A stretch of 40,759 nucleotides of DNA from Xinfangfangia pollutisoli (lineage in GTDB: Bacteria > Pseudomonadota > Alphaproteobacteria > Rhodobacterales > Rhodobacteraceae): assembly GCF_020179405.1 (NCBI RefSeq), contig NZ_JAICBZ010000034.1:1-40759 (forward strand), given 5' to 3'. Of this stretch, positions 1 to 40,759 are shown piece by piece. Both the position numbers and the translations under genes were made by a program. Numbering within the stretch: position 1 is the stretch's first letter; every line of letters starts with the position of its first letter. The notes under the pieces are model-generated. The model saw only the letters and a list, made by a program, of their open reading frames with translations, was not told the DNA's origin and ran no database searches.

Positions 1-424
1 CATCCTTGCCGGTGCCCTGCACGGCGTCGCGCGACAGGCCGGCTTCGGCCATGGCCTTCTTGGCCGAGGGCGCATCCTCGACATCGGCGCGCGGCGTCAG
101 GGTTTCCGGCCCGGCGCCGGGCGAGCCCACGGCGGCGGCGGCTTCGGCCTTCGGCTCTTCCGCCTTGGCGGCGGGGGCGCTGGCGGCCGCGCCTTCGGTG
201 ACGATCGCCAGCCGCGCATTGGCGGCGACGGTCGTGCCTTCGGGCGCCAGGATTTCGGCCAGAACCCCGGCGACGGGCGAGGGCACTTCGACCGAAACCT
301 TGTCGGTTTCCAGTTCGCAGAGCATTTCGTCCTGCTTCACGGCATCGCCCGGCTTCTTGAACCAGGTCGAGACGGTCGCTTCGGACACGCTTTCGCCCAG
401 GGCGGGCACCATGACGTCGGTCAT
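1..424 (-). CDS. sucB: Dihydrolipoyl succinyltransferase E2 of 2-oxoglutarate dehydrogenase (N-terminal part)
   Basis: The first 141 residues are present; the rest runs off the left edge. E2 transfers the succinyl group from E1 through a swinging lipoyl arm to CoA in the TCA cycle. Residues 1-75 form a lipoyl domain beginning MTDVMVPALGESVSEATV. The motif ETDKVSVEV puts the lipoylated lysine at residue 42. An Ala/Pro/Glu-rich linker follows (about 78-115), then the beginning of the E3/E1-binding domain near PSAKKAMAEAGLSRD. The start codon lies 11 bp past the sucA stop, as the last gene of the sucC-sulfotransferase-lipoprotein-sucD-sucA-sucB run. The succinyltransferase identity, rather than pyruvate dehydrogenase E2, rests on the position directly after sucA. 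The catalytic domain is not visible. Confidence 0.95.
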   Translation of the reverse strand, partial: MTDVMVPALGESVSEATVSTWFKKPGDAVKQDEMLCELETDKVSVEVPSPVAGVLAEILAPEGTTVAANARLAIVTEGAAASAPAAKAEEPKAEAAAAVGSPGAGPETLTPRADVEDAPSAKKAMAEAGLSRDAVQGTGKD

Positions 425-435
425 CTTCAACTCCT

Positions 436-3402
436 TCAGGCGATGGTCAGCGCGGCATTGACCAGCGCGGTTTGTTCGGCCTTGTGGCGCGAGGCAAGGC
501 CCGTCGCCGGCGAGGCGCTGGCCATGCGGCCGGCGTAGCTGGGGCGGGTGGTCGCCCCGCGCAGCTTGGTGAGCAGGATTTCCAGCTCGGGTTCGATGAA
601 GCTCCAGGCGCCCTGGTTCTTCGGCTCTTCCTGGCACCAGACGATATCGGCATTCGGGAAGCGCGCCAGTTCGGCCGACAGCGCGATCGAGGGCACCGGA
701 TAGATCTGTTCCAGACGCAGCAGATAGACATCGTCCAGCCCGCGCGCGTCGCGCTCGGCCAAAAGGTCGTAATAGACCTTGCCCGACGAGATCACCACGC
801 GGCGGATATCGGCATCGGCCTTCAGCTTGGTGTCGGAATGGCCCTTCTGCGCATCGTCCCAAAGGACGCGGTGGAAGGTCGAGCCATCGGTGAAATCGGC
901 CGCATCCGAGACGCACATCGGATGGCGCAGCAGCGATTTCGGCGTCATCAGGATCAGCGGCTTGCGGAAGTCGCGATGCAGCTGACGGCGCAGGATGTGG
1001 AAGTAGTTGGCGGGCGTCGAGCAATTCGCCACGATCCAGTTCTCTTCCGCCGACAGTTGCAGGAAGCGTTCCAGCCGCGCCGAGGAATGTTCAGGCCCCT
1101 GGCCTTCGAAGCCATGCGGCAGAAGGACCACCAGCCCCGACATCCGCAGCCATTTCGATTCGCCCGAGTTCACGAACTGGTCGAACATGATCTGCGCGCC
1201 ATTGGCGAAATCGCCGAACTGGGCTTCCCACAGGGTCAGCGCATTGGGTTCGGCCAGCGAATAGCCGTATTCGAAGCCCAGGACCGCATATTCCGACAGC
1301 ATCGAGTCGATGACCTCATACCGCGCCTGGCCGGCCCGGATGTGGTTCAGCGGATAGTAGCGTTCCTCGGTGGCCTGATCGACCCAGCCGGAATGGCGCT
1401 GCGAGAAGGTGCCGCGGGTGCAGTCCTGCCCCGCCAGCCGCACCGGGAAGCCCTCGACCTGCAGCGAGCCGAAGGCCAGCGCCTCGGCGGTCGCCCAGTC
1501 AAAGCCGGTGCCGGTTTCGAACATCTTCTTCTTCGCGTCCAGCTGGCGCGCGACGGTCTTGTGCATCTCGAACCCGTCGGGCACCCGGGTCAGCGCCGCG
1601 CCGATTTCGGCAAAAGTGTCGGCCTTGATCCAGGTCTCGCCGCGCTGATAGCTGTCAAGCCCGGCGGTCTGCATGTTCTTCCAGCGCCCATCCAGCCAGT
1701 CGGCCTTGTTGGGCTTGAAGTTCTTGCCGGCCTCGTATTCCTCGTTCAGACGCGCCTGGAAGGCGGCCTTCATATCCTCGATCTCGCCTTCGGGGATCAG
1801 CCCGTCGGCCACCAGACGCTCGGTATAAAGCTGCAGCGTGGTCTTCTGCTTGCGGATGCGGTTGTACATCTGCGGGTTGGTGAACATCGGCTCGTCGCCT
1901 TCGTTGTGACCGAAGCGGCGGTAGCAGAAGATGTCGATCACCACGTCCTTGTGGAACTTCTGGCGATATTCGGTCGCGACCTTGGCGGCATGCACCACGG
2001 CTTCGGGATCGTCGCCGTTCACATGGAAGATCGGCGCCTCGACCATCAAAGCGATGTCGGTCGGATAGGGCGAGGTGCGCGAGAAATGCGGCGCCGTGGT
2101 GAAGCCGATCTGGTTGTTCACGATGATATGGATGCAGCCGCCGGTGCGGTGGCCCTTGATGCCCGACAGTTGCAGGCATTCCGCCACCACGCCCTGGCCG
2201 GCAAAGGCCGCGTCGCCATGCAGAAGGATCGGCAGCACCGCGATGCGTTCGGCCGCGTCGTTGAACTGGTCCTGCTTGGCGCGCGCCTTGCCCAGGACGA
2301 CCGGGTTCACCGCTTCCAGGTGCGAGGGGTTCGCGGTCAGCGACAGGTGGACGGTATGGCCGTCAAAGGTGCGGTCCGACGAGGCGCCGAGGTGATATTT
2401 CACGTCGCCCGACCCGTCGACATCCTCGGGCTTGTAGCTGCCGCCCTGGAATTCGTGGAAGATCGCCTTGTAGGGCTTCATCAGCACATTGGCCAGAACG
2501 TTCAGCCGGCCGCGATGCGGCATGCCGATGACGATTTCCTTCACGCCCAGATTGCCGCCGCGCTTTATGATCTGTTCCATCGCCGGGATCAGCGCCTCGG
2601 CGCCGTCCAGGCCAAAGCGCTTGGTGCCCATGTACTTGACATGAAGGAACTTCTCGTAGCCCTCGGCTTCGACCAGCTTGTTCAGAATGGCCTTGCGGCC
2701 TTCGCGGGTGAAGGCGATTTCCTTGCCGTAGCCTTCGATCCGTTCCTTCAGCCAGCCGGCCTGTTCGGGATCCGAGATATGCATGTATTGCAGCGCGAAC
2801 GTGCCGCAATAGGTGCGCTTCAGGATCGCCACGATCTGGCGCATCGAGGCATGCGACAGGCCCAGAACCTGGTCGATGAAGATCGGCCGGTCCATGTCGG
2901 CTTCGCTGAAGCCGTAGGAGGCCGGGTCCAGTTCGGGATGCGGGGTCTTTTCGGCCAGGCCCAGCGGATCGAGGTCGGCGGCCAGATGGCCGCGGATCCG
3001 GTAGGCGCGGATGATCATCAGGGCGCGGATCGAATCGATCACGGCGCGCTGCAGCTGCGCTTCGGTCAGGTTGACGCCCGCCTCGGCGGCCTTGTCGGCG
3101 ATCTTCTTGCCGGCGGCCTTGGCCTCTTTCGCGGGCGGCGCCGGCCATTCGCCGGTCAGCGCGGCGGTCAGGTCATCGACAGGGGCGGGCGGCCAGTCGG
3201 CGCGCGCCCAGGACGGGCCGGCCGCGGCGGCGCGGGCATCGCGTTCGGTATCGCCCAGCGCCCGGAAGAATTCGGCCCATTGCGCATCGACCGAATTCGG
3301 ATCGGCGGCATAACGGGCCTGCAGCTGGTCGACGTAATCGGCATTGGCCCCATCGAGGAAGGACGAGGCGGTGAAGGCGGCGGTGGGGGATTGGTCGGTC
3401 AT
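436..3402 (-). CDS. sucA: 2-oxoglutarate dehydrogenase E1 component
   Basis: This 988-aa thiamine-diphosphate enzyme decarboxylates 2-oxoglutarate and passes the succinyl unit to the E2 lipoyl arm. The length is normal for the family. The N-terminal E2-binding segment (FLDGANADYVDQLQARY, about 15-31) is present. The signature GMPHRGRLN lies at 293-301. The ThDP-binding region runs from GDAAFAGQG (about 396) to VNNQIGFTT (about 428-436), matching the usual GD-x(n)-NN pattern. The C-terminal half carries the transketolase-type pyrimidine domain with FSQRHSGW. It sits 112 bp downstream of sucD and 11 bp upstream of sucB. The gap before sucD carries two small hairpins. A 1017-aa open frame on the opposite strand is a GC-rich shadow. 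Confidence 0.98.
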   Translation of the reverse strand: MTDQSPTAAFTASSFLDGANADYVDQLQARYAADPNSVDAQWAEFFRALGDTERDARAAAAGPSWARADWPPAPVDDLTAALTGEWPAPPAKEAKAAGKKIADKAAEAGVNLTEAQLQRAVIDSIRALMIIRAYRIRGHLAADLDPLGLAEKTPHPELDPASYGFSEADMDRPIFIDQVLGLSHASMRQIVAILKRTYCGTFALQYMHISDPEQAGWLKERIEGYGKEIAFTREGRKAILNKLVEAEGYEKFLHVKYMGTKRFGLDGAEALIPAMEQIIKRGGNLGVKEIVIGMPHRGRLNVLANVLMKPYKAIFHEFQGGSYKPEDVDGSGDVKYHLGASSDRTFDGHTVHLSLTANPSHLEAVNPVVLGKARAKQDQFNDAAERIAVLPILLHGDAAFAGQGVVAECLQLSGIKGHRTGGCIHIIVNNQIGFTTAPHFSRTSPYPTDIALMVEAPIFHVNGDDPEAVVHAAKVATEYRQKFHKDVVIDIFCYRRFGHNEGDEPMFTNPQMYNRIRKQKTTLQLYTERLVADGLIPEGEIEDMKAAFQARLNEEYEAGKNFKPNKADWLDGRWKNMQTAGLDSYQRGETWIKADTFAEIGAALTRVPDGFEMHKTVARQLDAKKKMFETGTGFDWATAEALAFGSLQVEGFPVRLAGQDCTRGTFSQRHSGWVDQATEERYYPLNHIRAGQARYEVIDSMLSEYAVLGFEYGYSLAEPNALTLWEAQFGDFANGAQIMFDQFVNSGESKWLRMSGLVVLLPHGFEGQGPEHSSARLERFLQLSAEENWIVANCSTPANYFHILRRQLHRDFRKPLILMTPKSLLRHPMCVSDAADFTDGSTFHRVLWDDAQKGHSDTKLKADADIRRVVISSGKVYYDLLAERDARGLDDVYLLRLEQIYPVPSIALSAELARFPNADIVWCQEEPKNQGAWSFIEPELEILLTKLRGATTRPSYAGRMASASPATGLASRHKAEQTALVNAALTIA

Positions 3403-3430
3403 GGGGTCACCTCAGGGGGACGGGATCGGG

Positions 3431-3479
3431 CGAGTTTTCCGCGAAAACTCGGGGTCTTCGGATTTTCGACGAAAATCCG
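3431..3479. repeat. Two short hairpins in the sucD-sucA gap
   Basis: There are two perfect stem-loops, each with 9-bp arms and a 3-nt loop. The first has arms CGAGTTTTC (3431-3439) and GAAAACTCG (3443-3451). The second has arms CGGATTTTC (3459-3467) and GAAAATCCG (3471-3479). Both share the TTTTC-NNN-GAAAA core with the hairpin at 33770-33790. They lie in the transcribed spacer between sucD and sucA, so they may act on mRNA stability or partial termination. That role is an inference. Confidence 0.7.
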
Positions 3480-3514
3480 GGGCGGCGGGCCAGCGGTCTG
3501 GCCCGCCCGCAGGA

Positions 3515-4399
3515 TCAGCCCTTGATCGCCTTCAGCACGGCTTCGCCCAGATGGGCGGGGCTGTCGGCAACGACGATGCCGGCCGATTTCATCGCTTCGA
3601 TCTTCGAGCCGGCATCGCCCTTGCCACCGGCGACGATGGCGCCGGCGTGTCCCATGCGGCGGCCCGGAGGCGCGGTGCGGCCGGCGATGAAGCCCGCGGT
3701 CGGCTTCCAGCGGCCCTTCTTCTTTTCGTCGGCCAGGAATTGCGCGGCCTCTTCTTCGGCCGAGCCGCCGATTTCGCCGATCATGATGATCGAATGGGTT
3801 TCCGGGTCGGCCAGGAACATTTCCAGCACGTCGATATGTTCGGTGCCCTTGATCGGGTCGCCGCCGATGCCCACGGCCGAGGACTGGCCCAGGCCCACAT
3901 CGGTGGTCTGCTTCACCGCCTCATAGGTCAGCGTGCCCGAGCGCGACACGACGCCGACCGAACCGACCGAGAAGATCGAGCCCGGCATGATGCCGATCTT
4001 GCACTGGTTCGGCGTCATCACGCCGGGGCAGTTCGGCCCGATCAGCCGCGACTTCGAATTGATCAGCGCGCGCTTGACCTTCATCATGTCGAGGACCGGG
4101 ATGCCCTCGGTGATGCAGACGATCAGCGGGATCTCGGCGTCGATCGCTTCCAGGATGGAATCGGCGGCGAAGGGCGGCGGCACATAGATCGCCGAAGCGG
4201 TGGCGCCGGTTTTCGCGACCGCATCATGGACCGAATCGAAGACCGGCAGGCCCAGATGCTCGGACCCGCCCTTGCCCGGCGTCACGCCGCCGACCATTTG
4301 CGTGCCATAGGCGATGGCCTGTTCGGTGTGGAACGTGCCCTGGCTGCCGGTGATGCCCTGGCAGATGACCTTGGTGTTTTTGTCGACGAGAACGGCCAT
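3515..4399 (-). CDS. sucD: Succinate-CoA ligase (ADP-forming) alpha subunit
   Basis: This 294-aa subunit binds CoA and carries the phosphohistidine of succinyl-CoA synthetase, which makes ATP or GTP from succinyl-CoA. The N-terminal CoA-binding Rossmann domain shows [19 protein letters not shown] (11-29). [16 protein letters not shown] lies near 121-136. The phosphorylated histidine is H251 in [13 protein letters not shown]. The start has a strong ribosome site (AAGGAGG, 5 nt before ATG). Unlike the adjacent sucCD pair of many bacteria, it is separated from sucC by a sulfotransferase gene and a small lipoprotein gene, about 1.07 kb in all. It shares their strand and probably their transcript. 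Confidence 0.98.
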
Positions 4400-4478
4400 C
4401 CGGGCCTCCTTCAGAATAGACGGTTCGGTTCAGCGGGCCCGGAGGCGCGCCGCAGCGGCGTGCGGGTCACCTGTCCCG

Positions 4479-4655
4479 TCAGGGGCAGGTGATGGTGATC
4501 TGGCCCCCATCGGTGGTGCCGGCCTGGGCCAGGGCCGATTGCTCGGCGCAGACCGCGTCAAGCGTTTCCTCGTGCTGCAGCTGACCGACGCCGGGGCCGC
4601 AGGCGGCAAGCGCCAGAAGCGTGAGAACAAGCGGGGGAAGGAAGGGCAGGCGCAT
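4479..4655 (-). CDS. Small lipoprotein in the suc operon
   Basis: This is a 58-codon gene. The product has a short basic start (MRLPF), a hydrophobic stretch and a lipobox LAAC, so Cys19 is the likely lipidated residue. The mature part is about 40 residues, with two further cysteines (DAVCAEQ and TITCP at the end). No family is recognised. The start lies 3 bp past the stop of the upstream sulfotransferase gene, which suggests translational coupling; sucD follows after 79 bp. The one-lipid-plus-two-cysteine layout resembles the three lipoproteins in the sdh operon of this window. The call rests on the signal peptide, the spacing and the lipobox. Confidence 0.7.
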   Translation of the reverse strand: MRLPFLPPLVLTLLALAACGPGVGQLQHEETLDAVCAEQSALAQAGTTDGGQITITCP

Positions 4656-4658
4656 GGT

Positions 4659-5423
4659 CTAGTGGTCCTTGCCGTAAAGGGAAAACGCGGCCGCCTGATC
4701 GGGGTCCAGCCCCAGGCGGTCGGCCATCCAAGTCTCGCAGACATCGAGGAAGGCATAGTCCTGTGCATACCAGCGCCGCAGGTTCTGCTGCCCGAGGGCC
4801 GAGATCGGCGGCGTGCCGGCATAGTCGTTGCGATGCGCGCGGACCGGATCGTCGGTCGGCGCGAAGGTGCCGCCATGATCGGCGCGGCGCAGGAATTCCA
4901 GGAAATCGGCGTCGAACCGTTCCTGCCGGATGATCCAGACCGGCGGGCGGGTGTGCAGGAAATACCCGATCGTCATCACCCACAGGCTTTGGTTCATCGC
5001 GGTATGCGAGATCGACAAGATGGCCTGGGTAGCGGCGCGTCCGGTTTCGCCCCCGGAAAACAGCGCCTCGGCCAGGTCATTGGCATGTTCGAACCGCTCG
5101 AAGGCGATCCGTTCGCCCGGGCGCCACTCGATATCGTTCAGCGGACGGCCCTTGCGGCGGCGCGAATAGAAGCTCGAGCGAAAGCGCGAGATCGGATCGC
5201 GGACCGAGAAGAAATAGCGCGCCTCGGGCGGAAGATGCAGCAGCAGTTCCAGATGGCCATGTTTGACGATCTTCGGGCCGCTGCCTTCCTGGTTCAGCAG
5301 GGTCGCGACATGGCCGATCTGCGTGCCGGCGGTCTTGCCGATATGCAGGAAATGCAGCGGCTCCGGCTGCGGCATCGGGGATGCCGCCTCCGGGTTGGTC
5401 TGCAGATGCGCGCCCTCGGTCAT
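4659..5423 (-). CDS. Sulfotransferase-family protein between sucC and sucD
   Basis: The protein has 254 residues and resembles PAPS-dependent sulfotransferases of the Sulfotransfer_2 type. LHFLHIGKTAGTQ (23-35) is the 5'-phosphosulfate loop with its lysine. YFFSVRDPISRFRSSFYSRR (70-89) is the 3'-phosphate-binding stretch with the RDP and following Ser/Arg residues. No signal peptide is seen, so it is probably cytoplasmic and its acceptor is unknown. A second ATG at 5375 (MPQPEPL) would shorten it by 16 residues. The GGAGG before that ATG is 11 nt away, so neither start is certain. It lies 43 bp after sucC and is coupled to the tiny lipoprotein. Nothing in the sequence explains its place in a TCA operon. 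Confidence 0.8.
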   Translation of the reverse strand: MTEGAHLQTNPEAASPMPQPEPLHFLHIGKTAGTQIGHVATLLNQEGSGPKIVKHGHLELLLHLPPEARYFFSVRDPISRFRSSFYSRRRKGRPLNDIEWRPGERIAFERFEHANDLAEALFSGGETGRAATQAILSISHTAMNQSLWVMTIGYFLHTRPPVWIIRQERFDADFLEFLRRADHGGTFAPTDDPVRAHRNDYAGTPPISALGQQNLRRWYAQDYAFLDVCETWMADRLGLDPDQAAAFSLYGKDH

Positions 5424-5466
5424 CTTCGCGTGTCCCTGGCCTTGCCCGGTTCAGCCCTTGCCCGCC

Positions 5467-6660
5467 TTAGCCCTTGACGGCCTTGACGATCTTTTGCGCC
5501 GCGTCCGACAGGTCATCGGCCGCGATCACGTTCAGGCCCGACTTGTTGATGATGTCCTTGCCCAGCTGCACATTCGTGCCTTCCAGGCGGACCACCAGCG
5601 GAACCTTCAGCCCGACTTCCTTCACCGCGGCGATCACGCCCTCGGCGATGATGTCGCAGCGCATGATGCCGCCGAAGATGTTGACCAGGATGCCCTTCAC
5701 GTTCGGGTCCGAGGTGATGATCTTGAAGGCTTCGGTGACCTTTTCCTTCGTCGCGCCACCGCCCACATCCAGGAAGTTGGCCGGTTCGGCGCCGTAGAGC
5801 TTGATGATGTCCATCGTCGCCATGGCCAGGCCCGCGCCGTTGACCATGCAGCCGATTTCGCCATCGAGCGCGATGTAGTTCAGATCGAATTTCGACGCCG
5901 CCAGTTCCTTGGGGTCTTCCTCGGTCTCGTCGCGCAGTGCGGCGATGTCGGGGTGGCGGTAGATCGCATTGCCGTCAAAGCCCATCTTGGCGTCGAGCAG
6001 CTTCAGATTGCCGTCCTTCAACACGCAGAACGGGTTGATTTCCAGCATGTCCATGTCCTTGTCGACGAAGAGCTGGTACAGCTTCTTCACGATCTGGACG
6101 CATTGCTTGACCTGGTTGCCCTTCAGCCCCAGCGAGAAGGCGACGCGGCGGCCGTGGAAATCCTGCAGGCCGGTGGCCGGGTCGATGGTGATCGTCAGGA
6201 TCTTCTCGGGCGTCTCATGCGCGACGGTTTCAATGTCCATCCCGCCTTCGGTCGAGGCGACGATCGACACGCGCGAGGATTTGCGGTCGATCAGCAGCGC
6301 CAGATACAGCTCGCGCTCGATGTCGGAACCGTCTTCGATATAGATCCGGTTCACCTGCTTGCCGGCCGCGCCGGTCTGCACGGTCACCAGGGTGCGGCCC
6401 AGCATCTGGCGGGCGAATTCGGCGGCTTCCTCGACCGAGAAGGCCAGGCGCACGCCGCCCTTCTCGCCGGCTTCCGGCTCGACGAACTTGCCCTTGCCGC
6501 GGCCGCCGGCATGGATCTGCGACTTGACCACCCAGAGCGGCCCGTCCAGCTCACCGGCGGCGGTCTTGGCTTCTTCCGCCTTCAGCACGACCCGGCCGTC
6601 CGAGACGGGGATGCCGTAGCTGCGCAGAAGGGCCTTGGCCTGGTATTCGTGGATGTTCAT
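5467..6660 (-). CDS. sucC: Succinate-CoA ligase (ADP-forming) beta subunit
   Basis: This 397-aa ATP-grasp subunit binds nucleotide and succinate and pairs with SucD. The N-terminus [20 protein letters not shown] is typical. The ATP-grasp region includes [20 protein letters not shown] (43-62). The C-terminal flavodoxin-like domain shows [15 protein letters not shown], and the conserved [18 protein letters not shown] lies close to the end. It is the first gene of the suc operon. The 283 bp upstream contain a double palindrome (6770-6800) about 110 bp before the start. The ribosome site is poor compared with sucD, so the start is chosen by homology. Confidence 0.98.
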
Positions 6661-6769
6661 GTCGCAAGCCCCGCAGGTTCAGGATTTTGTCGCTTTCTGG
6701 CACAGATCGGACCCTGTTCCCAAGGCCTAAGACGGCAGGGGCGGCGAAAAGCCGCGAAAAAGCGACAAA

Positions 6770-6800
6770 TGTGATCACAGCTTGAAAAAGTGTGATCACA
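6770..6800. promoter_or_regulatory. 31-bp double palindrome upstream of sucC
   Basis: Two perfect copies of TGTGATCACA (6770-6779 and 6791-6800) are separated by 11 bp, so their centres are 21 bp (two helical turns) apart. The spacer contains CTTGAAAAAG on the plus strand. A matching element lies before sdhC at 15154-15184 with the same spacing and 27 of 31 identical positions. It is probably an operator for a dimeric regulator bound twice on one DNA face. It is not the spaced CRP/FNR pattern (TGTGA-N6-TCACA). The regulator is unknown. Confidence 0.7.
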
Positions 6801-6943
6801 AGCCCGAATCCGACCGGCGGCGTGCTGCGGCGCAGCAGTCGGAACCGCCCCGCGACGCTTGCGCTAACGTGATTCGCCGGCCCGCGCGAGAGGGCGGCCA
6901 AGGCGCGCCCGCGGCCCCCCCTTTGCGCGGCCGGCGCGGCAAA

Positions 6944-8134
6944 TCAGTTGAAGAAAATCGCGAAAAGCATCGCGTCGCCCTGCACCAGACGCTCGAACTC
7001 GCGCCAGCTGTCGGTGCGCATCCGCGGCCCCTTGCGCGCATAGGGCAGGAAGGCTTCGCCCTGCACCAGCCCGACCAGATCCAGCCGCGGCGGGCTGTCG
7101 AACAGCTTGGCCAGGTCGATCCCCGCCTCGGCGCCATAGCGCCAATGCGGGATCAGGATCTCGCCCTTCAGCGCCGCCTCGGCATCGGCCAGGATCGCCT
7201 GCCAATGCGCGGCCGTGCCGGACGGCATGATCAGACCCAGGGCCGAGGCCTGGCCTTCGGCGGGCACCCATTCGCGATCATTGTCGGTTTCGGCCGCGGC
7301 CAGGGCCCAGAAGCGGCGATTTTCGGTGATCATCGACAGAAGATGCGCATGCGCGGCGCGGGCGCGGGCGGGGTCGGGCTCTTGCGCCAGGGCGCGCAGG
7401 ATCATCGCCACCCGGTCGACCTGGCGGCCGAACATCATGTCAAAGGCATTCTCGGGCGGGGTGTCGCCCCAAAGCGCATACATCTTCTCCGAGGCGGTGG
7501 CGATCCGGTCCACCGCGGGGCCCGGATCATAGGCCAGCGCCACTTCGGTGAAGGCCGACAGCAGATGCGTATAGGCCGACAGCCAGGCCGCATCGGCGGT
7601 GTCGAAGCGCACCACCGGCCCCTCGGGACCCATGCCGATGCCGCCGCCCAGCATCTGGCCCGCCACGGCGGCGATGTCTTCGCCCGCGTCGCGGGTGCCG
7701 TTCAGGTTGATGTCGAACCACAGGTCGGCGAGGGCGATTTCCAGCGCGAAATCCTGCGGGCCCAGCGTGGTCAGCGCCGCGCGGGCGGCATCCATGTCAT
7801 CCGCGATCCCGGTCAGAAGCGCGGTCAGGTCGGCGCCGGTGAAGGGGCGGGCCTGGGGGTTTTCCGGGATCGGCAGGCGCAGGATCGGCAGTTCCGACCA
7901 ATCGGCGCGCATGCCGGTCTGCCAGCGCAGCTGCAGCGCGCGTTCGACCCCGCGCAGGAAGCGCAGGCCGGCCAGCGCGTAAAGATCGGGGGGCTTCGGC
8001 GCATCGAGCGCGGCCAGCCGCGCCTCGGTGGCGGCGATGCCGGTCTGGGCGATCTCGGCCGAGATCGGCGAGCGGTCGGCCTGGGCGATGCCGGGCAAAA
8101 GGGCGACAAGACTGGCAATCAGCAAGCGGCGCAT
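6944..8134 (-). CDS. Exported protein of unknown function with an EF-hand-like loop
   Basis: The product has 396 residues. It starts with a signal peptide (MRRLLIASLVALLPGIAQA) and is therefore probably periplasmic. The ATG at 8134 is chosen because an AAGGAAG ribosome site lies 6 nt before it; an ATG at 8152 lacks one. A loop DINLNGTRDAGED fits the spacing of a calcium-binding EF-hand or dockerin loop. The rest is helical, Ala/Leu-rich and not assigned to a family. It lies downstream of and in the same direction as the methyltransferase gene. It ends 143 bp before the double palindrome and 283 bp before the sucC start. Confidence 0.75.
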   Translation of the reverse strand: MRRLLIASLVALLPGIAQADRSPISAEIAQTGIAATEARLAALDAPKPPDLYALAGLRFLRGVERALQLRWQTGMRADWSELPILRLPIPENPQARPFTGADLTALLTGIADDMDAARAALTTLGPQDFALEIALADLWFDINLNGTRDAGEDIAAVAGQMLGGGIGMGPEGPVVRFDTADAAWLSAYTHLLSAFTEVALAYDPGPAVDRIATASEKMYALWGDTPPENAFDMMFGRQVDRVAMILRALAQEPDPARARAAHAHLLSMITENRRFWALAAAETDNDREWVPAEGQASALGLIMPSGTAAHWQAILADAEAALKGEILIPHWRYGAEAGIDLAKLFDSPPRLDLVGLVQGEAFLPYARKGPRMRTDSWREFERLVQGDAMLFAIFFN

Positions 8135-8231
8135 CGGGGGCTTCCTTCGCATTTGAAGCCGCAGGATGGGCGGCGGGGCGCCGCGGGTCAAGCCGAAGCA
8201 GGGTCGGGGATGGCTGACCCCGCGGCATGCC

Positions 8232-8891
8232 TCACGCAGGCGAGAGAACGGCAAGGCATTGGCCGCGCGGCAAAATCAGATCGCGCCAGGCCAGGGTGAA
8301 GCCGGCCGCCTGCGCCTCGGCCTGAACCTCGGCGCGATGGCGGTGCCAGGGCGGGCGGTTGGGATGGGTCACCACGCCGTCGCGCTGGCGGAAGGGGCCG
8401 GGCGGGCCTTCGGGGGCCAGGAACAGCGTCAAAAGCAGCGCCTTCAGGGCCGGAAACCGCGCGCGGACCGAGGCCAGGGCCGGCGGCAGAGCGCCCGGTG
8501 GCAGATGGGTGAAGACGCCCCAGGCGATGGCGAAGTCGATGGTTTCGGGCAGGCCGGGAAAGGCGAAATCGGCATCCTCGACCAGCTGATCCGCGGGCAG
8601 GCGGGCCTTGTCGGCCAGTTCCACCTCATAGCCGCGGCGCATCAGCGCGCCCGAGGCATCGGTGCCCCAGTAATGACCGGGATCGAGGAAGGGCACCGCC
8701 ATATGGCCCAGCCGCAGCGACCCGCAGCCGATGTCCAGCAGCTGGTGCTGCGGCCGCAGCCCCTCGGCCAGAAGGCAGGCCATCTGCGCCTCGGCGGTTT
8801 CTTCCCAGCGGCCGCCCACGATGTCGCGATGTTTCCCCGCGGCCAGCGCCTTGTCGTAGAAGCCGGGGGCGAGATAGGGCGAAAGCGTCAC
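8232..8891 (-). CDS. Class I SAM-dependent methyltransferase
   Basis: The protein has 219 residues. LLDIGCGSLRLGHMAV fits motif I of class I methyltransferases, the glycine-rich SAM loop, followed by HYWGTDAS, whose acidic residue would bind ribose. The segment IDFAIAWGVFTHLPPGALPP fits motifs IV-V. The substrate cannot be told. The start is a GTG 10 bp after the stop of the small basic-protein gene, with only a weak ribosome site; no in-frame ATG lies close, so GTG is accepted. It probably shares a transcript with its two neighbours. Confidence 0.8.
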   Translation of the reverse strand: MTLSPYLAPGFYDKALAAGKHRDIVGGRWEETAEAQMACLLAEGLRPQHQLLDIGCGSLRLGHMAVPFLDPGHYWGTDASGALMRRGYEVELADKARLPADQLVEDADFAFPGLPETIDFAIAWGVFTHLPPGALPPALASVRARFPALKALLLTLFLAPEGPPGPFRQRDGVVTHPNRPPWHRHRAEVQAEAQAAGFTLAWRDLILPRGQCLAVLSPA

Positions 8892-8901
8892 GGGCCGCGC
8901 T

Positions 8902-9051
8902 TTACGAGGGCTTCTGCGCCGCCGCCTTCATCCGGGCCAGCAGGGCCGATTTGTCGGGCGCCTTGGTCTTGGGCGCGCCTTTCTGGGCGCCGCGCTTGGC
9001 CTTGGGGGCGGGCTTGGCGGACGGGCTGCCGCCGGATTTGGAATAGTCCAT
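8902..9051 (-). CDS. 49-aa lysine/alanine/proline-rich basic protein
   Basis: A very good ribosome site (GAGGAGG, 5 nt before ATG) supports this short gene. The product begins MDYSKSGGSPSAKPAPKAK and is rich in Lys, Ala and Pro, ending ALLARMKAAAQKPS. It looks unstructured with a short C-terminal helix. From memory, similar short basic proteins occur in Rhodobacterales genomes as hypothetical proteins. It precedes the methyltransferase gene by 10 bp. Function is unknown; nucleic-acid or membrane-surface binding is conceivable from its charge only. Confidence 0.7.
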   Translation of the reverse strand: MDYSKSGGSPSAKPAPKAKRGAQKGAPKTKAPDKSALLARMKAAAQKPS

Positions 9052-9144
9052 CTGGGCCTCCTCGGGAGATTTCCCAAGGGGATGCCGGATTCCGGCGGCG
9101 GGGGCAATGGGGGTTGATCCGGGGGTGGCGCTTCGGGGCTGGCG

Positions 9145-9196
9145 CCGGGGGTTTTGCACCCCCGGGCCCCCGCAGGATATTTATGCAGAGAGGAAG
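9145..9196. terminator. GC hairpin next to a dispersed 22-nt element, 3' of the acetyltransferase gene
   Basis: A stem with arms CCGGGGG (9145-9151) and CCCCCGG (9159-9165) and a 7-nt loop can terminate transcripts of the minus-strand acetyltransferase gene. Beside it, 9175-9196 reads GGATATTTATGCAGAGAGG followed by AAG. This matches the reverse complement of 38428-38449 at 21 of 22 positions. In both places C-rich tracts adjoin the same end of the element. The terminator role is inferred from position. Confidence 0.55.
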
Positions 9197-9205
9197 GCTG
9201 GAGGA

Positions 9206-9781
9206 TCAGGCTAGGGTTTTGGTGAAGAGGGTCCAGGTGGCGGCATCGACCTGCCAATCGCCCCTGACCACCGGGCGGCTGGCCTGTTCGGCAAAGCCCT
9301 TGGCGCGGTAGAGGCGCTGGGCGTCTTGATGGGTGTCGGCGGCGATCAGGCTGATCGTGCGGTGGCCCAGATCGCGCGCCACCGTCTCGGCCTGGGCCAG
9401 CAGGGCCGCGCCGCAGCCCTGGCCGCGGAAGGCCGGGTAGGTGGCCAGCACGTTCAGATACCAGGCGCCGGGGGCCAGCGCTTCCAGTTCCAGCAGCGGC
9501 ACGAAGATCGGCGGCGTGTCGGCTTCGATCACGGCCGGGGTCGCGTCGGCGGGATAGCCCAACAGGCCGGCCGCAACCTGGCCGTCGATTTCCGCCATCC
9601 AGGCGTTGGAATACGAGAAATTGCCGGTCTCGCGCGCCGCGCGTTCGCGGCCCAGGGCCCAGGGGTCGCCCTGGGGGCCGACCGATTTCTTCCAGAAATG
9701 CAGCGGCAGGTCATCGGCCGCCAGATTGATGAAGCGCGTCAGATGGTCGGCATCCGACGCAATGGCCTTGCGGATCTGCAT
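9206..9781 (-). CDS. GNAT-family N-acetyltransferase
   Basis: The product has 191 residues. The start MQIRKAIASDADHLTRFI is chosen at 9781 because a GAAAGGG ribosome site precedes it. The acetyl-CoA-binding motif A is clear: WYLNVLATYPAFRGQGCGAA, containing the R/Q-x-x-G-x-G/A signature as RGQGCG. The C-terminal motif B, IAADTHQDAQRLYRAKGFAE, is also typical. The acceptor is unknown; the fold fits small-molecule or amino-acid acetyltransferases. It is divergent from the cupin gene at 9922. Confidence 0.85.
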   Translation of the reverse strand: MQIRKAIASDADHLTRFINLAADDLPLHFWKKSVGPQGDPWALGRERAARETGNFSYSNAWMAEIDGQVAAGLLGYPADATPAVIEADTPPIFVPLLELEALAPGAWYLNVLATYPAFRGQGCGAALLAQAETVARDLGHRTISLIAADTHQDAQRLYRAKGFAEQASRPVVRGDWQVDAATWTLFTKTLA

Positions 9782-9921
9782 AGTTGGGCCCTTTCCCGGT
9801 CTGAGGCGCCTTCCCTGCCGCAGGGCGCGGGGCGGCGCAAGGGGCTGTCGCGGCGCTTGCCAGGCTGCGGGCAAGGCCCTACCACCGGCACGAACCGCAA
9901 AGCCATTCAGGAAGGAACGAG

Positions 9922-10275
9922 ATGAGCGACATGGTTTTCCGCCTGCCCGCGCCGGGGCCCGAGCCGAGGCTGACCGATCTGGACGGCTGGGTGAAGGTCG
10001 AGGGCAACCCGACGATGAAGACCTGGGTGCAGCACACGTCGCTGGATGGCAGCGTGATCAGCGGCACCTGGGAGGCGACGCCGGGCAGCTGGCATGCCAG
10101 CTATCAGTTCTACGAATTCGTCCATCTGATCGAAGGCCAGATCACCATCACCCCCGACGGCGCCGATCCGGTGACGCTGCGGCCGGGCGATGCCTTCGTG
10201 GTCGAGCCGGGCTTCAAGGGCGTCTGGAAGATCGAGGCGCCGGTGAAGAAGCATTTCTGCATCAAGCTGAAGTAA
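9922..10275 (+). CDS. Cupin-domain protein
   Basis: The product has 117 residues and is a single small beta-barrel of the Cupin_3 type. Cupin motif 1 is degenerate around YQFYEFVHLIEGQITITPDG (67-86), and motif 2 is RPGDAFVVEPGFKGVW. Only one histidine of the usual metal triad is evident in motif 1, so a bound metal is uncertain. The start has a GGAAGGAACGAG leader. It stands alone, convergent with mdh, with a strong shared terminator between them. Members of this group are often near amino-acid or polyamine metabolism, but nothing here fixes the substrate. Confidence 0.85.
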   Translation: MSDMVFRLPAPGPEPRLTDLDGWVKVEGNPTMKTWVQHTSLDGSVISGTWEATPGSWHASYQFYEFVHLIEGQITITPDGADPVTLRPGDAFVVEPGFKGVWKIEAPVKKHFCIKLK

Positions 10276-10311
10276 CGGCGGGGCTTGGGGCAGCTTTCAG
10301 GTCGGAAAATG

Positions 10312-10341
10312 GAAAGGGGCGCCGCAGCGGGCGCCCCTTTC
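10312..10341. terminator. Bidirectional terminator between the cupin gene and mdh
   Basis: A perfect 12-bp stem, GAAAGGGGCGCC (10312-10323) with GGCGCCCCTTTC (10330-10341), encloses a 6-nt loop. It lies between two convergent genes and has A/T runs at both outer ends, so it can stop transcription from both sides. Confidence 0.85.
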
Positions 10342-10358
10342 GCATCGTGTCGGACCGA

Positions 10359-12223
<1,865 letters not shown>

Positions 12224-12354
12224 CCCGGCTGGCCGCCCGGCGGCAGGAATTCGGCGCGTATTTCTGCGATGCGGCAAATCCGGGCTTGCCGAAAATGGCA
12301 ACTTCGCTATGTCATGCGCAAGATTCTTTCGCAGCGCCTTCGCCGGAGATTGCC

Positions 12355-13215
12355 ATGTCGCGCCCCTACCGTTCGGTCCTGTATATTCCCGGTTCGAAAG
12401 AGCGGGCGCTGGAAAAGGCGCGCGACCTGGCCTGCGATGCGATCATCTTCGATCTGGAAGATGCGGTGGCGCCGGAGGAAAAGCCGGCGGCGCGCGCGCT
12501 GCTGGTGCAGGTGCTGAAGGATGTCGATTTCGGCAACCGGGCGCGGATCGTGCGGATCAACGGGCTGGATACCGAATGGGGCGCGGCCGATGCGGCGGCG
12601 ATGGAACGCGCGCTGGGCGAAGGGGCCAAGATCGACGCGGTGCTGGTGCCCAAGGTCTCCGCTCCGGGCATGCTGGACGATGTGGCGCGGATCGTGCCGG
12701 GCGCCGATCTTTGGGCGATGATGGAGACCGCGGCGGGCATGCTGAACGCGGGCGCGATCGCCGCGCATCCGCGGCTGAAGGGCATGGTGATGGGCACGAA
12801 TGACCTGGCGAAAGAGCTGGGCAGCCGCTTCCGCCCCGACCGGCTGGCGATGCAGACTGGTCTGGGACTTTGCCTGCTGGCGGCGCGTGCCAATGGAAAG
12901 ATCATTGTTGACGGTGTCTACAATGCCTTCAAGGACGAGGACGGGTTGCGGGCGGAATGCGATCAGGGCCGCGACATGGGCTTTGACGGCAAGACGCTGA
13001 TCCACCCGGCGCAACTGGCCATCGCCAATGCCGCCTTCGCGCCCTCGGATGCGGAAATCGACCTGGCCCGCCGCCAGATCGCGGCTTTCGAGGCGGCCAA
13101 GGCCGCGGGGCAGGGCGTGGCGGTGCTGGACGGCCGGATCGTCGAAAACCTGCATATCGTCACCGCCGAGGCGCTGCTGGCCAAGGCCAAGGCGATTGCG
13201 GCGCTGGGGCATTAA
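12355..13215 (+). CDS. mcl2: CitE-family (3S)-malyl-CoA thioesterase
   Basis: The product has 286 residues in the HpcH/HpaI-CitE fold. The signature SVLYIPGSKERALEKA (7-22) and the metal/acid motif IIFDLEDAVAPEEK (30-43) are clear, as is VLVPKVSAPGMLDDVA. In Rhodobacter sphaeroides the shorter paralogue, Mcl2, hydrolyses (3S)-malyl-CoA to malate and CoA, while the longer Mcl1 is the L-malyl-CoA/beta-methylmalyl-CoA lyase. Length and the neighbouring mesaconyl-CoA hydratase favour Mcl2. A citrate lyase beta subunit is unlikely because no citD or citF is near. The start at 12355 has CGGAGAT before it. Confidence 0.85.
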   Translation: MSRPYRSVLYIPGSKERALEKARDLACDAIIFDLEDAVAPEEKPAARALLVQVLKDVDFGNRARIVRINGLDTEWGAADAAAMERALGEGAKIDAVLVPKVSAPGMLDDVARIVPGADLWAMMETAAGMLNAGAIAAHPRLKGMVMGTNDLAKELGSRFRPDRLAMQTGLGLCLLAARANGKIIVDGVYNAFKDEDGLRAECDQGRDMGFDGKTLIHPAQLAIANAAFAPSDAEIDLARRQIAAFEAAKAAGQGVAVLDGRIVENLHIVTAEALLAKAKAIAALGH

Positions 13216-13254
13216 GATAAGCTTGGGCGGAATTTTCCCCCCGCGGAGGCGCGT

Positions 13255-13803
13255 ATGTCCCTGATTCTTCTGATCGTTGGTCTTGCGCTCTGGGCGGGCG
13301 CGCATCTGTTCAAACGGCTGGCCCCGGCGGCCCGGGCGCGGATGGGCGATCCGGGCAAGGGCGCGGTGGCGCTGGCGCTGCTGGCGGCGCTGGTGCTGAT
13401 GGTGCTGGGCTATCGCGGCGCGGAGTTCACCTATCTTTGGGATCCGCCGCGCTTCCTGATCCATGTGAACAACCTGCTGATGCTGATCGCCGTCTTCCTG
13501 TTCGCGGCCGACGGGATGCGGGCGCCGCTGATCGGGCGGATGCGCCATCCGCAACTTACCGCTGTCAAGACCTGGGCCCTCGCGCATCTGCTGGTGAATG
13601 GCGATCTTGCCAGTGTCATCCTGTTTGGTGGCCTGCTGGCCTGGGCGGTGGTCGAGGTGATCGTGATCAACCGTGCCGTGCCGGTCTTTGTGCCGAAACC
13701 CGTGAAGCCGGGCGCGACCTGGAAGGCGGCCCTGGCCACGCCGGTCGCGCTGGGGCTGATCATGCTGATCCACAACTGGCTGGGCCCGCAGCCCTGGCCA
13801 TAA
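13255..13803 (+). CDS. NnrU-family membrane protein
   Basis: This 182-aa integral membrane protein has about five hydrophobic segments. The start MSLILLIVGLALWAGAHLFKRLAP, the segment YLWDPPRFLIHVNNLLMLIAVFLFA and the HPQLTAVKTWALAHLLVNGD motif are characteristic of NnrU. The family was named from denitrification clusters (nitric oxide response) in Rhodobacter and is related to isoprenoid-methylating NnrU/NnuR proteins. No denitrification gene or FNR-type box is seen here, so its role in this place is unclear. It follows mcl2 by 39 bp and is followed after 10 bp by the DUF1737 gene. Confidence 0.85.
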   Translation: MSLILLIVGLALWAGAHLFKRLAPAARARMGDPGKGAVALALLAALVLMVLGYRGAEFTYLWDPPRFLIHVNNLLMLIAVFLFAADGMRAPLIGRMRHPQLTAVKTWALAHLLVNGDLASVILFGGLLAWAVVEVIVINRAVPVFVPKPVKPGATWKAALATPVALGLIMLIHNWLGPQPWP

Positions 13804-13813
13804 GGAGGTTCCC

Positions 13814-14017
13814 ATGCGCCTTTACCGTTTCCTGTCGGATGACGACACCTCGGCCTTCTGCCACAAGGTCAGCCTGGCCCTGTCGAAAGGCTGGGAGCTG
13901 CAGGGCAGCCCGACCTATGCCTTCGATGCGGCCCGCGGCGTGATGCGCTGCGGCCAGGCGGTGACCAAGGACGTGCCCGGCACCTATTCCCCCGATCTGA
14001 AACTGGGCGAGATGTAA
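13814..14017 (+). CDS. DUF1737-domain protein
   Basis: The product has 67 residues. Its sequence, MRLYRFLSDDDTSAFCHKV through WELQGSPTYAFDAA, matches the short DUF1737 fold in which a conserved KGWELQG segment follows an amphipathic helix. The ribosome site (TAAGGAGG) overlaps the NnrU stop, so the two are probably coupled. Function of the family is unknown. Its place between NnrU and mch is the same as I recall for Rhodobacter sphaeroides. Confidence 0.85.
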   Translation: MRLYRFLSDDDTSAFCHKVSLALSKGWELQGSPTYAFDAARGVMRCGQAVTKDVPGTYSPDLKLGEM

Positions 14018-14041
14018 GTCGGCCCCGCCGACGCAGGAGGC

Positions 14042-15073
14042 ATGATGAAAACCAATCCCGGCCGGTTTTTCGAGGATTATCAGCTGGGTGAGGTGATCGC
14101 CCATGCCGTGCCCCGCACGCTTTCGGGCGGCGAGCGGGCGCTGTATCACGCGCTTTATCCGGCGCGCGGGGCGCTGTATTCCTCGGACGCTTTCGCCCGC
14201 GCCTGCGGTCTGCCGCAAAGCCCGCTGGACGATCTGATCGCCTTCCATAGCGTTTTCGGCAAGACCGTGCCGGATATCAGCCTGAATGCGGTGGCCAATC
14301 TGGGCTATGCCGAGGGCCGCTTTCTGGCGCCGGTCTGGCCGGGCGACACGCTGCGCGCCGAAAGCACGGTGATCGGGCTGAAGGAGAATTCCAACGGCAA
14401 GTCGGGTGTGGTCTGGGTGCGCACGCGCGGGCTGAACCAGCACGGCCAGCCGGTGCTGGACTATGTCCGCTGGGTGATGGTGCGCAAGAACCGCGCGACA
14501 CCCGCGCCGGCGCCGGTTGTTCCCGAACTGCAAGCTTTCGTGCCGCCCGAGGCGCTGGTGGTGCCCGAGGGGTTGGATTTCTCCAACTACGATTTCGCTC
14601 TGGCAGGGGAAAGGCACCGCTGGGGCGATTATGAAATCGGCGAGACCATCGACCATGTCGATGGCGTGACCGTCGAAGAGGCCGAGCATATGCTGGCCAC
14701 CAGGCTGTGGCAGAACACCGCCAAGGTGCATTTCGACGCCACTTTCCGCGAAGACGGCAAGCGGCTGATCTATGGCGGCCATGTCATCAGCCTGGCGCGG
14801 GCGCTGTCGTTCAACGGGCTGGCCAATGCGCAGATGATCGTGGCGCTGAACGGCGGTGCGCATGCCAATCCCTGCTTTGCCGGCGATACGGTGAAGGCCT
14901 GGTCCGAAGTGCTGGACCGCGCCCCCACCGCCGCCCCGGGCGTGGGCGCGCTGCGGCTGCGGCTGGTCGCGGTGAAGCAGGGCGCCGCGCCCTTTGCCCT
15001 GAAGGACGCGGCCGGCAAGTACCGGCCCGAAGTGCTGCTGGATCTGGATTACTGGGCGCTGGTGCCGGTCTGA
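14042..15073 (+). CDS. mch: Mesaconyl-CoA hydratase
   Basis: The product has 343 residues with two MaoC-like hot-dog domains. The first covers about 1-165 (FFEDYQLGEVIAHAVPRTLS), and the second runs from about 195 (YEIGETIDHVDGVTVEEAEH) to the end. In the ethylmalonyl-CoA pathway it hydrates mesaconyl-C1-CoA to beta-methylmalyl-CoA for acetate assimilation. The gene has two consecutive ATGs, 14042 and 14045. AGGAGG ends at 14040, so 14045 has the better spacing. It ends 264 bp before sdhC. The nearby Mcl2-type thioesterase acts in the same pathway. Confidence 0.9.
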   Translation: MMKTNPGRFFEDYQLGEVIAHAVPRTLSGGERALYHALYPARGALYSSDAFARACGLPQSPLDDLIAFHSVFGKTVPDISLNAVANLGYAEGRFLAPVWPGDTLRAESTVIGLKENSNGKSGVVWVRTRGLNQHGQPVLDYVRWVMVRKNRATPAPAPVVPELQAFVPPEALVVPEGLDFSNYDFALAGERHRWGDYEIGETIDHVDGVTVEEAEHMLATRLWQNTAKVHFDATFREDGKRLIYGGHVISLARALSFNGLANAQMIVALNGGAHANPCFAGDTVKAWSEVLDRAPTAAPGVGALRLRLVAVKQGAAPFALKDAAGKYRPEVLLDLDYWALVPV

Positions 15074-15153
15074 CCGCCGCCACCGCGCCCGTCGCGCCGC
15101 GCGGCGCTAGGGCGATTCCAGCCGCGCCGCGCCGGGGGCTTGCCGGCGAAATT

Positions 15154-15184
15154 TGTGATCACTTCCTGAAAAAGCGTGATCACA
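15154..15184. promoter_or_regulatory. 31-bp double palindrome upstream of sdhC
   Basis: TGTGATCACT (15154-15163) and CGTGATCACA (15175-15184) share the perfect 8-bp palindrome GTGATCAC and lie 21 bp apart. The spacer holds CTGAAAAAG. Aligned on the plus strand, it matches the element before sucC (6770-6800) at 27 of 31 positions, spacer included. It lies about 154 bp upstream of the sdhC start, upstream of a weak candidate promoter, TTGCCA-N18-TGCAAT, from 15197. That would suit an activator or a looping repressor. Confidence 0.7.
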
Positions 15185-15337
15185 TGCGGAAAAAATTGCC
15201 AGGTTTAGCGCCAACAGGCTGCAATTGCGGCAAAGCCGGGCGTGACTTGGCTGAAAAATCGGTTATGCAAGGGCCAGGGACAAGCGCGCTCGCCCACCGG
15301 ATCAGGCGGGCGGCAGCCAGCGACGAAGGGACATGAC

Positions 15338-15724
15338 ATGGCAGAGGCCAAACGGGTCGAACGGCCCCTCTCCCCCCATTTGCAGATCTACCGCTGGCAG
15401 GTTCCGATGCTGACATCGATCCTGACCCGCATCACCGGCCACGCGCTGATCGCGGCTTTCGTGCTGGTGATCTGGTGGCTTCTGGCCGCGGCGACATCGG
15501 AGAGCTACTTCAATTTCGTGAATGCCATCGCCACCAGCTGGTTCGGCGATCTGGTCTTCGCGGGCTCGCTTTGGGCGATCTGGTACCATTACCTCGCCGG
15601 GCTGCGGCACCTTTACTATGATGCGGGCAAGGGGCTGGACGTGCCCACGGCGGAAAAGCTGGGCTGGGCCTGCATCATCGGTTCGGTCGTGCTGACCGTG
15701 ATCACAATCCTTCTGGTTCAGTGA
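15338..15724 (+). CDS. sdhC: Succinate dehydrogenase cytochrome b556 subunit
   Basis: This 128-aa membrane anchor has three transmembrane helices (about 28-52, 62-84 and 106-127). The N-terminal RPLSPHLQIYRWQVPMLTSI is typical of SdhC and includes the quinone-site region. The signature HYLAGLRHLYYD (84-95) fits the cytochrome b556 pattern and includes the candidate haem-ligand histidine. The ATG at 15338 is used because AAGGGA lies 7-8 nt upstream; earlier in-frame ATGs would add an unlikely tail. It opens the sdh operon and is followed after 7 bp by sdhD. Confidence 0.95.
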   Translation: MAEAKRVERPLSPHLQIYRWQVPMLTSILTRITGHALIAAFVLVIWWLLAAATSESYFNFVNAIATSWFGDLVFAGSLWAIWYHYLAGLRHLYYDAGKGLDVPTAEKLGWACIIGSVVLTVITILLVQ

Positions 15725-15731
15725 GGACGCC

Positions 15732-16103
15732 ATGCGCTATCTGACCCCCCGCAAACGGGCCGAGGGCCGCGGTGCCGCGCATTCGGGCACCCATCACCAT
15801 TGGTCGATGACCCTGTCCTCGGTCGGGCTGGCATTCCTGGTGCCGACCTGGATCTATGTCTTCGGCACCACGCTGGGCCAGGACCATGCCGGCGTTGTCG
15901 ACACCTTCTCGCGCCCCTTCCCGGCGATCCTGACGGCGCTGCTTTTGGTGATCGGCATGCGCCATTTCGCCATGGGCGCGACGATGATGGTCGAGGATTA
16001 CACCCGCGGCACCGGCCGCAAGCTGGCGGTTCTGGGCATCGTGATGCTGTCCTGGCTGATCGGCGCGGTGGGGATTTTCGCGCTGGCCAAGCTTGCGCTG
16101 TAA
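15732..16103 (+). CDS. sdhD: Succinate dehydrogenase hydrophobic membrane anchor
   Basis: The product has 123 residues with three membrane helices. The N-terminus MRYLTPRKRAEGRGAAHSGT and the segment HHHWSMTLSSVGLAFLVP are as in alphaproteobacterial SdhD. The family histidine in GMRHFAMGATMMVEDY can serve as a haem or quinone-site residue. With SdhC it fixes the catalytic dimer to the inner membrane and passes electrons to ubiquinone. The start has GAGGA before it, 7 bp past the sdhC stop. Confidence 0.93.
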   Translation: MRYLTPRKRAEGRGAAHSGTHHHWSMTLSSVGLAFLVPTWIYVFGTTLGQDHAGVVDTFSRPFPAILTALLLVIGMRHFAMGATMMVEDYTRGTGRKLAVLGIVMLSWLIGAVGIFALAKLAL

Positions 16104-16115
16104 GGGACGGAACAG

Positions 16116-17921
16116 ATGACGACGGCTTATCCTTACGAAGTGCATGATTACGACGTGGTCGTGGTGGGGGCCGGCGGCGCGGGCTTGCGCGCCACGCTGG
16201 GCATGGCCGAACAGGGCCTGCGCACCGCCTGCGTGACCAAGGTCTTCCCGACCCGCAGCCATACGGTGGCGGCCCAGGGCGGCATCGCGGCCAGCTTGGG
16301 CAATATGGGCCCGGACAGCTGGCAATGGCACATGTATGACACGGTGAAGGGCAGCGACTGGCTGGGCGACACCGATGCGATGGAATATCTGGCGCGCGAG
16401 GCCCCGAAGGCGGTCTATGAGCTGGAGCATTACGGCGTGCCGTTCAGCCGCACCGAAGAGGGCAAGATCTATCAGCGCCCCTTCGGCGGCCATACGACCG
16501 AATATGGCGAAGGCCCGCCGGTGCAGCGCACCTGCGCCGCGGCCGACCGCACCGGCCACGCGATCCTGCACACGCTGTATGGCCAATCGCTGAAGAACAA
16601 TGCCGAGTTCTACATCGAATATTTCGCCATCGACCTGATCATCACCGACGGCGTCTGCACCGGCGTGGTGACCTGGAAGCTGGATGACGGCACGATCCAT
16701 GTCTTCAACGCCAAGATGGTGGTTCTGGCGACCGGCGGCTATGGCCGCGCCTATTTCTCGGCCACCTCGGCCCATACCTGCACCGGCGACGGTGGCGGCA
16801 TGGTCGCGCGGGCCGGCCTGCCGCTGCAGGACATGGAATTCGTGCAGTTCCACCCGACCGGCATCTATGGCTCGGGCTGTCTGATCACCGAAGGCGCCCG
16901 CGGCGAGGGCGGCTATCTGACCAACAGCGAAGGCGAGCGCTTCATGGAGCGTTACGCTCCGCACTATAAGGACCTGGCGCCGCGCGACTATGTGTCCCGC
17001 TGCATGACGATGGAAATCCGCGAAGGCCGCGGCGTGGGCCCCAACAAGGACCATATCCATCTGCACCTGAACCACCTTCCGCGCGAGTCGCTGGAACTGC
17101 GCCTGCCGGGCATCACCGAAAGCGCCCGCATCTTTGCCGGCGTCGATCTGCACAAGGAACCGATCCCGGTTCTGCCGACGGTGCATTACAACATGGGCGG
17201 CATTCCCACCAACTATTGGGGCGAGGTGCTGAACCCGACCGCCGCCAATCCCGATGCGGTCTTCCCAGGCCTGATGGCGGTGGGCGAGGCGGGCTGTGCC
17301 TCGGTCCATGGCGCGAACCGTCTGGGATCGAACTCGCTGATCGACCTGGTGGTCTTCGGCCGCGCCGCGGCGATCCGCGCGGGGCAGGTGGTCCGCAAGG
17401 ACGCGCCCGTGCCGGGCGTGAACAAGGCCGAGGTCGACAAGGCGCTGAGCCGCTTCGACGGCTTGCGCCATGCCAATGGCGGCACGCCCACGGCCGAGCT
17501 GCGGCTTGAGATGCAGCGCACCATGCAGGCCGACGCGGCCGTGTTCCGCACCGAGGCCACGCTGGCCGAGGGCGAGAAGAAGATGACCGCCATCGCCGGC
17601 AAGCTGGGCGATCTGAAGGTCACCGACCGCAGCCTGGTCTGGAACAGCGACCTGATGGAGACGCTGGAACTGACCAACCTGATGCCCAACGCGCTGGCGA
17701 CGATCTACGGGGCGCATGCCCGGACCGAAAGCCGCGGCGCCCATGCGCATGAGGATCATCCGACGCGGGACGATGCCAATTGGCGCAAGCACACGCTGGC
17801 CTGGGTCGATGGCAACAAGGTCACGCTCGACTTCCGGCCGGTGCATGTCGATCCGCTGACGACCGAAGCGGATGGCGGCATCAGCCTGAAGAAGATCGCG
17901 CCGGCGGAGCGGAAGTTCTGA
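16116..17921 (+). CDS. sdhA: Succinate dehydrogenase flavoprotein subunit
   Basis: This 601-aa catalytic subunit oxidises succinate to fumarate with covalently bound FAD. The Rossmann motif [12 protein letters not shown] lies at 15-26. The FAD-linked histidine is H49 in [16 protein letters not shown]. The motif [12 protein letters not shown] and the substrate segment [11 protein letters not shown] are intact, as is [13 protein letters not shown] near residue 355. Its length is normal. Its TGA overlaps the ATG of the next small gene (TGATG), and three lipoprotein genes separate it from sdhB. Confidence 0.98.
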
Positions 17922-18310
17922 TGGCGGGGCTGTGGCATGGGCGGGGGGCTGCGCGCGCGGGGGCGATCTGCCTGTGCCTTGTCCTTCCGGCCTGTGTGGC
18001 AGGGGGCCAGGCGGTGATGCAGGAGACGACCCGCGGCCTGGCGCGCAGCGCCGTGAATGCGGCCGCGCAGCGCTATGTCCCGGGCGTCAATGTCACGCCC
18101 TATACCGATTGCGTCATCAACAATGCCTCGACCGGAGAGCTGATCCAGCTGGCCCAGGCGGCCAGCGCGGGCGGGCAGGAAATCGCCACCCGCGCCTGGC
18201 CGGTGGTCAGAACCATCGCCAGCCGCCCCGAGGCGACGCAATGCTTCGTCACGACCCTCTCGGCCGGCGGAATGCTGGCCGCGCAGGGGGCCGCATTCGG
18301 AGGATTGTGA
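17921..18310 (+). CDS. Lipoprotein 1 in the sdh operon
   Basis: This 129-residue product starts with a lipoprotein signal ending LVLPAC. The mature part has two cysteines, in PYTDCVINN and ATQCFVTT. The gene overlaps the sdhA stop by 1 bp, so translation is probably coupled. Its middle aligns with the next gene product. Both show TTR followed by Ala/Val-rich helix, a first Cys, LA plus a Gly, and an arginine-proline segment ending in CF (IASRPEATQCF here, IALRPAAQSCF in the next). I do not recognise a family beyond hypothetical proteins seen in this operon position in related bacteria. Confidence 0.8.
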   Translation: MAGLWHGRGAARAGAICLCLVLPACVAGGQAVMQETTRGLARSAVNAAAQRYVPGVNVTPYTDCVINNASTGELIQLAQAASAGGQEIATRAWPVVRTIASRPEATQCFVTTLSAGGMLAAQGAAFGGL

Positions 18311-18627
18311 TGACGAAGCTTGCCCTTGTCCCCTTGGCTTTCCTGGCGCTGGCGGCCTGCGATCCGCAGGCGATGGCCGACAAGACCACCCGCAACATGG
18401 CGGCCGATGTCGTCCGCCCGGTGGTTGGCCGCGACATGCCCGCCGCCCCGGCCGAGGCCGCGACGCAATGCATCCTGGATGCGGCGGCGGTTGAGGAACA
18501 GCGTGCCCTGGCCCGCGATTACGGGGTCGAGGCCGGCAGCCAGACGCGTGAAAACATCCGCAACATCGCCCTGCGCCCGGCAGCCCAAAGCTGCTTCGCG
18601 TCGCATGGCGTGCCGCCGGTGAAATGA
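18310..18627 (+). CDS. Lipoprotein 2 in the sdh operon, paralogue of lipoprotein 1
   Basis: The product has 105 residues. MTKLALVPLAFLALAAC is a lipoprotein signal with the lipobox LAAC. The mature chain has two cysteines (ATQCILDAA and AQSCFASHG). TTRNMAADVV and IRNIALRPAAQSCF align with lipoprotein 1, so the pair probably arose by tandem duplication and then diverged. The start overlaps the previous stop by 1 bp (TGATG), and its own stop overlaps the third lipoprotein start. Outer-membrane or inner-membrane anchoring cannot be told; residue +2 is Asp, which in enteric bacteria signals inner-membrane retention. Confidence 0.8.
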   Translation: MTKLALVPLAFLALAACDPQAMADKTTRNMAADVVRPVVGRDMPAAPAEAATQCILDAAAVEEQRALARDYGVEAGSQTRENIRNIALRPAAQSCFASHGVPPVK

Positions 18628-18923
18628 TGCGGCGCGCGGCTGTCCTTTCCCTGCTGGTGCTGCTGACCGCCTGCGGCCCGATGACGGTGCAGCAGGCCGA
18701 GCGCGAATGCTATGAACGGGCCCGGCTGGCCCAGCAACCGCGCGGTCAGGTCAAGATCGGCGGCACCTCGGGCGGCAAACTGGCCGGCGGGCTGGATCTG
18801 CATGTCTCTTCCGATTACCTGACGGGCAAGGACCCCTCGGCCGTCTACGAAACCTGCGTCATGGCGAAATCCGGCGAGCCGCCCTCGCGGCCGCTTTACG
18901 ACAGACCCGACTGGAAAGGCTGA
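18624..18923 (+). CDS. Lipoprotein 3 in the sdh operon
   Basis: This 99-residue product begins [23 protein letters not shown] is the lipobox. Two further cysteines lie in ERECYERA and YETCVMAK. A glycine-rich stretch, [21 protein letters not shown], fills the centre. It does not align clearly with lipoproteins 1 and 2, though the number of cysteines is the same. The ATG overlaps the upstream TGA by 4 bp, and sdhB follows 7 bp after its stop. The unbroken coupling makes all three small proteins co-expressed with the dehydrogenase. Confidence 0.8.
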
Positions 18924-18930
18924 TATCCCA

Positions 18931-19710
18931 ATGGTCCAGTTCACGCTTCCGAAGAACTCGAAGATCCGCACCGGCAAGACCTGGCCCAAGCCCGAGGGCG
19001 CCAAGAACGTGCGGGCGTTCCACATCTATCGCTGGAATCCCGATGACGGGAAGAACCCGCAGATCGACACCTATTTCCTGGACATGGACAAATGCGGTCC
19101 CATGGTCCTGGACGCGCTGATCAAGATCAAGAACGAGATCGACCCGACGCTGACCTTCCGCCGGTCCTGCCGCGAAGGCATCTGCGGAAGCTGCGCGATG
19201 AACATCGACGGGCTGAACCATCTGGCCTGCATCTACGGGCTGGACGAGATCAAGGGCGACGTGAAGATCTACCCGCTGCCGCATGCGGCCGTGGTCAAGG
19301 ACCTGATCCCGGACCTGACGCATTTCTATGCCCAGCATGCCTCGATCATGCCCTGGCTGGAAACCAAGACCAACACGCCGGGCAAGGAATGGCGCCAGTC
19401 GATCGAGGATCGGGCCAAGCTGGACGGGCTTTATGAATGCGTGATGTGCGCGTCCTGCAGCACGTCCTGCCCCAGCTACTGGTGGAATGCCGACCGCTAT
19501 CTCGGGCCCGCCGCGCTGCTGCATGCCTATCGCTGGATCATCGATTCGCGCGATGAAGCCACGGGCGAGCGGCTGGATGCGCTGGAAGATCCGTTCAAGC
19601 TGTACCGCTGCCACACGATCATGAACTGCGCCGAGACCTGCCCGAAGGGGCTGAACCCGGCCAAGGCGATTGCCGAGATCAAGAAGATGATGGTCGAGCG
19701 CGTCGTCTGA
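18931..19710 (+). CDS. sdhB: Succinate dehydrogenase iron-sulfur subunit
   Basis: The product has 259 residues and relays electrons from FAD to quinone through three Fe-S clusters. The [2Fe-2S] site is [16 protein letters not shown] plus HLACIYG. The ferredoxin-like half has [16 protein letters not shown] and [17 protein letters not shown] for the [4Fe-4S] and [3Fe-4S] clusters. All ligands are present. It is the last gene of the operon, 7 bp after lipoprotein 3. It is followed by a three-part palindrome and by convergent mtnA. Confidence 0.98.
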
Positions 19711-19721
19711 CGCGCGCGGGA

Positions 19722-19789
19722 CCGGAATTTTCGAAAATTCCGGGCCGGAGCCTTCGCAGGCTCCGGCCCGATGTCTTTCAAGACATCGG
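19722..19789. repeat. Tripartite palindrome between sdhB and the convergent mtnA gene
   Basis: Three adjacent inverted repeats lie here. The first is a 22-bp perfect palindrome with half-site CCGGAATTTTC (19722-19732). The second has 12-bp arms GGGCCGGAGCCT (19742-19753) and AGGCTCCGGCCC (19758-19769). The third has 10-bp arms CCGATGTCTT (19768-19777) and AAGACATCGG (19780-19789). The third overlaps the mtnA stop codon and last codons. The same plan, with the same central GGAGCC arms, recurs at 30203-30270 between another convergent pair. It probably ends transcription in both directions. Confidence 0.8.
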
Positions 19790-20866
19790 CGCCAGGTCGG
19801 GAAACAGCGCGCGCAGGCCTTCGGCCGTGGCGGGGCAGATCCCGCGTTCGGTGATCAGGCCAGTCACCAGTTCCGCCGGCGTCACGTCGAAGGCCGGATT
19901 GACCGCCGCCGTCGTGGCGGGCGAGATCCGCACCCGGGCGATCCGGCCCTGATCGTCCAGGCCCTGCACATGGGTGACCTCGGCGCCGTCGCGGGTTTCA
20001 ATCGGGATTTCGGCCAAGCCGTCCGTCACCCGCCAGTCGATGGTGGGCGAGGGCAGCGCGACATAGAAGGGCACGCCGTTGGCCCTGGCCGCCAGGGCCT
20101 TCAGATAGGTGCCGATCTTGTTGCAGACATCGCCGCGCGCGGTGGTGCGGTCGGTGCCGACGATCACCAGATCCACCAGCCCGCGCTGCATCAGATGGCC
20201 GCCGGCATTGTCGGTGATCAGGCTGTGGGCCACCCCATGCGCGCCCAGTTCCCAGGCGGTGATCTGGGCGCCCTGGTTGCGGGGGCGGGTCTCGTCGACC
20301 CAGACATGCAGGTCGATCCCTGCCTCATGCGCCTGATACAGCGGCGAGGTCGCGGTGCCCCAATCGACCGTCGCGGGCCAGCCCGCATTGCAATGGGTCA
20401 GCACGTTGACCCGGCCCTTGCGCGCCGCGATCGCGCGCAGAAGCGGCAGGCCATGGGCACCGATCCGGCGGTTCAACTCGACGTCCTCGTCGCAGATCGC
20501 CTGGGCCTCGGCTTCGGCGGCCGCCGCCCGGGCGACGGGCGGCAGCGGGGCCAGATGCGCCCGCATCCGGTCCAGCGCCCAGCGCAGGTTGATCGCGGTG
20601 GGGCGGGTTTCGTGCAGGATCTGCCAGGTTTCGGCCAGGCTGGCATCTGACGGGTCGGCCGCCATCTGCACCGCCATGCCCCAGGCCGCGGTCGCGCCGA
20701 TCAGCGGCGCGCCGCGCACCCACATCTCGGCAATCGCGGTGGCAAAGGCGGCGCGGTCGGCCAGCGTCACGATCCGCAACTCATGCGGCAGCCAGCGCTG
20801 GTCGATGATCCTGACCTGCCCGTCTTCGGCCCAGATGGAACGGGTGGGCCTGCCGTCGATCTTCAT
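19778..20866 (-). CDS. mtnA: S-methyl-5-thioribose-1-phosphate isomerase-type protein
   Basis: The product has 362 residues and belongs to the eIF-2B/MtnA aldose-ketose isomerase family. In methionine salvage the enzyme turns methylthioribose 1-phosphate into methylthioribulose 1-phosphate. The family stretches are [42 protein letters not shown] (catalytic Cys) and [30 protein letters not shown] carries the catalytic Asp; the usual version reads GADR, here GTDR. The start at 20866 has GGAGAAG upstream. No other mtn gene is near, so a role in a 5-deoxypentose or methylthioadenosine shunt is possible. Confidence 0.85.
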
Positions 20867-20960
20867 GCTGCTTCTCCGGTCGCTGCCGAAGAACAGTCGC
20901 CGGCCCGGGCGCCCGCCGCAAGGGCTTTGCGCCGGGGCGCGCGGCATGGCAGAAGGGCGC

Positions 20961-21155
20961 ATGCCGCTGCTTTTGCTGCTTCTGCTGATCGGCGTGCTGG
21001 CCTATCAATGGCATGTGCGCCGCACCTCGACCCTGACCCGGGCCTGCCGCTGGCGCCTGGACCGTGGTGTCGCGCCCGATTACTGGCGCTGCGCCGCCTG
21101 CGGGGCCGAGCAACGCGGGCCCGAGCCGCGCGATTGTCTGCGGCCCGGGCGCTAG
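20961..21155 (+). CDS. Small membrane protein with a C-terminal zinc-ribbon-like motif
   Basis: The 64-codon product begins with one transmembrane helix ([19 protein letters not shown]). It ends in a short cytoplasmic tail with [17 protein letters not shown] and RDCLRPGR, so it has a CxxC pair and flanking cysteines that could bind a metal. AAGG before the ATG at 20961 supports that start; an ATG at 20946 is an alternative. It is divergent from mtnA and convergent with znuA. I know no family name for it. Confidence 0.6.
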
Positions 21156-21180
21156 GCCCGGATCGGGTCAGGCAAGGGGG

Positions 21181-22206
21181 TTAGCCGGCCAGGCAGTCCG
21201 ACAGGGTTTTCGCAAGCCCGGTCAGGATCTGGCCATAGGCCTGCGGCCCCGGCGCATAGGTCGAGCCTTCGGGGTCCAGCGCGCCGCCCACCTTGGCGCC
21301 GGCGGCCTCGGCCATCTGGGTGACCAGCGCGGGATCGTGCTGGGCTTCGGGGAAGATGCACAGCGGGCCCGCGCCCTGCATCTTGGTGCGCAGCGCATCC
21401 AGCCGCTTGGCGCCGGGCGAGGCGGCATCGCCCAGGGCCACCGTGCCTTCGACCGCCAGGCCGTAATGATCGGCGAAATAGCCGTAGGCATCATGGAAGG
21501 CGACGAAAGGGTGATCCTTGACGGGCGCCAGAAGGGCCGTGGTCTCGGCATCGGCGGCGTCGATGGCGGCGATGGCGGCCTTGGCGTTCTGGGCGTAGCG
21601 CGCGGCGTTCTCCGGGTCGAGCCGGGACAGTTCGGCGGCGATCAGCCCGGCCCAGAGCCGGCCATTTTCGGGGTCAAGCCAGGCATGCGGATCGGTGCCG
21701 CTGTGGTGATGGTCTTCCTCGGCATGGGCATCGGCGGGGTCGTCGGCATGGTCGGCGCCGTGATCATGCGCTTCGTCGTGTTCGTGTTCGTGTTCGTGGT
21801 CGTGGTCGTGATCGTGTTCGTGATCATGGCCGGCCTCTTCGCCCTCGGCCTCGGCAAAGCTGCGCAGATGGGTGCCGGGGGCGGCCAGAAGGCCCAGCAG
21901 CGCCGCGCCTTCGGGGCGGGCATCGACGGCCTTGTCGAGCCAGGGCGTCAGTTCGGGCCCGACCCAGATCACCAGATCCGCGCCCGCCACCGCCGCGGCC
22001 TGGCTGGGCCGCATCTGGTAGGAATGCGGCGAGGCGCCGCGGTCCAGCAGCAGGTCGGGCGTGCCCAGCCCCTCCATCACCATCGCGGTCAGCGCCTGCA
22101 CCGGCACGATATCGGTCACCACATTGGGCACCTCGGCCCGCGCCGCGCCGCCGCCTGCCGTGCCAATCGCCGTGCTGGCCAAAAGAAGTGCAATGATATA
22201 ACGCAT
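21181..22206 (-). CDS. znuA: Zinc ABC transporter substrate-binding protein
   Basis: This 341-aa periplasmic protein captures Zn2+ for ZnuBC. Residues 1-24 are a signal peptide. The metal-ligand regions are ASPHSYQMRPSQA (His61), GTDPHAWLDPENG and FVAFHDAYGYFADHYGL, with an Asp in the C-terminal GALDPEGS. Between about residues 120 and 170 lies the histidine/aspartate-rich loop typical of zinc-specific ZnuA. It is longer than in many relatives and is encoded by a hexamer-repeat stretch (about 21774-21830). It is divergent from zur-znuC-znuB, with a Zur-like operator between. Confidence 0.95.
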   Translation of the reverse strand: MRYIIALLLASTAIGTAGGGAARAEVPNVVTDIVPVQALTAMVMEGLGTPDLLLDRGASPHSYQMRPSQAAAVAGADLVIWVGPELTPWLDKAVDARPEGAALLGLLAAPGTHLRSFAEAEGEEAGHDHEHDHDHDHEHEHEHDEAHDHGADHADDPADAHAEEDHHHSGTDPHAWLDPENGRLWAGLIAAELSRLDPENAARYAQNAKAAIAAIDAADAETTALLAPVKDHPFVAFHDAYGYFADHYGLAVEGTVALGDAASPGAKRLDALRTKMQGAGPLCIFPEAQHDPALVTQMAEAAGAKVGGALDPEGSTYAPGPQAYGQILTGLAKTLSDCLAG

Positions 22207-22257
22207 CGATACGTCCTCGCCTTGGGCCTTCCATCGGGCCGGGCCTGAGCTTATGTA

Positions 22258-22272
22258 TGTTATAACCTAACA
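22258..22272. promoter_or_regulatory. Zur-type operator between znuA and zur
   Basis: TGTTATAACCTAACA (22258-22272) has perfect outer 5-bp half-sites TGTTA and TAACA around 5 bp. It lies 52 bp upstream of the znuA start and 16 bp upstream of the zur start. The AT-rich palindrome and divergent arrangement fit a zinc-loaded Zur repressor acting on both promoters. Confidence 0.75.
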
Positions 22273-22287
22273 GGTCAAGAGGCGGAA

Positions 22288-22842
22288 ATGTCCGATCCCT
22301 CCGAACCCCATCTGGCGACCGATCCCCACGCCTCTGGCGATGCCGATTGCCCCGGCTGTGCCGATCCCGGCGCGGCGTTCCAGGCGCATGACCATGCGCA
22401 TTGCACCCATGACGTGCTGGACCGGGCCGAGGCGCTGGCGCGCAGCCAGGGCGCGCGGCTGACGCCGGTGCGGCGCCGGGTGCTGGAGATCCTGCTGGAA
22501 GAGCATCGCGCTTTGGGCGCCTATGACGTGCTGAACCGGCTGGCGGCGGAGGGGTTCGGCAACCAGCCGCCCGTTGCTTATCGGGCGCTGGATTTCCTGG
22601 TGGAACAAGGGCTTGCCCATCGCATTCGCCGGCTGAACGCCTTTGCCGCCTGCATGCATCCGGGCGAGGCGCATGCGCCCGCCTTCCTGATCTGCCGGGC
22701 CTGCAACGCGGTGGCCGAGGCGCCGGGCCGCCCGATCCGCGCCGCGCTGGACCAGGCCGCCGCGGCGATGGGCTTTGCCGTGGAACGCGCCACGGTCGAG
22801 GCGCTGGGCCTGTGCCCCGCCTGCCAGGGGGCAGGCGCATGA
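22288..22842 (+). CDS. zur: Zinc uptake regulator, Fur family
   Basis: The product has 184 residues. The winged-helix DNA-binding region runs from LTPVRRRVLEILLEEHRALG to PVAYRALDFLVEQGLAHRI. The structural zinc site uses ICRACN and LCPACQ near the end (two CxxC pairs). The N-terminal 50 residues are longer than in E. coli Zur and contain CPGC and HDHAHCTH, a possible extra metal site. Zn-bound Zur should repress znuA and its own operon through the 22258-22272 palindrome. GAGGCGG precedes the ATG. Its stop overlaps the znuC start by 3 bp. Confidence 0.92.
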   Translation: MSDPSEPHLATDPHASGDADCPGCADPGAAFQAHDHAHCTHDVLDRAEALARSQGARLTPVRRRVLEILLEEHRALGAYDVLNRLAAEGFGNQPPVAYRALDFLVEQGLAHRIRRLNAFAACMHPGEAHAPAFLICRACNAVAEAPGRPIRAALDQAAAAMGFAVERATVEALGLCPACQGAGA

Positions 22843-23666
22843 CCGGGGCCGGACCCGATCCGCTGATCCAGGCGCGGCGACTGTGCCTGCGCTATGGCGG
22901 CGCCGAGGTGCTGCATGATGTCAGCCTGGCGTTGCATCCGGGCGAGATCGTCACCATTGTCGGCCCGAACGGATCGGGCAAATCCACGCTCTTGCGGGCG
23001 CTTCTGGGCATTCTGGCCCCGGCCGAGGGCCAGGTGACCCGCGCGCCGGGTCTGCGCATCGGCTATGTGCCGCAGCGGCTGATGATCGACCGGACCATGC
23101 CGATCACGCTGCGCCGCTTCCTGTCGCTGCCACATCGGGTGACCGAGGCCGAGGCGCAGGAGGCGCTGGCCAAGGTGGGGCTGGCGGGGCAGGGCGGGTT
23201 GCAGATGGCGGCGCTGTCGGGCGGGCAGATGCAGCGCGCGCTTCTGGCGCGGGCGCTGCTGGCGCGGCCGCAGGTGCTGATGCTGGACGAGCCGACCCAG
23301 GGGCTGGACCAGCCGGGCGAGGCGGCCTTCTACCGGCTGATCGAGGCGGTGCGGGCCGAAACCGGCTGCGCGGTGCTGATGGTCAGCCATGATCTGCATG
23401 TGGTCATGGCGGCCTCGGACCGGGTGATCTGCCTGAATGGCCATGTCTGCTGCGAAGGCACGCCACAGGTCGTGTCCTCGGCGCCGGAATATCGGGCGAT
23501 GTTCGGGCTGGGCACGCAGGGCACGCTGGCGCTGTACCGGCACGAGCATGACCATGATCACGCGGGGCCGGCCGATCACCATCACCACCACCATGACCAC
23601 AGCCACGACCATAGCCATAGTCACGGCGACACCCATAGCCATGGGCAGGACCCCCATCATGTTTGA
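22839..23666 (+). CDS. znuC: Zinc ABC transporter ATP-binding protein with a histidine-rich tail
   Basis: This 275-aa ATPase drives zinc import. Walker A is GPNGSGKST, the signature is LSGGQMQRALLARALL, and Walker B is VLMLDEPTQGLD, with the switch histidine in MVSHDLH. The ATG at 22839 overlaps the zur stop. After the ATPase domain the last 40 or so residues carry 19 histidines, including six in a row, mixed with Asp and Ser. Such a tail is unusual on a cytoplasmic ATPase and could bind or buffer zinc. It overlaps the znuB start by 8 bp. Confidence 0.95.
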   Translation: MTGAGPDPLIQARRLCLRYGGAEVLHDVSLALHPGEIVTIVGPNGSGKSTLLRALLGILAPAEGQVTRAPGLRIGYVPQRLMIDRTMPITLRRFLSLPHRVTEAEAQEALAKVGLAGQGGLQMAALSGGQMQRALLARALLARPQVLMLDEPTQGLDQPGEAAFYRLIEAVRAETGCAVLMVSHDLHVVMAASDRVICLNGHVCCEGTPQVVSSAPEYRAMFGLGTQGTLALYRHEHDHDHAGPADHHHHHHDHSHDHSHSHGDTHSHGQDPHHV

Positions 23667-24453
23667 CGATTTCCTGATCCGTGCCGCTTTGGCGGGGGTG
23701 GGCCTGTCGCTGGCCACAGGTCCCTTGGGCGCCTTCGTGGTCTGGCGGCGGATGGCCTATTTCGGCGATGCCACCGCGCATGCGGCGATTCTGGGCGTGG
23801 CGCTGGCGCTGGCCACCGATCTGCCGATCACGCTTGGCACGCTGGTCGTCTCGGCGGCGATGGCGCTGACCGTGGCGGGGCTTGCGGCGCGCGGCTGGGC
23901 GATGGACACGACGCTGGGCGTGCTGGCCCATTCGGCGCTGGCCTTCGGGCTGGTCGCGGTCAGCTTCTTTCCCATGGTGCGCACCGATCTGTCGGCCTGG
24001 CTGTTCGGCGATATCCTGGCCGTGTCGAAGACCGAGCTGGCGCTGGTCTGGGCCGGGGGCGCGGTGGTGGCCGCACTGATCGCCTGGCGCTGGCAGGCGC
24101 TGCTGACCGCGACGCTGAACGAGGATCTGGCCCATGCCTCGGGCATTCATCCCGGGCGCGAACGGTTGGTTCTGGTGCTGGCGCTGGCGCTGACCGTGGC
24201 GGTGGCGCTGAAAGTGGTGGGGGCGCTGCTGATCGCGGCGATGCTGATCATCCCGGCCGCTGCCGCCCGCGGCATCGCCCGCAGCCCCGAGGCGATGGCG
24301 CTGGGGGCGGTGGCGATCGGCGCCACAGCCTCGCTGGCGGGGCTGCGGCTGTCGCTGTGGCAGGACACGCCGGCGGGCCCGTCGATCATCGTCGCGGCGG
24401 CGGCGGTCTTCGTGCTGGCGGCGGGCTTCGGGCGGATGCGCCGGCAGGGGTAG
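23659..24453 (+). CDS. znuB: Zinc ABC transporter permease
   Basis: The product has 264 residues and about eight membrane segments of the ABC-3 family. The start MFDDFLIRAALAGVGLSLATGPLG and the segment RRMAYFGDATAHAAILGVAL (the coupling region) are diagnostic. GVLAHSALAFGLVAVSFFP and VGALLIAAMLIIPAAAAR are also typical. An earlier in-frame ATG at 23641 is possible, but 23659 fits other ZnuB proteins. It overlaps znuC by 8 bp and ends the zur-znuC-znuB operon before a strong terminator. Confidence 0.93.
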   Translation: MFDDFLIRAALAGVGLSLATGPLGAFVVWRRMAYFGDATAHAAILGVALALATDLPITLGTLVVSAAMALTVAGLAARGWAMDTTLGVLAHSALAFGLVAVSFFPMVRTDLSAWLFGDILAVSKTELALVWAGGAVVAALIAWRWQALLTATLNEDLAHASGIHPGRERLVLVLALALTVAVALKVVGALLIAAMLIIPAAAARGIARSPEAMALGAVAIGATASLAGLRLSLWQDTPAGPSIIVAAAAVFVLAAGFGRMRRQG

Positions 24454-24470
24454 CGAACGGAGCTAACGAA

Positions 24471-24496
24471 AAAGAGGGCGCTTGCGCGCCCTCTTT
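24471..24496. terminator. Bidirectional terminator after znuB
   Basis: An 11-bp perfect stem, AAAGAGGGCGC (24471-24481) with GCGCCCTCTTT (24486-24496), has a 4-nt loop. It lies between the convergent ends of znuB and the PRC-barrel gene and is flanked by A and T runs on both sides. Confidence 0.85.
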
Positions 24497-24522
24497 CCCG
24501 ATTGATCTGCCTGTATCGGGGC

Positions 24523-25443
24523 TTAGCCCTGATAATCGGCCATCGCCTTCAGCTGGTCTTCGGTCGCCATGGTGCGGAACTGCACCTCGCCGTCACTGGT
24601 CTTTTCGACCATCAGCTGGGTCTGATCCAGGGCGACGCGCTTTTCGCCGATGCCCAGGAAGCCGCCCACGTCGACGACCGCGGCCTCGACCTTGCCATCG
24701 GCATTCAGCTTGACGGCCGAGATCTCGCCCAGGTCTTCATCGTTCGGGCCCAGCACGCGCTTGCCGATCAGATCGGTCTCGGCATAGCTGTCAAGAACCA
24801 GGGTTTCCCCCGGCGCCACCGGCATGGCCTCGGCCGGAGCCGCGGCCGGATCGGCAACGGTGGCCTGGTCGGCCGGCAGGACCACATTGTCGGTGTTCTC
24901 GGCCGCCTTGGCTTCGAAGACCATATTCGGGTCAAACTCCGGCGCGGCTTCCAGAGCGGCCTTGCTGCCGTGGAAGACGATGAAATAGTCGTCCGGGCTA
25001 TCGGAATCCGGCACCATGGTCAGTTCCGACAGCGACAGCGCCACGGTCTTGGCGCCGATCCCCAGGAAGCCGCCCACATCGACCAACACGGCTTCGGTAT
25101 CGCCCGACAGGGTGATGATCAGGTCATTGATCTCGCCCACATCCTGCCAGTCGGCGCCGGCTTCGGCCACGGCGGTGGCCGACATGCCGGTCGTGTCGGC
25201 CTCGGTCACCCAGACGTCTTTGCCGATGAAATCGGAAGCACGCAGACCGCCTTGGATGCCGGGCAGAAAGGTCGGCGCGGTGGCGCCCGCCTCGGTCGAG
25301 GTCATCTCGGGCGTGGCGGGGGCGGTGGCGTCGGGCGCCAGAGCCGGATCGGCGGCAGGATCGGCCGCGGTCTGCGCGACGGCGGGCAGGGACGACAGCG
25401 CCAGAACAGAGGCGAGGGCGGTGGAAGCGATGAGCTTTTTCAA
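24523..25443 (-). CDS. Exported protein with two PRC-barrel domains
   Basis: The product has 306 residues. The start is taken as a TTG at 25443, because GGAG lies 7 nt before it and the sequence then gives a proper signal peptide, MKKLIASTALASVLALSSLPAVAQ. An Ala/Pro/Asp linker precedes PRC barrel 1 (about 67-140, GKDVWVTEAD to VDVGGFLGIGAKTVAL). A second Ala/Pro linker precedes barrel 2 (about 220-285, GKRVLGPNDEDLGEI to VDVGGFLGIGEKRVAL). The shared VDVGGFLGIG shows an internal duplication. PRC-barrel proteins of this type are periplasmic; function is unknown. The 250 bp upstream hold no gene that I can see. Confidence 0.8.
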   Translation of the reverse strand: MKKLIASTALASVLALSSLPAVAQTAADPAADPALAPDATAPATPEMTSTEAGATAPTFLPGIQGGLRASDFIGKDVWVTEADTTGMSATAVAEAGADWQDVGEINDLIITLSGDTEAVLVDVGGFLGIGAKTVALSLSELTMVPDSDSPDDYFIVFHGSKAALEAAPEFDPNMVFEAKAAENTDNVVLPADQATVADPAAAPAEAMPVAPGETLVLDSYAETDLIGKRVLGPNDEDLGEISAVKLNADGKVEAAVVDVGGFLGIGEKRVALDQTQLMVEKTSDGEVQFRTMATEDQLKAMADYQG

Positions 25444-25693
25444 GGGCTTTCTCCGTATCACTGGGCGCGCGGACCGGCCAGACGGCTGGATCACGCACCG
25501 GTTACAAAGAGGAAACAACTTGGAGGAGATAAGGTTGCGACGCGACCGATCACAATGAATTCAGAGGGATGCAGGGAACGGGCGGGGCCTTTGCGCGTTG
25601 TCTTAGGTCCAGACGGCGGCCCAGATGGCAGCGCTGAGGCGGGTGCAAGCGGCCTGCGAAGGGCGGCCCGGGGGCGCCGGACCGCCCCGCGGA

Positions 25694-27109
25694 TCACGAC
25701 ACCAGCCGCTTCAGCGCCGGAAGCGGCGACAGGATCGCCAGATCCAGCAGCAGCACCGCCAGGATCACCAGCCCAAGCACCGGAAAGGTCAGCGCCAGCG
25801 CCAGCGTGATCAGGATCGCACCCCTGGCATAGGGCAGTTCCTCAGGCCGGGGCGGGGCGGCCAGCCGCAGCGCGCCCGCGGGGCGGCGCTTCCACCACAG
25901 CACCAGCCCGGACAGGCACAGGCCCCAGATCGCGGCGCAGAAGCCAAGGTTCAGCACGATATTGGCCAGACCAAGCTGCCCTTCATGCAGCGCGATCCCC
26001 ACCGCCATCGCCTTGCCGCCCAACCCGTATTCGGCAAAGCCCACATCGGCCAGGATCTTGCCGGTATAGCGGTCCAGATGCACCGTGCGGTCCGAGGTCG
26101 GGTCGGGGCTGTCATAGCTCATGGAATCGCGCGACAGGGTCCAGACCCCGGTCTCGCCCGCGGGGGCGGTGATCTGCACCCGCGCGTCAAAACCCAGCGC
26201 CCGGGCCCCGGCGAGAACCGTGTCCCAGGTCACCGGCAGATCGGCCGGGATCAGCTGCAGCCCGGCCTGGCTGCCGCTTTCCGGCAGCGGCGTCAGTTCC
26301 AGCGCCCAGGGCACCTCTTTCAGCGCGGTGTCGTTCAGGCTGGCATGGGTCTTGTCCGACAAAGGCGCGCCCCATTTCTCGGCGGGAAAGGCGCTCCAGG
26401 CCTGAACGATGCGGGTGCCCCAGATGCTGGCCCATGCGAGGCCCGAGATCAGGAAGAACACCAGCACCAGTGCGACCCAGCCGCCCAGCGCCGCATGCAG
26501 CGATTTCCAGAACGCCCGGCCGCGCGCGGCCAGGTTCGGCACGAACAGCGCCGACAGCCGGGTGCCGCGCGGCCAGGCCAGATACAGCCCTGTCGCGACC
26601 AGCAAAAGCCCCAGCGAGGCGGCGATTTCGATCATCACATCGCCCAGCCCGCCATCGCCGCCCAGAAGCAGCGTGCCGTGCAGATCGGTCAGCCATTCGT
26701 TCCAGGTTCCGGCCTCGGGCCGGTCGGCCAGCACCGTGCCGTCATAGGGGTTCAGCGCCAGAACCCGGGCGCCTGCGGGGGTGGCGATCCGCACCAAGGC
26801 CGGTTTTTCCGCGTCAATCGGCGTGGTCAGGCGCGTGGCCTGGCTGCCGGGATGGGCGGCCTCGGCCTCGGCCAGAAGCTGGTGCGCCTCCAGCGCCCGC
26901 TCGCCCCGGGCAATCGCGATCCGGTCGCCATATTCCGGCGCGATGGCGGTGAACCACAGGATCAGCGTGCCGGTCGCGGACAGCATGAGAAGGAAGGGGA
27001 TGACGTAAAGCCCGGCATAGAAATGCCAGCGCCAGGCGGCGAAATACAGTTTGCTGACGACGGGCGAAGCCGCCGCCGGGGCGCGGGCCCCGTTCGGTGT
27101 TGCAGTCAT
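25694..27109 (-). CDS. PepSY-domain membrane protein (PiuB-like)
   Basis: This 471-aa inner-membrane protein belongs to the PepSY-associated TM family (COG3182). The N-terminal helix YFAAWRWHFYAGLYVIPFLLML has the conserved WHFYAGL. A periplasmic PepSY stretch follows, then WLTDLHGTLLLG with the family histidine. Further segments are IEIAASLGLLLVATGLYLAWPR, FWKSLHAALGGWVALVLVFF and VGIALHEGQLG. Relatives are linked to iron or copper uptake and reduction. The gene follows the DUF2946-like gene by 38 bp, an arrangement that suits a metal-related pair. No TonB receptor is near. Confidence 0.85.
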   Translation of the reverse strand: MTATPNGARAPAAASPVVSKLYFAAWRWHFYAGLYVIPFLLMLSATGTLILWFTAIAPEYGDRIAIARGERALEAHQLLAEAEAAHPGSQATRLTTPIDAEKPALVRIATPAGARVLALNPYDGTVLADRPEAGTWNEWLTDLHGTLLLGGDGGLGDVMIEIAASLGLLLVATGLYLAWPRGTRLSALFVPNLAARGRAFWKSLHAALGGWVALVLVFFLISGLAWASIWGTRIVQAWSAFPAEKWGAPLSDKTHASLNDTALKEVPWALELTPLPESGSQAGLQLIPADLPVTWDTVLAGARALGFDARVQITAPAGETGVWTLSRDSMSYDSPDPTSDRTVHLDRYTGKILADVGFAEYGLGGKAMAVGIALHEGQLGLANIVLNLGFCAAIWGLCLSGLVLWWKRRPAGALRLAAPPRPEELPYARGAILITLALALTFPVLGLVILAVLLLDLAILSPLPALKRLVS

Positions 27110-27147
27110 GGATCAGTCCTGTCTGAGAATTCGGAAGGGCGAAAACG

Positions 27148-27537
27148 TCAGGACAGGGCAGGGGGGCCGGTGGCGGGCGGCAGGCCCGTCGCGCGGGCGA
27201 AGGCCAGAAGCGGCGGGGCGGCGGGCGGGGCCGCGCGCTGGGCGGCCTGGGTGGGCAGCAGCAGCGCCGGCAGGGCCAGATCGGCCACAGCCATCTGCCC
27301 GCAGGCCCAGGCGCAGCGGTCGGCCGGCGATTTCGGCGCAGGCTTCGACACCTCTCCGGTCAGCGGATCCAGCACCATCTCGACCGCGCCGTCGCCGGTA
27401 CACAGCACCAGCACCAGCCCGCCATCGGCCGCCTGCGCCGGCATCACCGCGGGCGAGATCAGCGACAGGACCAGGAAGGGCGCCAGCAGCGCCCAGTCCA
27501 GCATCCGCCGCAGCCCGCGTGATTTTCCCCTGACCAT
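27148..27537 (-). CDS. DUF2946-like exported protein
   Basis: The product has 129 residues with an N-terminal hydrophobic signal or anchor (MLDWALLAPFLVLSLISPAVMPAQA). The core LVLVLCTGDGAVEMVLDPLTG followed by RCAWACGQMAV fits DUF2946, a small periplasmic family with a few conserved cysteines, often near copper and PepSY genes. An internal ATG (MLDWALL) could also be the start. It lies just upstream of the PepSY gene on the same strand and probably in the same transcript. Function is not known. Confidence 0.7.
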   Translation of the reverse strand: MVRGKSRGLRRMLDWALLAPFLVLSLISPAVMPAQAADGGLVLVLCTGDGAVEMVLDPLTGEVSKPAPKSPADRCAWACGQMAVADLALPALLLPTQAAQRAAPPAAPPLLAFARATGLPPATGPPALS

Positions 27538-27594
27538 GGCCCAGCCCTAGGCCAGCGCGCGGCCGCGCGTCAAGCGCGATCCCGCCCGGCCGCG

Positions 27595-27619
27595 ATGTCG
27601 TTTTCGCATGTCGTTTTCG
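27595..27619. promoter_or_regulatory. Direct repeat upstream of the dimethylglycine dehydrogenase-type gene
   Basis: ATGTCGTTTTCG occurs twice, at 27595-27606 and 27608-27619, with a period of 13 bp. It lies 85 bp upstream of the dehydrogenase start and has no coding role. Such direct repeats often bind activators of the AraC or related families. The regulator is unknown, and the function is inferred only. Confidence 0.45.
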
Positions 27620-27703
27620 GATGCGGATTGTCGGGCCGGCTTGCCCGTTCCGGCCGCGCTCTGTCACATATGGCCGCAGCCAAATGCAGGAGAGACTCGG
27701 GCC

Positions 27704-30202
27704 ATGAAGACGCATGTGAAGGCGCTGGTCGTCGGCGGCGGGGCAGTGGGGACGGGCATCGCCTATCACCTTGCCAAGGCCGGCTGGGACACGATGCTGG
27801 TCGAACGCGACGAGCTGACCTCGGGCTCGACCTGGCATGCCGCGGGCCTGCTGCCTTTGTTCAACATGAGCTATGCGACGACCCATATCCACAAATACTC
27901 GGTGGATTTCTACAAGGGGCTTGAGGCCGAGACGGGGCTGAACCCGGGCTTCTACGTCGTCGGCAACCTGCGCATGGCCCAGACGCAGGACCGGATGGAC
28001 GAATACATGCTGTATAGCAGCGTGGCCGAAACCGCCGGGGTCTATCACGAATTCCTGACCCCCGCGCAGATCAAGGAGCGCTGGCCGCTGGTGCGCACCG
28101 AAGACCTGAAGGGCGCGCTGTTCCATCCGCAGGACGGCTATATCAACCCCGCCGATGTGACCCAGGCCATGGCCAAGGGCGCGCGGCAGCTGGGTGTCAC
28201 GATCGAGCGCAAGATCCAGGTCGACAGCTATTTCTGGACCGGCGACGAATGGCTCGTCACCTGTTCGCGCATGGAAGAGCGGGGCGGGATGCTGCTGCCC
28301 TCGGCCGAGAAGTTCGAGATCCGGGCCGAACATGTGGTGACGGCGACCGGCAACCACGCGCAGCGCACCGCGCGCTTGCTGGGCATCAAGATCCCCGCGA
28401 TTCCGGTCGAACACCAGTATATCGTGACCGAGCCGGACCCGGCGCTGGTGGAATGGCGCAAGACCAATCCGCAGCATCCGGTCCTGCGCGATGCCGATGC
28501 GAAATGGTATGTGCGCGAGGAACGCGGCGGCTGGATTCTGGGCCCCTATGAAAAGGGCGCCCCGGCGCGCTTCCCCTATGAGGTGCCCGACAGTTTCCGC
28601 GCCGACCTGTTCCCCTTGGATCTGGAGCGGATCGAGGCGGAATACATGTCGATGATCCACCGGCTGCCGTCTTCGGAAACCGTGGGTCTGAAGGATGATT
28701 TCAACGGCCCGATCTGCTACACGCCCGATGGCAACCCGCTGGTCGGCCCGGCGCCGGGCCTGCGCAACATGTGGCTGGCGGAAGGGTTCAGCTTCGGCAT
28801 CACCGCCGCGGGCGGCACCGGCCATTACCTGGCCCAGCTGATGACCGAAGGCGAGGCCGAGATCGACATGGCCAGCCTTGATCCGCGGCGCTACAGCGGC
28901 TGGATGACCACCGAATATGCGGCGCGCAAGAACGAGGAATGCTACGACCACGTCTTCGTCCTGCACCACCCCGATGAGGAACGCGAAGCCTGCCGCCCGC
29001 TGCGCACCGCGCCGGCCTATGACCGCCAGAAGGAGATGGGCGCGCAATTCGGCCAGGTGAATGGCTGGGAGCGGCCGAATTACTATGGCCCGAAGGATGC
29101 GCCGGCCGGGTTCGACCATGACAGCCGCAGCTTCCGCCGCGGCGCCTGGTGGCCCTTTGCCAAGGCCGAGGCCGAGGCGGTGCGCAACACCGTGGGCATC
29201 ATCGACGCCTCGGCCTTTACCAAGCATCTGGTCCGCGGCCCGGGTGCGACGGAATTCCTGGACCAGTTCACCTGCAACAAGCTGCCCAAGGTGGGCCGCA
29301 TCAACCTGACCTATGCGCTGACCGATCATGGCACGGTGCGGACGGAATACACGATCGTGCGGCTGGCCGAGGAGGAATATTACCTGATCTCGGCCGGGGC
29401 CTGGACGGCCTATGATGCCGATTTCCTGAAGAAATCCATTCAGGATTTCATCGGCGCGGGCGGGGCCCATGTCGATATGCATGACGTCACCACGCAATGG
29501 GGCGTCTATGCGCTGGCCGGGCCGAATGCCCGCGCTCTGCTGGCCGAGATCGTCAAGGATCGCGACCCGGCCACGGTTCTGGGCAACAAGCGCTTCCCCT
29601 GGCTTTCCTATCGCGACATCGAACTGGGCATGTGCCCGGTGCGCGCGATCCGTGTCGCCTATACCGGCGAACTGGGCTGGGAGCTGCATTACCCGATCGA
29701 ATTCGGCCGCTACCTGTGGGACCTGATCTGGTCGGTCGGCGAAAAGCACGGGCTGAAGGGCGTGGGCGCGCGGGCGCAGAACTGGCTGCGGCAGGAGAAA
29801 TCCTATCGCGCCTTCGGCTCGGATCTGGGTCGCGATGCAACGCCGCTGGAAGGCGGGCTCGACCGTTTCGTCGATCTGGAGAAGGAGTTCCGCGGCAAGG
29901 CGAAGATGCTGGAAACCGGCATCCGCGCCAAATGCGTGACCGTGCTGATCGACGGGCCTGCGGATACCGATCCCTGGGGGAAAGAGGCCCTGTTGGTCGA
30001 TGGCCAGAAGGTCGGCCGGCTGACCTCGGGCGGCTATTCGGTGGCCTTCGGGAAGCAGATCGGCATGGGCTATGTCCGCCCCGATCTGGCCGAGGTGGGC
30101 ACCAAGCTGAAGGTGAAGATCCTGCTGCAGGAATGGGATGCGGTGGTGACCGAAGACAGCCCGTTCGATCCGTCCAACGCGCGCATCCGCGTCGACGGGT
30201 AA
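27704..30202 (+). CDS. Dimethylglycine/sarcosine dehydrogenase-type flavoprotein with GcvT domain
   Basis: The product has 832 residues and two halves. The first (about 1-390) is a DAO-type FAD domain with VVGGGAVGTGIAYHLAKAGW and the motif GSTWHAAGLL, whose histidine (H45) is the covalent FAD site in this family. The second (about 440-832) is a GcvT/aminomethyltransferase folate-binding fold, with GVYALAGPNARALLAEI and YTGELGWELHYPIE. The enzyme oxidatively removes N-methyl groups from a methylated glycine and passes one-carbon units to tetrahydrofolate. Whether dimethylglycine, sarcosine or another N-methylated amino acid is used cannot be told. It is a single gene ended by a tripartite palindrome. 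Confidence 0.85.
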   Translation: MKTHVKALVVGGGAVGTGIAYHLAKAGWDTMLVERDELTSGSTWHAAGLLPLFNMSYATTHIHKYSVDFYKGLEAETGLNPGFYVVGNLRMAQTQDRMDEYMLYSSVAETAGVYHEFLTPAQIKERWPLVRTEDLKGALFHPQDGYINPADVTQAMAKGARQLGVTIERKIQVDSYFWTGDEWLVTCSRMEERGGMLLPSAEKFEIRAEHVVTATGNHAQRTARLLGIKIPAIPVEHQYIVTEPDPALVEWRKTNPQHPVLRDADAKWYVREERGGWILGPYEKGAPARFPYEVPDSFRADLFPLDLERIEAEYMSMIHRLPSSETVGLKDDFNGPICYTPDGNPLVGPAPGLRNMWLAEGFSFGITAAGGTGHYLAQLMTEGEAEIDMASLDPRRYSGWMTTEYAARKNEECYDHVFVLHHPDEEREACRPLRTAPAYDRQKEMGAQFGQVNGWERPNYYGPKDAPAGFDHDSRSFRRGAWWPFAKAEAEAVRNTVGIIDASAFTKHLVRGPGATEFLDQFTCNKLPKVGRINLTYALTDHGTVRTEYTIVRLAEEEYYLISAGAWTAYDADFLKKSIQDFIGAGGAHVDMHDVTTQWGVYALAGPNARALLAEIVKDRDPATVLGNKRFPWLSYRDIELGMCPVRAIRVAYTGELGWELHYPIEFGRYLWDLIWSVGEKHGLKGVGARAQNWLRQEKSYRAFGSDLGRDATPLEGGLDRFVDLEKEFRGKAKMLETGIRAKCVTVLIDGPADTDPWGKEALLVDGQKVGRLTSGGYSVAFGKQIGMGYVRPDLAEVGTKLKVKILLQEWDAVVTEDSPFDPSNARIRVDG

Positions 30203-30270
30203 GCGATTTCTTCGAAGAAATCGCGCCGGAGCCTTCAAAGGCTCCGGTCCGAAATCTTCGAAGATTTCGG
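30203..30270. repeat. Tripartite palindrome between the dehydrogenase and Mpo1-like genes
   Basis: Three consecutive inverted repeats lie here. The first is a 22-bp perfect palindrome with half-site GCGATTTCTTC (30203-30213). The second has arms CCGGAGCCTT (30226-30235) and AAGGCTCCGG (30238-30247). The third is a 22-bp perfect palindrome with half-site CCGAAATCTTC (30249-30259). The block begins directly after the dehydrogenase stop and ends 2 bp before the convergent stop. The centre nearly equals that at 19742-19769. Confidence 0.8.
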
Positions 30271-30272
30271 TG

Positions 30273-30578
30273 CTATTTCAGCCGGCCGGAAACCTTGGCC
30301 CACCACCAGCGCGTGCCGACCAAGAGAAACCGCCAGTCCTTGAAGAACTCGGGCGGCTTGCCCTCGACCCAATGGCCGATGAACTGCAAGAGCCAGCCCA
30401 GCAGGAACAGGCCCAGCGCCCAGGGCCAAAGCCCGGCCACGAAAAGCGACAGCAGGCCCAGCCCGATCGACAGCACGATCATCGGGATGCCGAAGGCATG
30501 GGTCAGCTGATTCCAGCGGTTCCTGTGGCTTTGCGCATATTGCGCGATCCAGTCATCCCAGCTTCTTCCGCCCAGCAT
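30273..30578 (-). CDS. Mpo1-like (DUF962) membrane protein
   Basis: The 101-residue product carries the DUF962 features: an N-terminal SHRNRWNQLTHAFGIPMIVL, a central double hydrophobic hairpin, QFIGHWVEGKPPEFFKDWRF and a tryptophan-rich end. Yeast Mpo1 is an iron(II) dioxygenase acting on 2-hydroxy fatty acids, and the conserved histidines here (SHRN, THAF, IGHW) would be its iron ligands. Function in bacteria is less sure. GGAGGG lies 5 nt before the ATG. It stands alone, convergent with the dehydrogenase. Confidence 0.85.
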   Translation of the reverse strand: MLGGRSWDDWIAQYAQSHRNRWNQLTHAFGIPMIVLSIGLGLLSLFVAGLWPWALGLFLLGWLLQFIGHWVEGKPPEFFKDWRFLLVGTRWWWAKVSGRLK

Positions 30579-30664
30579 CGCATCCCTCCCCCCGCGGCCC
30601 TGCGACCCAAGGCTAGGGCCGCGCAGGCCGGCCGGGCAAGCGCGACGTCAGGTCAAGCCGGGGA

Positions 30665-31486
30665 CTACAGGCCGCGCGCGGCCAGCCACAGGCCCCAATC
30701 GGCGGCCGAGCCGGCGAAGACGTTCAGGTCGACCTTGCCGGAAATCCCCGGCACCAGCCCGGTCGAGCTGTATTGCCAGAAGGTCCAGGGATGGCCGTCA
30801 TACAGGTCTTGCGGATGTTTCGCGACGGCCCGCAGCCAGAAATCGGCGCCCTGGACCTTCCACATCTCATTGTCTTCAAAGAAGTCGATCGAGGTGTAAA
30901 GGATCGGCCTTGTGCCGTAATGCCGGGTCAGCGCGGCGATGAAGACCTTGGCCTCGGCCCGGATCGTCGCGGAATCGCGGCGGATGGTGCAGCTGGGCGA
31001 GAAGGGGGTCCATTCCATGTCCAGAACCGGCGGCAGCATGCCGGCGGTCTTCGGCACATGGCGGATGAACCAGGCCGCCTGTTCCGAGGCGGGGCGGCAA
31101 TGGTAGAAGAAGTGATAGGCGCCGCGGCGCAGGCCCGCCCGGCCGGCGCCGCGCCAATGGTCGTGGAACCGCTCATCCACCCGGTCGCCGCCCTCGGTCG
31201 CCTTGATGAAGGCGAAGTTGACGCCATTGGCCCGCGCGGTGGCCCAGTCGATCTGGCCCTGATACTTGGCCACGTCGATGCCATGCACGGCGAAGGCCTG
31301 CGGTGGCTTGCCCGACCAGCTGTCGATCGGATGGGCATCGGCGAAATTCGGCGCCACGACCTGATCGGCGGGCAGGGCGGCGGCGGGACGGGCCGCCGGC
31401 GCATGGGTCGCGGCGTGGCGACCGCCGCCACAGGCGGCCAGAAGAAGGGCGAAACACAGAACAAGGGCGCGAGTCATGCCGGCCAT
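30665..31486 (-). CDS. Glycoside hydrolase family 25 (lysozyme-like) lipoprotein
   Basis: The product has 273 residues. The start MAGMTRALVLCFALLLAACGG has the lipobox LAAC. The GH25 domain begins HGIDVAKYQGQIDWATARA, with the nucleophile region Asp, then FIKATEGG, RGAYHFFYHCRP and VLDMEWTPFS, where the D-x-E pair is catalytic. It ends FWQYSSTGLVPGISGKVDLN, typical of the family. It should cut peptidoglycan between MurNAc and GlcNAc, from a membrane-anchored position. The second ATG at 31477 is a possible start. The next gene upstream on the same strand encodes an EF-hand protein. Confidence 0.88.
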   Translation of the reverse strand: MAGMTRALVLCFALLLAACGGGRHAATHAPAARPAAALPADQVVAPNFADAHPIDSWSGKPPQAFAVHGIDVAKYQGQIDWATARANGVNFAFIKATEGGDRVDERFHDHWRGAGRAGLRRGAYHFFYHCRPASEQAAWFIRHVPKTAGMLPPVLDMEWTPFSPSCTIRRDSATIRAEAKVFIAALTRHYGTRPILYTSIDFFEDNEMWKVQGADFWLRAVAKHPQDLYDGHPWTFWQYSSTGLVPGISGKVDLNVFAGSAADWGLWLAARGL

Positions 31487-31536
31487 GCTGGCCGCAGCCG
31501 CGCGCCTTGTCAGCCCCCATTCGGGCGGGGCGCGGG

Positions 31537-32112
31537 TCAGCTGTGGCCGAAATCCGCCGCCGTGATCACACCGTCATCGTTGCGGTCCATCCGCTTGAAC
31601 CAGCGCGGCGTGCCGTCCAGGAATTCGTTCTGGTCGATCTGGCCGTCGCCATTGCGATCCAACCCCGCGCGTTCCTGCGCCGCGGGCCGATCCCAGCCCA
31701 GTCCCAGCGGGTCATGCTTGCCCTTGCCCTTCTTGTCGTGGTCCTTTTCCTTGCCCTTTTCCTTCCCCTTCCCCTTTTCCTTCCCCATGCCGGCCGCCTC
31801 GCGCTGGTCCTGCATCATCTGCTGTTCCAGCGCGCGCAGGGCGTCCAGATCGGCCCATTCCGTGGCCGAGAACACCCCGTTCTCATCGGCGTCGAAAGCG
31901 GCGAAGATATTGCCGCGGCGGATCAGCGCCTCGTCCAGCGTCACCGCGCCGTCGCCATCCTGATCCCAGATGGTGACGAATTGCGCGCCGGGCGTCAGGG
32001 CCGTGCCGTCCTGCCCGCCCGCGCCGGGGGCGGTCTGGGCAAAAGCGGTCTGGGCAAATGCGGTGGTCGAGACAAGCAGCAGGGCGGAAAATCTGGCTGT
32101 GATCCGTGTCAT
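31537..32112 (-). CDS. Exported EF-hand calcium-binding protein
   Basis: The 191-residue product has a signal peptide (MTRITARFSALLLVSTTAFA). AAGGAG lies 7 nt before the ATG at 32112, so an upstream GTG is dismissed. Four EF-hand loops are present in two pairs: DQDGDGAVTLDE and DADENGVFSATEW, then DRNGDGQIDQNEF and DRNDDGVITAADF. The pairs are joined by a lysine/glutamate/glycine low-complexity stretch, KGKGKEKGKEKDHDKKGKGK, coded by a long purine tract on the coding strand. It is probably a periplasmic Ca2+ buffer or sensor of unknown partner. Confidence 0.85.
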   Translation of the reverse strand: MTRITARFSALLLVSTTAFAQTAFAQTAPGAGGQDGTALTPGAQFVTIWDQDGDGAVTLDEALIRRGNIFAAFDADENGVFSATEWADLDALRALEQQMMQDQREAAGMGKEKGKGKEKGKEKDHDKKGKGKHDPLGLGWDRPAAQERAGLDRNGDGQIDQNEFLDGTPRWFKRMDRNDDGVITAADFGHS

Positions 32113-32190
32113 GGCGGGCTCCTTCACATTCCTTGTGACGAATGTGAAACGCCGCCCCGCCCGCCTTCCGTCGCCGCGACGGCGCCGAAA

Positions 32191-32535
32191 TCAGGCCGCG
32201 GGCTGCGACAGCTCGTCCCAGCAGGCCAGCGCATGGGCGGCATACATCAGCGCCGGCCCGCCGCCCATCTGGATCGCCATGCCCAGAACATCGCCCAGCT
32301 CTTCGCGGCTGGCCCCGGCCTTCATCAGCGCCTCGACATGGAAATTGACGCAGGGCTCGCAGCGCTGGGCGATGGCGATGCCCAGGGCCACATATTCCTT
32401 TTCCTTCACCCCCAAGGCGGGGCTGTCCTTCACCGCCTTCGACAAGTCGCCAAAGGCGGTTGCCGCCTGCGGGATCAGCCGGTTCATCACCCGCAACTCG
32501 CCGCGCATATCGGCGATCTTTTCCTTGTAGCGCAT
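32191..32535 (-). CDS. AhpD-like carboxymuconolactone decarboxylase family protein
   Basis: The product has 114 residues, a typical single AhpD-like domain. The redox motif CEPCVNFHVEALMKAG holds CxxC and the following His. The start MRYKEKIADMRGELRV is selected at 32535 with an AGGAGA ribosome site. Such proteins act as alkylhydroperoxidases or thiol-disulfide enzymes. An FNR-type palindrome lies about 54 bp upstream of the start, suggesting oxygen- or NO-linked control. Confidence 0.85.
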   Translation of the reverse strand: MRYKEKIADMRGELRVMNRLIPQAATAFGDLSKAVKDSPALGVKEKEYVALGIAIAQRCEPCVNFHVEALMKAGASREELGDVLGMAIQMGGGPALMYAAHALACWDELSQPAA

Positions 32536-32588
32536 GGTCTTCTCCTGTTCTGGCTGCCAGACCTTGCCAAGCCGCACGGGGCGCGGCC

Positions 32589-32602
32589 TTGACCTGAATC
32601 AA
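32589..32602. promoter_or_regulatory. FNR/NNR-type box upstream of the AhpD-like gene
   Basis: TTGAC-CTGA-ATCAA (32589-32602) matches the FNR/CRP-family consensus TTGAT-N4-ATCAA at 9 of 10 fixed positions. Its centre is about 60 bp upstream of the minus-strand start at 32535, which suits an activator site at about -41 from transcription start. Promoter hexamers below it are not clear. FNR, FnrP or NNR types cannot be told apart by this site. Confidence 0.5.
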
Positions 32603-32625
32603 GCCATATTCAGGATGCGGAATAT

Positions 32626-33702
32626 TTAAGCGAAGCGCGCGGGCGACAGCGCCGCCACCGTGGCCGGCGCCAGCGCGGGCGTGCGGCCCGCCACCAGATC
32701 GCCCACCAGCTGCGAGGCAGCGGCCGAGCTTTGGAACCCATAGCCGCCCTGGCCCGCGCACCAGAAAAACGCGGGGTCCTGCGGCGCGAAGCCGATCACC
32801 GGCACCCGGTCGGGCGCGAAGGTGCGCAACCCCGCCCAAGAGGCGATCAGCCGTGTCACCGGCGCGGTGACGAACCCCTCGTAGCGCGCCAGGCCCTCGG
32901 CCAGCACCATGTCGTCGGCCCAGGCATCATGCGGGTCCTGCGGATCTTCCTCGGCCGGCGAGACGATCAGCGCCCCGGCATCGGGTTTCATGTACCAGTC
33001 TTCGCCCGGGCCGAAGACCATTGGCCAGCGCGAGACATCGAGGCCCGCCGGCGCCGGAATCCGCGCCATCGAGCGGCGCAGCGGCGTGAAGCCCAAAGGC
33101 GCGATCCCGGCCATCTGCGCGATCCGGTCGACCCAGGCGCCCGCGGCATTGACCAGCACCCGCGCCTCGGCCGTGCCGCCGGGCCAGTCGACCCGCCAGC
33201 CGGAGGGCGTGCGGGCAATGGCGCTGACCGGCGCCTTCTGCGTGATCGTCGCGCCATGGCTGCGGGCGTCGCGGGCGAAATGCTGGATCAGAAGGTCGGT
33301 GTCGATATCCTCGGCATGGGCGGCGAAGCCGGCCATCTTCACCACATCCGGGTTCAGGATCGGGATCATCTCGCAGGCCTGGGCAACCGGGATCGGCAGA
33401 TATTGCATCGCGGCAAGATCGGCGTCGAAGGCGGCGCGCTGGTCTTCGCGGGCGATCAGCAGCAGGCCGCGCGGCGTCAGCAGCCCGTCCAGCGCGCGAA
33501 AGAAATCGCCCGAGGCCATCGACAGATCCACCACGGGCGGCAGGCCGTAATAGGGTTCGTACAGCGCGGCCGAGCGGCCCGAGGCGTGATGGGCCAGCGC
33601 CGCTTCGGCCTCCAGCACCAGGACCGAGCCCTGGGGCGCCAGACGGGCCGCGGCGGATATGCCGGCGATGCCGCCGCCGATGATCAGGAAATCGTGGGTC
33701 AT
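32626..33702 (-). CDS. DAO-family FAD-dependent oxidoreductase
   Basis: The product has 358 residues. The FAD-binding start MTHDFLIIGGGIAGISAAARLA (1-22) and ELEA-type ribose site (VLVLEAEAALAHHASGRSAA, with HHASGRS as in glycine/D-amino-acid oxidases) are clear. FLVNAAGAW-type sequence appears as VLVNAAGAWVDRIAQMAG. The C-terminal region with SWAGLRTFAPDRVPVIGFA is standard. The amino- or hydroxy-acid substrate is unknown. GGAGAAG precedes the ATG at 33702. It follows sqr on the same strand with a hairpin in between. Confidence 0.85.
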   Translation of the reverse strand: MTHDFLIIGGGIAGISAAARLAPQGSVLVLEAEAALAHHASGRSAALYEPYYGLPPVVDLSMASGDFFRALDGLLTPRGLLLIAREDQRAAFDADLAAMQYLPIPVAQACEMIPILNPDVVKMAGFAAHAEDIDTDLLIQHFARDARSHGATITQKAPVSAIARTPSGWRVDWPGGTAEARVLVNAAGAWVDRIAQMAGIAPLGFTPLRRSMARIPAPAGLDVSRWPMVFGPGEDWYMKPDAGALIVSPAEEDPQDPHDAWADDMVLAEGLARYEGFVTAPVTRLIASWAGLRTFAPDRVPVIGFAPQDPAFFWCAGQGGYGFQSSAAASQLVGDLVAGRTPALAPATVAALSPARFA

Positions 33703-33769
33703 GTGCTTCTCCGCCGTCCCAAGGCCAGAGAAGCAAAGCGGCGCGCCCATTGCAAGCCGCGCCGCGGGC

Positions 33770-33790
33770 CGATTTTTCGCCGAAAAATCG
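33770..33790. repeat. Hairpin between sqr and the oxidoreductase gene
   Basis: A perfect stem, CGATTTTTC (33770-33778) and GAAAAATCG (33782-33790), has a GCC loop. It lies 6 bp from the sqr stop and matches the style of the sucD-sucA hairpins at 3431-3479. It may end or process the sqr transcript. Confidence 0.7.
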
Positions 33791-33795
33791 CGCGC

Positions 33796-35082
33796 CTACC
33801 CCTGGCGGGTTTCCTTCAGCTTGTCGATGCCCAGAACCTTCAGCGCCAACCCCTCGTAGAAGGGTTCCGAGGTGCCCTTCCTGACCTTGCGCAGGAAGTA
33901 TTTCTCGAAGCCCACCTTGGCCAGATGCACCCATCTGCCCGAGGACGACCAGTTCACGTTGCGCGGCGGGATCTGCGGCTGGGCCACGAAGGCCACGCCC
34001 CCATCGCCGAAATCGGCCAGGCAGACGGCGTTCCAGCTGCCGACCTGGTCGGGCGCCTTGCCGCGCAGAAGATTGCCGATGTTCTGCGCCGTGGCGGTCA
34101 CCATCGACTCGATCATGAAGCCGGTCTTCGGCACGCCGCAGGGCACGGGCGTTGGCGCCATGGGCGGGATCGCCACGCAGACGCCGACCGCAAAGATGTT
34201 GCGGTATTTCGGGTTCTGCTGGTGCTGGTCGACGATGGTAAACCCGCGCGGATTGCTGAGGCCTTCAATCCCCGACACTGCCTTGATGCCGCGAAAGGCC
34301 GGCAGCATCATCGAGAAGGCGAAGGGCAATTCCGTCTCGGCCTTGACCGAGCCGTCGTCATTGATCTGTTCGACGGTCATCTTGCCGGCCTCGACCTGCT
34401 TCACCCGGGTCGAGGTCATCCATTTGATATGCTTGCCGCGCATCTCGGATTCAAGAAGGCCCTTGGTGTCGCCCACCCCATCCAGGCCCAGATGGCCGAT
34501 ATAGGGTTCGGAGGTGACAAAGGTCATCGGCACCTTGTCGCGGATCCTGGCCCGGCGCAGCGCGGTTTCCAGGATGAACAGGAATTCATAGGCGGGGCCA
34601 AAGCAACTGGCGCCCTGGGCCGCGCCCACGATCACGGGACCGGGGTTTTTCAGCAGCGTCTCGAATGCCGTCTGCGCCTGTTCGGCATGGTCGACATGGC
34701 AGACCGACTGGGTGAAACCTCCATGAGGGCCGAAGCCCGGGATCTCGTCAAAGGCCAGCTCCGGCCCGGTGGCGATGACAAGATAGTCATAGGTCACATC
34801 GCTGCCATCGACCAGGCGGATGCGGTTTTCCTGTGGCAGCAGCCGCTCGGCCGCGACGGGTTTGAAGGCAATGCCCTTGCGGGCCATGGTCGCGGCCAGG
34901 TCGACCGAGATCTCGTCGCGCCGGCGCCAGCCGACGGCGATCCAGGGGTTCGAGGGCACGAAGTGATAGACCGGATCGCGGGTCACCACGGTGATCGTAT
35001 CTTCGGGCCGAAGCTGAGCGCGCAGTTCATAGGCCATGATCGACCCGCCAAGCCCCGCCCCCAATACCACGATATGCGCCAT
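33796..35082 (-). CDS. sqr: Sulfide:quinone oxidoreductase, type I
   Basis: This 428-aa FAD enzyme oxidises sulfide to polysulfide and reduces quinone at the inner membrane. The FAD motif is IVVLGAGLGGSIMAYEL (4-20). The three catalytic cysteines known from Rhodobacter capsulatus SQR (Cys127, 159, 353) correspond to C128 (QSVCHVD), C160 (QGASCFGPAYEF) and C354 (NAVCLADFG). PVPCGVPKTGFMIESM and the C-terminal amphipathic segment are also as expected. GGGAGGG precedes the ATG. The promoter carries an ATTC-N8-GAAT inverted repeat, so sulfide-responsive repression is likely. Confidence 0.95.
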   Translation of the reverse strand: MAHIVVLGAGLGGSIMAYELRAQLRPEDTITVVTRDPVYHFVPSNPWIAVGWRRRDEISVDLAATMARKGIAFKPVAAERLLPQENRIRLVDGSDVTYDYLVIATGPELAFDEIPGFGPHGGFTQSVCHVDHAEQAQTAFETLLKNPGPVIVGAAQGASCFGPAYEFLFILETALRRARIRDKVPMTFVTSEPYIGHLGLDGVGDTKGLLESEMRGKHIKWMTSTRVKQVEAGKMTVEQINDDGSVKAETELPFAFSMMLPAFRGIKAVSGIEGLSNPRGFTIVDQHQQNPKYRNIFAVGVCVAIPPMAPTPVPCGVPKTGFMIESMVTATAQNIGNLLRGKAPDQVGSWNAVCLADFGDGGVAFVAQPQIPPRNVNWSSSGRWVHLAKVGFEKYFLRKVRKGTSEPFYEGLALKVLGIDKLKETRQG

Positions 35083-35125
35083 CTGATCCCTCCCGACTGG
35101 CTGCCGACTCCCCTTCGGCTTGATT

Positions 35126-35153
35126 TGTATATATTCGAATGCATGAATTTCAA
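35126..35153 (-). promoter_or_regulatory. sqr promoter with embedded ATTC-N8-GAAT operator
   Basis: On the minus strand, TTGAAA (35148-35153) and TATACA (35126-35131) make a -35/-10 pair with a 16-bp spacer. Inside the spacer, ATTC (35133-35136) and GAAT (35145-35148) form an inverted repeat with exactly 8 bp between. As I recall, this is the reported half-site pattern of the persulfide-sensing ArsR-family repressor SqrR/BigR. Repressor bound there would block RNA polymerase. It lies 44-71 bp upstream of the sqr start codon. Confidence 0.7.
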
Positions 35154-35195
35154 AGCGCCGATTGCGGCCCGCGACGATCTGGCCGGCGCAAAGAA

Positions 35196-35219
35196 AAAGG
35201 CCCGCCGAAGCGGGCCTTT
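35196..35219 (-). terminator. Terminator after the BMP-type binding-protein gene
   Basis: A stem AAAGGCCCG (35196-35204) and CGGGCCTTT (35211-35219) has a 6-nt loop. On the minus strand it is followed by a run of T residues (TTTTTCTTT), so it is a classic intrinsic terminator for the transporter operon. Confidence 0.85.
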
Positions 35220-35243
35220 CCCATTGTGCAAGGGCAGGGCGGC

Positions 35244-36335
35244 TTATTGCGGGATATCGCCCTTCACGCCTTCGACATAAAAGCCCATGCCCAGCAGGTC
35301 GCCATCCGGGGCGGTCTGGCCTTCGGCCAGCCAGGCGCTGCCATCCTGCTTGTTGATCGGGCCGGTGAAGGGGTGGAAGGTGCCGGCGGCGATCGCATCG
35401 CGCATCGCCTCGGCCTCGGCCTTCACCTCGGCCGGCACGGCTTCGGTGATCTCGCCGATCAGCACTTCGCCGCCGGCAATGCCTTCCCAGGCATCGACCT
35501 GCTCATAGGTGCCATCCAGCAGCGCGCCCACGCGCTTGATGTAATAGGGGCCCCAGTTGTCGATGATCGAGGTCACCCGCGGGCTGGGCTTGTATTCCGC
35601 CATGTCCGAGGCCTGGCCAAAGCCCAGCACGGCGCCATTGGTCTTGGCGGCTTCGGCCAGAGGTGCTGTGGAATCGGTATGGCTGGCGATGAAGTCGATG
35701 CCCTGGTCGATCAGCGCCTTGGCGGCATCGGCCTCTTTCGCCGGGTCGAACCAGGTGAAGGCCCAGACCACCGTCACTTCGACATCCGGATTCACCTTCT
35801 TCGCCGCCAGGTAATAGGCGTTGATCCCCATGATCACTTCGGGGATCGGGAACGAGGCGATATAGCCGATCTTGTTCGATTTGGTCATGCGGCCGGCGAT
35901 CAGCCCCTCGACGGCGCGGCCTTCATAGAAGCGCGCGTTGTAGGTCGAGACATTGGCGCTGTCGCGCTTGAAGCCGGTGGCATGTTCGAATTTCACATCG
36001 GGGAACTTCGCGGCGATCGCATTCACCTGGTCCATGTAGCCGAAGGAGGTGGCGAAGATGATGTTGCAGCCGCCCAGCGCCATCTGGGTCAGAACCCGCT
36101 CGGCATCGGCGCCTTCGGGGACGCTTTCCTGATACTGGGTCTCGACCTTGTCGCCGAAGGCTTCCTGCACGGCCAGCGTGCCCTGATGGTGCTGGAAGGT
36201 CCAGCCGCCGTCGCCGATCGGGCCGACATAGATGAAGCAGGCCTTCACCTTGTCCATCCCCTGGGCGAAGGCGCCGCCCGCCATGGCCAGGGCCATCCCC
36301 ATCGCGGCGCCGGCCAGCAGGTTTCTGCGTTTCAT
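35244..36335 (-). CDS. BMP-family ABC transporter substrate-binding protein (purine nucleoside type)
   Basis: The product has 363 residues. A signal peptide (MKRRNLLAGAAMGMALAMAG) with a twin-arginine-like KRRNLL ends near AFAQG, without a lipobox cysteine. The mature domain KVKACFIYVGPIGDGGWTFQ and the segments FATSFGYMDQV, NARFYEGRAVEGLIAGRMT and ALIDQGIDFIASHTDST are those of the BMP (PnrA-like) family. These bind purine nucleosides or related bases. It is the last gene of a transporter operon that begins with xdhC. GGGAGAG lies 6 nt before the ATG, and a terminator follows. Confidence 0.88.
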   Translation of the reverse strand: MKRRNLLAGAAMGMALAMAGGAFAQGMDKVKACFIYVGPIGDGGWTFQHHQGTLAVQEAFGDKVETQYQESVPEGADAERVLTQMALGGCNIIFATSFGYMDQVNAIAAKFPDVKFEHATGFKRDSANVSTYNARFYEGRAVEGLIAGRMTKSNKIGYIASFPIPEVIMGINAYYLAAKKVNPDVEVTVVWAFTWFDPAKEADAAKALIDQGIDFIASHTDSTAPLAEAAKTNGAVLGFGQASDMAEYKPSPRVTSIIDNWGPYYIKRVGALLDGTYEQVDAWEGIAGGEVLIGEITEAVPAEVKAEAEAMRDAIAAGTFHPFTGPINKQDGSAWLAEGQTAPDGDLLGMGFYVEGVKGDIPQ

Positions 36336-36390
36336 TCGGTACTCTCCCCGTTGTGGCAAGGCCCTGATCGACCCCGCGAATTGTGCCCGC

Positions 36391-37323
36391 CTAGCGCGAG
36401 GCGTGAAAGTTCTGTCCCAGCGCCGCCGGCGCGTTCAACCCCGCCCGGCCCCGACCCGACGACATGATCACCAGGACCAGGATCGTTACCAGATAGGGGG
36501 CCATCGACAAGTATTCGACCGGAATCACACTTCCAGCCGCCTGCAGATTAAGCTGAAGCTGGCTGATTCCGCCAAAAAGATATGCACCGATCAGCGCGCG
36601 CCAGGGTTTCCAGCTGGCAAAGACCACGATGGCCAGCGCGATCCAGCCCGCTCCGGCGGTGATCCCGTCCACCCATTGCGGCACGCGCACCAGGCTGATG
36701 TAGGCCCCGCCCATGCCGGCCATCGCCCCGCCGAACAGGATCGCCAGCAGGCGGATGCGGTTGACCTTGTAGCCCAGCGCATGCGCGGCCTCGTGGCTTT
36801 CTCCCACCGCGCGCAGGACCAGCCCGATCCGGGTTGCCTTCAGCACCCACCAGGTCGCGGCCACCATGGCGATCGAGAAATAGACCACCCAGTCATGCGC
36901 GAACAGGATCGGCCCCAGCACCGGCAGATCAGCCAGGGGCCCCAGCGGCACATCGCCGGTATGGGGCGGCTTGATGCCGTTATAGCCCTGGCCGGCCAGC
37001 GACGAGACGCCCAGGCCGAACAGCGTCAGCGCCAGGCCCGTGGCCACCTGATTGGCCAGGAAGACCAGCGTCAGCAGCGCGAAGACCGCCGACAGTGCGG
37101 CCCCGGCCAGCGCGCCGCCCAGAAAGCCCAGAACCGGGCTGCCGGTCGTCACCGCCGCGATGAAGCCGCCGATCGCGCCGATGATCATCATCCCCTCGAC
37201 GCCCAGATTCAGCACGCCCGACCGCTCGACCACCAACTCGCCGATCGCCGCCAGAAGGATCGGCACCGCGGCCACCATCAGGCTTGCCACCAGCACCACA
37301 AGGTTGATCCCGCCGATCTCCAT
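36391..37323 (-). CDS. BMP-type ABC transporter permease, second subunit
   Basis: The product has 310 residues and about eight to ten membrane helices of the BPD_transp_2 (livH/rbsC-like) family. The conserved coupling region is ERSGVLNLGVEGMMIIGAIGGF (about residues 33-54). RIGLVLRAVGESHEAAHALGY is the second family signature (EAA-like loop). Its ATG at 37323 overlaps the stop of the first permease by 1 bp. The binding protein gene follows 55 bp downstream. With the other permease it forms the membrane channel. Confidence 0.92.
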   Translation of the reverse strand: MEIGGINLVVLVASLMVAAVPILLAAIGELVVERSGVLNLGVEGMMIIGAIGGFIAAVTTGSPVLGFLGGALAGAALSAVFALLTLVFLANQVATGLALTLFGLGVSSLAGQGYNGIKPPHTGDVPLGPLADLPVLGPILFAHDWVVYFSIAMVAATWWVLKATRIGLVLRAVGESHEAAHALGYKVNRIRLLAILFGGAMAGMGGAYISLVRVPQWVDGITAGAGWIALAIVVFASWKPWRALIGAYLFGGISQLQLNLQAAGSVIPVEYLSMAPYLVTILVLVIMSSGRGRAGLNAPAALGQNFHASR

Positions 37324-38417
37324 CACTTCGCCCCCGCCGCTGCGGCCCCCGCCATCCGGCGGAAGCGGTAATTGGTCAGCACGTCCACCGCCAGAAGGAA
37401 GAACAAAAGCATGCCCTGGAAGACCTGGATCGCCGCGGCGGGCAGGCCCAGATTGGTGGCCGCCATCTCGCCGCCCACATAGGTCAGCGCCATCAACAGC
37501 CCCGCCAGCACGATGCCCAGCGGGTTCAGCCGGCCCAGGAAGGCCACGATGATCGCGGTGAAGCCGTAGCCCGAGGAAAAGTCGATGCTGATCTTGCCCG
37601 CGGGCCCCGTCACCTCGAACAGCCCCGCCAGGCCGGCCAGCGCGCCCGATATCCCCATGCACAAAACCGTCAGCACCGTCGGGCTGACGCCATGAAAGCG
37701 CGCGGCCCGCGGCGCCTGGCCCGAGAGCCGGATCTGAAAGCCCAGCACATGCCGCGTCAGCAGCAGATAGGCCGCCACCGCCACGCCCAGCGCCGCCACG
37801 CCGCCCCAATGCAGGCCCGACCCGGCGATCAGCTCGGGGTTGGCCGCGGCGGGGTAAGAGCTGAAATTGCGGCTGCCCGGGAAGCCCGCGCCTTCAGGAT
37901 TGCGCAGAAACCCGGTTGCGGCCTTGGCCAGGATCGTCTCGGCCACATAGACCAGCATCAGCGAGACCAGGATCTCGTTGGTGTTGAACCGCGTTTTCAG
38001 AAGCGCCGGTATCATCGCCCAAAGCCAGCCGCCAAAGGCGCCAGCCAGGATCATCGCCGGAAAGATCAGCCGGCTTTCGGTCGGATAGAAGGCCAGGCCC
38101 ACGGCCGCGCCGCAGATCGCGCCCATGATATACTGGCCCTCGGCGCCGATGTTCCAGATCCCGGCGCGAAAGCCCAGCGCCAGCCCGATCGCGATCAGGA
38201 TCAACGGCCCCGCCTTCACCAGCAGCTGCCCGCGCAGATACCAGGCGAATTCGCCGAAGACCGGATCCCAGAAGATCGTCTTGATCACCAGGAACGGGTT
38301 CTTGCCCATGGCGGCGAACAAAAGCCCCCCCGCCAGCATGGTCAGCACCACCGCCGCAACCGGCGTCGCATAAAGCCAGAACCGCGAGGGCGTCGGCCGT
38401 TTCTCAAGCCGGAACAT
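37323..38417 (-). CDS. BMP-type ABC transporter permease, first subunit
   Basis: The product has 364 residues. N-terminal hydrophobic segments and the loop FRAGIWNIGAEGQYIMGAICG (about 82-102) are diagnostic of the family. TRFNTNEILVSLMLVYVAE and IRLSGQAPRAARFHGVSPT follow. The ATG at 38417 has AGGAAGG-rich sequence upstream, supplied partly by the dispersed element at 38428-38449. The 95 bp to the ATPase gene hold that element. It is translationally coupled to the second permease. Confidence 0.92.
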   Translation of the reverse strand: MFRLEKRPTPSRFWLYATPVAAVVLTMLAGGLLFAAMGKNPFLVIKTIFWDPVFGEFAWYLRGQLLVKAGPLILIAIGLALGFRAGIWNIGAEGQYIMGAICGAAVGLAFYPTESRLIFPAMILAGAFGGWLWAMIPALLKTRFNTNEILVSLMLVYVAETILAKAATGFLRNPEGAGFPGSRNFSSYPAAANPELIAGSGLHWGGVAALGVAVAAYLLLTRHVLGFQIRLSGQAPRAARFHGVSPTVLTVLCMGISGALAGLAGLFEVTGPAGKISIDFSSGYGFTAIIVAFLGRLNPLGIVLAGLLMALTYVGGEMAATNLGLPAAAIQVFQGMLLFFLLAVDVLTNYRFRRMAGAAAAGAK

Positions 38418-38427
38418 GACCTGCCCC

Positions 38428-38470
38428 CTTCCTCTCTGCAAAAATATCCCGGGGGGTCCGGGGGGCTGGC
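38428..38470 (-). repeat. Second copy of the GGATATTTwTGCAGAGAGG element
   Basis: On the minus strand 38449-38428 reads GGATATTTTTGCAGAGAGG followed by AAG. It differs from 9175-9196 by one base in 22. C-rich tracts precede it (CCCCCCGGACCCCCC), as at the first copy. Here the element runs in the gene direction and includes the permease ribosome site. The first copy runs against its neighbouring genes. Confidence 0.65.
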
Positions 38471-38512
38471 TCCCCGCTTTGCCGTCCGGCCCGCCGCCCG
38501 CTCCGGTGCGCC

Positions 38513-40066
38513 TCATTCCACATGATGCGCCACCTCCATGCCGTGCGCGCCGCCCATCATCAGCCCGATCTCGTCCATGCTCAGCCCCTGCACCGGCCGC
38601 GGCCTGGTCAGCCGCCCCTCGTTCAGCACCGCGAACATGTCCGAGACCTCAAGCAATTCGTCCAGATCCTGGCTGATCACCACCACCGCAGCACCCGCCG
38701 CCGCCTGGTCCAGGATCTTCTGCCGGATCGCCGCCGCCGCGGCCGCGTCGACCCCCCAGGTCGGCTGGTTGATCACGATGACGCCCGCGCCCTGCAGCAA
38801 TTCGCGCCCGATCAGGAATTTCTGCAGATTGCCGCCCGACAGGGCCCGTGCCGCGACATCGGGGCCCGGCGTGCGCACGTCGTAATCGGCGATGATCTCT
38901 TCGGCGAAGGCGCGGGTCTTCGCCCAGTCGATGAAGCCGCCCCGCGCCAGCTGCCGCCGCAGCCCGGCGGTCAGAAAGGCATTCTCGACCAGGCTCATAT
39001 CCGGCGCCGCGGCATGGCCGTAGCGGTCTTCGGGCGCCGCCACCAGCCCCGCCCGCCGCCGCTCGGTCGGGCCAAGATCGCCCGCGGGCTGGCCGTTGAC
39101 CCGCAGCTTGTCGGGATCGGTCTTCAATTCGCCCGACAGCGCCAGCAGCAATTCGTCCTGCCCGTTGCCGGCCACGCCGGCAATGCCCAGCACCTCGCCC
39201 TTGGCCACGGTGAAGGACACGTCTTTCAGCGCCGTGCCGAAGGGAATGGGCGAGGCGACCGACAGGTCGCTGACCCCCAGCGCCACTTCGCCCTTCGGGC
39301 CCGGCACCCGCTGCGGCGGGGTCAGCGTGGCGCCCACCATCATCTCGGCCATCTCGCGGGCCGAGCGGTCTTTCGGAATGCAAGTGCCGACCACCCGGCC
39401 GCGCCGCAGGATCGTGGCCGCATCGCAAAGCGTGCGGATCTCTTCCAGCTTGTGGCTGATATACAGGATCGCCGTGCCCTCGGCCGACAATTGCCGCAGG
39501 GTGCGGAACAGGATTTCCACCTCTTGCGGGGTCAGAACCGAGGTCGGCTCGTCCATGATCAACAGCTTCGGATCCTGCAGCAGGCAGCGGATGATCTCGA
39601 CCCGCTGGCGCTCGCCGGCAGACAGGTCGCCGATCAGCCGCGACGGGTCCAGCGGCAGGCCGTATTCCTCGGACACGGCGCGGATGCGCGTTGCCAATTC
39701 CCGCATCGGCGGCGGCGTTTCCATGCCCAGGGCCACATTCTCGGCCACGGTCAGCGCTTCGAACAGGCTGAAATGCTGGAAGACCATGGCCACGCCCAGC
39801 CGCCGCGCCTCGGCCGGTTTCGCCGGCGCATAGGGGCGGCCATGCAGATGCATCGCGCCGCTGTCGGGCTTCACCAGCCCGTAGATCATCTTCACCAGCG
39901 TCGATTTGCCGGCACCATTCTCGCCCAGAAGCGCATGAACCTCGCCCGCGCCCACGGTGAAGCCGATATCGGCATTGGCCACCACGCCCGGATAGGCCTT
40001 GGTCACCCCCTCGATGCGCAACAATTCGGGCCTTGCCGTCCCCGGTTCCGTCCCTGTCCCCGTCAT
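38513..40066 (-). CDS. BMP-type ABC transporter ATP-binding protein (two-domain)
   Basis: This 517-aa fusion of two ATPase domains is of the sugar/nucleoside importer type. Domain 1 has Walker A LLGENGAGKSTL (46-57), signature LSAGERQRVEI and Walker B LLIMDEPTSVL. Domain 2 has a degenerate Walker A (GVAGNGQDELLLALS), signature LSGGNLQKFLIGRELL and NQPTWGVD in place of DEPT, as is usual for the second half of this family. The ATG at 40066 overlaps the xdhC stop by 4 bp, and AGGAGA precedes it. It powers the two permeases downstream. Confidence 0.93.
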   Translation of the reverse strand: MTGTGTEPGTARPELLRIEGVTKAYPGVVANADIGFTVGAGEVHALLGENGAGKSTLVKMIYGLVKPDSGAMHLHGRPYAPAKPAEARRLGVAMVFQHFSLFEALTVAENVALGMETPPPMRELATRIRAVSEEYGLPLDPSRLIGDLSAGERQRVEIIRCLLQDPKLLIMDEPTSVLTPQEVEILFRTLRQLSAEGTAILYISHKLEEIRTLCDAATILRRGRVVGTCIPKDRSAREMAEMMVGATLTPPQRVPGPKGEVALGVSDLSVASPIPFGTALKDVSFTVAKGEVLGIAGVAGNGQDELLLALSGELKTDPDKLRVNGQPAGDLGPTERRRAGLVAAPEDRYGHAAAPDMSLVENAFLTAGLRRQLARGGFIDWAKTRAFAEEIIADYDVRTPGPDVAARALSGGNLQKFLIGRELLQGAGVIVINQPTWGVDAAAAAAIRQKILDQAAAGAAVVVISQDLDELLEVSDMFAVLNEGRLTRPRPVQGLSMDEIGLMMGGAHGMEVAHHVE

Positions 40067-40759
40067 CCCGCGTTCTCCTGTCGTGACGCGTTGGTCTTTC
40101 GTCTCAGCAGCGCCGCCGCCACCCCGATGGCGATCGCCTGCGGATGCTTGCCCAGGCCCGGATCGCCGATCGGGCAGTCGATCCGCGCCACCGCCGCCGG
40201 CGCATGGCCCAAAGCCGCCAGCCGCGACCGGAACCGCGCCCATTTCGTGGCACTGCCAATCAGCCCGCAGCCGGCAAAGCCCCGGCGCAGCGCCGCATGA
40301 CACAAAGCCAGATCCAGCGCATGCGAAAAGGTCACGATCAGATGCTCGGCCGCCACCGGCGCGTTGTCCATCAGCCCCTCGGGCGCGGGCGCGATGCGCG
40401 GCAAGACCCCGGGGGGAAGCGTGTCGGGGAAGCGGTCCGGCGCCACATCGACCCAGGTCACCGCAAAGCCCGGCAAGGGCGCCAGAACCGAGACCAGCGC
40501 CCGGCCGACATGGCCCGCGCCCCAGACCCAGATCTGCCGCTCGGGCCGGGCCAGCGGCTCGACCATCCAGCCCTGCAGAAAGGCCGGGCGCGGCAGCACC
40601 CCTTCGCCCCGCGCCGCGGCCAGAAGCCGCTTCACCGCAAGCGGCATGGGCCGGTCCTCGACGGCGCGGGCAAAGACCGGCTCGGTGGCCGGGGGCAGGC
40701 GGGCCGCATCGAAGATCTCGGTCAGCACGGTCACCCGCCCGCCGCAGCACTGACCCAAA
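40063..40759 (-). CDS. xdhC: Xanthine dehydrogenase accessory protein XdhC (N-terminus outside window)
   Basis: About 231 residues are visible. The reading frame continues beyond the right edge, and the first codons read LGQCCGGRVTV, the conserved GQCCGGRV segment that normally lies about 100 residues into XdhC. The start is therefore not in the window. The Rossmann-like part is IWVWGAGHVGRALVSVLAPL and VTWVDVAPDRFP. The C-terminal IDCPIGDPGLGKHPQAIAIG is typical. XdhC binds and sulfurylates molybdenum cofactor for xanthine dehydrogenase. Overlap with the transporter ATPase gene ties purine uptake to purine oxidation. Confidence 0.9.
   Translation of the reverse strand, partial: LGQCCGGRVTVLTEIFDAARLPPATEPVFARAVEDRPMPLAVKRLLAAARGEGVLPRPAFLQGWMVEPLARPERQIWVWGAGHVGRALVSVLAPLPGFAVTWVDVAPDRFPDTLPPGVLPRIAPAPEGLMDNAPVAAEHLIVTFSHALDLALCHAALRRGFAGCGLIGSATKWARFRSRLAALGHAPAAVARIDCPIGDPGLGKHPQAIAIGVAAALLRRKTNASRQENAG

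Follow-up and report, generated by a model that had tools for sequence, protein, structure and literature searches.

Paired palindromes upstream from sucC and sdhC

The window, which is the whole stretch of 40,759 nucleotides that was analyzed, contains the suc and sdh operons. The minus strand carries sucC, encoding the beta subunit of succinyl-CoA synthetase (5467–6660; NF001913, 591.5 bits for a cut-off of 370), sucD, encoding the alpha subunit of the same enzyme (3515–4399; NF004230, 452 bits for a cut-off of 336), and sucA, encoding the E1 component of 2-oxoglutarate dehydrogenase (436–3402; NF006914, 1361.6 bits for a cut-off of 764). The plus strand carries the genes for the cytochrome b556 subunit, sdhC (15338–15724; TIGR02970, 124.7 bits for a cut-off of 52.3), the membrane anchor, sdhD (15732–16103; TIGR02968, 43.8 bits for a cut-off of 41.8), the flavoprotein subunit, sdhA (16116–17921; TIGR01816, 928.6 bits for a cut-off of 727.35), and the iron-sulfur subunit, sdhB (18931–19710; NF004616, 377 bits for a cut-off of 228). 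The calls of sucC and sdhC made in a preliminary description of this DNA are borne out by these NCBIfam matches.

A presumed double operator of the regulator AkgR lies upstream from each operon. The suc element (TGTGATCACAGCTTGAAAAAGTGTGATCACA, 6770–6800, minus strand) is composed of palindromes at 6771–6778 and 6792–6799 and of a 13-bp (N13) spacer at 6779–6791. The sdh element (TGTGATCACTTCCTGAAAAAGCGTGATCACA, 15154–15184, plus strand) has the same architecture, with palindromes at 15155–15162 and 15176–15183 and an N13 spacer at 15163–15175. As previously described, each element contains two copies of GTGATCAC, the palindrome centers are 21 bp apart in both, and 27 of the 31 positions match, the elements being unlike at the other 4. 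The window contains six copies of GTGATCAC for 0.55 expected, a number obtained in none of 100 shuffles; the copies beyond the two doublets are located at 15698, within sdhC, and at 31562. The suc and sdh sites are the only exact GTGATCAC-N13-GTGATCAC doublets of this genome (4,408,679 bases), and tolerating 1 mismatch revealed one additional place. The 10-mer TGTGATCACA is present in two copies in the genome, both within the suc element.

The linker following the sdh element (15185–15240, plus strand) contains A/T tracts with a period of approximately 10.5 bp that are in register with the operator. It leads to a presumed sdhC -35 box, GTGACT (15242–15247, plus strand), 62 bp from the nearer palindrome center, and to a presumed -10 box identified from the sequence, TATGCA (15265–15270, plus strand), 17 bp past the -35 box. 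Based on these boxes, transcription of sdhC would start at about position 15277. On the suc side, the linker (6700–6769, minus strand) contains A/T tracts approximately every 10 bp, also in register with the operator.

Co-occurrence of the elements with a GntR-family gene

According to two reports, GTGATCAC is a motif identified among the sites bound by AkgR, a Rhodobacter sphaeroides activator (PMC6365646), and RSP_0981, a member of the GntR family, is the predicted regulator of sucCD, sdh, and kgd in this species (PMC4344238). The preliminary description had left open which protein reads the motif and could name no known regulator; the motif and its target operons fit AkgR, which provides a candidate name. 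We take AkgR to be RSP_0981. In the present genome, a gene encoding GntR and FCD domains (G000:C177:4162-4833, corresponding to L126:1057-1731:-) is likely to be the AkgR gene. We infer that this candidate is the orthologue of RSP_0981 from its family, neighborhood, and co-occurrence with the elements, the 80 named loci with an orthologue of the candidate being from organisms other than R. sphaeroides. A suc or sdh gene was present near the orthologue in 41 of these 80 loci, within the flanking DNA retrieved (at most 10 kb). Orthologues were located near sdhB in G175, G051, and G026 (83–88% identity) and near suc in G010, G197, and G408 (73–76% identity). A GntR gene was detected near suc or sdh in just a minority of the regions, namely in 3 of 10 genomes and in four of the 60 sdh regions, with one of these genes belonging to another GntR group; none was detected near these operons in the window or in the 20 regions fetched for their element.

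A search for sdhB matched 188 of 198 genomes. The 60 sdh regions were hand-picked, with large contigs favored, among the matches listed (about 160 sdhB places). They deliberately included G101, G083, and G109, which were known to be without a match, and also G001, for which the element had already been listed; G184 was left out as it had no sdhC match. For sucC, 30 genomes that all harbored the orthologue were taken from 40 of the sdh-region genomes, for which the sdhC result was already known. The orthologue was missing (20) or weak (3) in 23 genomes, which provided 17 usable sdhC leaders and 20 sucC leaders. Matches to sucC of less than 65% identity were discarded as paralogues, and G021 was lost in this way. 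Orthologues were called at an E cut-off of 1e-40, at which a paralogue may slip in (two matches were obtained in many genomes). The co-occurrence profile covered one candidate protein, and kinship was handled only by retaining one genome per genus.

The doublet was present upstream from sucC in all 30 orthologue-bearing genomes, which had not been picked for the element (27 N13 and 3 N12), and upstream from sdhC in 54 of 55 (N11 to N13, at most one mismatch). If the orthologue was missing or weak, the doublet was detected before sucC in 4 of 20 genomes and before sdhC in 2 of 17, with the same result when N11 to N13 were counted. For the N13 form, the proportions were 27/30 versus 4/20 for sucC (Fisher, 6.6e-7) and 46/55 versus 2/17 for sdhC (Fisher, 1.1e-7). 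The joint presence or absence of the element and the gene was a strong trend, from which four genomes depart: elements were found with no detected orthologue in G096 (77% complete), G114 (320 contigs), and G019 (210 contigs), and with a weak match in G033 (74% complete). Assembly gaps may explain these four cases. G120 and G090 harbored the candidate gene and the suc element, with no sdhC element. The element precedes both operons in most of the relatives analyzed, including G063 and G093, in which suc and sdh were found at separate places. These results support the earlier suggestion of a single regulator for the two operons.

Spacers were mostly N13 among relatives, N12 in a minority, and N11 once. 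The preliminary description had proposed that a CTGAAAAAG spacer was required; this is not supported by the comparison of genomes, since spacers have in common only their length and an A/T bias. The spacers do point in opposite directions relative to the downstream gene in the present genome, as had been noticed, but their letters vary among genomes, and for this reason the likeness of the suc and sdh spacers of this genome deserves no weight.

Regions L050 to L069 and L130 to L149 were fetched since the element was already listed there. In 17 of 20 regions fetched for a listed element, the element was located before suc or sdh. Elements inside coding sequences were found in L058, in the gene for a fructose-6-phosphate aldolase, and in L055, in a gene with a weak VWA-domain match far below the cut-off; both were taken as chance. 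L056 harbors an element before fumC. In a sample of the class, the doublet was present in 5 of 6 genomes of the family versus 26 of 381 others, the matches outside the family having mostly G+C-rich spacers, as judged by eye. The element is likely to be restricted to the family, and its link to the TCA cycle withstood the check for random positions and for absence in close relatives.

Helical register of palindromes, A/T tracts, and the -35-like box

Among 86 sdhC leaders, TGATCA pairs were 21 bp apart in 58 and 20 bp apart in 7; the corresponding numbers were 45 and 4 among 65 sucC leaders. G135 contains a third palindrome at one more 21-bp step. Phasing was analyzed in leaders with the exact N13 form (58 sdhC and 45 sucC leaders, of which 2 and 4, respectively, were from genomes with a missing or weak orthologue). 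The phase coherence of the A/T tracts was 0.904 on the sdh side (58 leaders) and 0.89 on the suc side (45 leaders), values reached in 0 of 2000 shifted nulls in each case. The mean power at 10.5 bp was 1.47 in sdhC leaders with the element (n = 58) versus 0.31 in those devoid of both the gene and the element (n = 15), and 0.88 (n = 45) versus 0.35 (n = 16) for sucC. An intermediate value, 0.756, was obtained for 28 leaders without the exact N13 form, including N12 elements. The best period for sucC was 10.0 bp (75-bp span) or 9.5 bp (50-bp span), not 10.5 bp. Some coherence was left (0.366) upon alignment of 18 sucC leaders at the start codon, as expected since 42 of 45 distances fall within 96–113 bp.

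The -35-like box GTGACW was present in 50 of the 58 element-bearing sdhC leaders. It was sought 37 to 94 bp out and, among several boxes, the nearest to 63 bp was taken. The distance from the operator was 61–65 bp in 45 of the 50 leaders; the five remaining boxes, at 52, 52, 53, 73, and 74 bp, were one helical turn nearer or farther. The best-scoring promoter was elsewhere in a few sdhC leaders (41, 44, 50, and 97 bp). No clear -35 box was found in sucC leaders. In class I activation by CRP, the activator is located at a set helical distance upstream, and shifts by whole turns are tolerated. CRP belongs to another family, and the elements described here have two palindromes in tandem, followed by an extended phased linker.

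AkgR as the proposed activator and alternative explanations

The elements are very probably AkgR operators. We have high confidence in the complete explanation, which combines dimers paired on one face of the helix, activation, and a phased linker, and which rests on the elements, their conservation, the co-occurrence with the GntR gene, the palindrome spacing, the phased tracts, and the helical-turn steps of the -35 box reported above. AkgR, as a GntR-family activator with an FCD domain, would act at both elements, one dimer being bound per GTGATCAC palindrome and two per element, probably in a cooperative manner. The 20–21 bp between palindromes correspond to two helical turns, and the dimers would therefore be located on the same DNA face. 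With dyads approximately 98 and 119 bp upstream from the presumed sdhC start, AkgR would activate the sdh promoter, and the suc promoter likewise. The helix-phased A/T linker would bring or bend the operator to RNA polymerase on a fixed face, and AkgR may contact the polymerase. The more specific notion of a helical ruler at suc and sdh of the Rhodobacteraceae, with palindromes 20–21 bp apart, A/T tracts in a 10–10.5-bp register, and an sdh -35 box shifting by whole turns, has in our opinion an even chance of being correct. If so, the activator would work via a pre-curved, phase-locked linker that is family-wide and lost along with the regulator.

A repressor or dual-regulator role of AkgR, or A/T tracts acting as a plain UP sequence with no bending role, is a possible though rather unlikely alternative. 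Many GntR/FCD proteins are repressors. Upstream from the -35 box, the alpha subunits of RNA polymerase touch A/T-rich minor grooves at helically spaced positions, and such contacts would yield the same period. However, the operator is approximately 93–123 bp upstream from the presumed start, far from the positions of simple repressors, and AkgR is termed an activator in PMC6365646. The absence of the 10.5-bp period in leaders lacking the gene and the element also argues against this alternative, although the UP and bending readings can both be true at once. It is improbable that a different regulator binds the elements and that its gene and the GntR gene were lost from the same genomes by coincidence. 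A single candidate was profiled, the genomes devoid of it may be missing other regulators too, and the candidate is matched to RSP_0981 by family, neighborhood, and co-occurrence; against this, the candidate is a GntR/FCD protein located near suc or sdh in part of the relatives, and GTGATCAC is the sequence printed for AkgR in PMC6365646.

Previous work connects FnrL, RedB, and CceR with the expression of sdh or suc in Rhodobacter species (PMC4634722, PMC9603854, PMC9603517, and PMC4344238), but recognition of the elements by one of them, as a CRP/FNR-type or LacI-type site, is highly improbable. R. capsulatus FnrL is linked to sdh via another site, and the FnrL sites given in PMC4634722 follow the pattern TTGAT-N4-ATCAA; the palindromes described here have no gap between half-sites, in agreement with the earlier view that they are not CRP/FNR sites. 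The RedB motif is reported to be a non-palindromic 12-mer, with indirect effects reported for sucA, sucB, sdhB, and fumC, and CceR (RSP_1663) belongs to the LacI family, its link to sdh being predicted in PMC4344238 and cited in PMC11323563. The 27/31 identity of the suc and sdh elements would also be accounted for by mobile or repetitive DNA that landed before both operons by chance, an explanation with a negligible probability. There are exactly two exact copies in the genome, and the spacers vary among genomes whereas the palindromes and their spacing are constant. Moreover, exactly two matches were found in 25 of 32 genomes, one in 3, and three in 4 (all 32 with the orthologue, the first 20 or so chosen for high element counts), and no spread of copies over many unrelated sites was apparent in relatives among the matches listed.

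Under the preferred explanation, that of AkgR operators, the elements are further members of an operator kind whose motif and activator are already described. Relative to the accessible accounts of AkgR, the doublet spacing, the phased linker, and the helical-turn -35 steps are features found here. One GntR activator appears to be tied to a seemingly very small target set over a bacterial family, and exact operators are supplied for testing it. If the phased linker matters, the 58 sdhC and 45 sucC leaders (one genome per genus) constitute a natural series for asking how an activator approximately 90–120 bp upstream gets to RNA polymerase.

According to PMC6365646, PS417_07240, a GntR-like protein of the Pseudomonas deoxyribonate cluster that is 32% identical to AkgR, has the same GTGATCAC palindrome, but in one copy, positioned -47 to -40 relative to the predicted start codon of its own gene, and in a different pathway. 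The spacing of our elements fits the tandem operators of the IclR family, in which 18–22 nt between the centers of two palindromes was read as a tetramer on one DNA side; in contrast, the IclR consensus in the same source (PMC8222616), TGRAACA-N1-2-TGTTYCA or GKTYCRY-W3-4-RYGRAMC, is absent from the elements, and the protein family is different. An IclR or ribbon-helix-helix (NikR-like) reading, suggested by the 21-bp spacing, was dropped given the GntR evidence. Among the papers listed as matching the motif letters, no title concerned bacterial regulation of suc or sdh.

General autoregulation of the candidate is not indicated, GTGATCAC being present in just 3 of 79 usable named loci, always just within the projected gene start. 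The GntR gene of L101, whose start is preceded by GTGATCAC at a distance of 81 bp, was considered as the regulator and rejected; the palindrome sits inside the preceding open reading frame. In G187, two copies of GTGATCAC are located 5 bp apart, approximately 50 bp upstream from its copy of the candidate gene.

Paired palindromes before suc and sdh

In the window, two GTGATCAC palindromes separated by 13 bp precede both sucC (6770–6800) and sdhC (15154–15184), exactly where the preliminary description had located them; the two elements are identical at 27 of 31 positions, with palindrome centres 21 bp apart. The palindrome is over-represented in the window (6 copies observed versus 0.55 expected), and these are the only two places in the whole 4.41-Mb genome where the exact doublet occurs. 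On the suc side the genes that follow are sucC, sucD, and sucA (minus strand); on the sdh side they are sdhC, sdhD, sdhA, and sdhB (plus strand). Downstream of sdh (21181–24453) lies a zinc uptake cluster consisting of a ZnuA-like gene (minus strand) and genes for a FUR-family protein and an ABC-3 permease (plus strand).

The doublet pattern with spacers of 2–32 bp was matched in 187 of 198 genomes of the Rhodobacteraceae. Among the matches listed, 13-bp spacers recurred, often paired several kb apart. In 20 regions chosen from doublet-pattern hits of the 13-bp type, the element preceded sucC or sdhC in 17. Its presence before both operons in relatives, including two genomes in which suc and sdh are located separately (G063 and G093), supports the earlier proposal of joint control by one regulator. 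The downstream edge of the element was 106–170 bp from sdhC (60 leaders) and 96–150 bp from sucC (45 leaders, 96–113 bp in 42). In a class-wide sample, the exact 13-bp form was present in 31 of 387 genomes, corresponding to 5 of 6 from the family and 26 of 381 from outside it, the latter having mostly G+C-rich spacers.

The AkgR-like gene and its co-occurrence with the element

We presume AkgR of R. sphaeroides to be the GntR protein RSP_0981. RSP_0981 is predicted to control succinyl-CoA synthetase, succinate dehydrogenase, and 2-oxoglutarate dehydrogenase (passages of PMC4344238), and AkgR is described as an activator, with the palindrome as a motif among its sites, in a passage of PMC6365646 citing mBio 6:e02461-14. 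In the available parts of PMC7471390, PMC8557541, and PMC4419725, AkgR appears as a reference-list entry; those of PMC11323563, which name it, report CceR results. The regulator and its motif are already known, although the preliminary description could name none.

The genome of X. pollutisoli yielded 41 GntR matches. GntR genes were found near suc in three of ten genomes (G010, G197, and G408) and, in four cases among 60 regions, near sdhB. The three suc-near genes and three of the sdhB-near genes (G175, G051, and G026) belong to one orthologue group, whose member in X. pollutisoli (L126:1057–1731, minus strand; G000:C177:4162–4833), the candidate gene, encodes GntR and FCD domains. The fourth sdhB-near gene (G016, locus L209) falls in another group. 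The window and the 20 regions chosen from doublet hits yielded no GntR gene. The 80 named loci of the group came mainly from Gemmobacter, Tabrizicola, Rhodobacter, and Cypionkella. Within the fetched flanks, 41 of them carried a gene of suc (36) or sdh (5); among the 49 loci whose flanks were full, 33 did. The stretches NLEFH and RTDV are almost invariant between the candidate and its named orthologues. FCD proteins usually have Asp and a final His as metal ligands at two positions within these stretches, so the ligand site of the AkgR-like protein may be altered.

At an E cut-off of 1e-40, the candidate gene was detected in 178 of the 198 family genomes, including three weak matches (G054, G122, and G033). 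In the 11 genomes lacking any doublet-pattern match, the gene was missing (8), weak (2), or present (1; G147, 73% complete, sdhB not found). With at most one mismatch, the 13-bp-spaced doublet preceded sdhC in 46 of 55 gene-bearing genomes versus 2 of 17 in which the gene was missing or weak (Fisher, 1.1e-7), and sucC in 27 of 30 versus 4 of 20 (6.6e-7). Allowing spacers of 11–13 bp gave 54/55 and 30/30 with the gene, the other counts staying at 2/17 and 4/20; the remaining sdhC leader (G110) has the 13-bp form at two mismatches. The element was present despite no good gene match in G096 (77% complete), G114 (320 contigs), G019 (210 contigs), and G033 (74% complete). No element preceded sdhC in G120 and G090, from genomes fetched for bearing it.

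Each of 32 further family genomes, all bearing the gene, matched the doublet pattern (twice in 25, once in 3, three times in 4); downstream genes were checked for part of these places, and some matches (e.g. G193, G138, and G073) resemble the one at L058:5978, which falls within the coding sequence of a fructose-6-phosphate aldolase. Matches whose spacers look similar, in G075, G076, G138, G193, and G073, are probably this same stretch.

Our main reading, which we hold with high confidence, is that the elements are operators of AkgR; that a different, unnamed regulator reads them appears improbable. The candidate gene lies beside suc or sdh in only a minority of regions, which slightly lowers our confidence in AkgR and slightly raises that in another regulator.

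Spacing, linker, and promoter

TGATCA pairs were 21 bp apart in 58 and 20 bp apart in 7 of 86 sdhC leaders, and in 45 and 4, respectively, of 65 sucC leaders. Spacers were A/T-biased and otherwise unconserved, at odds with the earlier suggestion that the spacer sequence is needed. Downstream of the element, A/T tracts recurred with a 10.5-bp period at sdhC (phase coherence 0.904, 58 leaders) and a period of about 10 bp at sucC (0.89 measured at 10.5 bp, 45 leaders); none of 2000 row-shifted nulls reached the observed power in either case. Alignment on the start codon instead reduced coherence to 0.122 (sdhC) and 0.366 (sucC, 18 leaders). No such period was found in leaders without gene and element (power 0.31 for sdhC, n=15, and 0.35 for sucC, n=16, versus 1.47 and 0.88). 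Taken modulo 10.5, the distance of the A/T maxima from the palindrome centre was 4.1 bp at sdhC and 3.8 bp at sucC, a near-equal phase at both promoters, and 3.1 and 5.2 bp in the respective X. pollutisoli leaders. Of 58 sdhC leaders bearing the element, 50 contained the −35-like motif GTGACW and the other 8 had none in the range searched. The motif lay 61–65 bp from the centre of the nearer palindrome in 45 leaders; in the remaining five (52, 52, 53, 73, and 74 bp) it is one helical turn off. The sucC leaders showed no clear −35 box.

The simplest reading is activation by two dimers across a phased linker, the activator role coming from the passage of PMC6365646 and the start site being inferred from sequence. 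Two AkgR dimers would bind the same DNA face, near −98 and −119 relative to where sdhC transcription presumably starts, and would activate a promoter with a poor −35 box across A/T tracts in step with the helix. The tracts may bend DNA, be contacted by the polymerase alpha subunits, or both. The strict doublet, phased linker, and whole-turn steps were not found in the open papers searched, a set without the AkgR-defining mBio paper, nor in the available passages of the GntR motif survey PMC4494728.

Variants of the arrangement

A run of three GTGATCAC-type palindromes, in 21-bp steps, occurs at G135:C8:374319–374366; none of the 86 sdhC and 65 sucC leaders showed such a triple. It lies about 9 kb from the element upstream of sdh (C8:383121), and by its position may belong to the suc leader. 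In G042, a third, 13-bp-spaced doublet (L056:6295–6321; G042:C16:228294) lies about 125 bp before fumC, encoding a class II fumarate hydratase (TIGR00979, above cut-off), which suggests that in some genera fumarase joins the suc and sdh targets. In G187, two TGATCA palindromes 5 bp apart (C1:3357950–3357968) precede that genome's AkgR-like gene by about 50 bp, making autoregulation possible there.
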